From positions 1 through 64,000 of IMG/VR virus record IMGVR_UViG_3300046559_001153: a stretch of DNA of 64,000 nt; one strand, given 5' to 3'. Each line of letters starts with the position of its first letter. Within the stretch, counting starts at the first letter, position 1. This DNA is from a virus. The notes under the pieces are model-generated. The model was not told the origin of the DNA and ran no database searches. It worked only from the letters and a program-made list of their open reading frames with translations. The translations under genes and the position numbers were made by a program. Of the stretch, positions 1 to 64,000 are shown one piece after another.

Positions 1-792
1 GTCAGAGCAGCCCTGTGCGGATCGACCCCAGACAGGACCATGCTCAATTACAGATCCCGCCAACTGCTCGGGATGATTCACGATTCGCGTTATGCGAACT
101 ACGCTCTGCAATTCGACCCGCGGGTCACCTACTTGAACAGCACAGATCCGATTTTTTATCTGCCGTCGACCTACTCGCCTCAGATCGGAATGCAGACGTC
201 TCGACCCAGTTCAACCCTTTACGTGCTGGGCCAAGAGGATCCGCCAGACTCAGACGGAATCATGCGAGCACAGTGGACAGTTACTGTGACGCAAGAGTTG
301 GGACCACAGTTCGCAATAGAGCCCTCGCCTGTCGCGGCGATCACCCAACTCGGTTCTGCCGCACCTGGCATTATGGGCCGACAGTACGGCTCATTCGCCG
401 GGCGTGTGGGTGTTAGCATGGCGACTGTGGCCGTGACAAAACAACCAAACAGCAAACTGTGGCTTAACACGTACAATTTCATAAGTAACTTGTCTCAACC
501 GATCGCACTGGGCGACTCGGGGTACACCTTCCAATTTTACGGGCTGATCGGTGACACATGGAATGTTACGACTACCGCAACACCTAAGCGTTCGATCTGC
601 GACATGGTCAATATCCTGCAGTCCATGAGCCAGTCGACGTTGGCTGCCGTGTTTACGACGCAGTCGGAAGAGCCGTGGAACACCTACCGTAACTTGTGGG
701 AGTTGGCGCCTGAGACAAGCAATCGCATGATCGGCTTTTTGCTGGCCTACTTGCACCAGCTGGAACTACTCAGGGTGAACAGTGGCAGTTAG
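1..792 (+). CDS. Virion/tail protein, possibly 5'-partial
   Basis: I do not recognise the family. The reading frame is open to the window edge. The first ATG (position 40) gives 250 residues but has no convincing ribosome site, so the true start may lie outside the window. Around residues 101-119 it carries TQLGSAAPGIMGRQYGS, a motif that recurs almost unchanged in the large fibre protein near 20.95 kb. The remainder is rich in beta-type segments with no transmembrane helix or signal peptide. Its 3' end overlaps the next gene by 11 nt. Placement upstream of baseplate genes suggests a structural role (inference). Confidence 0.6.
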   Translation, partial: VRAALCGSTPDRTMLNYRSRQLLGMIHDSRYANYALQFDPRVTYLNSTDPIFYLPSTYSPQIGMQTSRPSSTLYVLGQEDPPDSDGIMRAQWTVTVTQELGPQFAIEPSPVAAITQLGSAAPGIMGRQYGSFAGRVGVSMATVAVTKQPNSKLWLNTYNFISNLSQPIALGDSGYTFQFYGLIGDTWNVTTTATPKRSICDMVNILQSMSQSTLAAVFTTQSEEPWNTYRNLWELAPETSNRMIGFLLAYLHQLELLRVNSGS

Positions 793-2575
793 TAAACGAT
801 GGGCGTTGACCGGGGGCATCGATGTCCAATTGTGGGTCACCCTGGACGGCGGCAAGGTGCTGAAATATCGACTGGTTCAGCATGCCAGCTATTTTGCGCT
901 TAACGAAATGCCTCAAGCAACTTGCCTATTGGCCGTCGGAAAGCCTGTGCCAGGTGACAAGCTGGACCCGTTCAATTCAACAGCGGGCCAGTTGAAAGCC
1001 ATGCAGAAGGCGTTGGTCGTCGGAAAATTTTCTGGCGATTATGACGCGGCCGGCACACAGTGGCCGGGAGCCACATCGACAACCAAAAAGACGGCAGCTA
1101 ACACGTCAATAGCCCAGACCAGCGGAGATGCCAGTGCGGCCAACTATCTTGGGTATCAGGTGCTGTTTGACGGCAAGCTGGTCGGGTTCAATTATCAGAA
1201 GATCGACGGACGAATCTTCGTGGTTGTCCAGCTGATTCACTGGTTGGTTGATCTGGCTAACACAAGCCTGTTGAGCCAGTACGTACATCCATCGGGAGCA
1301 GCTAACCTAGCATTTCCCCTGTCGCGATTGGCGCCCGGTACCGGGGATGCGGCGACACAGCCGTTTCTGGTCAGCGACGTGGGCCCTGACCTGCTCGATC
1401 TGCCCCAGCTCACACAGGACGTCTGGGGAGCACTCAAGGATTTCTTCTACGTGTACGCCGGCTCACGTCCAATGGACTTCGGCGGGGATTTTTCAACAAA
1501 TCTGGTAGCCAACTCGGCCGTGAATAATCTGGCTAAGAATGCTCTGGCTAGGATGGAAGGCGGCCTGGGCATGACTGCAGAGACCAGGAAGGCCCTGTTT
1601 CCGTACAACTTCGGGAAACCGGGCAGCCCGCTGCAGACCAGTTCACCGTCTGGTGACGAGGCGGTGGCCGGGGCTATCCGATCTTCGATCATGAAACAGA
1701 TCAATCAAGTCTATGGCGCCGGGACGTTGTGGGATCATCTTGTTGGAGAGATCAGCCCGAACTTCGACCTGCACGTCGTGCCAATGATCGACCGGGCTCT
1801 GGTCGTGCCGCTTACACCCGGCTTGAGTTTTACGGGCAATCAGACGCCGTGGAGAACACTGGCTGTCGACGACTACTTTGCCGAGAACATGCAGGCAGCG
1901 TTGCACTATCCGATCAAGGCTGTTGTGGTGGCAAATAACCGGGGCCGGTCGTCGACGGACGCTAACATCACCAAAGTCAGCTTTAACGGATTGTTCCAAC
2001 CGCTGGATATACCCGACGCAGCAAATGGGGCGATTGTCTTTCTGCAAGCCCCCGAATGGATCCAGGAGATTGAACCGTCTGCAGCTAGAAACAGTGCTCC
2101 ACCTGGCGTACAGGTCGGAGCAGTGGTTAATGCCGCTGAGAATCCACAGAAACCAGCCAATGCCAACAATGCGGCCCAAGCCGGTGTCGACCTCGCTAAG
2201 ACGCAATTCAACTATCTGAACCGGTTTGCCCAGTCAATGTACGTACAACGGGCCCTGGCCGGTCGTGTCGGCACGATTGCCAGCCGACTGCGATTCGATA
2301 TTGCTCCGGGTTCGACGATCAAACTGATGGGTTCATCGGAATTGTTCTTGTCCAAAAACCAGGATGCATTGGCCCAGGACGTCTACGGGTTGGTCGTGCG
2401 ATCGTCGATTCTGATCGATGCAGACTCCCAACAAGCTGCAACAACCTATCAGCTGTCGCACCTTCGAAGCCTGTCCGAAACGCAGTCAGGGTACTGCCAG
2501 GCGTCCAATCCGTTGTACAATACACGCTTTGTGGGAACACCGATGCTCCCCGCCTTTAACATCGGAAACATTTGA
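782..2575 (+). CDS. Probable virion or baseplate structural protein
   Basis: A 597-residue protein of unrecognised family. It starts at GTG 782 within the end of the previous gene (GGG-containing site about 9 nt upstream). The N-terminus (ALTGGIDVQLWVTLDGG) and the long mixed alpha/beta body have no enzyme motif I can name, no signal peptide and no membrane segment. A low-complexity Thr/Ser/Ala stretch lies near residues 95-120 and an Ala/Asn-rich linker near 440-470, typical of linkers in multi-domain tail proteins. Its position before the lipase, sigma and baseplate-wedge genes supports a virion role only by context. Confidence 0.6.
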   Translation: MAVSKRWALTGGIDVQLWVTLDGGKVLKYRLVQHASYFALNEMPQATCLLAVGKPVPGDKLDPFNSTAGQLKAMQKALVVGKFSGDYDAAGTQWPGATSTTKKTAANTSIAQTSGDASAANYLGYQVLFDGKLVGFNYQKIDGRIFVVVQLIHWLVDLANTSLLSQYVHPSGAANLAFPLSRLAPGTGDAATQPFLVSDVGPDLLDLPQLTQDVWGALKDFFYVYAGSRPMDFGGDFSTNLVANSAVNNLAKNALARMEGGLGMTAETRKALFPYNFGKPGSPLQTSSPSGDEAVAGAIRSSIMKQINQVYGAGTLWDHLVGEISPNFDLHVVPMIDRALVVPLTPGLSFTGNQTPWRTLAVDDYFAENMQAALHYPIKAVVVANNRGRSSTDANITKVSFNGLFQPLDIPDAANGAIVFLQAPEWIQEIEPSAARNSAPPGVQVGAVVNAAENPQKPANANNAAQAGVDLAKTQFNYLNRFAQSMYVQRALAGRVGTIASRLRFDIAPGSTIKLMGSSELFLSKNQDALAQDVYGLVVRSSILIDADSQQAATTYQLSHLRSLSETQSGYCQASNPLYNTRFVGTPMLPAFNIGNI

Positions 2576-2584
2576 AAGACTGTC

Positions 2585-3523
2585 ATGATCGCTCAGACAC
2601 TCGAGGGACGCATGTTGGCCATGTGCAATCTGGCCAAAGCCGTCAACGATTCTGACGAGACAACTACGGTCAGTGGCCCATGGGCAGAGGCTGCCGGGTT
2701 GCTGGGAACGACCGTGTCAATCGCCAGTGGAAGGGACAACATCAACGCGGCTCTTGTCGGCAAAATGGATATCGGTACGACGGTTGCGTTCCGCGGTACG
2801 ATCTCTGTGAATGATCACACACGACCGTGGAAGGAGAGGCTGCTCGACTGGATGCAGGACTTCGACGCCGTCCAGACAGACTGGAATGGGGTATTTGTGC
2901 ATTCAGGATTTGCCGAAGCAATAGATTCAATGTGGCCCACGGTTCAATCGCTTATTACCGACGATACCCCTGGCGTGTATTTCACTGGTCACAGCAAAGG
3001 CGGGGCAATGGCCACGCTCGCAGCAATTCAGTTTTACAGACTGACCGGCCGACCGTCACTCGTTACAACGTTTGGAGCAGCTCGCAGCGTAGGTGCCGCA
3101 TCGGCCAATAAGATATTCGGGATGCCAATCTCGATTCACCGATACGAGAATGCCGGCGACATTGTTCCATTGACACCGCCCTGCACGGAGATCGCCGAGC
3201 TGGCTGCCCAGGAACTGGGGCATCCGATCGGCGTCCTTGACTACGAGAGCATTGGGGATTTGAAATTCGTAAACAAGGAACGCACAGTTGATACCTGTTC
3301 AAAGTTCATCAGTCAATTTCGTCAGGGAGCCGCGTTGGCCGAGTTGATCCTGCATGGCAATATGGACGCAATCGTGGATGCCCATGCGATCGGCCTGGGC
3401 GGTGCGTACCAACAAGCAGTTGCACCGGAAGTAACAGGAATAGCCAATTCGCAGGTGGCCAGCCTGTTACAAGGCCGATCCGTCCCTCTTTTCTCGCTTA
3501 TTTCGAAGCAGTTCGATACTTAA
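2585..3523 (+). CDS. Lipase class 3-like alpha/beta hydrolase
   Basis: The 312-residue protein carries the hallmarks of fungal-type class 3 lipases: VAFRGT, an HSGF segment, then the nucleophile elbow GHSKGGAMATL (Ser near residue 137). Further on are NAGDIVPLTPP (candidate acid residue Asp near 190) and DAHAIGLGGAY (candidate His near 266). There is no signal peptide, so export would need the virion or lysis. Flanked by structural genes, it may be a tail-borne enzyme acting on host membrane or cell-envelope esters (inference). Its TAA stop is part of an 18-bp A/T dyad element that leads into the sigma-factor gene. Confidence 0.8.
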   Translation: MIAQTLEGRMLAMCNLAKAVNDSDETTTVSGPWAEAAGLLGTTVSIASGRDNINAALVGKMDIGTTVAFRGTISVNDHTRPWKERLLDWMQDFDAVQTDWNGVFVHSGFAEAIDSMWPTVQSLITDDTPGVYFTGHSKGGAMATLAAIQFYRLTGRPSLVTTFGAARSVGAASANKIFGMPISIHRYENAGDIVPLTPPCTEIAELAAQELGHPIGVLDYESIGDLKFVNKERTVDTCSKFISQFRQGAALAELILHGNMDAIVDAHAIGLGGAYQQAVAPEVTGIANSQVASLLQGRSVPLFSLISKQFDT

Positions 3524-3538
3524 CTTTTTGAAAAGTTA
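3521..3538. repeat. A/T dyad element, copy 1
   Basis: TAACTTTTTGAAAAGTTA, a near-perfect 8+8 palindrome. Its first three bases are the stop codon of the lipase gene, and it ends 2 nt before the ATG of the sigma-like gene. One of eight related copies in the window. Confidence 0.85.
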
Positions 3539-3540
3539 CA

Positions 3541-4275
3541 ATGCCCACTCCGACCGATTTTCTTGAACCTGCCTATCGCCCCGCGTGGGTAGCTTGGAAG
3601 ACAAAACCGTCTCAGCAGACCACGAGTCATCTGCTGGATACGATCCAGCCCGCGATCACCAAGGCTGTCACGTTGAACATCGGGCCGAAGAGCGACCCGG
3701 TTCTGGGCGGGCACGCCAAACTGTTGGCTCTGCAGGCGATGGAATCGTACGATCCGGCCCGGGCCAGCGTAGGAACGCATTTGACTCGAAATCTACAGCG
3801 GCTTAAACGGCTGAACGCCAGACAAGCTCAAGCCATCCCCATCCCCGAGCACTGGCTCATATCGCATCAAACAGTTCGACGGGCCGAGGATGAATTGAGC
3901 GAGGACCTGGGCCGGGCGCCGACCATGCAGGAAATTGCCAGCCATACGAAGTTACCCATCGAAAAGGTGCAGCAGTTTCGCGGTGCCATCTTCCCGGCGG
4001 CCGAGAGCGATCTGGCTGCGTCCGGCCAAAACTATGTGTCGTCATACGTGCCAGGAGTTCAGCCGGGTTCGACTGCGTGGACAGAGGCAGTTTACTCGGA
4101 CATGGATCCGATCAATCAAAAGATCATGGAACATTCTCTAGGTTTACACGGACAACCCCGTTTGCCTAATCACGAAATTGCCAAGTTGTTACGCTTGTCG
4201 CCAGGAGCCATCTCCCAACGCAAGGCTCGCATTCAACAAACACTGGATAAGGAGTCGGAGCTCTCTCCGTTCTAA
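3541..4275 (+). CDS. Sigma-70-family transcription factor
   Basis: The 244-residue protein has a region-2-like segment (MESYDPARASVGTHL and following, residues ~75-95). A clear region 3 follows (AEDELSEDLGRAPTMQEIA, ~115-135), and then a region-4 helix-turn-helix (PNHEIAKLLRLSPGAISQRK, ~212-232). No region 1 is visible. Such a compact sigma, placed inside the virion gene block, is likely to redirect host RNA polymerase to late phage promoters, as T4 gp55 does (functional analogy; inference). It follows an A/T dyad element and overlaps the next ATG by one base (TAATG), implying coupled translation. Confidence 0.8.
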   Translation: MPTPTDFLEPAYRPAWVAWKTKPSQQTTSHLLDTIQPAITKAVTLNIGPKSDPVLGGHAKLLALQAMESYDPARASVGTHLTRNLQRLKRLNARQAQAIPIPEHWLISHQTVRRAEDELSEDLGRAPTMQEIASHTKLPIEKVQQFRGAIFPAAESDLAASGQNYVSSYVPGVQPGSTAWTEAVYSDMDPINQKIMEHSLGLHGQPRLPNHEIAKLLRLSPGAISQRKARIQQTLDKESELSPF

Positions 4276-4739
4276 TGCCCACTGCCGTCGACGTTCCTCC
4301 GGAATTCAACGCACTGATCCAGAAGCTGCAAAGCCTGTCGTCCAAGTTGGCCGACGCGGAACAGAATGGCGGTGCGTCCCTGTGGATGGTCCCAGCTATC
4401 AGCCCGTCATCGAGCCCATGGCCCGGCGACGTCACTGACTACGTCAACATGGTTAAGCTGTTCGACAGGAGCAGTTCCAATCAACAGTACATCGACATTA
4501 CGACGGCAGCCAAGCCCGGCTCACAGGGTGATGCGCAGGTCTTACAAACGGTCATTGATTACACGGCTACGATGCAGCGAGCCTTTCTCCAGCGACACAC
4601 GTCCAACAAAGCCCGGGCCTTCGCTCACGCAGCGACCAGGAAACGGGGCCACGGGCTCGATTATGGGACCTTCGGCCTGGCTGTACTGCAACAGCTGCAG
4701 CAACTTGTAGCGATTGGCAAATCGGAGCCCCAGTCATGA
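4275..4739 (+). CDS. Hypothetical protein upstream of gp25-like gene
   Basis: 154 residues, family not recognised. The N-terminal half is predicted helical (FNALIQKLQSLSSKLADAEQ), followed by a Pro/Ser segment and a basic region (HTSNKARAFAHAATRKRGHG). The start shares a base with the sigma gene stop, and the stop overlaps the next start (ATGA). This tight coupling to two baseplate wedge genes suggests a tail-assembly or baseplate role, by context only. Confidence 0.6.
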   Translation: MPTAVDVPPEFNALIQKLQSLSSKLADAEQNGGASLWMVPAISPSSSPWPGDVTDYVNMVKLFDRSSSNQQYIDITTAAKPGSQGDAQVLQTVIDYTATMQRAFLQRHTSNKARAFAHAATRKRGHGLDYGTFGLAVLQQLQQLVAIGKSEPQS

Positions 4740-5218
4740 GCGGAATCGCCGACTATGTAGGACGGACCGTCGACGTGCTGGCCTGGCAGTGGCCCAGCAC
4801 TCAGAACGGGTTACTGACGGCCGCACTGATGCTGCCGGGCAATGACGGGATGATCATTGCCGGCATAGACAAATTGGTGCAACGATTCCTGCTCGAGCTG
4901 CTGACCGAGTCGGGCTCCATTCTTTTTGCTCCTACTCGAGGGTGCCAGTTCATGGCCTACCTCCGAATGGGCCATATTCGAACATCATTCGACGCCCACC
5001 AGTTGTTCAATTCGGCCCTGGTGGATATCACTCGAAACCTGCTGTCTGATCAACTGTTGTCTGATCCGACTGACGAACAATTTGCCGGTGCCACTTTGAC
5101 AAGCATCTCGCTCTCTGCCGATATTCTGACATTTGGCGTCAGCGTGCTGAGTCAGGCTGGGACCGGCCGCACGGTTGTTTTGCCGCTTTCAACGACGCTT
5201 ACTGGAGGACCCAACTGA
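4736..5218 (+). CDS. Baseplate wedge protein, gp25-like
   Basis: 160 residues. The central segment (LLTESGSILFAPTRGCQF, then LRMGHIRTSF) and a C-terminal beta-rich part resemble the small gp25/lysozyme-like wedge fold, in which a compact protein with an 'LLT..G...P..G' turn precedes gp6. Identification rests mainly on size and on immediate coupling (ATGA upstream, TGATG downstream) to the unmistakable baseplate-J gene. Family assignment is therefore probable, not certain. Confidence 0.6.
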   Translation: MSGIADYVGRTVDVLAWQWPSTQNGLLTAALMLPGNDGMIIAGIDKLVQRFLLELLTESGSILFAPTRGCQFMAYLRMGHIRTSFDAHQLFNSALVDITRNLLSDQLLSDPTDEQFAGATLTSISLSADILTFGVSVLSQAGTGRTVVLPLSTTLTGGPN

Positions 5219-6873
5219 TGGCTCTGGCATTAACAACCCTCGACGCCCTGAACGAGACGGATGTAGCGGACCTGCTGGCCCAGCTGCAGGCTGCCCTGCA
5301 GGCTAACAATCCAACTCTCGACACACGCCGCGGAGTGGTCTTCGACATCGTGCTTGGATCTGAAGCCCAGTTTGCTGAAATGATTCAGGACAATATCGAG
5401 CTGGTCACGTCGTCCAACAGCTTGTTGGCCATTACAAGCAATCCGGCCGGTGCGGATACCAGCCTGGTTGACGCGGTCCTGTCTAACTACAACTTGACGC
5501 GTAACCCAGGTAGTGCGGCAGCCGGAAGTGTCACGATCATTGTGAATGCCAACTCGCCGGTCACGATCGGGCAGGGAACCATATTTACCAGCGGGACGTT
5601 GCAGTTCACGTCGGATGATTCGTACTCGGCAAAAACCAGTGCCTCGCTGATCGTGTTGAGTACAGACAGGCTCTTACAGCCACTGGGGAATGGGCTGTTT
5701 GCCTTCACAGTCAATGTGACCGCGTCCAGTGTCGGGTCAGCGGCTGAGCTCACGCAAGGCACACTGTTGATTCCTGCTGTGATTCCAGTCACGTTTGTGA
5801 AAGCGTACGCAACATCCGATTTTACCGGCGGACTGGACCCGGAAACGAACAGCCAATTACTACTCCAGCAACAGCACGGCATCGCGGCCAAAGCCCTGTC
5901 GGGTTCAATTGCGATGAACGCAGCCCTCTTGAACGTACCGGCGTTCGCCAACATTGTTACGACATCAGTTGTTGGTTACGGAAATGCAGCCATGCTTCGT
6001 GACATGCACACGATCTTTCCGATGCACTTCGGCGGACGAATCGACTGGTACATCCGCAGCACGTTGCAAGTTCAAACGATTGTGCTCACCAAGACGGCCA
6101 CTCTGATTCAGATCCTGCCTGACGGTTCGGGCGTCTGGCAGCTGTCTATCGGCCGCGGTGACGCACCGGGCTTCTACGATGTGACATCCGTTCTTCCGTT
6201 GAACTCGAGCGCGATCGGCACACTGGCCATTACGGCTGACGTCCGAGGAACTGACCTGTCTGCGATAGGGACCAGCCTGATCCCCGACATCGCCAACCCG
6301 GTCGAGGGGGCCTATTCGAGATTTCAAACGGCCGTCATCCAGTTCAACGACACGACCGCATCGACCGCCGGCCTGGTAATCAACAAGTCGACAGCCAGTT
6401 ATGCTGTCTCTGTCCGCGGCTTGCCGTTGATTGACCAGATGCACGACTATGTGGCGGCCAATGGCGTACGATTCCCCACAGCCGATATCCTGGTCAAAGC
6501 ACCGGTTCCCTGTTTCTTGCAACTGTCATTGACCATCTTCATCGAAACAGGTGACGTTACACCCAACACATCAGCCATCGCACAGGCCATGGCTCAGGTC
6601 GTGAACAATACGCCTTTCGTAGGCCGTCTGTTCGCGTCGAATCTGGTCAGTGTGGCCCAGGGCCTATTGGCCGGAAATCAGAGTATTGGACCGATCGACA
6701 TGTTCGGTAAGATCCGACGACCGGATGGGACGCTTAAATACATTCGTAATAACGCCGTATTGCAAGTTCCGAGCGACCCTGCGAACATGATAAATGACCA
6801 AACCGTGCAATTCTTCATCACTCCCAGTGATATTGGAATTGCTGTCCAAACTCTCTCAGCCCCGGAGACATGA
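5218..6873 (+). CDS. Baseplate wedge protein, baseplate J (gp6)-like
   Basis: The 551-residue protein matches the baseplate J/gp6 pattern. An N-terminal helical part (TRRGVVFDIVLGSEAQFAEM) precedes repeated beta modules (PVTIGQGTIFTSGTLQFTSD). The diagnostic segment SDFTGGLDPETNSQLLLQQ follows, then an alpha/beta C-terminal domain. In contractile-tailed phages these proteins form the ring of the baseplate wedge. Its start overlaps the stop of the gp25-like gene (TGATG). This is the best evidence in the window for a contractile tail. Confidence 0.85.
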   Translation: MALALTTLDALNETDVADLLAQLQAALQANNPTLDTRRGVVFDIVLGSEAQFAEMIQDNIELVTSSNSLLAITSNPAGADTSLVDAVLSNYNLTRNPGSAAAGSVTIIVNANSPVTIGQGTIFTSGTLQFTSDDSYSAKTSASLIVLSTDRLLQPLGNGLFAFTVNVTASSVGSAAELTQGTLLIPAVIPVTFVKAYATSDFTGGLDPETNSQLLLQQQHGIAAKALSGSIAMNAALLNVPAFANIVTTSVVGYGNAAMLRDMHTIFPMHFGGRIDWYIRSTLQVQTIVLTKTATLIQILPDGSGVWQLSIGRGDAPGFYDVTSVLPLNSSAIGTLAITADVRGTDLSAIGTSLIPDIANPVEGAYSRFQTAVIQFNDTTASTAGLVINKSTASYAVSVRGLPLIDQMHDYVAANGVRFPTADILVKAPVPCFLQLSLTIFIETGDVTPNTSAIAQAMAQVVNNTPFVGRLFASNLVSVAQGLLAGNQSIGPIDMFGKIRRPDGTLKYIRNNAVLQVPSDPANMINDQTVQFFITPSDIGIAVQTLSAPET

Positions 6874-6874
6874 A

Positions 6875-7309
6875 ATGTTCCCCACGTCCATTTGGCAAAG
6901 ACTGATCGGTAACGGCCTCTTAATCTGGGCAGCTGGCTGCGTTGCAGTCGCGCACTCGACCGGTGCGTCGTTGACCTCGTCCTCAATGGCAATCCCTTAC
7001 GTCTCGATAATCATAAGTTGCATGATTCAAGGGACGAGCTGGAAGACCTGGGTGAACAGGCTTCGTCCTGACACGTTCGATCCGCCCCCATCCACGGCTC
7101 AGACGCCTCTCGGCGACAAGGAAACTGAAGTCGAATTGTACCGCTGTTACCAGGAGCTGGTAGCCGCGTCAGAATCCGAAACGAACGTTGAAGCCCTGGA
7201 CCATTTCAGAGACGGATGGGTCAGCCTGTTCAACACATCACACCGGGCCAAGATTACCGATTCGTCGACCCCCTCGTCAGTTGACCTCACCAAGACCGCA
7301 AAAGCCTGA
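6875..7309 (+). CDS. Small membrane protein, possible holin-like
   Basis: 144 residues from the ATG preceded by a GGAG site (an upstream in-frame ATG would lie deep inside the gp6-like gene). Two hydrophobic segments are visible, LIGNGLLIWAAGCVAVAH and IPYVSIIISCMIQG, followed by a charged soluble tail of about 80 residues. Two membrane spans with a cytoplasmic tail, next to a lipoprotein and a peptidase gene, would suit a holin or another membrane protein of a lysis cassette. No family signature supports that, so it remains an inference. Confidence 0.6.
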   Translation: MFPTSIWQRLIGNGLLIWAAGCVAVAHSTGASLTSSSMAIPYVSIIISCMIQGTSWKTWVNRLRPDTFDPPPSTAQTPLGDKETEVELYRCYQELVAASESETNVEALDHFRDGWVSLFNTSHRAKITDSSTPSSVDLTKTAKA

Positions 7310-7319
7310 AAGGTTCACC

Positions 7320-7865
7320 ATGAAGAAATCATTGTTTGCAATATGGCTCTGCCTGAGCCTGGCCGGATGCGGCCTCAGTATTCCGGGATGGTCAGTGCCG
7401 GGGGAGTCAGATCCGGTTACCCCGGACACTCCCGTGACACCAGCGGTGATCGACGTCCACGATATCGTGAAGCCGGCCGACGATATGGGCCTCGGAACGT
7501 CCGTGCCCCCATTGTTTGCGTCGTACCGCGATCAAGCCGTGGCCAAACGCGATGCTGCTGTCTTGGCGGCCATGTATGCGGAACTTGCCGATTTGGTCGA
7601 ACGAGATGGTGCTGCCAAAAAGAAGCTGACTACAACCGACGATCTGGTCAATCTGCAAGGCGCCCAAGCCGACTTCATGCTCCTGGGAACCGATTTCAAC
7701 TCGATCACTCGCCGGTACCCGAATGTGGTTGCGGCTTTCGTGGATCTCGATAAGAAGACGCTGCCCGAAAGCGCCAAGCTCGATGACGGTACACCAACCA
7801 ACAGATCCAAGTTCGTAAATCTTTGCCGAAGCAAGGCGTGGGGTTGTTATCAGGCGTCGAAATGA
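7320..7865 (+). CDS. Phage lipoprotein
   Basis: 181 residues. A typical lipoprotein signal (MKKSLFAIWLCLSLAGCG) places the lipobox LAG-C at residues 15-18, so the mature protein should be lipid-anchored in the envelope. A Pro/Val/Thr linker (SDPVTPDTPVTPAVID) follows, then a helical domain with a C-terminal Cys pair (NLCRSKAWGCY). Spanin-type outer-membrane subunits are lipoproteins but much shorter, so a spanin role is only a possibility. The stop overlaps the next start (ATGA). Confidence 0.7.
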   Translation: MKKSLFAIWLCLSLAGCGLSIPGWSVPGESDPVTPDTPVTPAVIDVHDIVKPADDMGLGTSVPPLFASYRDQAVAKRDAAVLAAMYAELADLVERDGAAKKKLTTTDDLVNLQGAQADFMLLGTDFNSITRRYPNVVAAFVDLDKKTLPESAKLDDGTPTNRSKFVNLCRSKAWGCYQASK

Positions 7866-8056
7866 ATGAACAAATGTCATTCTTGAATAATGTTCTCGCG
7901 TCGGCCCGCACAGGGAACAATGCAGCCGTCAGTCTGTTGCGAGATGTTTGTCGAAAAGCAGCAGAGGCCGCTCCGGCTAATGATTTAATCCTGATCGGTC
8001 AATTTTTGTACGATATGCGACTCATGGCCGCTCAAGCAGCTATTGAGCGAAATTGA
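7862..8056 (+). CDS. Small helical protein
   Basis: 64 residues starting at the ATG that overlaps the lipoprotein stop codon (ATGA). The sequence (MNEQMSFLNNVLASARTG) is wholly helical in appearance, with no membrane segment or known motif. Translational coupling to the lipoprotein suggests a joint function. Confidence 0.55.
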   Translation: MNEQMSFLNNVLASARTGNNAAVSLLRDVCRKAAEAAPANDLILIGQFLYDMRLMAAQAAIERN

Positions 8057-8066
8057 AAGGTGCCCA

Positions 8067-9224
8067 ATGTCTGATCTGCAGGAAAATCCCGGTATCTTCG
8101 TGCAGGGGCCAAAGCACGAGTACTACACCGAGTATGGCGGCAACGAGGTCTGGGCTGTCGATCCAGACACTGGTGCTCGCGATCTGATCTACGATCCCAG
8201 CGATCCGACACAGGTCGCCCCGTTTGGCTGTTTGCTTAATGCGGCGGACGCTATCCCTGGCCGCCGAGACCTCGTAGCGAGGCCTTGGAGCGATCCGGAC
8301 GTTCCGGACGTTATGAGAGGTCTGCCTCTGCCCGACGTCTTCCTGATGGGCCCCAAGGCCCTTGCCGGCGGGCAAGGGAAAGATGTCGTTGGTACGTGCC
8401 TGCAGAAGATCGGCGACTGCACCTGCGCGTGTGCCTCAAACGTCGTAGAAGGCACGATGAACTCGGAGGAGATCTTTTTTGGTCAAAGTCTCTATCATCC
8501 CCAGATTTCCATTTCCCATCTGTATTACGGTGCCCAGGCCGCTTTTGGCAAGCCGGGTGGCGACGGAGCCATGACCCAGGGCGTCGCCTTGGTCCTCCAG
8601 GGCTACGCACAGACCAAATACGCAAACTTCAACGGGCGGTACGGCGGAGTCGTCCACGAGGCCCCCTGCGACGCTGTAACGGATCCCGATCTGGTCTCCG
8701 GTTACCCGTATCAGCCCCAACTGGAAACAAAAGGGGTGGCTCCCCCGGCCATGTGGATTGAATTCGGTCTGAAACACTTGTGCGGGGAAGGCACCGGTGA
8801 CTGCCGAGCCGTGGCTGACTTCGACTCGGCCCTGCAAGTCTGGGCGTCCGGACACATCATCTTTACCGGGATCAGCTGGCCGCAGAGCTGGTCGTACTGC
8901 GACAAGAACGGCTTCCTGACGAAGCAGCTGGCAATGGGCGCCAAGCCAGGCGGCCATGAGGTGAATTTCTGCGGCTACATCAAACGCCAGGCGCAGAGCG
9001 GTTACGGCGGATCAAATACTCTCACGATGAGTCTGGCCGGCGGGAACCCGTACTGGTTGAATATGGGAAATAGCTGGGGTCTTGACTTCGGCGTGCAGGG
9101 CCACATCCTGGTACCGTATTCCCAATTCGTTCAGGTCGGTGCTTTGAAGGAGATGTACACGATCAGTTACACGAACGGCTGGGACAAATCCCGTCTGCTC
9201 GATTGGACCAAGGGATACAACTAA
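8067..9224 (+). CDS. Papain-like (C1-type) cysteine peptidase
   Basis: 385 residues from ATG 8067 (AAAGG site). The elements of the papain family occur in order. A Gln/Cys segment QKIGDCTCACASNVVEG (~111-127) resembles the oxyanion-Gln/nucleophile-Cys helix. GGHEVNFCGYI (~294) resembles the 'GGHAV..VGY' His motif, and YWLNMGNSWGLDFGVQGHI (~329) resembles the Asn motif 'NSWG..WG..G'. The usual Trp after the nucleophile is missing and several Cys compete for that role, so the active Cys cannot be fixed by eye. No signal peptide is seen. It may act in virion maturation, host-envelope degradation or lysis (inference). Confidence 0.7.
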   Translation: MSDLQENPGIFVQGPKHEYYTEYGGNEVWAVDPDTGARDLIYDPSDPTQVAPFGCLLNAADAIPGRRDLVARPWSDPDVPDVMRGLPLPDVFLMGPKALAGGQGKDVVGTCLQKIGDCTCACASNVVEGTMNSEEIFFGQSLYHPQISISHLYYGAQAAFGKPGGDGAMTQGVALVLQGYAQTKYANFNGRYGGVVHEAPCDAVTDPDLVSGYPYQPQLETKGVAPPAMWIEFGLKHLCGEGTGDCRAVADFDSALQVWASGHIIFTGISWPQSWSYCDKNGFLTKQLAMGAKPGGHEVNFCGYIKRQAQSGYGGSNTLTMSLAGGNPYWLNMGNSWGLDFGVQGHILVPYSQFVQVGALKEMYTISYTNGWDKSRLLDWTKGYN

Positions 9225-9248
9225 CCCTGTTTGAGCATGGAGGCTCCG

Positions 9249-10133
9249 ATGACACGATTTATCGTCACGCTGTTAGTCTTGGCCAGTTGCAATGTGGCAG
9301 TGGCCAAAATCACGTTAAAGGAACTGGTCACCGGGTCCGAACCCGCGGCTGTTCAAACATCGATTTTTACTCCCAAAAAGAAGACTGCTGTTCCTGACAA
9401 CGTTCGCGTACGAATGCGAGCCTTCCTGGCAGCTGAAGCTTCTATCGTGTCTCTAAAGGCGTCGGCACCCGGGCCCAATCCGGCGCCTGCCCCCGACAAG
9501 AAAGGCGTTTGCACTTACTGTGACGGGAGTGGCAAATCAGGAGACGGCTTGAACGTCTGTGCCCATTGCGGTGGTTCGGGTAAAGAACCCAAGAGCATGA
9601 CGATGGAAGAAATGCTTGAGCAATTGGACATGAGGCTGGATACGAAATTGAGTGTAATGGCCAGCCAGCTACAATCCCAATTCAGGGGCCAGCTCGACGC
9701 GTTGAAGCCCAAGGAACTTCCCAAGCCGAAAGAACAGCCGAAGCCCAAAGTAGTGGCCATGCCCCACTACCCGGTTAGGGGCGGGTGGTGGACAGGGTGT
9801 CCCGACTGGCAGCATCTGACGCGCGGCGAGCATAATGGCAAATTTGACCAGACATGGTTGAGAAGCCTGTCGAACGCCGAGGTCCAATCGCTGCACAGTG
9901 ACGACCACGAAGGGCATGTGAAATGGGAATATGCGGTTCGTCCGCAGCCCGTTCAATCTGCACCTCCGGCGGCTGCTCCGCCCGCCCCGAAAGCCAAGCC
10001 GGCCGTCAAATTTTATTTTGCCCCGCAGCGTCGCGGTAACTGCCCTGGCGGTTTTTGCCCGGCGTCAATTCAGACGGTCGAGGTGACGGAAGAGCGTGGC
10101 TATGTTATCGTGGAGTCGTACGCTTCAAACTGA
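9249..10133 (+). CDS. Secreted protein with DnaJ-like CxxCxGxG pair
   Basis: 294 residues from ATG 9249, chosen because a GGAGG site lies 8 nt upstream and the result begins with a clear signal peptide (MTRFIVTLLVLASCNVAVA). Residues ~85-115 hold two zinc-finger-like motifs, CTYCDGSG and CAHCGGSG, as in the DnaJ Cys-rich domain. A helical segment (MEEMLEQLDMRL), a Pro/Lys linker and a Trp/His-rich domain (GGWWTGC, HLTRGEHNGKF, LHSDDHEGHVKW) follow, ending in a Pro/Ala linker and a Cys-containing tail. Probably exported; function unknown. The architecture reminds me of planctomycete secreted proteins (recollection, not checked). Confidence 0.65.
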   Translation: MTRFIVTLLVLASCNVAVAKITLKELVTGSEPAAVQTSIFTPKKKTAVPDNVRVRMRAFLAAEASIVSLKASAPGPNPAPAPDKKGVCTYCDGSGKSGDGLNVCAHCGGSGKEPKSMTMEEMLEQLDMRLDTKLSVMASQLQSQFRGQLDALKPKELPKPKEQPKPKVVAMPHYPVRGGWWTGCPDWQHLTRGEHNGKFDQTWLRSLSNAEVQSLHSDDHEGHVKWEYAVRPQPVQSAPPAAAPPAPKAKPAVKFYFAPQRRGNCPGGFCPASIQTVEVTEERGYVIVESYASN

Positions 10134-10141
10134 GGTGACCA

Positions 10142-10270
10142 ATGAGCATGTTGGTGAGCGTGAAAATTTGCTGGTATTTGGCCAACGGACTGGTGGCCTT
10201 TCTGTATTGGGCCGGATTTGAAGTTGGTCCGCCCGAAGATCCCGAACCGCCTAACGAGGAGTTATCGTGA
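10142..10270 (+). CDS. Small single-pass membrane peptide
   Basis: A 42-codon gene (MSMLVSVKICWYLANGL...). It has a good GAGGTG site just upstream, one hydrophobic segment (residues ~4-26), and an acidic Pro/Glu tail (GPPEDPEPPNEE). Its TGA overlaps the GTG of the next gene (GTGA), the coupling style seen throughout this genome, which is the main reason to accept so short a gene. Confidence 0.6.
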   Translation: MSMLVSVKICWYLANGLVAFLYWAGFEVGPPEDPEPPNEELS

Positions 10271-10503
10271 GCAACGAGACAGCACCGGGTGACGAGCCGA
10301 CCCTGATTGGCAAACGGCCAGACGAAATGGGCGGTCTGTTCAGTGTGATCCCCCAGCTTGAAGCACTGGTCGCGGAGGGCCAGAAGATTGTCGCAGCCAT
10401 CGACCCGGCCAAGATTCGCGATCTTTTTGACGCAATCAAGGTCGACGGCGACACAGTCACCCTCGATGTGAAACTGATTCTTCGAAAGACAGTGACCCCG
10501 TAG
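10267..10503 (+). CDS. Hypothetical small protein
   Basis: 78 residues from GTG 10267, coupled to the membrane peptide upstream. Acidic N-terminus, a central helix (IPQLEALVAEGQKIVAAI), then a short beta-type end (GDTVTLDVKLILRK). No recognised family and no membrane segment. Probably part of the small envelope/tail gene group here. Confidence 0.55.
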   Translation: MSNETAPGDEPTLIGKRPDEMGGLFSVIPQLEALVAEGQKIVAAIDPAKIRDLFDAIKVDGDTVTLDVKLILRKTVTP

Positions 10504-10513
10504 GAGCCATCGC

Positions 10514-10945
10514 GTGGCGACAGTTCAAGAGCTCAGCCAGACAATGTGTGCCTCGCCTGATTACCAGGCGAAGGTCAAACAATTGGAAGCCCCGTTTGTC
10601 ACTCTGGCAAGCGGCCAGACGGTCTCGCACGCTGACGTGGCGGCTGCTACAGCCGAGGCATTCGTCAGATTGCGAAAGCAGCCCGAATACGCCAGAGTGC
10701 TCGGGGCCCCGCGGCACAAGCAGAAGCGCAGAATCAAAGCTTTACAGGCTGCGGTCAAGCAGGATGTGGCTCAGAAGTTCGGTGTCGAGCTGCCGTCGGG
10801 TTTCACGATCGCCCTGCTCGGCGTGGCTGCAATTATCGGATTCGCTTTTGGCCCGGTAGTTCTGTTTACCGTAGCGATCGAAGCGGCTTTTGGCTGGTTG
10901 ATTGAAAAAGAATTGACTGACAATTTTGACGCCGTCACAGGGTAA
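10514..10945 (+). CDS. Membrane-associated protein, C-terminal hydrophobic pair
   Basis: 143 residues from GTG 10514 with a GGAG site upstream. The first 90 residues are helical and basic (RHKQKRRIKALQAAVKQDV). Residues ~95-130 are strongly hydrophobic (FTIALLGVAAIIGFAFG, VVLFTVAIEAAFGWLI) and could form one or two membrane spans. A soluble helical domain with a hydrophobic hairpin could be a tail-tip, lysis or pore protein; nothing more specific is visible. Confidence 0.55.
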   Translation: MATVQELSQTMCASPDYQAKVKQLEAPFVTLASGQTVSHADVAAATAEAFVRLRKQPEYARVLGAPRHKQKRRIKALQAAVKQDVAQKFGVELPSGFTIALLGVAAIIGFAFGPVVLFTVAIEAAFGWLIEKELTDNFDAVTG

Positions 10946-10947
10946 AG

Positions 10948-12492
10948 ATGCTCGAGTTGCCAGTCTACCCGGCCTCGGACCTCGATCGACCGCAACAACT
11001 AATTGCGGCGATCGGTTCATTTTGGGGCAATGTCTATGACGGCCGAGATTTCGTCGTCGATCTCTTGCAGGGCCGAGCCGCCGTCGTACGCCAAGCCTTC
11101 GCCGATCTGCAGGAAACGGCCAGCAGTCTGAGTCGGCACACGATCCCTGTGTTCCACAAAAAGGACTGGCAGCGGCTCACAATTGTCGCCTCGCAGGTGA
11201 ACAACTCGGTTATTAACCCATTGCTGTACGACGCAGGCGCCGCGTATGACAGCGGACTACAGTACAACGGGGCCCTATCCCGGTCCGACTTCGCATTCGC
11301 CTGTCCATCGCCCCTGAGAAACTGCCACACGATTTTCGACGCCCCCTCGACAGCGACTGTGTCATTGTCGTTGAATATCGACTTCATCCTGGACACGGTT
11401 AACGGCGTCGTCGCCTTCCGCAACAATCCATTCACCGACCCCAGGTTCTCGCCTCAGACCGTATTTGACGGGGCGTCATCAGACCAGACGTTGGACCTGT
11501 GGCTGTTCTCGGGAGATTACGAGACAAACCAGCTCTACCTGCAGTATGGCTCTGTGCTGGGTGTCCAGCTTCCATCCAGCGACGCGTACAAGCAATTGCT
11601 GAATGCCGTGTTCGACGCGATGGTGCAAGGCACAGCCATGCAGCAGATCCAGAGTTTCATGTCGGCCATTACAGGGATCCCTCTGGCGGCAGGGACCGAG
11701 GTTGTGCAGCTCGTGACGCAGGACGCGTCAGGGCGGCTGGTGATTACCGACCAAAACGTCTACCGGTTCGGATTCAGCGCTACGCCACTGGTGACCGTGG
11801 GGCAGACCGTAACCCAAGGACAAGCCCTGACGGACGGTCTGCAGATCTACGAATTGAACCAGGGGAAAATTCCCGCGGGTTTACAGTCGCTGGCTGTAGG
11901 CTCCGGTGTCCTGGCCGAGGGCTATTACCAGGATCTGGTCTTCCAAAACATGACCGTCCCGACAGTAGTGACCACTGACGCCAACGGCTTCACTGAGCTC
12001 CAGTTCCAGATCGGTGGATTCCCCGGGGATGTTACCGCGTTCTGGGATTCTGTGCATGCAGCCGGGCTGGCGGCCGGGCAGACGCTGGCCGATTTACTGG
12101 ATACCCGTCCAGTCAAAGACGGTCAGCCCACGGCCATCGCCCTGCCAACCACGATCAACCCGTTGCAGTTTTTGATCTCGAATGTGCTGAGAAGCAACGC
12201 ATTCGTCGTCATGTTCACCCCGTCGAGCGGGAACAGCAACGCAATCGGGTTCGATAACCTGCGGTTGCTGCATAAGATCCTGCCCCCACAAACGATTATG
12301 TTCGTGGTAATCAAGCTGGCCATGGCAGAAGGGCCCTTATTGCCCACCCAAGCGGCTACCGCATCGGCCCCAGGTATCGTAGAATCACTGGGCAAGTTCC
12401 TCATACCGCCGATTTTGCAGGATACAATCAATCCGACAGTTTTCATCACCGAACGTGCCTTGCCTCGATCCCTGGCTGGGCGGTGCCAGTAA
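10948..12492 (+). CDS. Virion structural protein (tail/baseplate)
   Basis: 514 residues, unrecognised family. The N-terminal ~80 residues look helical (WGNVYDGRDFVVDLLQGRAA), followed by a long beta-rich body. Around residues 270-310, VTVGQTVTQGQALTDGLQIY resembles the hinge of lipoyl-type hybrid folds used in baseplate hubs, but the match is loose. The C-terminus ends AGRCQ. It lies between the membrane genes and the adhesin block with tight spacing, which supports a tail/baseplate role. Confidence 0.6.
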   Translation: MLELPVYPASDLDRPQQLIAAIGSFWGNVYDGRDFVVDLLQGRAAVVRQAFADLQETASSLSRHTIPVFHKKDWQRLTIVASQVNNSVINPLLYDAGAAYDSGLQYNGALSRSDFAFACPSPLRNCHTIFDAPSTATVSLSLNIDFILDTVNGVVAFRNNPFTDPRFSPQTVFDGASSDQTLDLWLFSGDYETNQLYLQYGSVLGVQLPSSDAYKQLLNAVFDAMVQGTAMQQIQSFMSAITGIPLAAGTEVVQLVTQDASGRLVITDQNVYRFGFSATPLVTVGQTVTQGQALTDGLQIYELNQGKIPAGLQSLAVGSGVLAEGYYQDLVFQNMTVPTVVTTDANGFTELQFQIGGFPGDVTAFWDSVHAAGLAAGQTLADLLDTRPVKDGQPTAIALPTTINPLQFLISNVLRSNAFVVMFTPSSGNSNAIGFDNLRLLHKILPPQTIMFVVIKLAMAEGPLLPTQAATASAPGIVESLGKFLIPPILQDTINPTVFITERALPRSLAGRCQ

Positions 12493-12496
12493 CCCG

Positions 12497-12514
12497 AACC
12501 TTATTAAAAAGTTA
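12497..12514. repeat. A/T dyad element, copy 2
   Basis: AACCTTATTAAAAAGTTA, between a stop codon (12490-12492) and the ATG at 12519. It is 17/18 identical to the reverse complement of the copy upstream of the small membrane protein at 27.8 kb. Confidence 0.75.
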
Positions 12515-12518
12515 AGCC

Positions 12519-13100
12519 ATGTTCACACCAGGTATTCGCGGCCGCGGGCGTCTTGGACTGGTTTTGCCCGGCGAGGAATTTAAGTCGGTAAGCCCGTGGC
12601 AACACAACGATGTGCTCTACGACTGGGCGACAATCGTTGGAAACAGGCTGGTCACAAATACGCCGGACTACAAAATCTCGTTCATGTACATCGAGTTCGA
12701 GAACGTTGCCAGCCCGTCTAATCCGGTTTCGCTGCCAATCGTTTATCGCGGCGGCGGACAGGCGTACTATCGCAGCCTGTCAAGCAGCCCCAACAACGAC
12801 TACCTGCGGGTTCCCATTATCTCAGGTGTGCTGACGTCGACTGACATCGACAATTTCCCCGGTGGCAACCTGTTGACGTTCTTTGCCCAGACTCAAGGCC
12901 TTACCGGCGTGAACGGTAAGCCGTTCTCCAACGCGGCAAACTCCAAGGTCTACGGGGGCGCCTTGATTGCAGCGCCTGACCCGGATGACGCGACTCAAGA
13001 CTTGATCTTCGCCCGATTGTACTACGCAGCTGTCGATCAGATCATCAAACCAGCCACGTCGGCACAAGTCGGAATGCAGTGGGAAGAGAATCTCGGATAG
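12519..13100 (+). CDS. Virion structural protein
   Basis: 193 residues beginning directly after an A/T dyad element. The N-terminus is Gly/Arg-rich (MFTPGIRGRGRLGLVLPG). The rest is beta-rich with many aromatic residues (YKISFMYIEFENV, YRGGGQAYYRSL), as in tail-fibre connector or baseplate upper domains. No catalytic motif is visible. The gene is followed closely by the 606-residue tail protein and probably cotranscribed with the fibre block. Confidence 0.6.
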   Translation: MFTPGIRGRGRLGLVLPGEEFKSVSPWQHNDVLYDWATIVGNRLVTNTPDYKISFMYIEFENVASPSNPVSLPIVYRGGGQAYYRSLSSSPNNDYLRVPIISGVLTSTDIDNFPGGNLLTFFAQTQGLTGVNGKPFSNAANSKVYGGALIAAPDPDDATQDLIFARLYYAAVDQIIKPATSAQVGMQWEENLG

Positions 13101-13115
13101 TCCAATAGGCCAAGG

Positions 13116-14936
13116 ATGGCGCAAATGGGTAGTTTCAACCCGCTGATCGATATTATCAAGTCCGGCGAGCCTGTCTCAGCTGGAGTGACCAACCGGCCGA
13201 TTACCGAGCTGGAAGGGCAGATTCTCTACCTGAAGAGTCTGATCGACGCAGCCGGGGCCGGACAAGCCCTCTACGCGATGGGGGTTACAATTGAGCCGGC
13301 TGTCCAGGTGGGCATGCCCGTCTTCTATAATTCGATCACCCAGCAGTTTGAACGGGCTCTGGCGGCCATAGCAACGGATCCCGTCACCGGCGTCCTGACG
13401 ATGGCCGCATCGGCTCAGGTGTGGGGAATTGTTTCAGCCAAGGTGTCGGCCAACCAGGCCAACCTGCTTCTCGCCGGCATGATCCCTCTCGATCTGACAG
13501 CCGCACTGAATGGAGCGGCGTTGACAGCCGGCATCTATCACCTGTCGGGACAGTTCAGCGGTGTTCTGTTGAGCCAAAAGCCGCCGGTATCTGTACCTAT
13601 CCTTCGCGCAGACGGCCAGGGCAATATCCTTTTCACCCCTACGTACCGTGATTTGCTCGAGTCACACGTGCACTACCGGGTCGAATTGGCGGCTCTGCCG
13701 GCCGGAGGGACAGTCCCGCCGCTTCCCGGTCATGTCCACGTCATCACTGACCCCGACCCGATTCTACCGGGATGGCTGCCAGCCAATGATGCCACTTTCC
13801 TGGGCAACGCCCCGCTGGGCGCCGAGTTCGGATACAACATCAACGCCGACCCCGTTCTGAAGAACCTGTGGCCGCCGATTCCTGTCAGCTCGGCTTATCT
13901 CGAGTGGGACAAAGGCGAGCATCCACAGTTCGGATTCCAGGGGGTTCCGCTTGGCCCGCTCGGTAAGGCGATCGTCGACCGCAATGGGATCTGGTGGATG
14001 ACCAATTGTTATGGCGATGCGCCGTGGCCCAAGAACTGGTCAACTGCCCGTGAGTCGCACCAGTCGGATGCGTCACTGGGGCCTGACGATCTCAACGAAT
14101 GCCCAAGGGATCTGCACATGCGGATCGCCTTGTTCTTCAATCGACAGGTTTTTGAGAATGACGTCACTACCGTGACCAGTCTTCGATCGGCCGACAGCCG
14201 AATTGTCGTCCGATGTCTCAGTACGGCCGATCCGACCGCCACGACAGGCGACTTGTCTCTAAGCCTGAATCTGCAGTTGATCGCGTCCGGCACGACAGAT
14301 ACTGGCTGGATCGTTTTCAAGAATTTCAACAATGGAACTTTCAGCGGGGGCCCTGTCACAGAAGGTTTGCAGCCGCTTTCGTCCAACGTGTCGATGACCG
14401 GCACGGCCGTGCGGTTAGACAGCCTCGGCAATCCCATCTACCAGGGCATTGTTGGAATCGCCGTCTCTCCGTTCGCGTCGCAGGAACTGGATGTCGATCA
14501 GGTGTTCCTCTACGGGGCCACAGTCGAGAATTTCGGCAACGTGATCTATCTCGGGATGGCGACAGGCAAGCTGTCCTCATACCGCGGCAAGATTTATGTG
14601 CCCGAGCAAATCGGCTATGTCACTCCAAAGATGCGAATTCGCCTGTGGGTTCTAGGTCGAAGCTCTGGCACATTGCCCGCGTTGGCGTTGACCTACATGC
14701 GATTACCGATGCCGCCTAGCGGCCTGATCACGCCTGTCGCCCTGCCTACCAGCGACACACCCGTTGCTATTACCACAGCGGCACCTGTAGCAGCCAGCCA
14801 GTACGTCGAGGCAGTCAGCGCACCGTTCGATGTCAGCCCAGGAGATACGATCTACTTTACGGTGACCCGAGCCATCGACGGTTACGCCGGGCAGGTGGGT
14901 GTGATTCGCCAGGTGGGCGTTCTCTCCGGGAGTTGA
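13116..14936 (+). CDS. Tail fibre or baseplate protein
   Basis: 606 residues, unrecognised family. The first ~170 residues are alpha/beta (ITELEGQILYLKSLIDAAG) with a possible trimerising character, then a beta-rich segment with His pairs (ESHVHYRVEL, GHVHVITDPD). The C-terminal half reads like jelly-roll or carbohydrate-binding beta domains (Ser/Thr/Gly-rich strands, 'DTIYFTVTRA'). Position directly before the paralogous 'NxxRxYPL' proteins makes a distal tail or adhesin role likely. Confidence 0.6.
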   Translation: MAQMGSFNPLIDIIKSGEPVSAGVTNRPITELEGQILYLKSLIDAAGAGQALYAMGVTIEPAVQVGMPVFYNSITQQFERALAAIATDPVTGVLTMAASAQVWGIVSAKVSANQANLLLAGMIPLDLTAALNGAALTAGIYHLSGQFSGVLLSQKPPVSVPILRADGQGNILFTPTYRDLLESHVHYRVELAALPAGGTVPPLPGHVHVITDPDPILPGWLPANDATFLGNAPLGAEFGYNINADPVLKNLWPPIPVSSAYLEWDKGEHPQFGFQGVPLGPLGKAIVDRNGIWWMTNCYGDAPWPKNWSTARESHQSDASLGPDDLNECPRDLHMRIALFFNRQVFENDVTTVTSLRSADSRIVVRCLSTADPTATTGDLSLSLNLQLIASGTTDTGWIVFKNFNNGTFSGGPVTEGLQPLSSNVSMTGTAVRLDSLGNPIYQGIVGIAVSPFASQELDVDQVFLYGATVENFGNVIYLGMATGKLSSYRGKIYVPEQIGYVTPKMRIRLWVLGRSSGTLPALALTYMRLPMPPSGLITPVALPTSDTPVAITTAAPVAASQYVEAVSAPFDVSPGDTIYFTVTRAIDGYAGQVGVIRQVGVLSGS

Positions 14937-14939
14937 TCG

Positions 14940-15881
14940 ATGCCCATTGGAATAGTTAATCTCGAATTTCTGAATCACAACGCCGAGCGTCGGTATCCGT
15001 TGGCGTATGACGCAAGTGCTCAGGATGTGACGGGCACCTTCACGATCCCCGACGACTTCATGGTCGAACTGCGTCTGGCTGTAGACGCCAGCTGGGCTAT
15101 TTCGCCAGCCAACTTCTTCATCTCGCAGATTGGCGCATTCGCGACTGGCTATTCGATCGTTATCTCGTACATGTCCGGAACTACGGCAATCCCGATTGCG
15201 TCTGCCCTGGTCGCCGCTCCGACCTTCGCCAGGGGTCAGGTTTACCAACTGATCGGGAACAGCCAATTCCCGAATACGGCCGGCCAAATTGCCATCTGGA
15301 GCCTCGATTCGATAAACCTGCAGCCGCCCGGTCTGTGGACGTTTAATGCGACTGGGGCCAAGATCGACACCGACTGTGTCGTGCCCAGCCTGTCCGGCGT
15401 GACAAGCCTGGCTACGGTAAATGGATCCACAGTCAGTGCCGCCTACTCGGGGATTATCGAACTGGTAGCCGGGACAAACATTACCCTGGTTCCAACTGTG
15501 GTTGGTGGGATCACTACGATCCAAATCAACGCAATTGACGGGGCTGGTTTGAATTCGGAATGCGGCTGTGCCGGAGCCCCGGCTGTACCTATCACTCGTA
15601 TTAACGGGGTGCCGCCGACAGCTGCCGGCGACTTCACTCTTTTAGGTGACGACTGCTTACAAATCACAGCAATCGGGCACGGGTTACAATTGACGGACAG
15701 CTGCTCGCAACCGTGCTGTGGATGCCAGGAGCTGGCTGCCATTACGCAGGACCTCGAGCAGTTTGGCGCCGAGGCGACCACGTTGCAGACGTTCGTCAAT
15801 GCGTTGAGCGTATCTGTAAACCAAATGAACATGGTTGTCCTGGGTAGTCGTCTTTCAGATAACAGTTGCCAAGTTTGTTGA
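14940..15881 (+). CDS. Adhesin-type virion protein, NxxRxYPL family member 1
   Basis: 313 residues. The N-terminal module has LNHNAERRYPLAYDA then a beta-rich segment ending in 'AGTTAI'-type strands. Residues ~170-215 (GIIELVAGTNITL, IQINAIDGAGLN), the Cys-rich CGCAG, the turn RINGVPPTAAGDF and the final CCGCQ segment recur in the next gene. These shared blocks define a family of consecutive paralogues with a common N-terminal anchor and variable ends, a usual design for receptor-binding proteins (inference). The C-terminus is helical with a final Cys. Confidence 0.65.
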   Translation: MPIGIVNLEFLNHNAERRYPLAYDASAQDVTGTFTIPDDFMVELRLAVDASWAISPANFFISQIGAFATGYSIVISYMSGTTAIPIASALVAAPTFARGQVYQLIGNSQFPNTAGQIAIWSLDSINLQPPGLWTFNATGAKIDTDCVVPSLSGVTSLATVNGSTVSAAYSGIIELVAGTNITLVPTVVGGITTIQINAIDGAGLNSECGCAGAPAVPITRINGVPPTAAGDFTLLGDDCLQITAIGHGLQLTDSCSQPCCGCQELAAITQDLEQFGAEATTLQTFVNALSVSVNQMNMVVLGSRLSDNSCQVC

Positions 15882-15887
15882 GATGAA

Positions 15888-17675
15888 ATGGCCGTCGACT
15901 ATCCTGTTAATCCCGTCGCCATGGATCAGGCTCCACTTGGTGGCACGAACTTTCCGTTCGTGGACACCTCGACGGGTCTGGAATTCCTCATTGCCGATCT
16001 CAACCTGACTTACTCTGACGACGCGTCTGTCTTCGCTTTACCGTTCCGACTCGACTGGCTGCACGGCTTCGGCTCGATGCCCCACTCGGCACCGAGTTTC
16101 GCGCCGACGCCTACCCACGCTCAGGATGTCTTAATCCGTGACGCCAACGAGCAGGTAGTATTCAGCTCTGCTACTGGCAGCTTCAACGTGACAGTCTGGA
16201 ATTCCAGCCTGACTGTTCTGACCTGGAAAACAGCGATGGGGGTTTTGTCGCTCGTCTGGGTTACACAATGGCCCAGCGGACCGACGGCCCCGAACTATTT
16301 CACGAATATCGCCTTCACAAACGTCAAACTTGATTTGCGTACCTGCCAGCGTCTGCCGCCGCATGTTACGGGCATCAAAATCGGCAGCACGGTCTACACA
16401 GGCCAGATTCAGCTGGCGGCCGGGTATAACATCAATCTCGAAAAGGTTGAACAAACGGGCTTTGATAGCGGTATCCAGAATGTGACGGCCCTGCAGATTG
16501 ATGCCGTTCCAGGCGCGGGCCTGGGTCAATTTTCAGACTGCACAGAGGCCAATGTCGTACTACGCAGGGTTAATGGCCAGAGCCCTGACAGCAATGGGAA
16601 TCTGCAGTTGGATCTCGCCGGCTGTTATCGATTGCAACTGGCCGGAGCCATAACGTCGACCAGCCCGCGTGTGTTCAAAACGACACTCGGAACGTTGCAA
16701 TTCAGCAACGACTGCGCCCCATGCTGCGATTGCCAGGACTACGTCAACACCTATCGAGGCCTGACGAACGTTTGGAACCAGTTCTACCAGATAGACGTGG
16801 ACGCTCACCAGGCAAGAGACCAGTTGCAGGCAAACATCGCGAGATGGGATTCACAAAAATCCTGTCGTGAGGCAACAGCGGTTCGTTTGTTAATGGTCCC
16901 GTTCTGTCCATGCCTGATCGGTGTGGTCGGATCGTACTGCAATATGACTGGGACCTGCCTGACAAATGTGACAATGACGTTCAACTTTTCCGGGCTGACC
17001 GAGCTGTCGCCGGACGTGATCTGTGGCCAGACTGTGATCAATAACGATCAGCAGTACGCATTGGCCGGGTCGTGGCCTCAGTATACGGCTTACTTCGACA
17101 ACGTCAGCGCTGGACAACGAGTTTCGGTTCAATTTGCGGTGGAGGCAAAAAACTGTCAGTCGTCTGAGCCGTTGACTGGAACACTCGGTGTTGCGTTCGG
17201 GGCGTCGTCAGCCACACCGCCGCCATCCGCCAGTCAGTCGATCTTGATGCTGGCGCCGGATGGAATCACCGGAGATTGTTGCGATCCCGGCGCAACTTTA
17301 GGGACGTCGTCTACGTCCTCCACGACGTCTAGTACTACTACGACTACCACCACTACCACGACCACAACTACCACCACTACCACGACCACAACTACCACCA
17401 CTACTACGACCACGACCACCACTACTACGACCACGACTACCACCACTACTACGACCACGACCACCACTACTACCACGACTACCACCACTACTACGACCAC
17501 CACTGGCACGTCCGGTACCGGATCGCACGTATGCCAGGCCGTCTGCTCGTGGATGTGGATGGGCGATACATGGTCCTTGCAATCTGGTTGTGAGGTCGGT
17601 TGCGGATGCGCGCCACCTGGAGCTTGTCCGGGCTGCTTTGTCGGCCAATTAGCCGGGTCGGACTGCCACAATTAA
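15888..17675 (+). CDS. Cys-rich adhesin with 57-Thr stalk, NxxRxYPL-family relative
   Basis: 595 residues. It shares blocks with the previous gene (GQIQLAAGYNINL, LQIDAVPGAGLG, RRVNGQSPDSNG, CAPCCDCQDY). Residues 483-539 are 57 uninterrupted threonines, encoded by all four ACN codons in an imperfect 18-24 nt tandem repeat. After this stalk comes a Cys-rich tip (CQAVCSWMW, CEVGCGCAPPGACPGC). Such a run would be an extended, mucin-like, O-glycosylatable rod holding the tip away from the virion (inference). A dual glycosyltransferase gene lies 7 kb downstream in the same block. Confidence 0.7.
   Translation: MAVDYPVNPVAMDQAPLGGTNFPFVDTSTGLEFLIADLNLTYSDDASVFALPFRLDWLHGFGSMPHSAPSFAPTPTHAQDVLIRDANEQVVFSSATGSFNVTVWNSSLTVLTWKTAMGVLSLVWVTQWPSGPTAPNYFTNIAFTNVKLDLRTCQRLPPHVTGIKIGSTVYTGQIQLAAGYNINLEKVEQTGFDSGIQNVTALQIDAVPGAGLGQFSDCTEANVVLRRVNGQSPDSNGNLQLDLAGCYRLQLAGAITSTSPRVFKTTLGTLQFSNDCAPCCDCQDYVNTYRGLTNVWNQFYQIDVDAHQARDQLQANIARWDSQKSCREATAVRLLMVPFCPCLIGVVGSYCNMTGTCLTNVTMTFNFSGLTELSPDVICGQTVINNDQQYALAGSWPQYTAYFDNVSAGQRVSVQFAVEAKNCQSSEPLTGTLGVAFGASSATPPPSASQSILMLAPDGITGDCCDPGATLGTSSTSSTTSSTTTTTTTTTTTTTTTTTTTTTTTTTTTTTTTTTTTTTTTTTTTTTTTTTTTTTTTTTGTSGTGSHVCQAVCSWMWMGDTWSLQSGCEVGCGCAPPGACPGCFVGQLAGSDCHN
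17334..17504 (+). repeat. Threonine-codon tandem repeat
   Basis: 171 nt made only of ACT, ACC, ACG and ACA codons, arranged as imperfect 18-24 nt units (core ACTACCACCACTACYACGAC). Prone to length variation by slippage. The antisense frame reads as poly-valine and is an artefact. Confidence 0.95.
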
Positions 17676-17731
17676 ACAACCAGCCGAATTGCCAATGACA
17701 ATCTGCGACACGGCCTATACGCTAGTCAGCT

Positions 17732-19354
17732 ATGCCAACCTGGAATGAACACTGGTATGTAGCGAATCAGCAACGAGCTTACCCGCTTGCCGAGACAGCC
17801 ACACTGTTGTCTGACAACGGCGTCCAGCTGCCGCACGGGGTGCTTGTCGACGCGGTCATCCGCTTCCCGACATCGCTCGGAAATTGGCTGTTTTTGAGCT
17901 CAGTCACGATCACAGCCAATCTCGTCTCTTTGACGTTTCAAGCTGCCACATCGCTGAGCGGGCCCATGTCTCTGCTACCGGCGGCCGTGTTGTCGTTGCC
18001 CAAACCTATCGACATCTACCGGGTGATCGCCCTGCAAGCACAGTACCCAGGTGTTTACGGCTATGTCGTATTCGGGGAAGAAATCAACAATCTCGATTCG
18101 TTCTTCGGCCGATTTTCAACGCCTGGCCAGTCTGTGGTCGTTCCGAAGGCTGCCCGTCCTTATGCCGATTTGCCGATCTCGTCTGTTGGTGTTCCGGAAG
18201 CGGGATCGGGGCTTACCGGATTGGTCAAATTGACCGCTCAGGCCCCTCTCGAGATCGTCAAGGAAACTCGTGAAATCGACAACATCGTCCGAGACGCTGT
18301 CGTTATTCGGTTGGTCCAACCGATTGGCCAAGCTACGAACGTATTTCAACAGTTCACAGGCGCGTGTGGCGGCCGACCCGAAAGCAACACATGCAGCCAA
18401 TCAGCCGTCGAGTTTATCAACAATGTGGCGCCTGACTGCGCCGGAACGCTGACTCTCAAATTCGCCGGAGCGATCGACGTGGCAAGCACCACTCCGATTG
18501 TCGGGGCTGTGGTCGACGGCACGTACGGTCTGGCAGAAACCTGTTTGAATAAGAACCAGGTACCGACCGCGGACGGCAAATTGCCCAATCAATACCCGAA
18601 TCTCTGCAACCTGCTGGTTAGCAGCCAAAACCTGGAAGTCAGCTTGCCGCCATGGCCACCGGTCCAGACGCACGGACACTCGACGTTGCCTTACACGGAC
18701 GACTTTGACGCTTGCGTGGCTCGTGACTTTCTGATCATTCAAGGCGGCTGGACATTTACGAGCGACGATTCACCCGATCAGATGCTTTCAGAACCGCCAA
18801 ACGGCCCGTCGCAATGTCCCGTCGGTTCAACCGGGCACATGTCGCTGTCGACGGAGACAACGATTGGAGCCAGCGTTCGCAACATTGATGTCTGGACAGG
18901 CAACGGGCAGACGTCTGGTGTTGAGATCATCACAGACTTCAACGTTCAACAAGGGCCGATCGGCGCTTTGCACAACGCCGGGATCATTTTGAATTACAGG
19001 CCGCACCAGACGGATGCAGACCGGTACGTCTATTATCTGGTGCAGGTCGACTATGACGCACAAGCTTTGCAGCTGTGGTTCTTCAACGGTACGCAGTTCG
19101 TCTTGATCGGCTCTGTGCCGCTCGTGGGTATGCTCTTCGGCGTCTGGTACAGGGTCTTTGTCATAGTGCGGCCGGGGCTCGGTAGTGGGGTAACCATTCA
19201 AGCTCAAGTTCTATCGCTGATTGATGGGAGCATCAATGTGACTTTCGGACCAGTCGCGGTAAACAGTTATCTGCCGGCAACCGGTTACAATGGCCTTGAA
19301 TCTAACCGGTCGTTCACCCGTTTCTCATTTTGGCACGCCAACTCAGTAGCCTGA
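17732..19354 (+). CDS. Adhesin-type virion protein, NxxRxYPL family member
   Basis: 540 residues. The start (MPTWNEHWYVANQQRAYPLAE) matches the shared N-terminal module; the following LPHGVLVDAVIRFP, NWLFLSSVTI and VSLTFQAAT align with the equivalent segments in the genes at 14.9 and 19.4 kb. The C-terminal 230 residues form a separate beta-rich region (IDVWTGNGQTSGVEIITDF, DRYVYYLVQVDYDAQ) resembling a concanavalin-like lectin fold. This would suit a glycan-binding receptor protein, though the domain is not confirmed. A 56-nt non-coding gap precedes it. Confidence 0.65.
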   Translation: MPTWNEHWYVANQQRAYPLAETATLLSDNGVQLPHGVLVDAVIRFPTSLGNWLFLSSVTITANLVSLTFQAATSLSGPMSLLPAAVLSLPKPIDIYRVIALQAQYPGVYGYVVFGEEINNLDSFFGRFSTPGQSVVVPKAARPYADLPISSVGVPEAGSGLTGLVKLTAQAPLEIVKETREIDNIVRDAVVIRLVQPIGQATNVFQQFTGACGGRPESNTCSQSAVEFINNVAPDCAGTLTLKFAGAIDVASTTPIVGAVVDGTYGLAETCLNKNQVPTADGKLPNQYPNLCNLLVSSQNLEVSLPPWPPVQTHGHSTLPYTDDFDACVARDFLIIQGGWTFTSDDSPDQMLSEPPNGPSQCPVGSTGHMSLSTETTIGASVRNIDVWTGNGQTSGVEIITDFNVQQGPIGALHNAGIILNYRPHQTDADRYVYYLVQVDYDAQALQLWFFNGTQFVLIGSVPLVGMLFGVWYRVFVIVRPGLGSGVTIQAQVLSLIDGSINVTFGPVAVNSYLPATGYNGLESNRSFTRFSFWHANSVA

Positions 19355-19357
19355 CCA

Positions 19358-20152
19358 ATGCCCGAATTTACAATAGTTCCGGAATGGCGTGACGACCAGC
19401 AGGCGACCGGCTGGCCGTTCAGCTTGGACGTGAAACCAAGCAACCAGGCTGGGTACTTCATCCCCGACTCGACATTCTTGGACGCCGCCTTTTACCCGGT
19501 TGGCGGGACTGTCGGTCTGTACATCTCGAGTATCGCCGTAGCCAGCGGGCTCGTCACGATTACGGTGAGCGACTCGGGAATTAACGGACTGGCCACCGGC
19601 AGTTTCTCCTTGTTAAACCCGCCGAGCTTGATTGACTTCTTCGACTCTTTCGGGCGACCGGCAGGCGTAATCGTTTCAGACCCGACACGATTGGCAGTTT
19701 TTCAGGCCTGGGCAACCGGCACACAGACTTTCACAGCCGACCAGACAGAGTTCGTTGCGACCGTGTATCAGCCGTCGCCTGAGATCGGCTTCAGAGGATT
19801 TGTTCTAGCCGACGGAAGCCTGGTGACAGGCGATATCTGGCTGGTTGGTGATGACGGCGTAGTCGTTAGGAATGACCCGGGCAATCCGGAACCGGTCATC
19901 CGTGTCGATGCGGTCGGTGATCCGTTGTTCGCTCGCCGGTTGTGCCAGCCAGACAATTTGTTTGTTACCCCGCGGTACGTCCAACAGATCAAAGTCATCT
20001 CTGGCAACGGGACATTCACGGTGACGCCCGATCAAACAGGAAATTTCGAAATCAGCGTCGGTAGCAATCTGGCAACAGATGTCGCTTTGCGGGTCCGAAC
20101 GACCAATTCGGGGCTCGTTTTCGAGGTAATGGGATCGAGCTCTGCTGTCTGA
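19358..20152 (+). CDS. Adhesin-type virion protein, NxxRxYPL family relative
   Basis: 264 residues. The N-terminus (EWRDDQQATGWPFSLDVKP), then FIPDSTFLDAAFYPVGGT and GLYISSIAVASGLVTITV, follows the same block order as its upstream neighbour, with Trp-Pro-Phe in place of Tyr-Pro-Leu. The middle has the family 'GDIWLVGDDGVVV' strand pair, and the C-terminus is short with no extra domain. It may be the minimal version of the family, for example a short fibre or a fibre base. Confidence 0.6.
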   Translation: MPEFTIVPEWRDDQQATGWPFSLDVKPSNQAGYFIPDSTFLDAAFYPVGGTVGLYISSIAVASGLVTITVSDSGINGLATGSFSLLNPPSLIDFFDSFGRPAGVIVSDPTRLAVFQAWATGTQTFTADQTEFVATVYQPSPEIGFRGFVLADGSLVTGDIWLVGDDGVVVRNDPGNPEPVIRVDAVGDPLFARRLCQPDNLFVTPRYVQQIKVISGNGTFTVTPDQTGNFEISVGSNLATDVALRVRTTNSGLVFEVMGSSSAV

Positions 20153-20162
20153 ATTAACCCGG

Positions 20163-20178
20163 TTTTGGGGGTATATAC
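20163..20178 (+). promoter_or_regulatory. TTTTGGGG-GTATATAC element, copy 1
   Basis: TTTTGGGGGTATATAC sits 10 nt after a gene end and 45 nt before the next start. A longer palindromic version of the same core lies at 32736-32764. The TATATA core could be a -10-type element, but no -35 partner is clear, so its role is unknown. Confidence 0.35.
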
Positions 20179-20222
20179 AGTGACGGCCAGAGCTATTCAT
20201 TACCCCTTCTGAGGATCAAATC

Positions 20223-20783
20223 ATGTTCACCCGATTGTCTTTGCTTAGTTCGATTGTTGTTGGATGTTTGACCGCGACAATTTTTGCGAAAGTTGAAAAG
20301 GAATCCAAAATCGACTGTCCCTGTAAAAATCAGCCGTACTGGAAAGCGGTTGTCGACGGGATCAGCGACAACGGACAGGTGGTCTCCGGGAGCTGCGGAT
20401 CGTACAACGGAACGTACGTCGTCGGACCCGTGGTAGAAGAGACGCAACGCTGGGATTACACGTGCGGTCCTCGAGGCGGAGCCACCTGCAGTTTCAGCGG
20501 CATTGAAGAATCGAAAGCCGTTCTTCAGTGGTATCCTGAAAAATACGACGTCAAAGATTCGGCCGGCCGATTGATTCCCAACGGTCTAGGCGGAGTTTGG
20601 GTTTTGACCATTACAGCCCCGAATGCCACTTTGTATCTGGCAGGCTCGGACTGGCGCTGCGACGGGTCAAATGTTATGCAAGCGGTCGTGTCTGACAATA
20701 CTGGCTGCTGCTCGTGCGGATCGATCAAGGCAACAGTCAGCCCGACATCGACGGACTGCCGCGGTCGGAAGCTTCGAATTTGA
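20223..20783 (+). CDS. Exported Cys-rich protein
   Basis: 186 residues with an N-terminal hydrophobic signal-like segment (MFTRLSLLSSIVVGCLTATI) and about a dozen cysteines in the mature part (CPCKNQPY, SGSCGSY, DNTGCCSCGS), suggesting disulphides or metal binding outside the cytoplasm. A TGAGGATC ribosome site precedes the ATG. It has its own short upstream gap and a strong terminator right after the stop, so it may form a single-gene unit. Function unknown. Confidence 0.6.
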   Translation: MFTRLSLLSSIVVGCLTATIFAKVEKESKIDCPCKNQPYWKAVVDGISDNGQVVSGSCGSYNGTYVVGPVVEETQRWDYTCGPRGGATCSFSGIEESKAVLQWYPEKYDVKDSAGRLIPNGLGGVWVLTITAPNATLYLAGSDWRCDGSNVMQAVVSDNTGCCSCGSIKATVSPTSTDCRGRKLRI

Positions 20784-20788
20784 TTGTT

Positions 20789-20820
20789 TCCCGGGCCATA
20801 TTGGCCCGGGGCATTTTTTT
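20789..20820 (+). terminator. Rho-independent terminator
   Basis: CCCGGGCCA-TAT-TGGCCCGGG hairpin followed by GCATTTTTTT. It separates the exported Cys-rich protein from the giant fibre gene, whose ATG follows 16 nt later. Confidence 0.9.
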
Positions 20821-20835
20821 AGCTATCGTGGTTCT

Positions 20836-23800
20836 ATGCCTAGACCAGACTGGTACAACGAGAACAGCTATCGATCCTTTCCGTTCTTGAAAGGATTGAC
20901 GGGTGTGGCTGTAGACCCGTTGTTGGTGCTGTCAGGGCCATCGCCGGGCCGCGGACTCACCCAGTTGGGCTCGGCCGCCCCGGGGATCATGGGCCGCCCT
21001 TACGGGTCATCCGGGTCTTCCAGCCTGCTGACACTGGCCAATCTGCCGGAAGCGACCATCGTTGATTTCGGGTGCGTGATCGGGTACGCCTCGTCTTATG
21101 ACCCGATGATCGATTCGGTTTTCCTGTACAAGATCACCCGCGTCGGCAGCCTGTTCACATTCGAATTCCGTTCCTCGGCCATGTCTCTGGACGGTATTCC
21201 TCTGATCTTCACGCGGAGCCTGTCAGACCCGCAAATGAGTGTGGAGTACACCGACAGTGACGGTTTACCCCAGTCTCTCACCAGCACGACATCCTTGACC
21301 GGCCCATGCCCAACGGAACCAGCCTGGACAGGCTTTATCGTCACAGGTGATTTGACCGCTTTAGCTGCTATCTTGCTGTCCGGCCAGACTCTGACCGGAC
21401 CAACCGGACCATACTTGCAGGTCGAGCCGTCGACCGTGATCGACCAGTTTCAACACACGGCCTGGGCGATCAACCTGGCCAATGACGACCGCACTCGAGC
21501 CACAGGGTCATCAGGGTGTTCCGATCCAGTCTGGGATTATCCGGCCGGAACAACGCTCGTACAGCAGACGTGTTTGCAGGGCCGAGTCCTGCTCATGGCC
21601 GGATTCAATGTCATTGCGACGCAGATCGACTTTGCCAATGAAATCCAATTGTCGGCATCCCCGGGGGTCGGAGTAGTCGGCAATTGCGGGGACCTGGCTT
21701 TGTTCCCAGGCGAAAAGCCGCCAACGGGGTCAGCCCTGCTTGACGGCGCGGTAGGTTGTGATCAAGTGCTGACGACCATCAATGGGATTGCCGGTCCACG
21801 AATCGACTTTCACGGTGGAGCAGGTGTGACCGTCACGTCCTCACCGAGCACCAATACCGTTCTGATCAACGTGAACATGAACGATGTCGGTAATGTGTGC
21901 AATCGTTTCGAGGGCGGAGGAACTACTCTCATCACATCGATCAGCAGTATTGGCGTCCCATCAATATCGAGCATCAGCACAGCCGGGCCGCTCGGCTGCT
22001 TATCGAACACAATTCAACGTCTGGATATGTTCCAGCTCGCGACCCTGGATCCAGCGGCCACTTACCGATTGTCTCTGTACAACCACACGACATCGCTGCT
22101 TCACGGCAACTCGACCGCTGCGACGATCCAGGCGGCCATCCAAGCCTTGCCCAACGTGGGAGTCGGTAATTGCCTGCTGCTACCGCAAAATACTGGAGAT
22201 TTCGTTAATGCCGGAAGTGGCGGGTTTCTGTTCTTCACCGGAGCACTGGCTGGCGAAGCCGTACCGCTCGCGCAAGTCATTGGGTGGAACGGCGCACATC
22301 CAGGCCCGGTCGTCACGATGATGTACCCCGGCGAATTGGCGAACCCGGATGACATCCAGCTGTTCAATTTTTCCAATCCGCCACCGGGCATGTTGTTTAC
22401 TGTCACGTTTAAGGGTTTCTCGACGGCGCCGATTGCCGTTGTGAATAACGTCGGCGGGCCGAGGCAGGGAACCATCCTGCAACACGCCCTGGAAAGTCTT
22501 CCGTCGATCGGGCTGGGCAACGTGTTCGTCCAGGGACAGAATGACGGAGATAATCAGCCTGTTGACGGATTCTTCGTGCATTTCATGAACGCACTCGGCG
22601 GTGTTCGTCAGCCGCTTCTGTCGATCAACGCAGTACCGGGCACTCAGGTCATAATGAACCATCTGGTTCCAGCCTGCATGCTGAAAGGCCACATAGGCCC
22701 GACCAGTTCGAGTGTCAGTCTCAGCTTGCGAGACAGAGACGACTGCCTGACATCGAGCATACAACGGCTGGATCTCTTTCAGCTTCCCAGTACACAGCCG
22801 ACTGCCACCTACTTCTTCGTGCTGGGAACGCATCATTCCGCCTACATCTCTGCCAGTGCGACGGCTCTCGAGATTCAAAACGCCCTGCAAGCGATACACG
22901 GTGTGGGGCTCGGGTGCTGCCTAGTGTACCCACAAAACGTCGGCGATCCGATCAACGATAAAATGGGCGGGTTTATCGTATTCACCGGCGGACTAACCGG
23001 GCTCGACATGCCGACACTCGAGGTCGAGGGGTGGACCGGCACCGGGACTGGCCCTGTTGTCACGTCGATGATGACGGGCGGATTGCTCGGCATCGATGAC
23101 GTCCAGTTGTTCAACCTGGTTCGCCCGGCGGTTGGCACTACGTTTACAGCAACGCTGAACGGCCAGACAACCGCGGCGATCGGTGCGTATAACAATCCAA
23201 GCGGACCTGACCAGGGAGTGGCCCTGCAGGCTGCACTGGAAGCTTTGCCGACCATCGGGCCGGGCAATGTCCTCGTGCAGGCACAAAATCAAACTTCCAG
23301 CCATTCTGTCGACGGATTCTACGTTCAGTTCATTGGCTCACTGGCTCAGAAACGGCAGAATCTGCTTCAGATCACGCCCACACCCAGTACGGGAGTTTCG
23401 ATCGTCAGGTTAACCGAGGCCTGCTTTGCAAACAGCAGCAGCATCGCTCCTATCCCTCACGGGCTATCGGATACGATCCAGATCTACGGGCCGACCAATT
23501 TCAATCTGCAGGGATCGCACTTCTCCATGCAGTTTGTGCTCGGAGGGTCGACCTCGCCCACGGTGACGAATGTGCCGATGACCCCGAACGCCTTGCAACT
23601 CATTCTCGAATCACTACCAAGTGTGGGTCCCGGCAATGTGGCTGTTTACGGGCAGTCAGAATACCCCAATCAAGAGTCCAACATATTCGTCATTCACTTC
23701 ACAGGCGACTTGGCCGGGACGGACGTGCCCTTGCTGCAAGCCCAATCGTCCCTGCCTGGCAACTCGTTAGTTGCGGAGTGCCGAGTGGTTCAACACGGTG

Positions 23801-24738
23801 GCATGACAACCAGTGACGATTTTCAGTGGGTTGATTTCCGTATCCCGACAGGCCAACCTTTCGGCAATAACACCATCACTTACGGCGGGCATACGACAGT
23901 GAATATCCCGATTGGCAGTACGGGAACCCCGACCGTGGACGGATTGGGTCCGCAGATCCGTACGGCAATGCAGGCCCTATCGTCGATCGGTTTCGGTAAT
24001 TGCCAGATTTATGCCGGTGAGTACCCGACCAGCTCATTCCAATTCACGGATGGATTTCTGGCGAGATTCACCGGCTGCCTGTCCGGCACACCGGCGCTGG
24101 CCATCACAGCAACAACCTATGCGGGGCCCGGTGCGCTGATCACCAGGATTGTCCCTGGATTCGGCGGCAGTAGTCCCGATGCAAACCCGGTTAGCCTGTA
24201 TCCAATTGCGGCGTGGCCGTCTGGTGCGTTTGTTTCGAACGACGTAAATGTGACCCTGAATCGATTCGTCTCGGGCACGTTATTTCCGTCGCCGCCGGCC
24301 GACACGTTCGACCTGCTCGGGCCGGTTGGCGGTGGAAGTTGTGGCGTCGTCGCCGCTAACATTACCAAGACGCCTGACGCGGTTACGTCGATCTCGTTTT
24401 CGATGTACTACGCACTCGGATGTTTGCCGACGGCTTTCATTTCAGCTTCTCACGTCACGGCCGTCTTTGGTGTTTGCAACTACATCTACACGTGGACCAT
24501 CTCGGTCGAAGTCGAAACAAGCCCAGGCGTCTACACGGCGATCTGGTCAGTCAGCGGTATCGTACCACCGAACACTAATCCTGGCGTCTTGACCTACCCC
24601 ATGACGCTGATCAACCCGTCCCTGAACACCCGCCCCAATTGGCAGAACGCCCGACTCAACCTATCCGCAACAGGCACCAGTGTGCCGTCCAGCACAGAGA
24701 CTGAGGTGTACCAGGCCTACGTGAAGGTGTATTACTGA
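20836..24738 (+). CDS. Giant repeat-containing tail fibre/adhesin
   Basis: 1300 residues from ATG 20836; longer in-frame starts would run through the terminator and the previous gene. The N-terminus (MPRPDWYNENSYRSFPFLK) resembles the shared adhesin module. At residues ~36-52 it carries TQLGSAAPGIMGRPYGS, also present in the first gene of the window. Residues ~390-1110 are six tandem ~115-residue units in alternating types, each with 'I..AL..LP.IG.GN', 'GF.V.F.G.L.G..VPLL' and a 'DD.Q.F.F..P..G' entry. A final beta domain with Cys closes the protein. I recall similar units in large planctomycete surface proteins (unchecked). Confidence 0.75.
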   Translation: MPRPDWYNENSYRSFPFLKGLTGVAVDPLLVLSGPSPGRGLTQLGSAAPGIMGRPYGSSGSSSLLTLANLPEATIVDFGCVIGYASSYDPMIDSVFLYKITRVGSLFTFEFRSSAMSLDGIPLIFTRSLSDPQMSVEYTDSDGLPQSLTSTTSLTGPCPTEPAWTGFIVTGDLTALAAILLSGQTLTGPTGPYLQVEPSTVIDQFQHTAWAINLANDDRTRATGSSGCSDPVWDYPAGTTLVQQTCLQGRVLLMAGFNVIATQIDFANEIQLSASPGVGVVGNCGDLALFPGEKPPTGSALLDGAVGCDQVLTTINGIAGPRIDFHGGAGVTVTSSPSTNTVLINVNMNDVGNVCNRFEGGGTTLITSISSIGVPSISSISTAGPLGCLSNTIQRLDMFQLATLDPAATYRLSLYNHTTSLLHGNSTAATIQAAIQALPNVGVGNCLLLPQNTGDFVNAGSGGFLFFTGALAGEAVPLAQVIGWNGAHPGPVVTMMYPGELANPDDIQLFNFSNPPPGMLFTVTFKGFSTAPIAVVNNVGGPRQGTILQHALESLPSIGLGNVFVQGQNDGDNQPVDGFFVHFMNALGGVRQPLLSINAVPGTQVIMNHLVPACMLKGHIGPTSSSVSLSLRDRDDCLTSSIQRLDLFQLPSTQPTATYFFVLGTHHSAYISASATALEIQNALQAIHGVGLGCCLVYPQNVGDPINDKMGGFIVFTGGLTGLDMPTLEVEGWTGTGTGPVVTSMMTGGLLGIDDVQLFNLVRPAVGTTFTATLNGQTTAAIGAYNNPSGPDQGVALQAALEALPTIGPGNVLVQAQNQTSSHSVDGFYVQFIGSLAQKRQNLLQITPTPSTGVSIVRLTEACFANSSSIAPIPHGLSDTIQIYGPTNFNLQGSHFSMQFVLGGSTSPTVTNVPMTPNALQLILESLPSVGPGNVAVYGQSEYPNQESNIFVIHFTGDLAGTDVPLLQAQSSLPGNSLVAECRVVQHGGMTTSDDFQWVDFRIPTGQPFGNNTITYGGHTTVNIPIGSTGTPTVDGLGPQIRTAMQALSSIGFGNCQIYAGEYPTSSFQFTDGFLARFTGCLSGTPALAITATTYAGPGALITRIVPGFGGSSPDANPVSLYPIAAWPSGAFVSNDVNVTLNRFVSGTLFPSPPADTFDLLGPVGGGSCGVVAANITKTPDAVTSISFSMYYALGCLPTAFISASHVTAVFGVCNYIYTWTISVEVETSPGVYTAIWSVSGIVPPNTNPGVLTYPMTLINPSLNTRPNWQNARLNLSATGTSVPSSTETEVYQAYVKVYY
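21994..24170 (+). repeat. Six ~115-codon protein repeats
   Basis: Approximate unit starts are 21994 (A), 22340 (B), 22738 (A), 23086 (B), 23458 and 23806. A and B types alternate at first and the last two are diverged. Conserved core residues: ALP/ALE..LPSIG.GN, Q or G..., GF.V.FTG.L.G..VPLL. Divergence at the DNA level indicates an old duplication. Confidence 0.7.
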
Positions 24739-24744
24739 GATCGA

Positions 24745-26826
24745 ATGAGTCAGACCCCCAAAAGATTTTTACTGGTCCATCGACGAGCCGTCGGCGACAC
24801 GGTTGTCATGACGGGCGTGATCCGGGATTTGAAGCTGACTTACCCGTCGATCCCCATCCACGTGTATTCGAATTACCGGGATGTCTGGCTCAACAACCCG
24901 CACATCGAGAGCTTTGATCGAAACGAAGTACCGGGGGCGGAGCGACATTCTCTGTGCTACTCGCGATCCATCAACATCGCCGAGAAGGGCACGAGATTGC
25001 ATTTCCTGGGCGCCTTCCATCAGGACTTCACAGTCAAAGCCGGCGTCCCGGTTGAACTGCTGTATCCAACCCCCGACCTGCATCTGTCGCCGGACGAGCT
25101 CGTTCCGCCGCTTGACCGTCGATACTGGGTTGTTCTGGCTGGTGGCAAGTCGGACGTTACGATCAAGCATTGGGACTACAGCTGGTACCAGCAGACGGTC
25201 GACCTGTTGTCGGACTACGGGATCCCGTGCGTTCAGGCGGGCTCGGTCGAACGCGGTCACACGCATGAGCCGTTGAACGGGGTTCTCAATCTGGTCGGAC
25301 AGACCAATCTCCGGTCATTCATGCGGTTGATCTATCACGCAGACGGGGTGATATGCCCAGTCACATCGGCCATGCACATTGCCGCGGCCTTCAACCGGCC
25401 CGCGGTGGTTATCGCCGGCGGCCGGGAAGCCTGGTGGTGGGAGGCCTATCGCCGCGAGAATCAGGGCCTCGGGAAAAATCACGAACTGCTCCCCGTATCG
25501 CACGCTTACTTGCATACAATTGGTTTATTGCCCTGCTGTCAGGACAAGGGGTGTTGGCGTGCACTGGTTAATCCAATCACGCCGGAAGACTTCACGTCAA
25601 AACGAATGAAGACGATGTGTCGAGACGTCGTCAAAGAACCAGGTCGTCAGATCTTGCCACGCTGCATGGCCATGATCACCCCACAGCATGTTGTTTCCGA
25701 GGTCCTCATGTACTACGAAAAAGGCGTTCTTCCTCCGATCGGGCAGGCAAGACAACTGCCCCCCATTCCTGGAGTTGGCCATGCGATTCACCAACCGGCC
25801 CAAACGGCTGCGGCACCCCTACTTCTACCCGGTACGCTGCCGGGACAAATCTCGACTCCCAATGACACCGCACAATTACAGGCCCCGCAAATTCTGGGAC
25901 TGGCCCCGGACACGCAGGCAGGCGGAGCAGGACTTCTACGCTTAAATCCGCCGGTCGTTACGGATGCGAGACTGATCAAACCGCAACCAACGGTGTCGGC
26001 GATCCGATTGACGGTTCCTGTTCAGGCCGTACTCGAGCAAGCCGCATCAATCCTCGACCATCCGATCGTCGGTGGCAAATTTACGATCTGCACTTTGGCT
26101 TACGGTAAATTCCCCCACCTGATCAAACGGTGTATCAGCTCGATTCTGGAGTCTGTGCCGCGGAGCCGACTCGATCTACGGATTGGCGCCAACGCCTGTT
26201 GCGACGAAACGCTGGAGTACATCAATAGCCCTGAGGTGGGGGCGACCAAGGTCTACAACCACCCGGAGAACGCTTACAAGTACCCTGTAATGCACGAGAT
26301 GTTTCATGACGCTAGCTGCCCGATCCGATCGAACTATCTGGTCTGGTTCGACGACGACAGTTACGTAGTCAAAACGTCCTGGCTGACCGACCTGGCTCAG
26401 GCCATCATTGAGAACCACAATCACAAGGTGGGCATGTACGGGATCAAATTCATCCACGATATCAAGTCGTTTGCTCGAAACGGACACGATCCTCGCCAGT
26501 GGTTCCAACAGGCAACCTGGTGGAGAGGCCGTCCGTTCCAGACGTCTGGCGGCGGTGAGGCGCCCAATGCGACGGCCATCCACTTCGTCTCCGGCGGCTT
26601 CTGGGCGATCTACACGCCGCTGATCAAACAGGCTGACATTCCGGACATCCGCCTCAGAAACAACGGTGATATGCAGCTGGGGGCTGCCTGCCACCAGCAC
26701 GGTTACAAGATTCGCGATTTCAACCGGAACAAGACCCACGTATACTCATCCGGAGCGGCCAGACGCGGCGTCCAGCACAATTTCCCGTGGTCACACGAAC
26801 AGCCCTACGAACGCCTCATCAGTTGA
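24745..26826 (+). CDS. Fused GT9-like and GT2-like glycosyltransferase
   Basis: 693 residues in two enzyme parts. Residues 1-~330 resemble GT9/heptosyltransferases: RFLLVHRRAVGDTVVMTGVI at the start, YWVVLAGGKSDVTIKHWDYS, and the acceptor/donor motif DGVICPVTSAMHIAAAFNRP. A Pro-rich linker follows (~335-430). Residues ~440-693 resemble a GT-A (GT2-type) enzyme: FTICTLAYGKFPHLIKRCI, the DxD-like WFDDDSYV, and HFVSGGFWAIYTP. Placed after the adhesin genes, it may glycosylate virion proteins, with the poly-Thr stalk an obvious candidate, or alter host glycans (inference). Confidence 0.75.
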   Translation: MSQTPKRFLLVHRRAVGDTVVMTGVIRDLKLTYPSIPIHVYSNYRDVWLNNPHIESFDRNEVPGAERHSLCYSRSINIAEKGTRLHFLGAFHQDFTVKAGVPVELLYPTPDLHLSPDELVPPLDRRYWVVLAGGKSDVTIKHWDYSWYQQTVDLLSDYGIPCVQAGSVERGHTHEPLNGVLNLVGQTNLRSFMRLIYHADGVICPVTSAMHIAAAFNRPAVVIAGGREAWWWEAYRRENQGLGKNHELLPVSHAYLHTIGLLPCCQDKGCWRALVNPITPEDFTSKRMKTMCRDVVKEPGRQILPRCMAMITPQHVVSEVLMYYEKGVLPPIGQARQLPPIPGVGHAIHQPAQTAAAPLLLPGTLPGQISTPNDTAQLQAPQILGLAPDTQAGGAGLLRLNPPVVTDARLIKPQPTVSAIRLTVPVQAVLEQAASILDHPIVGGKFTICTLAYGKFPHLIKRCISSILESVPRSRLDLRIGANACCDETLEYINSPEVGATKVYNHPENAYKYPVMHEMFHDASCPIRSNYLVWFDDDSYVVKTSWLTDLAQAIIENHNHKVGMYGIKFIHDIKSFARNGHDPRQWFQQATWWRGRPFQTSGGGEAPNATAIHFVSGGFWAIYTPLIKQADIPDIRLRNNGDMQLGAACHQHGYKIRDFNRNKTHVYSSGAARRGVQHNFPWSHEQPYERLIS

Positions 26827-26853
26827 TTTTCAATTATCGCAAGGATGCGAATC

Positions 26854-27297
26854 ATGGCTCATGGAGTGAAGCTTCGCCGGTACGGGATGATAACGCCCGA
26901 CCCAACCCGCAACATTTTTCGAATCCGAATCGAAGTCATCGATTTCAGCGGTGACATCGATGGCCGAATCTTTCTGTTCAAACGCAGTCCGGTTAACCCT
27001 TACACGTCGACGTACAGCGACAATTACATGTGCGTGTGTGCTCCCGTCGATATGGCCGAGTATCCGCCCGGGGCACCAGACCCGGAGAAGCCTTATCCGT
27101 TTTTCCGATCGCACATGGTTGAAGCCGATTTGAGAAATATGGCTGACATTGAAAAATACTGGGAACTTGTCAAATCTGACGTGTGTCAGTTGATGCAATC
27201 GCTGGACCTGGCAGCTGATCTCAAGGTGATCGAAGATTTCAATTGTGGCGAATTGCCCAAGTCAGATGCGTCATCGTCCATTTCCATTAACGGGTGA
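26854..27297 (+). CDS. Hypothetical protein
   Basis: 147 residues. ATG 26854 is preferred to the upstream ATG at 26845 because an AAGGATG site lies 8 nt before it. Beta-rich N-terminal half (YGMITPDPTRNIFRIRIEVI), then a helical C-terminal half (DIEKYWELVKSDVCQLMQSL). No family recognised. Ends four bases before the next ATG and so is probably coupled to it. Confidence 0.55.
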   Translation: MAHGVKLRRYGMITPDPTRNIFRIRIEVIDFSGDIDGRIFLFKRSPVNPYTSTYSDNYMCVCAPVDMAEYPPGAPDPEKPYPFFRSHMVEADLRNMADIEKYWELVKSDVCQLMQSLDLAADLKVIEDFNCGELPKSDASSSISING

Positions 27298-27300
27298 AAG

Positions 27301-27609
27301 ATGCCTGATCGACAAACTCTGGTAGTGCTCGATGATGGACTGCTGCTTAATTTGACCAGTCGTCCGGACATCATGGCCGCCTTCTCGTTCATCGCCCAAG
27401 TCAAAACGGCCGCGGCAACTGGATCGAAATGCGGAGCCTGCGCCCGTAAAGCGGCGTCCCGTGGGAATGTTTTTTCCGCGGTTAAGCAAACGATCGCCGA
27501 GTTGCCCGACTCGGAGAAGCTGCGATTGAAGAACCTGCTTAACACTGAGCGGCTCCGACTTCGTTACAGTCGCAGGCAGGACGGCCGGATGGTCGAACTG
27601 ACCTTCTAA
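27301..27609 (+). CDS. Small basic protein with CGAC motif
   Basis: 102 residues, no recognised family. The N-terminal DRQTLVVLDDGLLLNL looks like a beta hairpin, the middle holds a Cys pair (SKCGACARKAASRG), and the end is basic (LRLRYSRRQDGRMVE). It could be a nucleic-acid-binding or head-tail accessory protein. It is the last gene before the 230-nt structured gap. Confidence 0.5.
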   Translation: MPDRQTLVVLDDGLLLNLTSRPDIMAAFSFIAQVKTAAATGSKCGACARKAASRGNVFSAVKQTIAELPDSEKLRLKNLLNTERLRLRYSRRQDGRMVELTF

Positions 27610-27814
27610 GCTGCAGCTAAATTAGACCCCGATTCCTGGCATATTACTTGGAGCGGCTCGTTAGCTTGCGAAAGCAATCTGACGGTTCTTCTCTAGGTGA
27701 TCCAGATTAAGACCCATCGGCCCGATTCGACTGATCTGGGTCACCTTCGTTCTGCTCACGAGGCATTGTCTGATCGTCCCCTGGCCGGGTAGTCAGACAA
27801 TGCCGGCGTGAGTT
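27610..27814 (+). ncRNA. Structured non-coding region, three hairpins
   Basis: No credible gene lies here. In order it shows a GAAA-capped hairpin (TTGC-GAAA-GCAA, 27666-27677), a 12-bp stem with one G-T pair (27696-27707 with 27734-27745), and a perfect 12-bp stem (27762-27773 with 27793-27804, loop 19 nt). Three consecutive stems upstream of the csrA unit suggest a leader or independent small RNA. The last stem could be a weak terminator, but the T-rich tract is 15 nt away within the A/T dyad. Confidence 0.5.
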
Positions 27815-27832
27815 TAACTTTTTAATAAGGTA
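27815..27832. repeat. A/T dyad element, copy 3
   Basis: TAACTTTTTAATAAGGTA, 12 nt before the ATG at 27844 and not linked to a stop codon. Nearly the reverse complement of copy 2. Confidence 0.75.
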
Positions 27833-27843
27833 CGGGAGACACC

Positions 27844-28272
27844 ATGCGACAAGTCTTGCTAACGGTCGTCGCTACGACCATTGCTCTTATCGGGATTCTT
27901 TTGTTCATGGTGCTTTGCTTGGTGGAGTTCGTTTTGAAAGTCAGTCTTGATTTGTTGAATGCGGGCGAAGACCGCCTGTATGAGTTGGTTGCAAAACTTT
28001 CGGGAATTTTTCGAGCGGTCGGCCAGGCCGGGAAAACTCCCACTCATGCGTCAGAGAACACGACGCGACATGGAGGTGATGATGCTTGTTTTAAGTCGAA
28101 AGGCCAGCGAGGAAATTCGATTGACGGACACGCAAACGGGCCAAACGATTGTGCTCATGGTCGTACAAATCAGAGCAGGGAAAGTTCGACTGGGGATTCA
28201 AGCCCCGCAGACGGTAGTAGTGACACGGGGCGAGTTGTTGAAAAACCGACAGTCGGTGGATCAAGTCGTTGA
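27844..28272 (+). CDS. Single-pass membrane protein overlapping csrA
   Basis: 142 residues from an ATG with a GGGAG site 6 nt upstream. Residues 1-35 are a membrane helix (LLTVVATTIALIGILLFMVL). A helical part follows, then a Gly/Ser/Asn-rich hydrophilic tail. The last ~63 codons are read in a different frame over almost the whole csrA gene, and their composition looks like by-product coding rather than a folded domain. Either the overlap is a genuine translational arrangement or the original gene ended earlier and lost its stop. The protein's function is unknown. Confidence 0.55.
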   Translation: MRQVLLTVVATTIALIGILLFMVLCLVEFVLKVSLDLLNAGEDRLYELVAKLSGIFRAVGQAGKTPTHASENTTRHGGDDACFKSKGQRGNSIDGHANGPNDCAHGRTNQSRESSTGDSSPADGSSDTGRVVEKPTVGGSSR

Positions 28273-28288
28273 ACAAAACGCCTCTTAA
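28082..28288 (+). CDS. csrA: CsrA-family translational regulator
   Basis: 68 residues beginning MLVLSRKASEEIRLTDTQTG and continuing VQIRAGKVRLGIQAPQTVVV, then TRGELLKNR. This is the CsrA/RsmA fold: MLVLSRK first strand, 'V.I....VRLGI.AP' core, and 'VTR.E(L/I)' with the RNA-contact Arg/Glu. A strong GGAGGTGAT ribosome site precedes the ATG. CsrA dimers bind GGA motifs in mRNA leaders and control translation and stability; a phage copy could reprogramme host carbon/motility regulons or phage mRNAs (inference). It is embedded in the end of the upstream membrane-protein gene and followed by a strongly structured non-coding region. Confidence 0.9.
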   Translation: MLVLSRKASEEIRLTDTQTGQTIVLMVVQIRAGKVRLGIQAPQTVVVTRGELLKNRQSVDQVVEQNAS

Positions 28289-28319
28289 CCAGACCAGACT
28301 GGGCCAGCTAAAAAATAAC

Positions 28320-28333
28320 GCCGGTAACCCGGC
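28320..28333 (+). other. Short GC hairpin after csrA
   Basis: GCCGG-TAAC-CCGGC followed by AAAAA. It lacks a T tract, so it may be an mRNA 3'-end stabiliser or part of the larger structured RNA rather than a terminator on this strand. Confidence 0.4.
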
Positions 28334-28344
28334 AAAAATGACCT

Positions 28345-28453
28345 CCCTTGGCCCACTGTGGCTGATGGGGATTATTGTGAACGGTTGTTGTTCATCCTTT
28401 GGGATGGCGACACCTGTTCCCCGTAATCCCCATCAGCCGCAGTGGGTTAAGGG
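28345..28453 (+). ncRNA. Long-stem structured RNA next to csrA
   Basis: A 23-bp stem (28352-28374 with 28424-28446, one G-U pair) is extended by 5 bp beyond a 2x2 internal loop (28345-28349 with 28449-28453). It encloses 49 nt with alternative small hairpins (TGAAC/GTTCA, ATCC/GGAT). No coding potential of value overlaps it. The length and near-perfection of the stem imply selection for RNA (or cruciform) structure. Candidate roles are a small regulatory RNA, an RNase III-type processing site, or a packaging/replication element. Only two GGA triplets are present, so it is not a typical CsrA sponge. Confidence 0.6.
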
Positions 28454-28466
28454 TTGTCTCACCTCG

Positions 28467-28486
28467 GGCAAACTGTGTTGCCTTTT
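28467..28486 (+). terminator. Weak rho-independent terminator
   Basis: GGCAA-ACTGTG-TTGCC followed by TTTT, 19 nt before the next ATG. A 5-bp stem and short T tract make it modest. It would end transcripts of the csrA/structured-RNA unit. Confidence 0.45.
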
Positions 28487-28504
28487 ACCTATTAGGTATT
28501 ACGC

Positions 28505-28867
28505 ATGTTGAAGAGAATTTTTGTGGAGATCCTCGTCGAGGTGCCCCCAAGTGATCCAGGCTTCGTACCTGAATTGGAAGTTTATGTAGCCAATACTCGA
28601 ACCGAGTTGGCACATCGGGCACATCCAACGCTGACGTCGTTAATCCAGTACGTGATCACGCATCTCAACGGCTCCCCCTGTCAGTGCTGCCGCAGCGACT
28701 ATCTGAGCGCACCGATCCCCGGCATCCGGGCCCGAATCGAGGGCGGACGCGTTGCCGAGCACGCGAAGGTCGAACGATGCGACAAATGCGAGTGTTTCAG
28801 AAGCGATGCGGCTGCTGAAGTGGCTCTGAATCTCTACATGGCCCATCAGGACTTTTACGCGTTATGA
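28505..28867 (+). CDS. Small protein with two Cys clusters
   Basis: 120 residues, family not recognised. The N-terminal VEILVEVPPSDPGFVPEL is strand-like. Then come SPCQCCRSDY and, 38 residues later, ERCDKCECFRSD, which together look like a zinc-binding site. Nucleic-acid binding would be plausible. A short ACCTATTAGGT palindrome lies just before the ATG. Confidence 0.55.
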   Translation: MLKRIFVEILVEVPPSDPGFVPELEVYVANTRTELAHRAHPTLTSLIQYVITHLNGSPCQCCRSDYLSAPIPGIRARIEGGRVAEHAKVERCDKCECFRSDAAAEVALNLYMAHQDFYAL

Positions 28868-28937
28868 ACTGGTTGTCCTGGCTCTGATTTGATAATCTGA
28901 TTTCGTGGGCCCCACTCGTAACGAAAGAGAATCGATC

Positions 28938-29237
28938 ATGAATTTGAAAGTCGTGTCCGTCGACAAGGAAGCCGGTGTCGTGACTGTGGAAGCTGAGACC
29001 TTCGCTCCGGCCGATTTCCCGGTCGCCATCGAATCGCTCAAAGAAGGTCTGCGAGTTCCCAACATGGCCATCGAAGCGGCCAAGGCCGCTGGAATCAGTA
29101 ACCCGACGATTGTCTCCAGATCACGACATCCCTACCCGTATTTCGGTGAAGGGGTTGATCAGGACGAACTGGCCAAGAGCAGCGCCGAACCGATCTCTTA
29201 CAGGATTGACGTTCCCATCTCGAGCTTCTCGATGTAG
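28938..29237 (+). CDS. Hypothetical protein
   Basis: 99 residues from ATG 28938, starting MNLKVVSVDKEAGVVTVEAE. A beta-hairpin start, a helical middle (AIESLKEGLRVPNMAIEAAK) and a Pro/Tyr-rich stretch (RHPYPYFGEG) are visible. No known family. It begins the run of small genes leading to the Ycf46-like module and ends four bases before the next start. Confidence 0.5.
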   Translation: MNLKVVSVDKEAGVVTVEAETFAPADFPVAIESLKEGLRVPNMAIEAAKAAGISNPTIVSRSRHPYPYFGEGVDQDELAKSSAEPISYRIDVPISSFSM

Positions 29238-29241
29238 TCAA

Positions 29242-29979
29242 ATGCCGACGATCGACCGACCACAACAACGTGGCCCGCTAATGCAGCGAGCCATTCAGCG
29301 TTCGACCAGCGACCCAATCGGGAAGCTGTTGCTCGACCCTGAGGCATTCGCCACGTCCTTGTTGATCGTTCTGGTTGATCACTACGGCCAAGAGGCCTTA
29401 CGCTGGGCCCCTCAAACGATTCGAATGCACCTCGAGGAAGATTTCCAGGTAAGCATTCTTCCGCTGAATTTTGACAAGTTAATGGCTGCCATTACAATCG
29501 TGACGACTGACTTCTATTTTCGAGATCTGTCACGATTCATCATTCTGACGAATGCTCTGTGCGGTGACGGCTTCTCATTTACCGAGTTCGATAAAGCTGA
29601 CGTCCACGAGTGTGCCTGGGGCATTGTCGAGGCCTGGATGTTGAATCCGCCAGACAGCCAGCAGCCGTTTGATACGGCTATCCGGCACTACTTGTCCGTT
29701 CTGCTTCAACACGACGGTTACGTCGTGCCGCCAGGCATGCTGAGAATGGCCATAGACGGCGACCGGACCGCTGGTGTAATGAGGAACTTCGGACACGATC
29801 CGCAGATGCTGGCTACGATCAACGCTGTGCAGTCCGATAAGACCCGTGAGGTCGACGACATGGTGCAGCGCAATCTACAGGAGTTACTGGCTCAGATAAA
29901 GGACCTGCCGTTAAAGACAGGTAATTCCAAAAACATCGCTGAGACGCTTGTCAACGAGCTCAAGAAAATCAGAGCATGA
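29242..29979 (+). CDS. Hypothetical helical protein
   Basis: 245 residues from ATG 29242, mostly helical, with no recognised motif. The N-terminal part is basic; the middle (EDFQVSILPLNFDKLMAAI) and the C-terminal coiled segment (DMVQRNLQELLAQIKDL) suggest a scaffold or adaptor. Its stop overlaps the next start (ATGA), linking it to the small acidic gene and the DUF1257 module downstream. Confidence 0.55.
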   Translation: MPTIDRPQQRGPLMQRAIQRSTSDPIGKLLLDPEAFATSLLIVLVDHYGQEALRWAPQTIRMHLEEDFQVSILPLNFDKLMAAITIVTTDFYFRDLSRFIILTNALCGDGFSFTEFDKADVHECAWGIVEAWMLNPPDSQQPFDTAIRHYLSVLLQHDGYVVPPGMLRMAIDGDRTAGVMRNFGHDPQMLATINAVQSDKTREVDDMVQRNLQELLAQIKDLPLKTGNSKNIAETLVNELKKIRA

Positions 29980-30143
29980 AAAACTTCGTCCTGTACAATT
30001 TTTCAACCCGTGTGTTAGTTTCACGTCACGTCTATGCCCAACACGACAAGGCTCAATGCGACGCCGACCAGTGGAACGACGTGATAGTGCTGGCTATCGA
30101 AGTCCCCAACGATTGCGTTGAGGACTCCGAAGAAGAAGACTAA
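29976..30143 (+). CDS. Small acidic protein
   Basis: A 55-codon gene (MKNFVLYNFSTRVLVSRHVY...) that overlaps the previous stop by ATGA. It has a beta-rich start and a strongly acidic tail (CVEDSEEED). Short, but the stop-start coupling and amphipathic pattern favour a real gene. Function unknown. Confidence 0.55.
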   Translation: MKNFVLYNFSTRVLVSRHVYAQHDKAQCDADQWNDVIVLAIEVPNDCVEDSEEED

Positions 30144-30172
30144 TTCGAAACCCCAAACCAGGAGAATCAGGA

Positions 30173-30586
30173 ATGTCCCACATTGTGACCCTCAAGACCC
30201 TCAAGACCCAGATCACCAACATCGACGCGCTCGATACGGCATGCAACAAACTCGATCTCAGGCTGAACCGCGGCCAGAAGTCTTTCAAGTCGTTCGGCAG
30301 CGTCCGTCCGGCCTGCGAACACGCCATCTCCATGGCACAGCCGCAACAGGGTGACTACGAGATCGGCCTCGTCCAGGACGGCGACGCGTTCACGTTGAAG
30401 TACGACTTCTACAATCAGCACAATCGTCTGGAGAAAGCGGTTGGCGCCAACTGTGACCTGCTCACCCAGCGGTACGCGGTTGAAGTCGCCCGCGCCGAAG
30501 CTCAGGCCAAAGGCTTTGAGTGCTTCGAAACGGTCGAGCAGGACGAGTCGATCACGCTTCAGGTCTGCGTTGGCGCCGGTGCTTAA
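30173..30586 (+). CDS. DUF1257 (Ycf35-like) protein
   Basis: 137 residues with the diagnostic start MSHIVTLKTLKT, then the family's arrangement: GDYEIGLVQDGDAFTLKYDF, a helix ending RYAVEVARAEAQAKGFE and a final strand ITLQVCVGAGA. DUF1257/Ycf35 proteins are known from cyanobacteria, plastids and various bacteria without a defined biochemical role. Here it heads a cassette with a DUF2997 protein and a Ycf46-like AAA ATPase, a combination I recall from other bacterial genomes. The AGGAG site and a one-base stop-start overlap (TAATG) with the next gene point to an operon. Confidence 0.8.
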   Translation: MSHIVTLKTLKTQITNIDALDTACNKLDLRLNRGQKSFKSFGSVRPACEHAISMAQPQQGDYEIGLVQDGDAFTLKYDFYNQHNRLEKAVGANCDLLTQRYAVEVARAEAQAKGFECFETVEQDESITLQVCVGAGA

Positions 30587-30888
30587 TGCTCGTCAAACGC
30601 ATTGATGTACAGCAAAAACACATCGATTGCGGGGAACCAGACTCAGCCACGTCATGCCCAGTCGCCTGGGCGGTGGCTGAAGCTTTTGGGTTCGACCCGG
30701 CATCCCTCGACTGCGAAGTGTATGTTGAGGGCAGCGATATCCAAGTAGACACCCCGGGGCTAGCCCGTCGCGGGATAATCTCGCAGCAGGTCTCCGATTT
30801 TGTCAATCGCTTCGATGACCGACTCGACGTTGCGCCATTCTCGTTCGATTTCGAATACGAAGAAAATGTACTGATATCGGACGACTAA
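30586..30888 (+). CDS. Small protein within the DUF1257/Ycf46 cassette
   Basis: 100 residues from the ATG in TAATG. Acidic overall, starting MLVKRIDVQQKHIDCGEPDS, with two Cys in the first 25 residues and a beta-type end (APFSFDFEYEENVLI). I do not recognise the family. Its placement between DUF1257 and DUF2997 suggests that it belongs to the same system. Confidence 0.55.
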   Translation: MLVKRIDVQQKHIDCGEPDSATSCPVAWAVAEAFGFDPASLDCEVYVEGSDIQVDTPGLARRGIISQQVSDFVNRFDDRLDVAPFSFDFEYEENVLISDD

Positions 30889-30914
30889 TCTCAAATCACT
30901 CGAAAGGAAGTCAA

Positions 30915-31100
30915 ATGCAATTCGTAAACATCAACATCAAGAAGGGCGGAAGTGTCACGATCGACGCTGTCGGCTTTACAGGCACGTCCTGCAAAGCGGC
31001 GACCGCCGCGTTCGAACAGGCCCTGGGGACCATCCAGGTCGACCAGGATAAGCCAGAACTCTTCGAGACCCTCTCCACCGACACGAACGTTTCCAACTAA
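30915..31100 (+). CDS. DUF2997 small protein
   Basis: 61 residues, QFVNINIKKGGSVTIDAVGF then TGTSCKAATAAFEQALGTI. This is the DUF2997 pattern: two strands, then 'G.SC..A...lE.alG'. These small proteins accompany DUF1257 and Ycf46-like ATPases in cyanobacteria and other bacteria, perhaps as a substrate or adaptor. GAAAGGAAG ribosome site upstream. Confidence 0.75.
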   Translation: MQFVNINIKKGGSVTIDAVGFTGTSCKAATAAFEQALGTIQVDQDKPELFETLSTDTNVSN

Positions 31101-31117
31101 TCCGCGAAAAGGACACT

Positions 31118-32731
31118 ATGGCCGTTTCGAGCACTGAAGAAGTCGTTTCTACAAGTCCCCTGCAACATCAACTGGAGGATTACATCAAGGCCGGGTTCAC
31201 TGGAATCTGGATCAACACGTATGAGCATCTGAACGTTATCGAAGAGATTTGCGATCTGCGAAAGCAATACGGCTGGAATGTGGCCGTATGGGACAGTGAC
31301 CTGGGAATCCGCCTGGCCACCGACAAAGGAGTTATCCCCGTAAAGGAGATCACCTCGGGTGTCCCAGACCAGTTGCGGACGGTCTCCACCCCGGGATCGG
31401 CCGCCACGCTGGCTCGAACCTGGTATGACGAGGAGTTCGATCCAGACGACACAAGCCCTGACCGACGACCGCCTACACCACATGTCGTGGTGTTACGCAA
31501 TTTTCACGGCTATGCCAGCGCCACAGCACAGATACTGCAGAATACTGTCGAAATGTGCCGACGGTTGTGTTCGTTCACGATCATTCTCAGCGCGTTGCAG
31601 AGGATCCCGGCCGAACTTGAAAAGGACTTCGTGGTCATCGCCTACGATCTCCCGAACAAGGATGAGCTGAAGAAAATCGCCGGCAACCTGCTGAAAGACG
31701 ACGAGCAGGAGATGCTGGACGAACCGGAGACTGACAAGGCCGTTGAGGCTGCACGCGGTCTGACCCGCATTGAAGCCGAAAACGCGTTCAGTCTGTCGCT
31801 CGTCCAGACAGGATCAAAACGCCTCGAGTACCGATCGGTCTGGCAGCAGAAAAAACAGATGGTCTCGAAGAGCGGTCTGCTCAACTTTTACGAGGGCCAG
31901 GAACAGCTGACTGATCTGGGCGGTTTGGCGTCGCTCAAGAATTTCTGCCTGAAGGCCCTGCTGCACAAACCGGATGCTGTGGCCAAACCCCGCGGTATCC
32001 TGCTGATCGGACCGGCCGGTACAGGCAAATCGGCAATCGCTAAGGCTCTTGGAAATGCGGTCGGACGTCCGACGATCTCCCTGGACCTCGGATCGCTGAT
32101 GGGCAGTCTGGTTGGACAGACTGAATCCCAGACGCGTCAAGCCCTGCAGATTATCGACGCGTGCAGTCCGGCGATCCTCATGGTCGAAGAAGTCGAGAAG
32201 GCCCTGGCTGGCACCCGCTCGTCGGGACAAACGGACGGCGGCATTATGGCTCGCATGTTCGGCATGCTGCTCGCGTGGCTTAACGACCACGAGTCAGACG
32301 TCTTCTGCGTGATGACCTGTAACGGGGCTGAAAGCCTGCCGCCAGAGTTCACACGCGCTGAACGTTTTGATGCGACCTTCTTCCTGGATCTGCCCACGAA
32401 GAAGGAGAAAGCGGCCATCTGGCCGATGTACATCAAGCACTTCCGACTGACCGACAAACAAACAGCACAAATGCCAATGGACGAAGACTGGACTGGAGCC
32501 GAGATCCGCTCGTGCTGTCGTTTGTCTTCGCTATTGGACATTTCGCTGGTCGAGTCGGCCAACAATGTGCGGCCGGTTGCCGTGACTGCCAAGGAGTCGC
32601 TGGACTCGCTGAGAACGTGGGCATCGGCCCGTTGCCTGAGTGCCTCTTATCCCGGTCCGTACGCCAAAGACAAGAAGTCACCGTCATCGGGGACTGGCGG
32701 ACGCCAGATCCTGAAGAGCGAGAATAACTAG
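31118..32731 (+). CDS. Ycf46-like AAA+ ATPase
   Basis: 537 residues. The N-terminal ~250 residues resemble the Ycf46 regulatory domain (YIKAGFTGIWINTYEHLNVI; FVVIAYDLPNKDELKKIA). An AAA+ module follows: Walker A GPAGTGKSAIAKAL (~298), Walker B region AILMVEEVEKALAGT (~352), and sensor/arginine-finger region RAERFDATFFLDLP. The Walker B first acidic residue is Glu rather than Asp (VEEVE), which is unusual. With DUF1257 and DUF2997 upstream, this forms a complete phage-borne version of the cassette. In cyanobacteria and plastids these proteins are linked to growth physiology but lack a known substrate. Confidence 0.85.
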   Translation: MAVSSTEEVVSTSPLQHQLEDYIKAGFTGIWINTYEHLNVIEEICDLRKQYGWNVAVWDSDLGIRLATDKGVIPVKEITSGVPDQLRTVSTPGSAATLARTWYDEEFDPDDTSPDRRPPTPHVVVLRNFHGYASATAQILQNTVEMCRRLCSFTIILSALQRIPAELEKDFVVIAYDLPNKDELKKIAGNLLKDDEQEMLDEPETDKAVEAARGLTRIEAENAFSLSLVQTGSKRLEYRSVWQQKKQMVSKSGLLNFYEGQEQLTDLGGLASLKNFCLKALLHKPDAVAKPRGILLIGPAGTGKSAIAKALGNAVGRPTISLDLGSLMGSLVGQTESQTRQALQIIDACSPAILMVEEVEKALAGTRSSGQTDGGIMARMFGMLLAWLNDHESDVFCVMTCNGAESLPPEFTRAERFDATFFLDLPTKKEKAAIWPMYIKHFRLTDKQTAQMPMDEDWTGAEIRSCCRLSSLLDISLVESANNVRPVAVTAKESLDSLRTWASARCLSASYPGPYAKDKKSPSSGTGGRQILKSENN

Positions 32732-32735
32732 CCCA

Positions 32736-32764
32736 TTTTGGGGAAGTATATATACTCCCCAAAA
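32736..32764. promoter_or_regulatory. TTTTGGGG palindrome around GTATATATAC
   Basis: Perfect 9-bp arms (TTTTGGGGA and TCCCCAAAA) enclose AGTATATATAC, itself containing a 10-bp palindrome. It begins 5 nt after the ATPase stop. The core recurs at 20163-20178. It could be an operator, promoter or RNA hairpin; it is followed by a separate conventional terminator. Confidence 0.6.
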
Positions 32765-32793
32765 CGAGGGTAAAAACTACGGTCCTGTTCGAG

Positions 32794-32830
32794 CCCCGCT
32801 GGTCATGATGGCCGGCGGGGTTTTATTTTT
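32794..32830 (+). terminator. Rho-independent terminator
   Basis: CCCCGCTGG-loop-CCGGCGGGG (one G-U pair), then TTTTATTTTT. Strong end for the DUF1257-Ycf46 transcript, 10 nt before the next ATG. Confidence 0.9.
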
Positions 32831-32839
32831 GGAGCTTTC

Positions 32840-33184
32840 ATGCAAGCAAGTCGAGAATTGCAGAGTCTTCAGCGGAGTCTGGATAACGGGACAATTCCGC
32901 CCAATGAGCCTATGTTCTGTCTCAGGGCCAGCGACCGCTTTGCCGCGGCCTTGGTCCGCTTGTGGGTAGGTATGGCGATCGCGGCGGAGACTCCGATCTG
33001 GATGACAGACAACGCACTGGCCCTGGCTGATGAAATGGAGAGATGGCCGATCAGGCGAACACCCGGACGTCCGGACACACAAATTGATAATTCACCCGCA
33101 TTCACAGGAGAAGAGAATGTTAGCCAATCTGGAGCATCAACGAATCGCAGGCAAGCTCGCCGACGGCGATCTGCCACCCGGTGA
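32840..33184 (+). CDS. Small protein, first of a tandem paralogue pair
   Basis: 114 residues. Residues 18-72 (NGTIPPNEPMFCLRASDRFA, then MERWPIRRTPGRPDT) align closely with the next gene (DGDLPPGEPLFTLRARDRFA, MDRWPIKQIPGRHDT), so the two arose by duplication. The last ~22 residues (RRQARRRRSATR) are read in another frame over the start of the second copy and look like fortuitous coding. Function unknown; it follows a terminator, so it starts a new unit. Confidence 0.6.
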   Translation: MQASRELQSLQRSLDNGTIPPNEPMFCLRASDRFAAALVRLWVGMAIAAETPIWMTDNALALADEMERWPIRRTPGRPDTQIDNSPAFTGEENVSQSGASTNRRQARRRRSATR

Positions 33185-33590
33185 GCCGTTGTTCACGCTG
33201 CGAGCCAGAGATAGATTCGCGGCACAAGTTGTTCGACACTGGTGTGATCTGGCTGAAGCCGGTGGATCCCCGCATGAAAAGATCGACGAGGCGAGACTTC
33301 TGGCCAACGACATGGATCGATGGCCAATCAAGCAGATCCCCGGCAGACACGATACACGTCGAGATGACGGCATGGCCGCCCGCGAGAGGGCCTTCCGTGA
33401 CCAGCTTGCGACGAATCGCGAAGAGACCATCCGCGAGCTCATGGCCATCAAGGTCGACGAATGGCTTGAATCAGAGGGCACGTCAGAAGTGGCGCGTGTC
33501 CTATCCAACTGGCTCATCGACGGACTGGATTTCCGAAACGACGACACGATCGTCGAAATGGCCCACGGCCGCTTGTGGGGCATCGAATGA
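33117..33590 (+). CDS. Small protein, second of a tandem paralogue pair
   Basis: 157 residues from ATG 33117 with an AGGAGA site. The N-terminal ~75 residues are homologous to the preceding gene. The C-terminal ~80 residues are extra and helical (EETIRELMAIKVDEWLESEG). Its start lies inside the 3' end of the first copy (68-nt overlap) and its stop overlaps the next ATG (ATGA). Unknown function. Confidence 0.6.
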   Translation: MLANLEHQRIAGKLADGDLPPGEPLFTLRARDRFAAQVVRHWCDLAEAGGSPHEKIDEARLLANDMDRWPIKQIPGRHDTRRDDGMAARERAFRDQLATNREETIRELMAIKVDEWLESEGTSEVARVLSNWLIDGLDFRNDDTIVEMAHGRLWGIE

Positions 33591-34051
33591 AAATTTCTCG
33601 TGGCGCCGCACTTGATCGCTATTACTTGCTCAAGCTGTTTGGCTTCGGAATTTTTCTTCACCGAATTCATCACTCGGATCCTGGGGCTGTATACCTTGTG
33701 CCTCGATCGGGTGATGTAGCTCTGTATCACAGCCACCCGTGGAGTGGTTTGAGTCTCATTCTCGGCAGTTACGTGGAAATCCGGTACGGAGAGAATCCTA
33801 AACGACGTTGGTTATGGAACTGGATAAACGCCAAAGTGCATCATCGTGTTCTCATAGCTAAACCAGTTTGGACTCTGTTCATCCACCTGCCAAAGTCGAA
33901 TCGCTGGTCAGTCATTAACGAAAACGGCTGCGTGTTATCAGAGGAACCCTGGAAAGGTGATAAAGGGTTCAAAGATTATTCTGCATCAACCAATCTGTCT
34001 CACTCTCAAGAAGGAAACCATGCCTGCAACCATGTCCCCTCCCAAAAATAA
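33587..34051 (+). CDS. Cupin-fold protein
   Basis: 154 residues. The cupin-like core runs GAVYLVPRSGDVALYHSHPW (metal-site His-Ser-His), then SGLSLILGSYVEIRYGE, VHHRVLIAKPVWTLFIH and a Trp strand (RWSVINENG). The motif order and the His/Glu/His set fit a small single-domain cupin. Substrate unknown. The gene is coupled to the previous one by ATGA, and its last 32 nt overlap the next gene. Confidence 0.65.
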   Translation: MKISRGAALDRYYLLKLFGFGIFLHRIHHSDPGAVYLVPRSGDVALYHSHPWSGLSLILGSYVEIRYGENPKRRWLWNWINAKVHHRVLIAKPVWTLFIHLPKSNRWSVINENGCVLSEEPWKGDKGFKDYSASTNLSHSQEGNHACNHVPSQK

Positions 34052-35078
34052 GCGAGCGACGAAAACCGAAGAACTTCCCAATCAGCTGCACTTGCCTCTG
34101 GACGGCAAAGCCGATCTTTCCCCGGCCACCCAAATCCGAAGCGTATCGAGAGCCTTCCGCATCACGTTCAACGACATCGGCGGTAAGCGTCAACTTGACG
34201 ACAGTCAGAAGCTGCAGGTGTCGTCTGGATTTGACGCGAACATGGATCGCCTCGACTTGAGCAAGAAGCTCGTCAACGCCAAACACCCGGCCATCAAAAA
34301 GAAGAACGCAGCCAAATCGGAAATCCTGGCCTGCTTCAAATCAAGAACGCTACCCTACCCGGAAGCGGGCATCCGTCTGCTGCCGATACGATCTAAGGCG
34401 AGCGAAGAACAGTTGGCCGAGGTCGACTCGTTCACGACGCGTATCCGCGAACTGATCGAGAACTACTATTCAGCTGTGGCCGATCTACAGAATGAGTGGA
34501 CCAGCGTGGTCAACCAGGCCCGCAACGAACTGGGGACCCTGTTCAACGCGAACGACTACCCGACCAACGTGGTGGACCTGTTGACCTGCCACTTCGAACC
34601 GGTCAACGTTGAGTTGCCTGATTATTACAAGCATGTGTCGCCGGCAGAGTACAAGGCGGCCTGTGATCAGCTCAATCGCAAGTTCGAGGAAGCGGCTGAG
34701 ATGCAACGCGAGTTCGTTGCCAAGATGCTCAGCAACTCGGTCGAGCAGTTGGTCAAGTCGGTTACCGGTTTCCGAAAGGGCGAACAACGCTCGTTCCAGA
34801 ATTCGGTGGTAACCAACCTATTTGCCGCGTTCGACGAGTTCCGCGAGAAGACCAAGGTGTACGGAATTGGGGGTCGTGAGCTCGAGGATACAGTCGAACG
34901 GATTCGTGCTCTGCTGACCACCGACTCACGATCAAACAAGCTGCGTGCAGTTGACGTGCCGGATGAACTGCGTCGCGACGAGCAGTTCAGCAACCGGGTA
35001 ACGTCCGGCCTGCAAGAGCTGACCTCGCACCTGGCAACGCAGACCAGATCCCGCAGAACCCGTTTCCTCATGCGCTGA
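34020..35078 (+). CDS. Helical phage protein, DUF3150-like
   Basis: 352 residues from ATG 34020 (AGGAAA site). After a basic low-complexity start it has helix-rich segments (AKSEILACFKSRTLPYPEAG), a 'P.AGIRLLPI' turn, and a long coiled-coil-like region. The overall arrangement reminds me of DUF3150 phage proteins, but the match is weak. The C-terminus ends RRTRFLMR, loosely like the tag on the four genes near 43-45 kb. It may be a scaffold or nucleoprotein. Confidence 0.55.
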   Translation: MPATMSPPKNKRATKTEELPNQLHLPLDGKADLSPATQIRSVSRAFRITFNDIGGKRQLDDSQKLQVSSGFDANMDRLDLSKKLVNAKHPAIKKKNAAKSEILACFKSRTLPYPEAGIRLLPIRSKASEEQLAEVDSFTTRIRELIENYYSAVADLQNEWTSVVNQARNELGTLFNANDYPTNVVDLLTCHFEPVNVELPDYYKHVSPAEYKAACDQLNRKFEEAAEMQREFVAKMLSNSVEQLVKSVTGFRKGEQRSFQNSVVTNLFAAFDEFREKTKVYGIGGRELEDTVERIRALLTTDSRSNKLRAVDVPDELRRDEQFSNRVTSGLQELTSHLATQTRSRRTRFLMR

Positions 35079-35088
35079 AAGGCTGTCG

Positions 35089-35454
35089 ATGATGAAAACA
35101 AAAGGTGATCGTTTCATCGACGAGTTCTGGAGAGATTTCAGCGACTTGTCGAGATTCAAGATCTGCGAAGACCGTTGTGAGCCACTGAGAATCGTCTCTA
35201 TCGGTCTCGATACGGATATCGAGACGGGTGTCGTTCGACCGGCTATTACAGTTGAGCCGGCCGACGCCACCCCAGCCGACGTGGAAGGCAAACGGGTGAC
35301 TCTGCATGAGAACGTGCCAGTATACGATCCTGATTTTCATACGGCCGGAGAGCTGATCGAGATGTTGGTCGACACGCTCAAGTTGCCCGAGCCGGTCATT
35401 CGTGAACGGCTCAAGAAGGCCGGATTACTGGAGGACAGTCTTGACCAAACATGA
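35089..35454 (+). CDS. Hypothetical protein
   Basis: 121 residues (start at the first of two adjacent ATGs; GAAAGG site). Acidic, alternating strands and helices (RIVSIGLDTDIETGVVRP; PEPVIRERLKKAGLLEDSL). No family recognised. The 3' end overlaps the next gene's TTG start by 14 nt. Confidence 0.5.
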   Translation: MMKTKGDRFIDEFWRDFSDLSRFKICEDRCEPLRIVSIGLDTDIETGVVRPAITVEPADATPADVEGKRVTLHENVPVYDPDFHTAGELIEMLVDTLKLPEPVIRERLKKAGLLEDSLDQT

Positions 35455-35767
35455 GCTGCAGACGGTTTACGCAGTTTTTGGCACAACCTACGAAGAATAC
35501 GACGGCATCATGGTCAACGAATTTGACTACCTGGCCAGCGATTTGTATGCGGTGCAGGATGACGCGTTAGCTGAATTGGATCGCTTGCTGGAGCAGTTCT
35601 TCGCCGCTGAAGATCCGGTGAAATACGCAGACCCGGACATCATCGGTGATTGTTTCGGCGATTGGACGTGGGAAAAGCTGCGTATGTGTCCTGAATGGCA
35701 GGAGCCCTACGAGCTGAGGAAACTTACACTTCATCTGGAGAAAGTACAGTGCCCGGAGACAAAGTGA
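35441..35767 (+). CDS. Hypothetical acidic protein
   Basis: 108 residues from TTG 35441, chosen because GGAGGAC lies 5 nt upstream and longer starts lack a site. Strongly acidic and aromatic (FGTTYEEYDGIMVNEFDY). DNA mimicry or inhibitor roles can be imagined for such acidic small phage proteins, but nothing specific is seen. Confidence 0.5.
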   Translation: MTKHELQTVYAVFGTTYEEYDGIMVNEFDYLASDLYAVQDDALAELDRLLEQFFAAEDPVKYADPDIIGDCFGDWTWEKLRMCPEWQEPYELRKLTLHLEKVQCPETK

Positions 35768-36033
35768 TCGTACTCAACATCGCTAAGGGTGGTGCTGGGA
35801 AAATGCTCTATGACGAGGATCTCGATCTGGCCGCGGCAGGTCAAATCGAGATCAGTCGAGCTTCTCACGTAGAACCGACCGCCGACGGACAGTGGTCTGT
35901 GGACTTCTTGCCAATTGGCGTCAACCTGCAATTAGGCCCGTTCAAGCTGCGGTCAGAGGCCCTGGCAGCTGAACACAAGTGGCTGGATGACAATTACATC
36001 CGACCGTGGAAAGGTGATCGTGCTGAAACTTGA
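35749..36033 (+). CDS. Hypothetical protein
   Basis: 94 residues from GTG 35749 (GGAG site 9 nt upstream), overlapping the previous gene by 19 nt. A short N-terminal strand (DKVIVLNIAKGG) and a Lys/Trp-rich end (EHKWLDDNYIRPWKGD). No family recognised. Confidence 0.5.
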   Translation: MPGDKVIVLNIAKGGAGKMLYDEDLDLAAAGQIEISRASHVEPTADGQWSVDFLPIGVNLQLGPFKLRSEALAAEHKWLDDNYIRPWKGDRAET

Positions 36034-36334
36034 CCTATGCGATGGAAACATCGTTGTTGACACGGCTGATGGCAGTGGCTCAATCGGAAGCGATCTACCG
36101 GAAGCGTGCCCGGCCTGCGGGCACATGGCCTGCGAGTTTTACAGCTGTCCTGAGTCTCGAGCATCGCAGCCTCTTGACGCGGTCATTAGTCGACTTCAGT
36201 ACAACGCCGGTTGTGACGGAATCGAATCTCTCATTCTGGCTCTGGCTTGTGCCGGGTTTAACGTGGTTCATCCGGATTTCCAAACCGCTGTGCAGACAGC
36301 CCTTGATTCTGTCGCCAACCGTTTCGGAGACTGA
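36020..36334 (+). CDS. Small zinc-finger-like protein
   Basis: 104 residues from GTG 36020, preceded by GAAAGG. An acidic start is followed by EACPACGHMACEFYSCPE, four Cys and a His in 17 residues, a likely zinc knuckle, and then a helical domain (SRLQYNAGCDGIESLILALA). Overlaps the previous gene by 14 nt. Function unknown. Confidence 0.55.
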   Translation: MLKLDLCDGNIVVDTADGSGSIGSDLPEACPACGHMACEFYSCPESRASQPLDAVISRLQYNAGCDGIESLILALACAGFNVVHPDFQTAVQTALDSVANRFGD

Positions 36335-36336
36335 AA

Positions 36337-37227
36337 ATGGGACTGACCATTCATTGGGATTTGGAATTCGAAGGAGACAGACAAGAAGCCGTATGGATGA
36401 TGACCACGCTCGAGAATCGAGTTCGTGCTTTGCCGGTATTCCCGGCCCATCATGACTATGTCAACTTACGTTGCGGGCCGCCGGTGACTCGTGGTGGTGG
36501 ATTCGTAGATGGCGCCGTCACGGTGTATTACACCAGCCATTTTGGCGAATCTAAAAGCGAGTGGGTCAATCCCAAGTGGCACTGCGGCTTTCACGTTTTG
36601 CCTGGCGCGGGATGTGAGTCTCTTAATTTCGATCTCTACGAGTATCCAAAAACGGTTCGTGTGGCCACGTACTCGAATCACAAGCAATACCAGGTTGTGA
36701 AAGTCGGGCAGTCCGCCTTCAGCAGCTCCGGGTTTTGCAAGACTGTGTACGCTGGTAGTCCTGCGTCGGGTGGTAGCCCGGAGAACTTCTTGAAATGCCA
36801 TCTGCTTGTCTGCCGCGCGTTGGAGATAGCTTGCGAGCTGGGCTTCAAAGTTGACGTAAACGATGAGAGCGGATATTACGAGAACGAAAATCTGGATCTG
36901 CTCTTGCCGCAAGGCACGTCACTGCGGCGGGTCAGCGAATTGCCGGATGGCTGGTACCAGCGGCTCGATCCGGTCTTACGCCCAAACTATAAATTCGAAA
37001 AGCCCGAGGGCCCTGTTCGTCGTTTGACGAGGGCTGAGCGAGCCAACTACAGCGGCAACGACTACATCGGTTTTGAACCGTACAGCCCGGAAAAGTTCCC
37101 GGTCACAGGCCGCTTCTGGACTCGATCAGAACTCGATCTAGCTGACTACGACGTCACCCATTTAATCGATGCGTCTCCCGGTAGAAGAGCGCCTCGGATT
37201 TTGTTGCACAACTTTTCAAAAAGGTAA
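36337..37227 (+). CDS. Hypothetical protein, 'MGLTIHW' family
   Basis: 296 residues beginning MGLTIHWDLEFEGDRQEAVW, a start I recall from a widespread uncharacterised bacterial family often near AAA ATPase cassettes (recollection, not checked). The body is alpha/beta with many aromatic and Gly residues and several Cys/His (KWHCGFHVLPGAGC). The final codons (HNFSKR, stop) are built from an A/T dyad element. Function unknown. Confidence 0.55.
   Translation: MGLTIHWDLEFEGDRQEAVWMMTTLENRVRALPVFPAHHDYVNLRCGPPVTRGGGFVDGAVTVYYTSHFGESKSEWVNPKWHCGFHVLPGAGCESLNFDLYEYPKTVRVATYSNHKQYQVVKVGQSAFSSSGFCKTVYAGSPASGGSPENFLKCHLLVCRALEIACELGFKVDVNDESGYYENENLDLLLPQGTSLRRVSELPDGWYQRLDPVLRPNYKFEKPEGPVRRLTRAERANYSGNDYIGFEPYSPEKFPVTGRFWTRSELDLADYDVTHLIDASPGRRAPRILLHNFSKR
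37209..37226. repeat. A/T dyad element, copy 4
   Basis: CAACTTTTCAAAAAGGTA, forming the last codons (Asn-Phe-Ser-Lys-Arg) and overlapping the stop codon of the upstream gene. The 49.8-kb copy gives the same peptide end. Confidence 0.8.
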
Positions 37228-37248
37228 CTACATGAAGCAGGAAGTTCG

Positions 37249-38085
37249 TTGAGCAGTCTGCCGATCCTTAACCTGATCAGCAACCAAAACTCTAAGCTGG
37301 GCCCCAACGTCTGGGGTTTCAGCTTGCCGGCCGTTACGACTTGTCCAGGCAGCACAGCCCTCTGTAGGAGCCTGTGCTACGCCACACGGGGGCATTTCTC
37401 CTGGCCGGCAATGAAGAAAAAATTCCGTCGACAACTGGCGCTTGTGCGCAAGGGTCGATGGACGCAACTGCTTGAACACCAGTTGCGAGAAAATGGTGTG
37501 CGTACACTCCGCGTTCACGTGAGTGGCGATTTCTTTGACGCACCCTACATTCGTGAGTGGACCAAACTTGTCCGCCGAAACAGGCGTATTCAGTTCTTCG
37601 CGTACACGCGATCACACCGAGTCGCCAAGCTCCTGCCACTGCTTCTGCAGCTTGGCCGAGAGCCCAACTTTGTCCTGCACTTCTCGTATGACAAGGAAAC
37701 CGGTAGTCCCAAAATGTACCGCGGAATTCATTCCGCCTACATGATGATCGACGACCATGATTTGCCCGGCGCCCAGACAGACATTGTCTTCAGGGTAAGG
37801 CCGAAAACTGTAATGAAGCACACAACGGATGGATTGCTTGTTTGTCCCGTCGAGAACGGCGTGACGAACACGGCAGAGAAAAAGGGTTTGAGCTGCAGTA
37901 CATGTCAGATCTGCTTCTCTGCTCCGAAACTTCAAAAGCTGAAAAGGAAATTCTGCTATGTCAGTCGATCCCACAGAAGCCCCGAGACGCGAGCTTGTAG
38001 CCGAGCTAAACCAAGGCCCAGGCGACCGGTCCGCAGTCGAAGGCCAACACGGACAGTGTTGGAACACGCGGGAGCTGCAGACTGA
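37249..38085 (+). CDS. GP88-family protein
   Basis: 278 residues from TTG 37249, preceded by AGGAAG and by a 6-codon ATG mini-frame (MKQEVR) that ends at the same point. The N-terminus NSKLGPNVWGFSLPAVTTCP, then CRSLCYATRGHF, is the Cys-rich signature of the 'gene product 88' family of mycobacteriophages and others. A second Cys group (SCSTCQICF) follows. The family's biochemistry is unknown; a metal or iron-sulphur site is plausible. The last ~43 residues are Arg/Pro-rich and overlap the next gene in another frame. Confidence 0.7.
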   Translation: MSSLPILNLISNQNSKLGPNVWGFSLPAVTTCPGSTALCRSLCYATRGHFSWPAMKKKFRRQLALVRKGRWTQLLEHQLRENGVRTLRVHVSGDFFDAPYIREWTKLVRRNRRIQFFAYTRSHRVAKLLPLLLQLGREPNFVLHFSYDKETGSPKMYRGIHSAYMMIDDHDLPGAQTDIVFRVRPKTVMKHTTDGLLVCPVENGVTNTAEKKGLSCSTCQICFSAPKLQKLKRKFCYVSRSHRSPETRACSRAKPRPRRPVRSRRPTRTVLEHAGAAD

Positions 38086-38212
38086 CTTCGCGGTTTTGAC
38101 TTATCTGGCCCCGTTTGTCCACGTACGACGCCGGACGGACGGGGTAAAAGGCACGATGATGTTTACCTGCCATCCAAGGCTCTATTTCCAGTTTGAGCCA
38201 GATGACACGTAG
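37958..38212 (+). CDS. Hypothetical small protein
   Basis: 84 residues from ATG 37958 with an AAAGGAAA site. Starts MSVDPTEAPRRELVAELNQG and ends in a beta-rich segment (FVHVRRRTDGVKGTMMF; HPRLYFQFEPDDT). It overlaps the 3' end of the GP88-family gene by 128 nt in another frame; the coherent strand pattern favours this frame over the Arg-rich tail of its neighbour. Confidence 0.55.
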   Translation: MSVDPTEAPRRELVAELNQGPGDRSAVEGQHGQCWNTRELQTDFAVLTYLAPFVHVRRRTDGVKGTMMFTCHPRLYFQFEPDDT

Positions 38213-38338
38213 AGCAACCGCAGGCTTCCAGGCTGCCCCGGTGGCAGCCTGGTGGCCCGTTGCGGGTCTTATCGGGCGTTCGGACGGTCCGACGCGTCGT
38301 GGGGCATCCTAGAGCGTTGTTAAGATAGGGGGTTTGAG
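38213..38338 (+). other. GC-rich structured intergenic region
   Basis: No gene. It holds a perfect 10-bp hairpin CCAGGCTGCC-CCGGT-GGCAGCCTGG (38228-38252), then CCCG-TTG-CGGG, and then an imperfect stem GCGTTCGGAC/GTCCGACGC. No T tract follows any of them, so they are not obvious intrinsic terminators. They may form an mRNA leader or small RNA. Confidence 0.5.
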
Positions 38339-38626
38339 ATGGATATACCAGATCTGAAACTGAAGGCGTATGACCTGAAAGAGATGGAACCCGGATACAT
38401 TCACGGGCGTATCGATATCGGGCACACGTCACTGCACCTTGAGATGGTTCAGGTCATGGACGACGAAACCGAAGACGGTCCGGCTCAAGTGACCTGCGGT
38501 AGCGACGTGAATAACGACAGGTACGAAAGCCTGATGCACGTTCATTCCGGTGACGGCAAGGGCTACGAGACGATCTCGTGGGACGGCCGAGACTGGGTGA
38601 TCTACATTTTTCCGTTTGCGAGGTAG
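38339..38626 (+). CDS. Hypothetical small protein
   Basis: 95 residues, acidic, beta-rich (HGRIDIGHTSLHLEMVQVMD; SWDGRDWVIYIFPFAR). No family recognised. Preceded by a GGGGG-containing site and the structured gap, and followed by an A/T dyad shared with the convergent gene on the other strand. Confidence 0.5.
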   Translation: MDIPDLKLKAYDLKEMEPGYIHGRIDIGHTSLHLEMVQVMDDETEDGPAQVTCGSDVNNDRYESLMHVHSGDGKGYETISWDGRDWVIYIFPFAR

Positions 38627-38629
38627 CCG

Positions 38630-38647
38630 TAACTTTTCAAAAAGTTA
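38630..38647. repeat. A/T dyad element, copy 5
   Basis: TAACTTTTCAAAAAGTTA between two convergent genes. It includes the stop codon of the minus-strand gene, so it lies at the 3' end of transcripts from both sides. Confidence 0.85.
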
Positions 38648-39850
38648 AACGGGAGCCTGGACCTCGGCCAGCTTCTTGAGCTGTTCGGTGCTGAAGCCGA
38701 CCGGTCGGTAGGCGGCCTGCTTGATCACGGGGAAAATCCCACTGTCGCGCAACAGCTGGTCAAACAGGTGAGCATCCGGTTGGGGCAGAGTGGCTGCAAC
38801 TTCAGCCATCTTTTCCGGGTCGACATGCAACCCACTGCGAACGGCATCCACGATGTCATCCCCGAACACGGCGTGCAGATCGTCAAGCGGAACCCGCTCA
38901 AAGTCCTTCATCGCGTAGATCGAACCGGTAGTTGTCGCACAGTGCGAGTCTCGCCATTCGGCCACCTTGGTGATGGTCACGCCAAAACAAGCTTCTTCGG
39001 GTCGCAGAATGTTCTCGGTGTAACGACCAGACAGTCCGATCGCCTTGTCGACTTCGTCGAGAACTTGAGCGATCTTGAACTGCATATCCCTGTTGACTGC
39101 CAACGACGGCAGATTCTCTGTCGCATCGGCCAGCTTGGTCAGTCGTTCTCTCGTTGCCGATTCCTTGGCCAGTCGGGCACGCGTGCGGATGGCCGCGGCG
39201 ACGTGCTTGCCGGTGGACATCCCGCGGCAGGCGTGTTGTTCAAGCGGCTCGTACGCGTCTTCCAGGTCGGTACCCAGATCGGTTGCCCGTTTGAGAATCT
39301 TGTCGGCCACGACGTGTCGGTCGTTGAAAGCAAACGAATCGCGATACTGCAGGAACCAGTCGGCGGCCGCTTTGACTTCGTTGACGTTACGCAGTGGCAT
39401 GCGACGGGTCTTGGCGCCGGTAGCCTCGTCCACCCAGACGTAGGCGAACTGGCTGTCCGGCAATTGGTCACTCGCATCCTTGTAGAGCTCAGTGTGACGG
39501 ACGCGAATAGCGTCACAATGGGCCTTGATTCCGAAGTGCGAGGCTGATTTGGCCAATCGCTCATCGACCCAGGATGCTTCCTTGGTCGTGTATTCAGATC
39601 GTTTTTCGGTGAAGAAGAGCGAGCTCAACCATGTCTCCGCCGCCGTCTTGCAGGGGAACAGTCGGCGAACCGGATCACCATACACATTGACTGGCGGACG
39701 AGATGGTTGCAAAATTGTTTCAGCTGTCTTCTCGCTCTCCCCGGCTAGATAGGCCGTGACGAAGGCCGGAGCCGAATAGAGTTTACTCAGGCGATGCCAT
39801 TCGCGGCCCTGGGGATCGTGTGCGTGATCGAAAAGCGTCGCGTCAGCCAT
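38645..39850 (-). CDS. Hypothetical protein on the minus strand
   Basis: 401 residues, starting MADATLFDHAHDPQGREWHR with a GAGG site 6-7 nt upstream. Largely helical with charged surfaces (TGKHVAAAIRTRARLAKES; RLTKLADATENLPSLAVN). No signature I can name. It and the terminase are the only minus-strand genes in the window, so it may belong to the same expression class, for example a head or packaging protein, by orientation only. The 24-nt gap to the divergent primase-like gene leaves little room for separate promoters. Confidence 0.6.
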   Translation of the reverse strand: MADATLFDHAHDPQGREWHRLSKLYSAPAFVTAYLAGESEKTAETILQPSRPPVNVYGDPVRRLFPCKTAAETWLSSLFFTEKRSEYTTKEASWVDERLAKSASHFGIKAHCDAIRVRHTELYKDASDQLPDSQFAYVWVDEATGAKTRRMPLRNVNEVKAAADWFLQYRDSFAFNDRHVVADKILKRATDLGTDLEDAYEPLEQHACRGMSTGKHVAAAIRTRARLAKESATRERLTKLADATENLPSLAVNRDMQFKIAQVLDEVDKAIGLSGRYTENILRPEEACFGVTITKVAEWRDSHCATTTGSIYAMKDFERVPLDDLHAVFGDDIVDAVRSGLHVDPEKMAEVAATLPQPDAHLFDQLLRDSGIFPVIKQAAYRPVGFSTEQLKKLAEVQAPV

Positions 39851-39874
39851 TTTGACCTCGAAGCGAGAACTGAA

Positions 39875-42601
39875 ATGATCGAGTTGGGTTCACAGACCAA
39901 AGTCATCCACAAGAGTAAGCTCGTATCGCCCGACGTCAAGCTTGCCATTTCAGAAGTTCTGATGGCACTTGGGCTCCCGTCCGGGCCCAACGTTCTGCAG
40001 TCAAGCATAACCTGTCCGTTTTGCGATCACAAGCAATTCTACCTCTACTTGCTCTCCGACGGGGGCCATTGGCACTACTGTTTCGACTGCAAACGTAAGG
40101 GCGATCTGGTCGAGCTGGCGGCCGGTATCTGGCAATTGCCGATTCGAGACACGCTGGCCAGACTTCGAGACATGGCCTTGTTCACCGATACTCGAGCGTT
40201 AGACGCCATCATGCAAAATGAAAAAGAGATGGATCCGTGGAAGTATCGCCAGGCTATTATGGCTTTCTGGGAAACAGCGTCAGAACGCGCCCGGACCGGT
40301 AGTGGTGGGTCAACTCTCGGCGACCTGCGAAACAAATTGGGGATTCGACGTCTCGGCCAACGCCCTGACGTCTGGGCTGCCGGGCTCGGCCAACTGTTTG
40401 GCGAGACCACAGCAAAAGAGGCCCGAGCTCTAGCCCACCCAATTGAAGATTTTGCTGGCCAGAAGAGGATGCGAAGACGAGAGTGGAAGAATGTCCTTGT
40501 CTTGCCGTACTGCCAAGTACCCGAACATATTAGCGCGTTCCTGTTTGTAGGGCGGGAAGGGAAACAATCTCGAGGCGATCACAACTACCAGCCCCTAACA
40601 GCCCGCACGTACGACGAGGCGCCCGACGCCGGCTTGTGGGGGATGTCAACAGCCTGGACAGCCGGAGACGGCTGGCACGACTGCGTGCTGGCCCTCGAGG
40701 ATCCTGTTCTTGCTTTGAGATTGCAGCAACAGCATCTGTTGGCAAATCGTCTTCCGGTCCCCATCGTGTGCTGGTACGACAACGGAGCAATTAAATCGAC
40801 ACAGTGCTGGCGGACATTGCGGGGCAAAAGGGTTATCTTCGTCGCCGACACGTTGACACCCCGGCTGATGCAGCAAGTCAAAATTGCTCGCGGCGAACTT
40901 GTTATCTACGACACGACGTACGACGCCACGCGATTCTGGAAAGACACGTCGGCCAAAGACATGGTCCATCAGTTTTCGGCTACAGCCAAACCTTTAGGTG
41001 AGGCGATCGCTGACTGGCTGCGAACAGCCAAAGCCGTGGAGATAGAGGAACTTTGCCTGGCCTGCGAACGTGCCAATTTTGATCTGGAAGCCGAGTTAAA
41101 GGCGATCAACCGTCCTTTACTGGAAAGAGCCCGACAGTCGGCCGGGAAGACCGCTAACCGGCTGCCAACCATCCAGTTATCGAGAGACACTAAAGTCAAG
41201 CTCGCCATTACGGAATGCGAAAACGAATGGTTGATCAGTTCGCAGCGAACTAAGACCCAGGATGTCGGTTGTAACTGCGTCCTGCGAATCGACCGGACGA
41301 TTTTCTGCCCGGGGCTGGACTCCCCTATTTACGCCGGCCGAGTGTTATACAAAAAGGACGTCATCGACTTCCAGGTTTTGTCGTCGAGACTGGTTAAGGT
41401 CAAGTCTTGCCGATTGTGGCTGGCCAAGTTGCTATTGAAGCGTTTGGGGATCCCTCTTCAGGTCGATCGACGAATTGCCGGGGAGCTGCTGAAAATCGCG
41501 TTGATGTTCAGGCAGCCCGAACGGGTTGACAGTTCGCCGAGAGTGGGCTGGATCAATGACGGACAGCAATTTCAATTGCCCAATCTGACAATTGGAAGTT
41601 CCATTCAGACTCGACTCGTGAGGACGCGACTCGTTCCCGGCTTGAAATTCAAGAAGGTCGAACAACCTGATTTCTCCGGCATGAGAAACAATGAGTCGTC
41701 GCACGCGTTCTGGGCCCTCTTGTCGCTCGGTCTGGCCAACATCATTGCACCGCTACACGGGAAAGAGACAGCCGGGATAGGTCTTCTCGGTAAGGGCGCA
41801 TCTGAAATGGGCAGGTTAGTCGCTGAACACGCATTGGGGATAGCCCCGTTCCGCGGCGTGAGCAGCCTGGGTGAAACGACCGGGAAGATCAGAAAATTGG
41901 AATCGAGACACGCCTGGCCGGTCTACACGGACAAGGCCAGCGAGCAACCGTTTTACAAGCCGTGGCTCCAGTTGTACGGCGTTTCGAAAAACGCCATCGT
42001 ACCGCTCAGCCCGCGTTTGTCGAAGGGTTTGCCTCTTCTCGCCGCCTGGCGACTTGTGACAATCGAAGAGCCTCTCCGCGAGATGGCCTGGATGCGAACT
42101 GAGGGCGAAAAAATAGTTCCCTCCTACCTGGAACACATTTGTCAGAATCAGGTTCAGTTCAATCTTCGCAAGCACTGGGCCAAGGTCATCCTGGAAGATC
42201 TAGCTGAGTGGGTCGGTGAGCGCGAGGGCGATCCCGGGTGTGTGCTGGCTGCTACCAAATACTGGCGGCTCGACTTACCAGCCTCGCAGGGGAAGGCTGT
42301 ACTGGATGTTCTTTTAGCTGGCTACATGTCCGATCGAATAAGCAATGTCCGTATTGAATTTGAACGCACAGTCCGGCTTGGTGTTTTTACAGTAGAAAAT
42401 GAGTCTGAACGTTACCTGATCGTGCCACCGTCTGCCTTCATCAAGTCGGCCGACCGATTGGGACTTGGCGTACTCTCTCCGGCCATAGCCGAGAAAGCTC
42501 TCGCCGATGCTGGCTACCTGTTGGGGCATCAAACCACGGGCCCGCGAACTGGGTGGCGAGTAAATCTGGACGTCTGGAACGATTGTTTGAAAGGATTATA
42601 G
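39875..42601 (+). CDS. CHC2-zinc-finger primase/helicase-like protein
   Basis: 908 residues from ATG 39875 (an upstream in-frame start would overlap the divergent gene). Residues ~45-85 form a CHC2-type zinc finger (TCPFCDHKQFYLYLL, then HYCFDCKRKGDLVELA), as in DnaG-like primases. Residues ~270-350 have a Toprim-like alternation (VLALEDPVLALR; RGKRVIFVADTLTP). Near residue 634, AGIGLLGKGASEMG resembles a P-loop, but Gly replaces the Ser/Thr after Lys. It may be a diverged primase-helicase. The window also encodes a separate, more typical primase, so the two proteins probably have different jobs. Confidence 0.6.
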   Translation: MIELGSQTKVIHKSKLVSPDVKLAISEVLMALGLPSGPNVLQSSITCPFCDHKQFYLYLLSDGGHWHYCFDCKRKGDLVELAAGIWQLPIRDTLARLRDMALFTDTRALDAIMQNEKEMDPWKYRQAIMAFWETASERARTGSGGSTLGDLRNKLGIRRLGQRPDVWAAGLGQLFGETTAKEARALAHPIEDFAGQKRMRRREWKNVLVLPYCQVPEHISAFLFVGREGKQSRGDHNYQPLTARTYDEAPDAGLWGMSTAWTAGDGWHDCVLALEDPVLALRLQQQHLLANRLPVPIVCWYDNGAIKSTQCWRTLRGKRVIFVADTLTPRLMQQVKIARGELVIYDTTYDATRFWKDTSAKDMVHQFSATAKPLGEAIADWLRTAKAVEIEELCLACERANFDLEAELKAINRPLLERARQSAGKTANRLPTIQLSRDTKVKLAITECENEWLISSQRTKTQDVGCNCVLRIDRTIFCPGLDSPIYAGRVLYKKDVIDFQVLSSRLVKVKSCRLWLAKLLLKRLGIPLQVDRRIAGELLKIALMFRQPERVDSSPRVGWINDGQQFQLPNLTIGSSIQTRLVRTRLVPGLKFKKVEQPDFSGMRNNESSHAFWALLSLGLANIIAPLHGKETAGIGLLGKGASEMGRLVAEHALGIAPFRGVSSLGETTGKIRKLESRHAWPVYTDKASEQPFYKPWLQLYGVSKNAIVPLSPRLSKGLPLLAAWRLVTIEEPLREMAWMRTEGEKIVPSYLEHICQNQVQFNLRKHWAKVILEDLAEWVGEREGDPGCVLAATKYWRLDLPASQGKAVLDVLLAGYMSDRISNVRIEFERTVRLGVFTVENESERYLIVPPSAFIKSADRLGLGVLSPAIAEKALADAGYLLGHQTTGPRTGWRVNLDVWNDCLKGL

Positions 42602-42603
42602 GG

Positions 42604-42876
42604 ATGTTGACGCAGATTCACGTGAACCAACATGTCATTCGAAAAAACAAGAAAACGGGGAAACGGGCGCCTGTGCTGACGGTCAAAACGTCTAAAGGCG
42701 TTCTACGAGGAAACAGAGTCATAGCGCCGGGGTTTGAGGTGGTCTACCAGCCTGACGATCCGTTGAGCTGCGGTGCTCACGTCTGGGTCGAGACAACTGA
42801 TGATGTTGTTGTTCAGCAGAGAACGAGAACCAAGCGACGTCGATGCCAGCGAGTCCCTGTCAAACCGAAGGATTAG
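42604..42876 (+). CDS. Small basic protein
   Basis: 90 residues from ATG 42604, directly after the primase-like gene. Highly basic at both ends (RKNKKTGKRAPVLTVKTSKG; RTRTKRRRCQRVPVKPKD) with a compact central beta segment, suggesting nucleic-acid binding. It does not carry the C-terminal tag of the next four genes but ends where the first of them begins. Confidence 0.55.
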   Translation: MLTQIHVNQHVIRKNKKTGKRAPVLTVKTSKGVLRGNRVIAPGFEVVYQPDDPLSCGAHVWVETTDDVVVQQRTRTKRRRCQRVPVKPKD

Positions 42877-43332
42877 ATGACCACCCTCGACGATCTTCAG
42901 TTGTTAATCACGCTGCCGGAAAAGGGGAAGAAGTCCGTCAAGCTCGACGAGGGCCGAGTCACCTGGCGGGGCAACTCGGGCGGCTGCCGAGTCGGGACGG
43001 TCATGTTCCAGTTCGACGCCATAGAAACGACAGTTTACATTCCCCGATTGTACGGCGGACGTAAGATGTTGAAGATGCTCATGGAGCTGGTCAACCAACC
43101 GAGTTGTACTCTTTACGACGTCTGTTTCACGCAGATTGACGATTTGTTCGTGAAGTTTGACCAGATGGAAGCATCCAACGCAGAGAAGTACATGCCGACA
43201 GGCCAGATGGGTACAATACACGGACTCACATTACAACGGTTCCACCTGCCAAATATGTCGCACATCGCTATCGGACCTCAGCCGGAAGACAGGCGTTGGG
43301 GAACTGGTGGTAGAAGGGTTATCATCCGATGA
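42877..43332 (+). CDS. Hypothetical protein, C-terminal RRVIIR tag (1 of 4)
   Basis: 151 residues, alpha/beta, with no recognised domain (WRGNSGGCRVGTVMFQFDAI; SCTLYDVCFTQIDDLFVKFD). The final residues GTGGRRVIIR match the ends of the next three proteins. Starts immediately after a stop codon, and its TGA overlaps the next ATG (ATGA). It is the first member of a four-gene set defined by the tag and by coupling. Confidence 0.65.
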   Translation: MTTLDDLQLLITLPEKGKKSVKLDEGRVTWRGNSGGCRVGTVMFQFDAIETTVYIPRLYGGRKMLKMLMELVNQPSCTLYDVCFTQIDDLFVKFDQMEASNAEKYMPTGQMGTIHGLTLQRFHLPNMSHIAIGPQPEDRRWGTGGRRVIIR

Positions 43333-43658
43333 GCGATGACGAGGCCACACTGAACGATGACCAGGTGCGCGAGTTGAATACAGCATTCTTCGAGGCGTTG
43401 GCTCTACCGGCGGATTCGCCCGGGCATCGCCTGGTGGCGGATTGTGCCAACGATTTTACTCGCATGCGAATGCTTGAATCGGGACTCATACGAAGTTTAT
43501 TTCCGCCGATCCCGATAGACGGAGAGCCTCAACTTGTGACCACGCCATCGAGTTTTCCAAATCCATTGTTTGGATACTGGGACACGTCGCTCGGAGAACC
43601 GTACAAACCACGGCGGTCAGTCTGGCAACGGCCTAATAGAAGGATAATCATCCGATGA
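43329..43658 (+). CDS. Hypothetical protein, C-terminal RRIIIR tag (2 of 4)
   Basis: 109 residues, acidic and helical at the start (NDDQVRELNTAFFEALALPA). It then becomes Pro-rich and loop-like (PSSFPNPLFGYWDTSLGEPY), ending WQRPNRRIIIR. No known domain. The Pro-rich region followed by the tag suggests a flexible C-terminus that presents the tag. ATGA couplings on both sides. Confidence 0.65.
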   Translation: MSDDEATLNDDQVRELNTAFFEALALPADSPGHRLVADCANDFTRMRMLESGLIRSLFPPIPIDGEPQLVTTPSSFPNPLFGYWDTSLGEPYKPRRSVWQRPNRRIIIR

Positions 43659-44014
43659 GACGTTTTGAATGCGTAGCCGGAAGCGCCAATAAATTCTGGG
43701 AGGTCCGCGTCGACGGTGTCAGAGTACACGTCCGGTTCGGCCGACGCGGCACAAACGGTCAGTCCGAAACAAAAACCATGGATACCCCGGCGGCAGCTCA
43801 GCGGTACATGAACACTAAGATCAACGAGAAGCGTAGAAAAGGGTATGTGGAGATTGTTCCCACTGCGCGACCCATCCTGCGGGTGTCTCCAGCCGTCGAA
43901 TCGCCGCGGAGACGTGAGACGGCGAGTGCTCCGCCAGTCGCCCAACAAACTGCAAACGCTGCCAGGGCCAACAGACAATTCGACACCACGAAGAAACGGA
44001 TTATCCTGCGATGA
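43655..44014 (+). CDS. WGR-domain protein, C-terminal KRIILR tag (3 of 4)
   Basis: 119 residues. Residues ~5-70 match the WGR domain (NKFWEVRVDGVRVHVRFGRR, GTNGQSETKTMDTPAAAQRY, then EKRRKGYVEI), with Phe for the Trp of the name motif. WGR domains in PARPs and bacterial regulators bind nucleic acid or protein partners. A Pro/Arg/Ala-rich linker follows, ending TTKKRIILR. The linker plus tag after a compact domain again looks like a presented targeting peptide. ATGA coupling on both sides. Confidence 0.75.
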   Translation: MRRFECVAGSANKFWEVRVDGVRVHVRFGRRGTNGQSETKTMDTPAAAQRYMNTKINEKRRKGYVEIVPTARPILRVSPAVESPRRRETASAPPVAQQTANAARANRQFDTTKKRIILR

Positions 44015-45051
44015 CCAACGTTCTCAGGGGGTGGGCTGCAAATACGAATTCGCCGGACTTCCGTGCAGAAATTTCCCAATCGACAACGCCAGGCTACGGG
44101 CCGACAAGGCAAGCAGCTGCACCAACTGGAGATCAATCGATGCCAGTCTACGAAGAAAGAAGAGTTAACGATCACCCGGCATTCGCGATGGCACAGGCTC
44201 AGATGAGGGGACTGAATCGCACATTTGGTGATTTTCGCGACCGCCGTATTTATCATTTGACGCTCGGTCACGCCGTACTTCGTTTTGGGCAAGATCCGAC
44301 GCGGCGAGCAATGGCCTATAATCTACGGATAAGCCGCGTCGACTCCTTGAACTACATAGCCATTGAAGCTCCGAATGTCGTATTGCTGCCTAGCGTAGCT
44401 ACCTGGCTTGTCGCAAATGATTTGTTTGGCGAGCTGAACATTCTCGATCCCCACGCTGGCAGCATGACTTTTTCTAATTGCCGACTTTCGAGGGTGGGCA
44501 CAGGAATTCTCGGCCGAACAGGCGCAGGACAGGCGGTCCAGACCATTGACGGTATTTCGATCTTTTGTAGCAATGGAGACGTGGTTGTAGACGCGGCAGC
44601 CTTGCCTGGACCGTCGCCCGGACTGTTGCCTTCAGGCAGCTCGTTAGGCGAGGCGAGTTTGCGGCTGCTGCACGGCGATCAGCCCAACCTTCATCCTCCA
44701 CAGGTTATAGGAGCGATCCAGGCGGATGGCAGTTGGGTGTCCGTCCCGCCACCGTCATCTGCCCCGCAGGACATAGGAGCGATCCAAGCGTTCCGAGCGG
44801 CAGAGTCTGGCAGGTGGTCGCCCATCAACCCGCCGTTGTCCGCTCCGCCAGTACAGTCACAGGAATACGCCGACTACTCTGATCGGGTGGCGGACGCCGA
44901 AGGAGGGCAGCTTTACTCGCCGGAAGAGCTTAATCGCCGGGCCTGGGCCTTAGTAGATCAGGCTCAACAGAACCTAAAACGCCAGGAAGCCGTGCAGGCA
45001 AGAAAGGCCCGAGTGTGGAACAAGACGACAAAACGCATTGTAATTCGTTGA
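44011..45051 (+). CDS. Hypothetical protein, C-terminal KRIVIR tag (4 of 4)
   Basis: 346 residues, the largest of the tagged set. The N-terminal ~60 residues are loop-rich. A beta-solenoid-like middle follows (YHLTLGHAVLRFGQDPTRRA; VVLLPSVATWLVANDLFGEL), then two similar segments (VIGAIQADGSWVSV, DIGAIQAFRAAESG), a Pro/Ser linker and a helical end with WNKTTKRIVIR. No enzyme motif is seen. It could be the structural partner that the other tagged proteins join, but that is speculation. Confidence 0.6.
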   Translation: MTNVLRGWAANTNSPDFRAEISQSTTPGYGPTRQAAAPTGDQSMPVYEERRVNDHPAFAMAQAQMRGLNRTFGDFRDRRIYHLTLGHAVLRFGQDPTRRAMAYNLRISRVDSLNYIAIEAPNVVLLPSVATWLVANDLFGELNILDPHAGSMTFSNCRLSRVGTGILGRTGAGQAVQTIDGISIFCSNGDVVVDAAALPGPSPGLLPSGSSLGEASLRLLHGDQPNLHPPQVIGAIQADGSWVSVPPPSSAPQDIGAIQAFRAAESGRWSPINPPLSAPPVQSQEYADYSDRVADAEGGQLYSPEELNRRAWALVDQAQQNLKRQEAVQARKARVWNKTTKRIVIR

Positions 45052-45572
45052 ACCTGCGTAACTGGCTCAACACGTTGGTCCGCCGCATCAAGGTGGCTGT
45101 GTTCGGCCGTCAAAATTTGCCGGTCGTTGAGCCAGAATCACGTACCTACGACCAGATCGAGGCCGCACTAGCTTTCGACACTAGGGTCCTACAAGAGTAC
45201 ACTGACGCGCGATATCGACAACTAGCCCACCTGCGAGGACTCCGCGACTCTCGGACGGTTGTATTTCCGGGACATGAGGTGATCATTAACGGAATCGATT
45301 GGTCGGCCACAGGCCACCAGACGATGCAAGCACGCTGGGAAGCCATGGCCGCTCGCGAGTTGCAGACTAGTGAAGACAGCCGGCTTATTGAGCAGTTGCC
45401 GGCTTCCAAGCAAACTGACACCAAAATTACGCCTCCCCATCCCACTCCCAAACGAGCGGTTCACTGGGTTCCAGGTAAGCCTCGAGTTCTCCTTCGAGAG
45501 CGTACTTCTGCGAGTTCGCCAGATTCGGCCAGCGACCCTGGCTGTGCCACAGAGCCACGCAGCCCATGTTGA
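45015..45572 (+). CDS. Hypothetical protein overlapping terminase antisense
   Basis: 185 residues from GTG 45015 (AAAGG site 7 nt upstream); a TTG at 45048 overlapping the previous stop is an alternative start. The first ~135 residues are helical (IEAALAFDTRVLQEYTDARY). The last ~45 residues run antisense through the 3' end of the terminase gene and are Ser/Pro/Arg-rich, so they are probably incidental. No family recognised and no tag. Confidence 0.5.
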   Translation: MEQDDKTHCNSLNLRNWLNTLVRRIKVAVFGRQNLPVVEPESRTYDQIEAALAFDTRVLQEYTDARYRQLAHLRGLRDSRTVVFPGHEVIINGIDWSATGHQTMQARWEAMAARELQTSEDSRLIEQLPASKQTDTKITPPHPTPKRAVHWVPGKPRVLLRERTSASSPDSASDPGCATEPRSPC

Positions 45573-47280
45573 CGGCCTGGGCGAAGTCGTCGGGGTGCAT
45601 GGGGTTCTTGCCGATCGTGTAGGCTTCTTTTCCGAATCGTGTCGGAATCTTCTCTTCGACGAGCGACAGGAAGTCGTTCATCAGGCCTTCATGATCCTTG
45701 TCCAGGTAGTCGTACTGGAAGAACCGGATCTCGCAGTTCTTGATCTGTTGGCACGTCAGCAAGAGGCTGCGAGCCTTGTCGACCTGCCAGTGCTCCTTGG
45801 GGTGCTTCTCAGTCGCCAGCTTGAAGGTGAGGATATTCGCAAAGGCTGCACGAACGTAGGCGACCGGCATGATCCTCGACTGGGGCATACCTGTATGCAG
45901 CAGGAATGTTTCACGTAACGACCCGGCGCCCGTGTAGTCATGCACAAGAGCGTCGCACTTGAAGACGCGGAAGAATCTGGCAGCCATCTGAGCTTCGACA
46001 ACGTGTTCAGACGGGTTCAACGATCGATGCCCGTAGATCACGTCAATCTTTCCGTCCGGCAGCATGCCCATGACGGCAAAGGTTGTGAAGCTCTGGAACC
46101 TCTCACCTACGGCACCCCAGTCAACAGACAGGATGACCTTGATGTAGTCCCCTCGAGGAACCATTTCGGCCTGCTCAAACGTATTGCGGTGCGGGAGACT
46201 GGCCGCTCGTTTGAGGTCCGTTCGTGTGACCAGCTTGGTTCCCGTATCGGAGCTCTCGCCCAGGATTTCGTTGTGGAAGATGGCTTGGGTCATGTTGCCA
46301 GCGCCAGCCTGTCTGGCCAGTAGTTCGGCCCATTTTTCCCGGCTTGCATAGTGGGCCGGGAAAATAATCTGCGGCATGTGGTACCCGGCCATCGTTTGCC
46401 GTTTGTCAGCCACCTGGTGGATCCACCAGCCGTTTCTCGGATCGACTGGCTTGCGACATTTGGCACAGATGGTGCCCGGCCGCCTTGGACCGATGTCTGG
46501 GTGCCACGGTCCGAGCATCTTCTCCAGGTCGTGTGTCAGCGCGGGCACGTTGTCGTAATGGCATGCGTCGCACGGTACGATCCATTCGGCCATGCTGGAC
46601 GACGACCAGAGACCCTCGAGCGTGTTATCGAGAGTCAACGGAGTTCCGGTGTACAGCTCCCAGCCCCAGCGCGAGTAGGCCATAACCTGGGTGATCACAC
46701 CGATCAACGAACTGTCCAGGTTTTGAACTTCGTCAAAATTGATCTCGTCGCCCGACACGCCGCGGATACGATTCGCGTCACGAAAGGCAAAACTGAAAAT
46801 CATCATCGATTTGTTGCGGAATGTTTTCTGCAGCACGCTGCCGTTGCTCTTGCTGTTGACGAACAGCGTTCGCACGGGCGAATCGTTGATGAACGGCTCG
46901 ACGTAGTTTGTCGAGAACCGGCGAATCTGCTCGAACAGGGGAGTAACTGTGAGCAGCTTGAAATGCTTAATCGCATTGCACCGAGCCAGACCGATCGCGG
47001 CCAGACTGGTCGATTTTGAGATCTGGCGACCCGCCTTAACGACGGTCACTTTTGGTGAATGCGTTTTGAATAACGGCTCGAACGGAAAATGGTCATCGAG
47101 CGAATAAGGTTTTCCGTTCAGTGTGAACAAACTCGACAGAATCGGCCGCAACGTAGGGATATGCGTCTGTTCGAAAAATCGCAATTCCTTTTTGAGCTTC
47201 GCGAGCTCACGTTTAGAAAGCGGTGGTTTCTTTCTCGGCCCCTCATCCTTTTCAGGAGACAAAATTGCGTCCAAATCCAT
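45427..47280 (-). CDS. Terminase large subunit
   Basis: 617 residues. ATPase part: Walker A-like KAGRQISKST (~82-91) as in phage packaging motors, and Walker B INFDEVQNL (~178-186). A zinc-ribbon insertion (CDACHYDN, then CAKCRKPVDP) lies at ~237-280. The RNase H-like nuclease part has SVDWGAVGE (~391), HDYTGAG (~450) and HPDDFAQAVN (~570), supplying the acidic metal ligands. This enzyme cuts concatemeric DNA and pumps it into the capsid. It is transcribed against its neighbours and overlaps the preceding + gene by 146 nt at their 3' ends. Confidence 0.9.
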   Translation of the reverse strand: MDLDAILSPEKDEGPRKKPPLSKRELAKLKKELRFFEQTHIPTLRPILSSLFTLNGKPYSLDDHFPFEPLFKTHSPKVTVVKAGRQISKSTSLAAIGLARCNAIKHFKLLTVTPLFEQIRRFSTNYVEPFINDSPVRTLFVNSKSNGSVLQKTFRNKSMMIFSFAFRDANRIRGVSGDEINFDEVQNLDSSLIGVITQVMAYSRWGWELYTGTPLTLDNTLEGLWSSSSMAEWIVPCDACHYDNVPALTHDLEKMLGPWHPDIGPRRPGTICAKCRKPVDPRNGWWIHQVADKRQTMAGYHMPQIIFPAHYASREKWAELLARQAGAGNMTQAIFHNEILGESSDTGTKLVTRTDLKRAASLPHRNTFEQAEMVPRGDYIKVILSVDWGAVGERFQSFTTFAVMGMLPDGKIDVIYGHRSLNPSEHVVEAQMAARFFRVFKCDALVHDYTGAGSLRETFLLHTGMPQSRIMPVAYVRAAFANILTFKLATEKHPKEHWQVDKARSLLLTCQQIKNCEIRFFQYDYLDKDHEGLMNDFLSLVEEKIPTRFGKEAYTIGKNPMHPDDFAQAVNMGCVALWHSQGRWPNLANSQKYALEGELEAYLEPSEPLVWEWDGEA

Positions 47281-47375
47281 AGTTCAAATTCCCTGGTAGA
47301 GCGTCGTACCGAATCGTGCTACGCTATGAAATGCTACGGGGACCACGTTCACCTTGCGAGACAAGGGCTGTCACA
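47281..47375. other. Divergent promoter interval
   Basis: 95 nt between the terminase start (minus) and the next + gene. It must contain the terminase promoter unless that transcript begins further right. On the minus strand an AGGGAA site precedes the terminase ATG. I see no clear -35/-10 pair in either direction. Confidence 0.35.
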
Positions 47376-47612
47376 ATGGCTGTATCACGCAGCAGTAGAG
47401 AGTTTTTAGAGCGCCATGGGATCATACCGACGCTACGTTCGCCGACGCAACGGCTAAATGTCAGCGACCTGTTGATCCGCAGCTACCCTTTGACGCCTCC
47501 TTTGCCTCTGGCAGAAGAGGTCATTCACTCTGAAGGAACACCATCACCTGACCGGGCCGTAACGGAATCGTGGCCGGTCGTGTTGCCAATTCCTCCGAAC
47601 GTGAGTGCATAG
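47376..47612 (+). CDS. Hypothetical small protein
   Basis: 78 residues from ATG 47376. Basic helical start (AVSRSSREFLERHGIIPT) and Pro-rich middle (RSYPLTPPLPLAEEV), ending PNVSA. No family. First gene rightward of the terminase. Confidence 0.45.
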   Translation: MAVSRSSREFLERHGIIPTLRSPTQRLNVSDLLIRSYPLTPPLPLAEEVIHSEGTPSPDRAVTESWPVVLPIPPNVSA

Positions 47613-47617
47613 TCCAG

Positions 47618-47767
47618 GTGCTCGATCTGAGTAAGTGGCTGCAGAATGTCGTCGGTCTTCTGGTACTGAGCGGGGCGGTTTGTGTTGCCGTAACTGGCGA
47701 CGCCTCGATCCTTTTCCCGATCGGCCTGACGATTTTGATTTTCTGCAGTCTGTTGGCTCGTCGCTAA
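47618..47767 (+). CDS. Small two-span membrane peptide
   Basis: 49 residues from GTG 47618 (longer in-frame starts would overlap the previous gene). Two hydrophobic stretches, VVGLLVLSGAVCVAV and ILFPIGLTILIFCSLL, are separated by a short turn, with a basic end (ARR). It might be a small holin-type or inner-membrane protein. A strong terminator follows 20 nt later. Confidence 0.45.
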   Translation: MLDLSKWLQNVVGLLVLSGAVCVAVTGDASILFPIGLTILIFCSLLARR

Positions 47768-47787
47768 ACGGGCACAATCTCTGAACG

Positions 47788-47810
47788 CACCCGCTTCTTG
47801 CGGGTTTTTT
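47788..47810 (+). terminator. Rho-independent terminator
   Basis: ACCCGC-TTCTT-GCGGGT followed by TTTTTA, a compact and convincing intrinsic terminator. Confidence 0.9.
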
Positions 47811-47824
47811 ATTTGGAACAACTG

Positions 47825-48208
47825 ATGACTTGGATGGACTTGATCATTGGCGGGCTTTCAACAGCATATCTGACGAACTACTGCGACCTGAGGTGGCGTA
47901 CGCAAATTCGTGATGTGCCAGAGTCCTACCGTCGCAAGACGACAGGACCGTCGGGCCCGCTACTCGAGTTTTTGGTACGGGCGACCGTACAGGTCCAGCG
48001 TTGGTTGTCTCTTTCACATTGGGCGGCACTCAACATCCTGTCAATCCTAACACTGGCGGATTATCTGCCAGCCGGGTTGGCGTATGGCTTAAAGCTACCG
48101 ATCTACGCCTTGTCCGCTGCGAGCGTGTCGACGCGCGTTTGCCGGGCAGGCTGGATGTTGAGGCCCAGTGTTTCGCTCGTCAATCATCACCGTATCAGAG
48201 GGACATAA
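47825..48208 (+). CDS. Hypothetical protein with hydrophobic segments
   Basis: 127 residues from ATG 47825. A hydrophobic start (MDLIIGGLSTAYLTNY), a second near residues 70-95 (ALNILSILTLADYLPAGLAY) and a basic end. Possibly membrane associated. Ends exactly where the next ATG begins. No family recognised. Confidence 0.45.
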   Translation: MTWMDLIIGGLSTAYLTNYCDLRWRTQIRDVPESYRRKTTGPSGPLLEFLVRATVQVQRWLSLSHWAALNILSILTLADYLPAGLAYGLKLPIYALSAASVSTRVCRAGWMLRPSVSLVNHHRIRGT

Positions 48209-48517
48209 ATGACACCAATAGCCGATTTATTTGAGTGCCCCGAGTGCGGCGGCAGGCGACTCGAAGAGATGGAAATCAATGTCCTGGTCTTCACGCCAGT
48301 GACATCTGTTGGACCTGACTGGGAATTAGGTTACGACTACGACCTGCAATCAATTGACAACTGTGAGGACGAAAAGCACACGCGTTATCGTTGTATTGAG
48401 TGCGGATGGGTTCTCGAGAACCCGGACGACACCGGTAGCATGGACCTGTTCGCCGTTCTGACTCACCCTGATTCTCCCTGCAAACCGAAAGGACCACCCA
48501 GTGGATCAGACGCCTGA
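48209..48517 (+). CDS. Small zinc-ribbon protein
   Basis: 102 residues with two Cys pairs, LFECPECGGRRLEEME and YRCIECGWVLENPDD, spaced as in zinc ribbons. The rest is acidic. Zinc ribbons of this kind often bind nucleic acids or act as adaptors. The 3' end overlaps the next GTG start by 17 nt. Confidence 0.6.
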   Translation: MTPIADLFECPECGGRRLEEMEINVLVFTPVTSVGPDWELGYDYDLQSIDNCEDEKHTRYRCIECGWVLENPDDTGSMDLFAVLTHPDSPCKPKGPPSGSDA

Positions 48518-48884
48518 TCAACCACAAGTCTTCTACGACGCCGCGGCCGCTACTCTTCACGACGCGGGGATGGAAGTGATTAAAAATCATCCCGAGGTCC
48601 GCAGCCTGGTCGTCGTTTTCGATTACAACAAGGATCTCAACGACGCAAGGATCCCGCATGCCATTTGGATTGGCGGCGGTCCCGACGGTCAGTTGACAAC
48701 GCCCGAGGCCATTCTTGGATCTGGTTACCAGTTGCTGAAAATGTTGAGGGCTGTCGCAGTTCGTGCCGAGGAAGTCCTGCGACTTCGCGAGAAGCAGATC
48801 GTCGATGCATCCAAGCGGTTACTCGAACTGGAGAAACAGATTGCCGACAAACAAACCGAAGGGCCTGCGACGGGAGCCCCTTGA
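48501..48884 (+). CDS. Hypothetical protein with C-terminal coiled coil
   Basis: 127 residues from GTG 48501 (AAAGGACC site). An N-terminal alpha/beta domain (SLVVVFDYNKDLNDARIPHA, then WIGGGPDGQ) is followed by a long helix rich in Arg/Glu/Lys (VRAEEVLRLREKQIVDASKR) that probably forms a coiled coil. No known family. Confidence 0.5.
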   Translation: MDQTPDQPQVFYDAAAATLHDAGMEVIKNHPEVRSLVVVFDYNKDLNDARIPHAIWIGGGPDGQLTTPEAILGSGYQLLKMLRAVAVRAEEVLRLREKQIVDASKRLLELEKQIADKQTEGPATGAP

Positions 48885-48891
48885 GGACGTC

Positions 48892-49413
48892 ATGCGTCGT
48901 GCCCATGTTGACCCGGACACGGCTGACATTGTCATTGTGAGCGACGGAAGTGGCGCCGGATGGAAAATGGCCTGCGGCTGGGCGGCTACGATGATTGACC
49001 TGCGAACGAAAGCTCGCCGTGTATTTCATGGGGCCTGCTCGCCTGGGTCTGTGGGAATGGGAGAGCTTATGGGCCCACTCCACGCATTAACCTGGTGCCA
49101 CGCCCACGGCCACACAGGCAAACGGATTGTCGTCCTGTCAGACAGCCAGTACGTGGTCAACACGGGCAATAAAGAGCGCAAGGTCACGGTCAAAGCTAAC
49201 TTCTACCTGTGGAGCCAGTTCGATTGGTTCAAGCGACAAGGCTACCGGGTCCAGTGGGCATGGATGCGTAGAGATGAGTGTGCGCTGAACAAGTATGCTG
49301 ACGGTCTCAGCAGATCAGCCAGGCTCAAGCTCACAGAAATTGATCTGGCTGCGGCAGAAGAAGTCCTGCCGACCGGAGAGCGAATCGGAATCAACAGAAG
49401 AAACCCCCACTGA
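48892..49413 (+). CDS. Ribonuclease H
   Basis: 173 residues. The RNase H catalytic pattern occurs in order: IVIVSDGSGAG (first Asp, ~18), GELMGPLHALTW (Glu, ~58), VVLSDSQYVVNTG (Asp, ~83) and NKYADGLSR (last Asp). It would remove RNA primers or RNA-DNA hybrids during phage replication. The gene begins after GAGGAC and lies upstream of the repeat-rich candidate origin. Confidence 0.85.
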   Translation: MRRAHVDPDTADIVIVSDGSGAGWKMACGWAATMIDLRTKARRVFHGACSPGSVGMGELMGPLHALTWCHAHGHTGKRIVVLSDSQYVVNTGNKERKVTVKANFYLWSQFDWFKRQGYRVQWAWMRRDECALNKYADGLSRSARLKLTEIDLAAAEEVLPTGERIGINRRNPH

Positions 49414-49422
49414 AAGGACAAC

Positions 49423-49827
49423 ATGGGCGCTTCATTTATTTTGCATGCTTTACCTGATGTGAAAAACAAAACTGACGAACGACTGACTCAGATGACAGAG
49501 ATCATCGATAACCTGTCGCATGACGATCTGGCGATTCTCAGATACGACTGTGCCATACTCGACGAGGCTACAGACGATTCAATCAAAGATGCCCTGGTTG
49601 ACGACCTTGAGGATTACTGGATGCTGGAAGACTCTGGCAGGGAACACGGATCAATGCATCTGCCAGGCTGCAACCTGTCGTACGTGTTTACTGGTGGGTC
49701 TTCCTGGGGTGACCCACCAACTGAACTGAGTGACGGATTTGATTTGCTTAGTTCCTGCGGTCAAATCTTTGACCAGCTGAAGGAATGGGCTACCGCTGAC
49801 CTGATGGACAACTTTTCGAAAAGGTAG
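49423..49827 (+). CDS. Hypothetical acidic protein
   Basis: 134 residues, strongly acidic (DEATDDSIKDALVDDLEDYW), helical, ending DNFSKR from an A/T dyad element. No known family. It is the last gene before the 390-nt non-coding repeat region; a GAAAGGA site precedes its ATG. Confidence 0.5.
   Translation: MGASFILHALPDVKNKTDERLTQMTEIIDNLSHDDLAILRYDCAILDEATDDSIKDALVDDLEDYWMLEDSGREHGSMHLPGCNLSYVFTGGSSWGDPPTELSDGFDLLSSCGQIFDQLKEWATADLMDNFSKR
49809..49826. repeat. A/T dyad element, copy 6
   Basis: CAACTTTTCGAAAAGGTA, ending within the stop codon of the acidic protein and opening the non-coding repeat region. Gives the same C-terminal NFSKR as copy 4. Confidence 0.8.
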
Positions 49828-49870
49828 CCTGGGCCTGTTGGTCTGGTTTCGTAGTGGGCCTGGTTTAAGA

Positions 49871-49909
49871 GGGCTCGTCCGCCCGCTGACAAGCGGGGCG
49901 GCGACGCCC
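49871..49909. other. GC-rich hairpin of the repeat region
   Basis: CCGCCCGCT-GACA-AGCGGGGCGG core (one bulged base), extended outward by GGGC..CGTC pairing with GACGCCC. No T tract follows, so it is not an intrinsic terminator. It lies 24 nt before the first repeat. Confidence 0.6.
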
Positions 49910-49932
49910 GCATTAAATCTTTACGAAGTAAA

Positions 49933-49950
49933 GTGTATAGAACTAAGCTC
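49933..49950. repeat. Iteron-like repeat 1
   Basis: GTGTATAGAACTAAGCTC, the most diverged of four copies of GTGATAGAACNAAGTTCC. Confidence 0.7.
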
Positions 49951-49996
49951 AGGCCCAAAAGTGAGAAATAATGGACCCCTCTCGCGTATCTCTGAA

Positions 49997-50014
49997 GTGA
50001 TAGAAACAAGTTCC
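49997..50014. repeat. Iteron-like repeat 2
   Basis: GTGATAGAAACAAGTTCC. Same orientation as the others; the left half of the inner palindrome has one change. Confidence 0.8.
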
Positions 50015-50077
50015 CCCTCTGTCACCAGGCTGGTCTATCGAGTACGTCAAAACCAGGCCTTTTTTGACCAAAACGAA

Positions 50078-50095
50078 GTGATAGAACGAAGTTCC
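50078..50095. repeat. Iteron-like repeat 3
   Basis: GTGATAGAACGAAGTTCC, with a perfect GAAC-GAA-GTTC palindrome, preceded by GGCCTTTTTTGA. Confidence 0.85.
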
Positions 50096-50126
50096 CAAAG
50101 CTGCAAATTTCGGCCTTATTTGATGT

Positions 50127-50144
50127 GTGATAGAACTAAGTTCC
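50127..50144. repeat. Iteron-like repeat 4
   Basis: GTGATAGAACTAAGTTCC, with a perfect GAAC-TAA-GTTC palindrome, preceded by GGCCTTATTTGA; 74 nt before the next gene. Confidence 0.85.
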
Positions 50145-50217
50145 TGAACCCCCTTTTAAGGCTGAAAACAATGGATTTAGCCGAGGTAATCCACTGAAAT
50201 CCGACAAACCCGGAAAA

Positions 50218-51087
50218 ATGGCAGCCCGGCATACGATCCTCAGGATCTTGAATGGGCCACCCCAGGCTGCCCAGCGATTCGCTTTGATGCAGCCGATGTT
50301 TGGGAACAAATGGCTCGAGCATAAGCTGGAAAATTTGTTGAAAGCTGTGCGAACTTATTACTCGAATCGGCTGCATCGGCTTCGCGACATTGATTCCTTG
50401 CCAGGCTATGCTGTTAATGTTGCTCAGCATTTGACATACATGACGAACTGCCCGATGGCCACAGTCATTCAGCAGCCTAAGACTCTGTTGTGCAAGCTGT
50501 GGCGATTCTGCCCGTGGTGTTATTGTCGCTACGTCGTGAAGGACTCGTTTTGTCGAGTCGCTGACGCAATGGGCTGTGGGTACTATCTTGTGCCCCACGT
50601 GCCCGGCGAATTGATCGGTGTTGTGGCCAAGCTGATTATCCCTGACGACGCCGATGCGCCGCAGAGAGCCAGAGAATTTGTCCGCAACAGGAACTTGTAC
50701 CGGGATGCCACGCAGGCCGTCGGTGCTTTGACCTACTCAACCGTGCAACCGGCTTGGCAGCAAGTTGGACGGCCGCCGGAATGGGAACTGTCCCGGCGTG
50801 ACTTGCTGGTCGTTTCCGAGGTGCCGGACGACCTGGAGATGCGAGCTGTGCTTCCTGGTTGCAGCTTCTATTACCAGTATCACCTGAAAAACGTGCAGCG
50901 AACGGAGCTGGCTTCGCTGATCGGGTCTACGCTGCAGTACCCGGCTGGTCTGCTGTTGTACGATGTCGATAGCGCAGCTCGCATTCTGACGGCGACACAC
51001 GGATTACGGATGTCGGCGCCAACTGGTCTGTTCTACAACCAGGATGGGCCAGACCCCTACGATGATGAATGTTTGGGTTACGATTGA
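50218..51087 (+). CDS. Cys-rich protein, candidate replication initiator
   Basis: 289 residues. After a helical start (QRFALMQPMFGNKWLEHKLE) comes a compact Cys cluster, LWRFCPWCYCRYVVKD (~101-112), of the 'C..C.aR' type seen in some plasmid and satellite replication proteins. Alpha/beta segments follow (HVPGELIGVVAKLIIP; RRDLLVVSEVPDDLEMRAVL) and an acidic end. No tyrosine or helicase signature is certain. The proposal that it is an initiator rests on this cluster and on the iteron-like region immediately upstream (inference). Confidence 0.5.
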   Translation: MAARHTILRILNGPPQAAQRFALMQPMFGNKWLEHKLENLLKAVRTYYSNRLHRLRDIDSLPGYAVNVAQHLTYMTNCPMATVIQQPKTLLCKLWRFCPWCYCRYVVKDSFCRVADAMGCGYYLVPHVPGELIGVVAKLIIPDDADAPQRAREFVRNRNLYRDATQAVGALTYSTVQPAWQQVGRPPEWELSRRDLLVVSEVPDDLEMRAVLPGCSFYYQYHLKNVQRTELASLIGSTLQYPAGLLLYDVDSAARILTATHGLRMSAPTGLFYNQDGPDPYDDECLGYD

Positions 51088-51099
51088 TTGGGAGAAAAA

Positions 51100-51492
51100 A
51101 TGGACAAAGCCTTCGTTACAGGCAGCCAGGCGTACGGGATGCCGCGGCCAGTGACCCGCTGGGAGAAGAATCCGTCTGATCTGGACCTGGTGGTTATGGT
51201 CAGTCGCAGCGACTTGAAGACCATCTTGGACTTTTATGAAGCGACCGGCGTCGGGCCCCCGGGCAGCTGGGAGCCTGGGAGAACCGGCGAGCCTGCACAG
51301 GCCAGCTTGCGGTTCGGCATGTTGAACCTTATCGTCTGCACTCGAGAAGAAGATTACGAAATGTGGCAGACGGGAACTGCGGCTTTGAAGGATAAAAAGC
51401 CGGTCACCCGTGATTTTGCCGTGGCCATGTTCGACAAGATAAAGCAGAAGATGAAAGCCTGGCAATTGTTTCCAGAGGAGTCACTGTCGTGA
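51100..51492 (+). CDS. MNT-type nucleotidyltransferase
   Basis: 130 residues with the nucleotidyltransferase fold signature AFVTGSQAYGMPR, then SDLDLVVMVS (Gly-Ser loop plus DxD metal site). A helical C-terminal part lacks any obvious extra domain. Such minimal nucleotidyltransferases occur in toxin-antitoxin (MNT/HEPN) pairs and in tRNA or nucleotide modification; the small coupled gene that follows is not an evident HEPN protein. GGGAG ribosome site upstream. Confidence 0.7.
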   Translation: MDKAFVTGSQAYGMPRPVTRWEKNPSDLDLVVMVSRSDLKTILDFYEATGVGPPGSWEPGRTGEPAQASLRFGMLNLIVCTREEDYEMWQTGTAALKDKKPVTRDFAVAMFDKIKQKMKAWQLFPEESLS

Positions 51493-51659
51493 TATTGCAG
51501 CAACAAGCGTTGGCCAATCTGTCTGAATTTTTGGAGCGTCTTCCCACGAAGACAGAGGCCCTGGTCCTGTTTACGACTGACATCTCCCTGGAAGACTGGC
51601 GAGAGACCAAGCGCTGGCTTGAAAAGGCAGCAACCGCAGAAGGAGTTCGATGTGAATGA
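51489..51659 (+). CDS. Small helical protein coupled to nucleotidyltransferase
   Basis: 56 codons from GTG 51489, which overlaps the previous stop (GTGA). Helical (LQQQALANLSEFLERLPT) with a Trp-containing end (DWRETKRWLEKAATAEG). Overlaps the following GTG start by 8 nt. Possibly a partner of the nucleotidyltransferase; no family recognised. Confidence 0.5.
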   Translation: MILQQQALANLSEFLERLPTKTEALVLFTTDISLEDWRETKRWLEKAATAEGVRCE

Positions 51660-52107
51660 AATCACCGTTTTGACGTGGGGAATTTTCGATTTGATTCATC
51701 CTGGCCATATGCGACTGCTTCGTAAGGCCCGCTGGTACGGCACTCGACTGGTTGTCGGGATCAACTCGGATGACTCTGTGCAGACGATCAGGATGTCAGA
51801 CAACCGGCCCGTTATGAACGAGTTGGAGCGGGCCTATGTGCTGCGGCACGTTGTCGGTGTTGACGAGGTGCGAATCTTTGATGCACCGAACGCGGCCGAT
51901 CTGATCTATTCTGTCCGTCCACGGTTTGCTGTTAAAGGCGGCAGCATTCCCGTGTCTGAAGAATTGGCTCTCAGCGACGTGCATGCCAAGTTCATTTATC
52001 TGCCCCCTTTGCCATCCCATCCGCATACTACCGAGCTCATCGGGCGAGCTTACGAGATTTACTGTGACGAACAAGGAATACCATGCCACCAAAGAAAGTT
52101 GCGTTGA
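51652..52107 (+). CDS. Cytidylyltransferase-like protein
   Basis: 151 residues from GTG 51652 (AGGAG site 7 nt upstream). The N-terminus TVLTWGIFDLIHPGHMRLLR carries the HxGH nucleotide-binding motif of the cytidylyltransferase superfamily (TagD, HldE C-domain). The Rossmann-like pattern VVGINSDDSVQTIRM and YVLRHVVGVDEV follows. These enzymes activate sugars or alcohols as CDP/ADP derivatives, which could supply donor substrate for the phage glycosyltransferase (inference). The usual C-terminal ISST motif is not obvious. Confidence 0.75.
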   Translation: MNEITVLTWGIFDLIHPGHMRLLRKARWYGTRLVVGINSDDSVQTIRMSDNRPVMNELERAYVLRHVVGVDEVRIFDAPNAADLIYSVRPRFAVKGGSIPVSEELALSDVHAKFIYLPPLPSHPHTTELIGRAYEIYCDEQGIPCHQRKLR

Positions 52108-53213
52108 TTTTTGCCGACTCTCATTTGGCTCAGGGCGCCTGGGTCAGCCGGGAGCCGATCAAGGGGGACAGCTACTTCGGATTTGAACAGATCATCGAGT
52201 TGGCCCTGGAACACAAAGTTCCTCTCATCGGTGCCGGCGATTTGATCGACACCAAACGGCCTGACCCTCGGACGATTGACGTCCTGCGTGTGGGATGTCA
52301 GAAACTGAAAGACGCTGAAATCCCGTTTCACTACATCATGGGCCAGCATGACCTGACGGATCCGCCGTGGTTCTCAGCTGTGCACGACTGGCCTCAGTTG
52401 ATCGAGCCGGACACATCGTTTATGAGCGGCTCTGTCGCTTTTGGAGGATTCTCCTGGCTGCCGTCTGACCAGGTTAATGGCCAGTTGGCCAAGATGATAA
52501 ATGTCGATGTGTTGATTCTCCATGAGGTCTGGGAAGAGTTCATGGGCGGCGGCCAGATCATTTGTGACGGCAGCCTGGTCCACACACCTGAGTCGGTCAA
52601 AGCTGTTTTCACCGGTGATTACCACAGGCACATGAAGAAGCAGGTGACTGGCGTAAAAGGAAATTCATTCCCAGTCTACTCGCCCGGCAGCACATGTCTG
52701 CAGTCGATCGATGAACCGCGGGAGAAGTCTGTTTACCTGCTGTACGCCGACATGTCAGTTAGACCACTTCCCTTGCTGTGTCGTCCGGCGATGACGATTA
52801 CAACGCCGATTGTCAGTGAAGCCGGGTTGGATGAATTCTGCGATACGATCAAGAGGCGAGCGGATACGATCAAACATGATGCGATGAACGACAAGGTCCC
52901 ATCGCATTTGTGCGAACCGTTGATCTACGTCGAGTACGCTCCGGACGTCACGAACATCGTGACCAGGCTTCGCAAGGCTGTGCCGTCGGTGGCCCACTTG
53001 TTCATGAAGCCTGTGTTCCGGGAATCAGAAGAACGGACTGCGCGTAAGGTAACTCGTGCCAAGGTGCTCAATAGCGGCCTGGACGGCGCGGTTGCCTCGC
53101 TGACTGTGGACGACGCCGGGCTCCGCGGAATGTGTCAGCAATTGTTGCTGGCCGACAATCCGGTGATCGAACTGCAAGCACTCAAGGAAACATTCTTTAA
53201 GAAAGGCGCGTGA
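52083..53213 (+). CDS. SbcD/Mre11-like nuclease (gp47-like)
   Basis: 376 residues. The metallophosphoesterase motifs appear in order: FADSHLAQG (~11), GAGDLIDT (~50), GQHDLTD (~88), LHEVWEE (~147) and GDYHRHMKKQ (~178). Partner of the SbcC/Rad50-like ATPase 0.6 kb downstream; together they process DNA ends for phage recombination-dependent replication. The first motif has Ser in place of the usual D.H variant Thr/Gly. AAGGA ribosome site; the start overlaps the previous gene by 25 nt. Confidence 0.85.
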   Translation: MPPKKVALIFADSHLAQGAWVSREPIKGDSYFGFEQIIELALEHKVPLIGAGDLIDTKRPDPRTIDVLRVGCQKLKDAEIPFHYIMGQHDLTDPPWFSAVHDWPQLIEPDTSFMSGSVAFGGFSWLPSDQVNGQLAKMINVDVLILHEVWEEFMGGGQIICDGSLVHTPESVKAVFTGDYHRHMKKQVTGVKGNSFPVYSPGSTCLQSIDEPREKSVYLLYADMSVRPLPLLCRPAMTITTPIVSEAGLDEFCDTIKRRADTIKHDAMNDKVPSHLCEPLIYVEYAPDVTNIVTRLRKAVPSVAHLFMKPVFRESEERTARKVTRAKVLNSGLDGAVASLTVDDAGLRGMCQQLLLADNPVIELQALKETFFKKGA

Positions 53214-53323
53214 TGAGGGACTGGAATGAAGCTTGGTTTGCCATCATTCTTGGTACGGTGGCCGGTACCGTGGCGGGCACTCTGACCGCCGTGATCATCT
53301 GGTTTTTTACGAAAGGCTCGTGA
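53213..53323 (+). CDS. Small single-pass membrane peptide
   Basis: 36 codons between the SbcD-like gene and the next, joined by TGATG at both ends. One membrane helix (AIILGTVAGTVAGTLTAVII) with a GTVAGT repeat, then a short basic end (FFTKGS). Accepted because of the double stop-start coupling and the AAAGG sites. Confidence 0.55.
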   Translation: MRDWNEAWFAIILGTVAGTVAGTLTAVIIWFFTKGS

Positions 53324-53526
53324 TGGCTGTGATAGAGGCGTACGCAAAACTGGTCTGGTCACCTGGCGATATCCAATCGTTACGGCCCGATTGGGATATT
53401 CCCCGATGTCGAAGATTCTTGGAAAACAACCAGAATCAAATTCGTGACCGGCTGTGCGAGATCGGCTGGGATGTCATTGAGACATTCTTGTCGTTGGAAG
53501 GAGACGACGAATGCAAATCTTCGTAG
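53323..53526 (+). CDS. Hypothetical small protein
   Basis: 67 residues from ATG 53323, coupled by TGATG. Helical, Trp-rich (YAKLVWSPGDIQSLRPDWDI). Unknown function; overlaps the next ATG by 16 nt. Confidence 0.5.
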   Translation: MAVIEAYAKLVWSPGDIQSLRPDWDIPRCRRFLENNQNQIRDRLCEIGWDVIETFLSLEGDDECKSS

Positions 53527-53834
53527 ACGACATCCCAGTTTGTTCGTTGTCTGGTCTGATGCCAAATGGGCAGTTCTTCGATGAGGATGAGCGTGTCATG
53601 CGCTGCCGTGAGTCGATGGAACGTGGCGTCATCTGCTTGCGGGAAACTTTCCCCGACATTGTTCCCCAGGCGTGCGTTGTAAAAGTGCTCAGGGCGGTTT
53701 GTACGGCCGCCAACTCCGGGCTGTGTGATCCCAACTTGGAAAGCAATGTGCTTATGGCGTACATGAAACATCACAACGTATTGGACCGGTTCACGGTCAC
53801 AAGTGACGATGACAGCTGGTATCCAGCTAGATAG
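53511..53834 (+). CDS. Hypothetical protein
   Basis: 107 residues with an AAGGAG site. Mixed alpha/beta with five Cys (VMRCRESMERGVICLRE; ACVVKVLRAVCTAANSGLCD). No recognised family. Lies directly before the SbcC-like gene. Confidence 0.5.
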   Translation: MQIFVDDIPVCSLSGLMPNGQFFDEDERVMRCRESMERGVICLRETFPDIVPQACVVKVLRAVCTAANSGLCDPNLESNVLMAYMKHHNVLDRFTVTSDDDSWYPAR

Positions 53835-53843
53835 GAACAGGCG

Positions 53844-55994
53844 ATGCTACTTAAGCGTTTGACACTTCGTAACATTGGCGTTCACCAGAAATTGGACATT
53901 ACGTTCAAGCCGGGGTTGGTTGGCATCTTCGGTGCCAACGGGGCCGGCAAGTCGACAATCACTAACTCTGCTTACGCTTGCCTGACTAATGACTTCTCCA
54001 GGTTTCCAGGTACTCGAGATCAAATTATCAATGATCAGTCCCAACCCGGCGATCTGGCAGAGATCGCTTGTGATCTGGATATCGATGGTGTCGAGTACTC
54101 ACTGAAACGTGAGCTCGGCCGTAGCAAGTGTCGCATGGAATTTACTCGCCCCGGGCAGCCGCGGCAGCGAATCGACAAAGACGGAGAATTCCAGCAAGCC
54201 CTCTTCAGCGCTTTGGGATTTCCGAGAGATGTGCTCGACAACTTCGTGTTCATCGACCAGTGGGAGACGTTCGCCTTTCTCAAAGCGACACCGGCCAAAC
54301 GAATGATGGCCTTTCACGGGTTGTGCAATACGGGCAAGGCTGAGCGGATCTGGGACGCGGTTGGTCAACGGATTGCCGCCGATGCCAGTCTTGTGGCTGA
54401 CGTACAGGACAACCTGGCTGAGTTTCGTAAACAGAAGGACGACACGGCGGCCGAGTATGTGAGACAACACACGGCGCTCGCCAGCATGTTGCAGGTCGGG
54501 CCTGTGGTTTTGGCTGATCTCCAGCAGAAGGTTAATGATCTGACGGCGTTGGCTAACCTGCGAGAGAATCTGCGTGAGGCTGAGGAAGCTTTGGCCAGTG
54601 CAGCTGCCTCTTCTCTGGCGGCTGCCACCAAATTGTTGCCGGTCAAGAAGGAGCGTGACCGGTTGCAGTCGGCTGTGGATGCAATCGACACGTCGACAGC
54701 TGAGAAGTGCGTGCCCATTCTGCAGGAGTACATCCTGCAGCAGCGGCAGGTCGCCGAGGACAAGCAGCAGATCGATGAGCTGGCTGAGTTCCTGGCTGAC
54801 ATGGCCCAGGAGCCTGAGCTGGAGCTGCCGGAAGGAATCACGTACGAGCCGATGGAAGAGATCAACAAGCGGTTGATCCTGAACAAGGCCGAACTGGCGA
54901 CGGCCAAGGCCTATGTGAAGAATTTCACAAAATCACCCAAGTGTCCCACCTGCGGTCAGGATGCGACTATGCTACTGGCTAAATACCAGAAGACTGTCGA
55001 CGAGTTGCCAGAGCAGATCCAGCAGGACGAAGAGACGGTCGAATGCATCGCTGATTTCAACGCTGACGTGGTCGTTTTCAGACAACAGGTGTCGGATGCC
55101 CAAGCTAAACTGGGCGCGTTGCGCACGCGTTTGGATAACGCAACGCTCGTCGTTCTAGACGATCCGCACTGGGTGACGGAACCGTTGGCCGCCCTCGAGG
55201 ATTTCAAGCTCACGATCGCCAGACGCAAGTTGGCTGAGGTTGCTCTGGCGACGTATGTCAAGTTGACGCTCACTCCAGCAGAGGCTAAGGCCAACGTGGC
55301 TAAGGGGGCTGTAGCTCCGGCAGAGAAACGCGTGGTTAAACTGACGGCCGATTTGCTCATCTACGGCGAAGCCAGTGCTGACGATTTGCCCGCGGTCAAA
55401 GAGGCATTGGCCACAGCAGTCGCCGCCAATAACAGATACACGACTGCTCATGCGTTGGCCAAAGCTGCCAAAACGACAGCTGAAAACGCTGCAGCGGCGT
55501 ACAAGCGGGCTAAGCAGTCCCTCGAGGATGCCCGCCAGCGTTCCCGGGTGGCCCGCTTGTGGCTTGAGCGGCTGGAAAAGGTCCGAGAGGTCTTTCACAG
55601 AGACGGAGCTCCCAAGCTGGTCGCCCAGAGCCGTCTGGAGAGCCTTGAGGACGATATCAACTTGTTCCTTGAGCCATTCGGCAGCCCGTTCACGGTCAGG
55701 GCGGGCGAGGATTTCAACTTGCTGGCTCAAGTCCCCGGGCACTCTGAACGAGAAGCCACCTGGCTTAGCGGGGGACAAAAGGTCGTCCTGTCGATGGCCT
55801 TCTTGCTGTCACAAAGCCCCGGCATGCTGGTGCTTGATGAGCCTGGCGCAGGCCTGGACACCGCGAACAGGGCCTACCTGCGTACGGCCTTGCAGCATTT
55901 CCAGTCAGTTGCGAAAAGTCGCGGGTTGCAGATCATCATGATCACTCATGACGAAAGCATGGAGAGCTCGTTCAACCAGGTCATTCAGTTGTAA
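53844..55994 (+). CDS. SbcC/Rad50-like ATPase (gp46-like)
   Basis: 716 residues. Walker A GIFGANGAGKST (~28-39). Long coiled coils flank a zinc hook SPKCPTCGQD (~364-373). Then come the ABC signature WLSGGQKVVLSMAF (~639) and Walker B MLVLDEPGAGLD (~661), and a D-loop/H-region MITHDES. With the SbcD-like nuclease it forms an end-processing complex. Shorter than bacterial SbcC and near T4 gp46 size, as expected for a phage. Its TAA stop opens an A/T dyad element. Confidence 0.9.
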   Translation: MLLKRLTLRNIGVHQKLDITFKPGLVGIFGANGAGKSTITNSAYACLTNDFSRFPGTRDQIINDQSQPGDLAEIACDLDIDGVEYSLKRELGRSKCRMEFTRPGQPRQRIDKDGEFQQALFSALGFPRDVLDNFVFIDQWETFAFLKATPAKRMMAFHGLCNTGKAERIWDAVGQRIAADASLVADVQDNLAEFRKQKDDTAAEYVRQHTALASMLQVGPVVLADLQQKVNDLTALANLRENLREAEEALASAAASSLAAATKLLPVKKERDRLQSAVDAIDTSTAEKCVPILQEYILQQRQVAEDKQQIDELAEFLADMAQEPELELPEGITYEPMEEINKRLILNKAELATAKAYVKNFTKSPKCPTCGQDATMLLAKYQKTVDELPEQIQQDEETVECIADFNADVVVFRQQVSDAQAKLGALRTRLDNATLVVLDDPHWVTEPLAALEDFKLTIARRKLAEVALATYVKLTLTPAEAKANVAKGAVAPAEKRVVKLTADLLIYGEASADDLPAVKEALATAVAANNRYTTAHALAKAAKTTAENAAAAYKRAKQSLEDARQRSRVARLWLERLEKVREVFHRDGAPKLVAQSRLESLEDDINLFLEPFGSPFTVRAGEDFNLLAQVPGHSEREATWLSGGQKVVLSMAFLLSQSPGMLVLDEPGAGLDTANRAYLRTALQHFQSVAKSRGLQIIMITHDESMESSFNQVIQL

Positions 55995-56009
55995 CTTATC
56001 AAAAAGATA
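55992..56009. repeat. A/T dyad element, copy 7
   Basis: TAACTTATCAAAAAGATA. The SbcC-like stop codon forms its first bases and the AAAGGAGG ribosome site of the next gene begins at its end. Confidence 0.8.
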
Positions 56010-56020
56010 AAGGAGGTCCC

Positions 56021-56950
56021 ATTTACGTTCACACGGATCCGACGGGCGTTGTGGCTTACAGGGAGAAGTCCACAACGCCCGTCATTTCATCTGAGCTGAA
56101 AGTTGCCCGGTTCGTGGCAGAGCTGTCTGCCAGGGCGCCGTGCGAATACCGCGTGCTCGGCATGACGAGCAACGCGTCGCTGATTTGTCGCCTGGCTACG
56201 GCCGGTTACCGGGTGCGTGTCGGCACTCCGGGAGTCTGTCCCACAGGCGACGCGAGAAAACGACCAGAACTGGCTTTGCAGTGTGCTCTGTCAGTGGCCG
56301 GCCCGGCCAGCATCGGCGGCTGGCACCCGGTTGTCGATCACGATCTTCGAACTTACGAATTGATTTGCTCGATGCAGTGGTGTCGATCGCACGGCGGGCT
56401 TCGACCGACACGCTCGTTGGAGCGGCTGTTGCGTCGACATCCGGCCTGGTCAGCTTTGTCGTTTCCGACAACCGGTACTCTGACTGGCCGCGCTCGAGTT
56501 ATTGAGGCGCTTGTTGATCCGCGGTGGTATGTCGATCCGGCAAGAATGAATTCGGTGGCCAAGCTGCATTCGTATATGGGCTTGCACCCCGATCCGATAT
56601 TGTTGCTGTTGGGTTTCCCCGGCGCAAAATTCAAACCGACTGCGGCGTTTATGGACCGAGCATCGGCTGTGCTGGCTGCTTGGGGAGCCCATGGCCGACG
56701 TCCTGACGATTTGTCACAAATGAAAGACCCGCGTCATTTTCTGTGGAGAATCTATTCCGACTCGGCGGTTCCGCATCGCTGTCTGCGTGCGGCTCGCCGG
56801 TTCATAACGTTTGTCAACCAGGTCTGGCTGGACGCTATCACAAAAACGAGCGGCGACGGGATGCTCGACTTGAAACAGATGCTCAGGCGGGACTGCGACG
56901 TAGCTGCCTACAAAAACTATCTGGAAAGGAATGACTATGCCGGGAGATGA
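56021..56950 (+). CDS. Hypothetical protein with probable AUU start
   Basis: 309 residues if translation begins at ATT 56021, which lies 4 nt after a perfect AGGAGG site; no ATG, GTG or TTG is suitably placed, and the first conventional in-frame start (GTG 56051) has no site. Sequence at the start is IYVHTDPTGVVAYREKST. The body is helical with a Gly/Arg-rich N-terminal half (GTPGVCPTGDARKRPELALQ) and Trp/Arg-rich C-terminal half. I do not recognise the family. It is flanked by recombination and replication genes. Confidence 0.55.
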   Translation: MYVHTDPTGVVAYREKSTTPVISSELKVARFVAELSARAPCEYRVLGMTSNASLICRLATAGYRVRVGTPGVCPTGDARKRPELALQCALSVAGPASIGGWHPVVDHDLRTYELICSMQWCRSHGGLRPTRSLERLLRRHPAWSALSFPTTGTLTGRARVIEALVDPRWYVDPARMNSVAKLHSYMGLHPDPILLLLGFPGAKFKPTAAFMDRASAVLAAWGAHGRRPDDLSQMKDPRHFLWRIYSDSAVPHRCLRAARRFITFVNQVWLDAITKTSGDGMLDLKQMLRRDCDVAAYKNYLERNDYAGR

Positions 56951-57188
56951 CGACTACGACGACTGGCCGAATGACGAAGACCGCGTGCCATCGATCGGCC
57001 ATCAGAATCTGGCCGCGTCTGTGATGCGGCTAGAATCGTCCTACCGCGATCTGGTTCACTTTACAGGCGGGATTATCGCTACACTGGCGATTGAACGAAA
57101 CCAGTCTGAATTTGCCAAGATTCCCGTGTTCCACGAGATGGCTAAGAAATGGGTGGAACGGTACCGGATTCAATTTAACGGGAGGTGA
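56937..57188 (+). CDS. Hypothetical small acidic protein
   Basis: 83 residues from ATG 56937 (GGAAAGG 7 nt upstream; the ATG at 56931 is too close to it). Very acidic start (PGDDDYDDWPNDEDRVP), helical body (SVMRLESSYRDLVHFTGGII). Overlaps the previous gene by 14 nt. Function unknown. Confidence 0.5.
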   Translation: MPGDDDYDDWPNDEDRVPSIGHQNLAASVMRLESSYRDLVHFTGGIIATLAIERNQSEFAKIPVFHEMAKKWVERYRIQFNGR

Positions 57189-57190
57189 CC

Positions 57191-57355
57191 GTGGGCGCCG
57201 CGCGACACTTGAGTGATTTGGCTGATATTTGTGGGTTAACTAAAGAGGATTTTCTGGATTTGTGTATCGAGTACATTGACCGCCAGAAAGACGACGACGC
57301 TTTCCACGATTTTGTGCAGCAACAAACAGTGGCCTGGCTGGACGAAGAATCCTGA
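57191..57355 (+). CDS. Small acidic protein
   Basis: 54 codons from GTG 57191, preceded by GGAGGTGACC and sharing a base with the next ATG (TGATG). Helical and acidic (LTKEDFLDLCIEYIDRQKDD). The strong ribosome site and coupling support a real gene. Confidence 0.55.
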   Translation: MGAARHLSDLADICGLTKEDFLDLCIEYIDRQKDDDAFHDFVQQQTVAWLDEES

Positions 57356-57834
57356 TGAGAGAATTGACGATCACGATCCGCTTCTCACAGCCCAGTCTGG
57401 GAAACGTAAAACAGCCTGACGGGAGTTTTGCCTTTCCTCGAGGAGCTACACCGGTAGACGTGCTGTTTTTCGCCAGCTGGTGGAAAGCGTTGATTTGTTT
57501 TGCGGCTGATGCCGTTGGCAAACGCCAGGACGCCGTTCGCGAGATCCTCTGGGATCCTCGAATTGTCGGGGCACCTAAGACGGGCCCTCGTTATGGGTAC
57601 CGTCGTCGCCGCGGTGAACGGTTCATTGTGCATGAGCAGTTTGCTGTGGGCGACACTCTGTCTGTGCATTGCCTGGTTCCGACAGAGATTACTGACCCTG
57701 ATCTGCTTGAGTTGATGACAACGGCCGGAGCATACCGAGGCATTAGTCCGTTTCAGCCCGGCATTTTCGGACAGTTCGTTGTCGATAGAATCGAGAAAAA
57801 GGCCGGATTATCAAATCCGGCTGATTCAGCTTGA
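57355..57834 (+). CDS. Hypothetical protein
   Basis: 159 residues, beginning MRELTITIRFSQPSLGNVKQ. Strand-rich, with a basic central part (GPRYGYRRRRGERFIVHEQF) and a C-terminal GAYRGISPFQPGIFGQFVVD reminiscent of a phage family I have seen unnamed. RNA or DNA binding is plausible from the basic patch. Coupled to the 54-codon gene upstream. Confidence 0.5.
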   Translation: MRELTITIRFSQPSLGNVKQPDGSFAFPRGATPVDVLFFASWWKALICFAADAVGKRQDAVREILWDPRIVGAPKTGPRYGYRRRRGERFIVHEQFAVGDTLSVHCLVPTEITDPDLLELMTTAGAYRGISPFQPGIFGQFVVDRIEKKAGLSNPADSA

Positions 57835-57883
57835 CCGCCATTCGCGGAAAGTTAAACTTGCCTCCCCCCATCAAGGAGTTCTC

Positions 57884-58225
57884 GTGGACTGGCTTATTGC
57901 CCACCTAATCGGTGACTATCTGATTCAAAACGATTGGATGGCGAGAAATAAAAAGACCAGCACAAGCCTGTGTCTGATTCATGTCATCTCGTACACGCTC
58001 GTAATGGCCTGTTTTACGCTGTGGCCGCCGACAGCTTTGTTGATCGTGGCAGTCACCCATTTTGCACAGGATCGAACTCAATTCGTCGCCTGGTACATGC
58101 GTGTGATGGGCCAGACTGAGTTCGCCAAACCACCACTGGCGCCGTGGTCGTGCATCATAGTCGACAACGTGCTCCACCTGGTGGTTCTTTATTGCATTTC
58201 GATTTCCCCGTTGGTACGCCCATGA
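57884..58225 (+). CDS. DUF3307-like membrane protein
   Basis: 113 residues from GTG 57884 (AAGGAG site). The first residues DWLIAHLIGDYLIQNDWMAR are the DUF3307 signature. Membrane helices follow (CLIHVISYTLVMACFTLW, ALLIVAVTHFAQD, IIVDNVLHLVVLYCISI). DUF3307 proteins are small membrane proteins found in bacteria and phages, function unknown. The stop overlaps the helicase start (ATGA). Confidence 0.75.
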   Translation: MDWLIAHLIGDYLIQNDWMARNKKTSTSLCLIHVISYTLVMACFTLWPPTALLIVAVTHFAQDRTQFVAWYMRVMGQTEFAKPPLAPWSCIIVDNVLHLVVLYCISISPLVRP

Positions 58226-59673
58226 AAATCAATGTTTTGCGCCGTGGTCAGTGGATAGTGATCGACCCGACGACCCCGGAAATTCTGACTGTGTTGGATA
58301 AAGCGTTGACGTACACAAAGCGAGAGTTCCTCTACGGTCTCGACCGTAAGCGGGCTCTGGCTGATGGTCGACCGCCGCTTCAGCTTGTAGATCTCGCTTG
58401 TTACACGCTCGATCACAAACAACGGGTGGCATGCGCCTACGGTTTCTACCCTCGCATTCGAAAGTTGTTGCGCGAGCTGGGGCACGAGGTGAATCTGAGT
58501 AATCTGGCCCCGCACCCGCATCCAGAGATCTTCGAACCGGACTGGAGCAACGTGCTCTCGTTCACAGAACTGCGATACCGACAACAGGAATTTCTTGAGC
58601 TGCTGATCAATAAAGATCAAGGACGATTCGACTGTCCACCCGGGTTTGGCAAGACAATGTTGATCGCCCTGGCTGCCCGGCTGTTTCCGAAAGCCAAGAT
58701 CGATATCACGGCCGTGTCCGCGGATGTTTGCCGCAACATCTGTAGCGAGCTCGAAACGGCGTTGCCGAATGTTGGCTTGATTGGTGGCGGCAAAAAGCAA
58801 AAGGGTCACCGGGTGACTGTGTACGTGGCCAAGTCGTTGTGTCACAGCCCGGCGGATGCGGATATTCTTTTTGGCGACGAATGTCACCAGCTTCCGTGTG
58901 ACAGCTACATCGAGCATTTGACCCGATACCGCTACGCCAGGAAGTACGGCATGTCGGCCACACACGACATGCGATTGGACGGCCAGGACATGCGGGTTGA
59001 ATCGGTTTTCGGCCCGATCATCATGCAGCTGTCCTACCAGGAAGGCGAGGAGAACAAACTGGTTGTGCCTATCCGAGTCGAGTGGACAGACGTCGAAATG
59101 GATTACGACCCGTGCGCCGGAATGGACCAGGTTGAGAAGCTCCGACACGGAATCTGGCGAAACGATTATCGCAACTCGTTGATAGCGGCTGATGCTCGAC
59201 AACACCGGGCAGACGAACAAGTGCTGATCGTTGTTAACACGATCGATCACGCTGTCCATTTGAAACAGGTGTTGCCCGAGTTTACGTTGGTTTACGCGGA
59301 GAACGGCTTGGACGCCATTCATCGTCGCCGGTATACGAAGTGGGGGCTCATTCCGGAGAATGAGCCGTTGATGACCCTCGAGCGTCGCAGTAAGTTGCGG
59401 GTTAAATTTGAATCAGGTGAGTTGAAGAAAGTCATCGCGACCGGTGTGTGGTCGACGGGCGTTGACTTTCGTCAGTTGGAAGTCCTGATTCGAGCCGACG
59501 CCAGCGGTAGTCCGACGCTCGACACTCAGCTTCCTGGCCGTATCTCCAGGTTAAGCGCCGAGACCGGCAAGAACTGCGGGATCTTGCGAGACTACCGCGA
59601 TCAGTTCAACAAGACGTTTGCGCAGCGGGCCAAACGTCGTGAAGCCAATTATGCGGCTAATGGATGGGAGTAA
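58222..59673 (+). CDS. SF2 helicase, UvsW-like
   Basis: 483 residues. Helicase motifs: RFDCPPGFGKTMLIALA (motif I, ~135-150), ILFGDECHQLP (DEAH-type motif II, ~218), YGMSATHDMRL (motif III), VIATGVWSTGVDF (motif V) and LDTQLPGRISRLS (motif VI, ~434-446). An N-terminal ~120-residue domain resembles the substrate-recognition part of T4 UvsW. Such helicases remodel recombination intermediates and forks, consistent with the nearby SbcCD and DnaB-like genes. Confidence 0.85.
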   Translation: MKINVLRRGQWIVIDPTTPEILTVLDKALTYTKREFLYGLDRKRALADGRPPLQLVDLACYTLDHKQRVACAYGFYPRIRKLLRELGHEVNLSNLAPHPHPEIFEPDWSNVLSFTELRYRQQEFLELLINKDQGRFDCPPGFGKTMLIALAARLFPKAKIDITAVSADVCRNICSELETALPNVGLIGGGKKQKGHRVTVYVAKSLCHSPADADILFGDECHQLPCDSYIEHLTRYRYARKYGMSATHDMRLDGQDMRVESVFGPIIMQLSYQEGEENKLVVPIRVEWTDVEMDYDPCAGMDQVEKLRHGIWRNDYRNSLIAADARQHRADEQVLIVVNTIDHAVHLKQVLPEFTLVYAENGLDAIHRRRYTKWGLIPENEPLMTLERRSKLRVKFESGELKKVIATGVWSTGVDFRQLEVLIRADASGSPTLDTQLPGRISRLSAETGKNCGILRDYRDQFNKTFAQRAKRREANYAANGWE

Positions 59674-59675
59674 GT

Positions 59676-60341
59676 ATGCCACTGGTTAATGCGAGATTGG
59701 TGGAATTGACCGCCGGTGTCGTCCGTGCCACGTACATTCAAGAACGCAGTCTGATTGACGGTAAATCGTACATCCCGTCGGTTAAGTGGGATGGTAATGG
59801 GCACGGTAGATCGGCTGATTCGATCTGGCAGAAGATCGCACAGAAGCTGTTGCTTTACGGAGTGGAGCCTGGCAATTTTGTTCGACATTATTTCGAGCGT
59901 ATCGCCGTGGTTGGCGGAAACCGGATAGCGTATTACCCGACTGATCTTTTGAATGAGAGCCTGATCAAGGCATATCGCGATGACTGGCGTCCTATCGCGA
60001 TTGCTGATCTGCGTGACTCGTTCAATTTTCAGACGAACATAGCGAGAATCGCCTTCCTGACGTATCAGGGTCTGCGAAAGGTTGACGCTATCGAGGCGAC
60101 CAAGGCCGTACTGTGGGATCTCGATGTGGAGCTGACGCCCCTGTTTCGTTTCTGTTGGGCTGTCAGTATGAAACGAAAATCGTTTCGCAAGATTCGCGAC
60201 AACTATCTCTTATTGGCCGCGATCCAATACAGCAGCGACAGCGAGTGTTACGACGAGGTTTGGGGAGACCGGATTCCCCAGTCTTTTAAGACCTATGTAA
60301 TCAAGACTCTCGGTTTAGCGTGCAAAGGACGAAAGTTATGA
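59676..60341 (+). CDS. Hypothetical protein between two helicases
   Basis: 221 residues from ATG 59676. Mostly helical after a short beta start (YIQERSLIDGKSYIPSVKWD), with a basic C-terminus (SMKRKSFRKIRDNYLLLAAI; KGRKL). The stop overlaps the DnaB-like start (ATGA). Position suggests a helicase loader or fork accessory (gp59-like in context), but I see no sequence signature. Confidence 0.55.
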   Translation: MPLVNARLVELTAGVVRATYIQERSLIDGKSYIPSVKWDGNGHGRSADSIWQKIAQKLLLYGVEPGNFVRHYFERIAVVGGNRIAYYPTDLLNESLIKAYRDDWRPIAIADLRDSFNFQTNIARIAFLTYQGLRKVDAIEATKAVLWDLDVELTPLFRFCWAVSMKRKSFRKIRDNYLLLAAIQYSSDSECYDEVWGDRIPQSFKTYVIKTLGLACKGRKL

Positions 60342-61969
60342 CAGGGATGAAATTCAAAAAGAGAGAAATTGATACGACTGTCGCGACGCTGAGCGAGGCG
60401 GAAGTCGAACTGATGATGAAGACGGCCATTCGACGCGAAGATGTGTTCACGACGGTTCGTGGCCAGCTGACGGCCGAGATTCTGCACAATTATTCGGAGA
60501 TCCTGTTTGTCGTGTGGCTGGTACTTGAGACGCACTACACGAAACACAAGCAGATGCCCAAGTTCCAGACTCTCAGGGCCGAGCTGAAGGCACACTGTTC
60601 CAGACACAAAGAAGGCTCGACCGGGAACCTGGGAATTGACGAACTACGTCAGGCCATTTTGTTTTGTCGAGAAGCCTACTCGATCAAGCTGGCCGATTTT
60701 GATCCATTGTGGGCGATCGGAAAAATTCGATCGTTCCTGGAGGAGCAGCTTCTTGCCAAAGCTAAGAAGTCCCTCGAGGAAGAAGACCGACGCCCCGGCA
60801 ATCTGCCTGATTTTCTCAAGCAGATGCATGTGGCGTCGGAAGCGATTTCCAGCCTGCAGGGCGACAGCGCCGAACTGCCATTCCCGATTGGCTGGGAACC
60901 CCGCCCCTTGCCGGTGACATCGACCGGCATCGATTTTCTGGACAAGTTCATGGGAGGCGGGGATGCTCTGGGAGAGATCGCCGTGACGATTGGTGCAACT
61001 GGCGGATGTAAGACGACGCTGGCCAATCAGATTGCCTGCAGGCGTGCCCAGTATTACTGGACGCAGGCGAGGGATAACCCGGATGCTCCGAAGCAGATGG
61101 TCTACATGGTGCCTTATGAATCGCCGGTTGAGCCGGAACTTCGACAGAGGATTCTGATGTGCCACGCTGTTGTTCGTCGCGACGAGATGGAAGAGAAGGG
61201 TTGGGCCGGTTTGTCGACGTCTTCAACACCTAAGCCTTATGAGCTCGAGATGTTCAGAGGGGCGATCGCCAGTGGACATTTTCGTGGGGAACGCGAGCGT
61301 ATTGAGGATGCGTCAACCATTCTTAATTCGTCGTTACGATTCATCGACTGCAGTGGGGCTGACCGCGCTCACCCTAACCGCGGCGGCGGATTTGTTGACG
61401 AGCTGGCGGCGATTCTTCAAAATGAACTGCGGACCTACCCTGATCGACAGATCGGCACGGTCATTATCGATTACGCCGGCGTGATGGTCGCAAAACATCT
61501 CGCGGCAACTGGTCAGGATTACAGTCAGCTCCGCCATCATCTCGCCAACTTGCCCCTGCAACTTCGCGATCGAATCGCCTTGCCGATGAATTGTTCGATC
61601 TGGCTGATGCATCAGCTGGCTGGCGCCGCCAACAAGAAGTCGGCGTGGGCGAACATGCATCACTCCGATTCGCAGGAATGCAAGACACTCGCAGATAACT
61701 GCAGTTTCGCGTTTGTTCTTGGAAACATCGATGCTAACGGGCATTGTGTTATCCGCTGCACGAAGCATCGTCGTCAGCCCCGTCACGAACAGGAGATCAT
61801 TAAAGTGGAAGGACAACTAGCCCGAGTCCGCAGTACTCAGGGACAATACTACTACGACGCCCGACGTGCCCAGATTGTCAGTTACGCCGACGCCCAGAAA
61901 ACCATGTCAGCAGAAGAAACACGCCCAGCTCAACGTGGCAGTCTGGGAGTACCCGACTATGAGGGGTAA
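60338..61969 (+). CDS. DnaB-like replicative helicase
   Basis: 543 residues. An N-terminal helical domain (~1-180) precedes a RecA-type ATPase: ITSTGID-type entry (TSTGIDFLDKFMGGG), Walker A variant GATGGCKTTLANQ (~219), Walker B IGTVIIDYAG (~371), and a C-terminal KHRRQPRHEQEIIKV segment as in DnaB/gp41 DNA-binding loops. Unwinds the phage fork ahead of the polymerase. Walker A has Cys before Lys (GCKT), a small variation. Overlaps the primase gene downstream, giving a helicase-primase pair. Confidence 0.85.
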   Translation: MTGMKFKKREIDTTVATLSEAEVELMMKTAIRREDVFTTVRGQLTAEILHNYSEILFVVWLVLETHYTKHKQMPKFQTLRAELKAHCSRHKEGSTGNLGIDELRQAILFCREAYSIKLADFDPLWAIGKIRSFLEEQLLAKAKKSLEEEDRRPGNLPDFLKQMHVASEAISSLQGDSAELPFPIGWEPRPLPVTSTGIDFLDKFMGGGDALGEIAVTIGATGGCKTTLANQIACRRAQYYWTQARDNPDAPKQMVYMVPYESPVEPELRQRILMCHAVVRRDEMEEKGWAGLSTSSTPKPYELEMFRGAIASGHFRGERERIEDASTILNSSLRFIDCSGADRAHPNRGGGFVDELAAILQNELRTYPDRQIGTVIIDYAGVMVAKHLAATGQDYSQLRHHLANLPLQLRDRIALPMNCSIWLMHQLAGAANKKSAWANMHHSDSQECKTLADNCSFAFVLGNIDANGHCVIRCTKHRRQPRHEQEIIKVEGQLARVRSTQGQYYYDARRAQIVSYADAQKTMSAEETRPAQRGSLGVPDYEG

Positions 61970-63086
61970 TCTGAAAGCGACCGGCCGCGTTAAGTTGAAA
62001 TCATCTGGCCGTCTGGAACCGGGACAGGTGATTAACCCTAAATTGTACAGGGCTCTCGAGAAACGTTTTGGCGAGGTGCGTGTAGGCTCGCCAGGGCTCG
62101 AGCTGATCGGCAAAACTGAGCGAATTACGACAGCGTCCGGCCGCGATCATCCTGTCTTGTCGGTGAGGTACTGGGGGGAGCATTACGCTGTCTGCTGCCC
62201 CAAATGCGGAGATACCAAACATAGGCTCTATTTCAGCCAGCGATTTGGTGTCAGCGACAAGCACGGGCTCAATAAGAATCTCGTGTATTGCTTCAACGAG
62301 AACTGCTATGCCGAGTGGGAAGACCGAGAACACCTGTACTCTTTGTTGTTCAACTTCAATATCGGTTCTCAGAAAATTACGGATTTGCGTAAAGGCAAGA
62401 CTCTGACTGAGGTCGAGCTGAAGGTGGTGATCCCCGGCATCACTTACAAGTTGGAAGATCTCGATGAAGATCATGCTTCTCGACGATACATTGAAAGCCG
62501 CGGTTTCGATCCAAACACCCTGTCAAAAATCTACGGGGTGTCTTATTGCGCGTTTGCCCAGGATTACCGCGTGCACAGGCGTATCTTGATCCCCGTCTAC
62601 AATGACGGGAACCTTGTCGGCTGGCAGGCTCGCTATGTGGGTGAACTGGATTGGAAGGGTGAGAATAAGTCAGTCAAGAAGTACCATACCTGCCCGGGCA
62701 TGAGGAAGTCTCTTTGCCTGTACAACCTGGACAGGGCTAAGCACTATCCGACCGGGGTAGTTGTTGAAGGTGTGACTGATGTGTGGTCCTTCGGTCCAAT
62801 GGCCGTCTCTGGTTTCGGAGACAAGATCTCCCCAGGTCAAGTCGACTTGCTCGTTAAACATTTTCAGAACAAGTCGTTGTTGATTGTGTTGGATAGTGAG
62901 CCGAGCGCGTTGGAAAAAGCGCACGAAGTCGCGGAAGAACTGCGTGGCCGAATCGTGAAGGGCGTAGCCGTGATAACGTTGCCCGACGGATCTGATCCGG
63001 CTGATCTGGATCGACGAGTTCTGTGGCAGATCGCTAAGAAACAGGCGGCAGAGCAGGGTGTGTTCTGCTCATTCAAACGGGCGTAA
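61959..63086 (+). CDS. DnaG-type primase
   Basis: 375 residues from ATG 61959 (GGGAG site), overlapping the helicase gene by 11 nt. A zinc-binding domain (CPKCGDTKHRLYF, then CFNENCYAEW, ~79-117) precedes the RNA-polymerase/Toprim part (RRYIESRGFDPNTLSKIYGV; VVEGVTDVWSFGPMA, ~268; SLLIVLDSEPSALEKA, ~308; LPDGSDPADLD). All elements of a DnaG-like primase are present in short form, as in phages. Its TAA stop opens the last A/T dyad element. Confidence 0.85.
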   Translation: MRGNLKATGRVKLKSSGRLEPGQVINPKLYRALEKRFGEVRVGSPGLELIGKTERITTASGRDHPVLSVRYWGEHYAVCCPKCGDTKHRLYFSQRFGVSDKHGLNKNLVYCFNENCYAEWEDREHLYSLLFNFNIGSQKITDLRKGKTLTEVELKVVIPGITYKLEDLDEDHASRRYIESRGFDPNTLSKIYGVSYCAFAQDYRVHRRILIPVYNDGNLVGWQARYVGELDWKGENKSVKKYHTCPGMRKSLCLYNLDRAKHYPTGVVVEGVTDVWSFGPMAVSGFGDKISPGQVDLLVKHFQNKSLLIVLDSEPSALEKAHEVAEELRGRIVKGVAVITLPDGSDPADLDRRVLWQIAKKQAAEQGVFCSFKRA

Positions 63087-63101
63087 CTTTTCAAAAAGTT
63101 A
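63084..63101. repeat. A/T dyad element, copy 8
   Basis: TAACTTTTCAAAAAGTTA, identical to copy 5. The primase stop codon is its first three bases, and the TTAAGGAG ribosome site of the next gene follows 6 nt later. Confidence 0.85.
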
Positions 63102-63121
63102 ACAATTTAAGGAGTCGCGGT

Positions 63122-64000
63122 ATGGCTGATCGTGTGCTGATTTCTGATCTGTCCGCGTCGAAAGACAATACTAAAAAACAGCTGAGCAAGCAGGCAGTTG
63201 CCGGTTTGCGTGTCTATCCATTTACTGCCCCGGGGATGCCGAAACCGGGTCCGTCTTTTGTCGCCGCCGCCCGACAGTGGGTTGGAGAGCCCGACGAGCC
63301 TCCGCATGTCCTGTCGAAAGATCAGATCGTTAGGAGGAAAGAAGCGTACGATAAAGCTGTGAATGAACAACTCGCTCAGTTTTATGAGGACGCGTTATAC
63401 AATCCTTTCGATATGCCCGTCGGCTTCAGGCACAAGGATCCGCCATTCCGTGAAGCGCGTTTTGGGTCTAGCCATTTCGTCCCTGGCAGTTTATGGGATA
63501 CGTCTAATATGGGCGACAGGCATAACATGCCTCCGGGCGGATATGGCCCGCGTCGTGCTCGAATCATGGTTATCGGAAAGACGCCTAACCAGGATGAGGT
63601 CAGGCATAACCGTAATCTGGTTGGCGGACCCGGTAGCTATCTTCTCGAGATGCTTCGTCAGTACGGTATTGATGACATGGCCAGCTGGTATGTGACCAGC
63701 CTGGTGAAATTTATCCCGCCGAGGGATAAGACGGCTCTCGCAGCTGAGTGGGTTCAAGACTGCGCTCCGCTGTTGCAGATGGAATTAAGAATCGTTCGAC
63801 CGGAGATCATTCTTTGTCTCGGCGCTGATGCAGTGAAGGCTGTGTTTGGTAAGGGAGTCAAGTTGGCCGAGGTTGAAGGTCGTGATGTTCCCCTTACGTA
63901 CAATTACCATTTATCCGATAGTCATTATCCATTGCGCCACACGGCGAAAGTTTTCTCAGTCGTGCACCCTGCTTTCGTCATGCGTACTCCGGCCGAGGGG
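63122..64000 (+). CDS. Uracil-DNA glycosylase-like protein, 3'-partial
   Basis: At least 293 residues, open at the window end. After a ~135-residue N-terminal extension comes a UDG-superfamily (family 4/5-like) core: RIMVIGKTPNQDEVRHNRNL, VGGPGSYLLEMLRQYGI, WYVTSLVKFIPPRDK, then IVRPEIILCLGADAVKAVFG and the VVHPAFVM motif. In phages such a domain is sometimes fused in front of a family-A DNA polymerase; whether that holds here lies beyond the window. TTAAGGAG ribosome site upstream. Confidence 0.75.
   Translation, partial: MADRVLISDLSASKDNTKKQLSKQAVAGLRVYPFTAPGMPKPGPSFVAAARQWVGEPDEPPHVLSKDQIVRRKEAYDKAVNEQLAQFYEDALYNPFDMPVGFRHKDPPFREARFGSSHFVPGSLWDTSNMGDRHNMPPGGYGPRRARIMVIGKTPNQDEVRHNRNLVGGPGSYLLEMLRQYGIDDMASWYVTSLVKFIPPRDKTALAAEWVQDCAPLLQMELRIVRPEIILCLGADAVKAVFGKGVKLAEVEGRDVPLTYNYHLSDSHYPLRHTAKVFSVVHPAFVMRTPAEG

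Follow-up and report, generated by a model that had tools for sequence, protein, structure and literature searches.

Four adjacent, overlapping genes (g1 to g4) of a tailed phage end in a common C-terminal peptide, hereafter the tag, and two of them, g2 and g4, appear by sequence comparison to open with N-terminal segments of the phage's own capsid genes. These capsid arms on two tagged proteins are what is new here. The reading that we favor, tentatively and at slightly less than even confidence, is that g1-g4 form an accessory operon addressed to the capsid, with the tag as its docking peptide.

The tagged genes and their locus

The window, that is, the whole stretch of DNA that was analysed (64,000 nt), runs from base 1 to base 64000 of a virus record of 224,270 bp. 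The record is that of a tailed phage, with a TerL of PHROG 675, a baseplate wedge protein and an HK97-type major capsid protein (MCP). The tagged genes lie in the interval between a primase-like gene and terL, with the following features (window coordinates):

39794..42601, + strand, primase-like gene with a weak CHC2/DnaG zinc finger, syntenic in relatives; left border of the variable interval
42604..42876, + strand, g0, untagged, in the same operon (PHROG 8676, E 4e-15; 46% relative in locus L013)
42877..43332, + strand, g1, 151 aa, no homologue recognised for its body, C-terminus RWGTGGRRVIIR
43294..43329, + strand, tag of g1, RWGTGGRRVIIR
43329..43658, + strand, g2, 109 aa, capsid N-arm, Pro/charged linker and tag
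43620..43655, + strand, tag of g2, VWQRPNRRIIIR
43655..44014, + strand, g3, 119 aa, WGR domain, Pro-rich linker and tag
43976..44011, + strand, tag of g3, QFDTTKKRIILR
44011..45051, + strand, g4, 346 aa, decoration-type arm, uncharacterised middle, Pro-rich repeats, predicted C-terminal helix and tag
45013..45048, + strand, tag of g4, VWNKTTKRIVIR
45048..45572, + strand, g5, TTG start inside the TTGA overlap with g4, 3' part antisense to the tail of terL
45427..47280, - strand, terL, terminase large subunit (PHROG 675, E 1e-56); right border of the variable interval

Short overlaps couple the genes, ATGA at the ends of g1, g2 and g3 and TTGA at the end of g4. The primase-terL interval of relatives ranges from 0 to ~5 kb and differs in gene content as well as size and is, therefore, a variable accessory site; in one relative (locus L013, 11885-13394, - strand) it is filled by three tandem Cys-rich paralogues (CxxCG...). 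The codon scores of g2-g4 fall below the calling level of a simple gene caller and the third-position GC of g2 and g4 (0.56) is ~1.4 SD under the phage mean of 0.64, values that are compatible with rapid turnover. Elsewhere in the window (53844-55994), an SbcC/SMC-like ATPase (PHROG 77, Pfam SMC_N) is encoded close to replication genes.

The last six residues of the proteins read RRVIIR (g1), RRIIIR (g2), KRIILR (g3) and KRIVIR (g4). A six-frame scan of the whole 224,270-bp record (13,257 stops) found [KR][KR][IVLMF]{3}R directly before a stop at four sites only, those of g1-g4, and the pattern [KR]R[IV][IV][ILV]R did not occur beyond the four tags in 66,725 residues. The likeness reaches over all 12 residues of the tags listed above, position -11 being W or F, and gives the extended consensus [WF]x4[KR]R[IV][IV][IL]R-COOH. 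Among 38,503 gene pairs, four of the six top-scoring pairs of C-terminal 12-mers are pairs of tagged genes. The gene ends, the ATGA and TTGA overlaps and the six-frame uniqueness confirm the preliminary description of this DNA, which had reported four consecutive coupled genes with a common C-terminal tag.

The bodies of these proteins had also been described as unrelated. They have no mutual similarity, and residues 5-67 of g3 match the Pfam WGR domain (PF05406, E 1e-16; 61.2 bits against a curated cut-off of 22) and PDB 2ra8 (E 8e-8); WGR is usually a nucleic-acid-associated domain. The description needs amending for g2 and g4, which share their opening segments with capsid genes (see below). 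We found no match for g1 in IMG/VR, phage records, Pfam, PHROGs or 15 TerL relatives, no homologue of g3 in IMG/VR or phage records, and none of g4 in IMG/VR, phage records, GTDB genomes or the TerL and MCP relatives searched. AlphaFold models built from single sequences of g1 (pLDDT 34, unusable) and g4 (mean pLDDT 36) were not used for fold searches; the one part of the otherwise unusable g4 model with higher confidence is a putative long helix (pLDDT 65-81) directly before the tag.

A further stretch resembling the tag is found within g5:

45462..45497, + strand, degenerate fifth tag in g5, HWVPGKPRVLLR, followed by 24 further residues

Scored with a profile built from the four tags, HWVPGKPRVLLR ranks sixth best among the 64,392 12-mers of the proteome. 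It is preceded by a Pro-rich linker and lies inside the overlap in which g5 is antisense to the last ~50 codons of terL (45427-45572). We lean toward a decayed tag, in a gene whose stop was lost, over a chance likeness.

Capsid-gene segments at the N-termini of g2 and g4

The MCP of the phage (record 192566-193504) was identified by PHROG 2522 and PDB 6wkk ('Gp27 major capsid protein'). The immediate upstream neighbour of its gene (record 191956-192498) is referred to as the decoration protein candidate and another (record 190165-191427) as the scaffold candidate, both names having been assigned by gene order. Segments related to the first two of these genes open g2 and g4:

43359..43517, + strand, MCP N-arm inside g2 (residues 11-63), sharing 49% identity with the MCP of this phage
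44017..44088, + strand, N-terminal segment of the MCP-adjacent decoration candidate in g4 (residues 3-26), 13/24 identical

The g2 segment matched the N-arm of the phage's own MCP by blastp (E 3e-11). An MCP N-arm match was also obtained by tblastn (E 3e-10), with a profile built from 86 MCPs (E 3e-9) and, by phmmer, with the MCPs of other phages (E 1e-7 to 0.03). Its nearest relative is the phage's own MCP (27/55 versus <=23/55 for the others). By sequence, then, the N-terminus of g2 is homologous to the MCP N-arm. A full HK97 fold is absent from this 109-aa protein, the MCP profile match stopping at residue 64.

Residues 3-26 of g4 align to residues 13-36 of the decoration candidate with a pairwise score of 73 (next best, 38), which none of 20,000 shuffles reached; the pair ranks sixth among the phage's 38,503 N-terminal pairs and is recovered by tblastn with an E value of 0.002. 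A profile of the decoration-candidate family also returned g4 as its best non-self match, with an E value (0.48) so weak that the homology of the g4 arm rests on the pairwise evidence. Further, g4 shares the lineage-specific GWAANxN with the phage's own decoration-position protein. The decoration-position gene adjoins the MCP gene upstream in 50/50 relatives, in the same order as gp26-gp27 of phage G, where gp26 is annotated as capsid decoration; the protein itself is not meaningfully matched by gp26 (E 6.3) or by any entry of PDB or Pfam. An all-against-all profile test revealed no other N-terminal graft above noise in g1, g3 or g5.

Tag and arms in related phages

Relatives were collected as 15 loci by TerL search and 80 by MCP search, and 50 MCP relatives were scanned for the tag. 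None of the 15 TerL relatives carries it, and the 50 MCP relatives yielded two matches only, both to a single off-consensus sequence, KSVMLR. IMG/VR was scanned twice with degenerate-codon patterns that cover part of codon space, which returned 17 and 53 stretches and no locus with two clear tags; nearly all of the stretches are tiny junk ORFs, and a lone KKRIIMR ends a 498-aa stop-to-stop frame. A wider phage C-terminal signal was rejected on these grounds, nothing similar having appeared in these relatives or in either IMG/VR scan. Within the records searched, the tag belongs to four adjacent genes of one operon only.

A second MCP N-arm in non-MCP ORFs was found in at least three related phages (G065, G030 and G036). 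In G065, it lies in one of five tandem paralogues (E 2e-9; locus L279, G065 90000-104000, with the five genes at 4603-7289), which have the pattern GVLC...WW..LP...LADLL..gAPW and of which only the fifth carries the N-arm; their common C-terminus was rejected as a tag since the five genes are true tandem paralogues. The G030 case is a complete MCP-like N-arm in the middle of a 348-aa protein encoded in the head region, ~3 kb downstream of the MCP gene (E 8e-14; locus L278, reverse strand of G030 33000-47000, at 7814-8860). In G036 (E 5e-4; locus L281, reverse strand, 4546-5847), the second half of a 433-aa protein contains NDFTRARMREDSWVPPIMPP, a stretch that resembles the N-arm, with the clear motif DFTRARMRE..PPIMPP. 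Weaker cases were seen in G028, G023 and G014. The presence of N-arm grafts in several related phages makes arm grafting recurrent in the group; the tag is not.

Intein-like inserts were also seen. An 871-aa head-region protein of the G000 record (187518-190133; L008 4518-7133) contains one (Pfam Hint_2, LAGLIDADG) that is apparently missing in the homologues of G005, G014 and G013, and the terminase large subunit in locus L012 (8066-11332) is apparently split by another (1088-aa ORF).

Possible addressing of the operon to the capsid

As we read these data, g1-g4, probably with the decayed g5, would constitute an accessory operon in the variable primase-terL interval whose products go to the capsid or procapsid of the phage. 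The peptide [WF]x4[KR]R[IV][IV][IL]R, which follows a flexible linker or a helix, would dock all members on one partner, which we infer to be the capsid or capsid-bound, most likely the shell itself or a shell-bound protein. The MCP N-arm of g2 and the decoration-position arm of g4 would plug into the same lattice, and the tagged proteins would become part of virions, inside them or on their surface, or influence assembly. The shared sorting or docking signal that had been proposed from the sequence keeps its putative docking role, which is well supported, and gains a moderately supported link to the capsid from the arms of g2 and g4. Against the capsid count the absence of a recognisable capsid part in g1 and g3, the usual association of the WGR domain of g3 with nucleic acids, and the position of the operon, which adjoins the primase-like gene and not the head genes.

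If the tag does dock to the capsid, proteins could be loaded into a large phage capsid, or made to decorate it, by way of a portable C-terminal peptide that occurs naturally on four different cargoes. The grafted MCP N-arms are capsid-assembly interfaces copied into accessory proteins. Such copying may explain how extra proteins are placed in or on large-phage heads, or how head assembly is interfered with, and is checkable over dozens of known genomes. It is conceivable, if rather doubtful, that this jumbo phage has a modular capsid-addressing code that combines a common C-terminal docking peptide with grafted capsid arms, and that the insertion of MCP N-arms into otherwise unrelated proteins is a recurrent device by which the phage group loads or decorates its virions or interferes with capsid assembly.

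Instead of addressing the capsid, the tag could be a docking or recognition peptide with a non-capsid partner: an adaptor or degron of regulated proteolysis, a complex of replication or of the terminase, or a hub on which the four proteins are gathered. The location of the operon between the primase-like gene and terL and the WGR domain of g3 would suit such a partner, and a C-terminal peptide that is short, basic-hydrophobic and preceded by linkers suits many. This explanation leaves unaccounted for the two of four tagged proteins that start with arms of adjacent capsid genes, and we consider it rather unlikely.

Somewhat less probable, in our judgement, is that g2 and g4 are decoys, that is, dominant-negative or size-altering capsid mimics directed against competing phages or satellites in the manner of capsid-piracy proteins, with the tag recruiting an effector or directing assembly. 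The closeness of the g2 arm to the phage's own MCP and the GWAANxN that g4 shares with its own decoration-position protein would fit mimicry, as would two precedents: the capsid-redirecting protein CpmB has a RIIK-type C-terminus and Ccm is an MCP homologue (PMC5644958, PMC6893505). The genes are, however, in the phage and not in a satellite, and the island has no other satellite-like genes. Nor did PADLOC detect a described anti-phage defence or counter-defence system, its only match being a weak one of g3 to a WGR model (E 3e-6).

Conservation of the tag as a peptide

The codons of the tags bear on whether peptide or DNA is conserved. Codon comparisons across the tags gave 11 identical codons, 12 synonymous ones and 13 conservative replacements. 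Conservation is highest at second codon positions (32/36) and lowest at third positions (19/36), and the g3 and g4 tags have many silent differences, every amino-acid change being a K/R or I/V/L exchange. Over the last 21 nt, g1 and g2 are identical at 19/21 positions and g4 matches the other tags at 13-15/21, whereas the 72 nt 5' of the tags match at 15-25/72, approximately the chance level. With the upstream DNA unrelated and the codons different, the tag is conserved as a peptide. The preliminary description had argued for peptide selection from synonymous differences, an argument that holds for the codons of g3 and g4 and is weak for g1 and g2, whose near-identity makes this pair alone no argument for it. 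At the level of sequence, selection on the tag peptide is well supported.

That same near-identity of the g1 and g2 tag DNA lends some credit to the proposal that the tag has no sorting function and is a leftover, spread by tandem duplication and recombination at the 3' ends of the genes, or marks tandem paralogues with diverged or replaced bodies. The five tandem paralogues of G065 share their C-terminus by descent and one of them has an N-arm graft, as such a history would have it. We regard this origin as distinctly unlikely for g1-g4, given that their bodies are mutually dissimilar (one is a WGR domain), that the DNA likeness ends sharply at the tag, and that g3 and g4 keep the peptide despite their silent differences.

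Very unlikely is a nucleotide signal in which a Shine-Dalgarno sequence (AGAAGG) and the overlapping start couple translation and the peptide is a by-product. AGAAGG does lie 10 nt upstream of the next ATG in g1 and g2, and the terminal Arg codon lies within CGATGA. However, the tag is absent from all 26 other 4-bp-overlap junctions of the phage (0/26), on which basis a Shine-Dalgarno origin was rejected; no Shine-Dalgarno sequence of this kind accompanies the tags of g3 and g4, neither the aromatic residue nor the I/V/L pattern is necessary for one, and the ranking of codon positions, second first and third last, also argues against it. Chance has a negligible claim even for so short a motif, since the strict form is expected from composition at p = 1.1e-5 per gene, or 0.003 such genes among 278, against the four observed, all adjacent.

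Comparison with known systems

The statement in the preliminary description that no signal of this form had been described is too strong, because a C-terminal capsid-docking hook precedes it (PMC5644958). The peptide RIIK, with a helix before it, forms the C-terminus of two different proteins, the 80alpha scaffold and SaPI1 CpmB, and the hook binds a cleft of the capsid protein beside the N-arm; point mutations in it are lethal (PMC5644958). The tag is alike in being a basic-Ile-Ile-basic peptide at the very C-terminus of proteins with different bodies, and differs in its additional hydrophobic residue, its aromatic residue at -11 and its occurrence in four or five adjacent genes. It ends in R-[IV]-[IV]-[IL]-R, which is similar to RIIK, not RIIK itself, and shows no sequence homology to it. 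The scaffold candidate (190165-191427) ends in ITEIVSRSASIK and has no tag, nor do its homologues in relatives, so the tag was not copied from a hook of the phage's own scaffold. Derivation from the E-loop or from any other part of the MCP was likewise rejected, the best 12-mer of the phage's own MCP scoring 7.75 against 32-38 for the tags. At most by analogy, the tag may work as the RIIK hook does, without belonging to that family.

Encapsulin cargo-loading peptides are short, C-terminal peptides that follow a flexible linker on various cargoes and dock these to an HK97-fold shell. Like them, the tag is short, stands at the C-terminus behind a flexible linker and is found on proteins of different kinds; its consensus is different and the phage has no encapsulin.

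The capsid-derived segments have parallels of their own. Ccm of SaPIbov5 is an accessory protein derived from a capsid protein and homologous to MCPs (PMC6893505). Ccm has the whole capsid fold and is encoded by a satellite, whereas g2 has the arm only and is encoded by the phage itself. In P74-26, the E-loop of the neighbouring subunit is clamped by two elements, a Dec-arm of ~23 aa and an MCP N-arm of 52 aa (PMC6775164). The N-termini of g2 and g4 appear homologous to the phage's own MCP and MCP-adjacent segments, which form the arms in P74-26; here, the arms head small tagged accessory proteins rather than capsid and decoration proteins. Since Dec-arm and N-arm together clamp the E-loop in P74-26, g4 and g2 appear to carry both arm elements of the capsid lattice.
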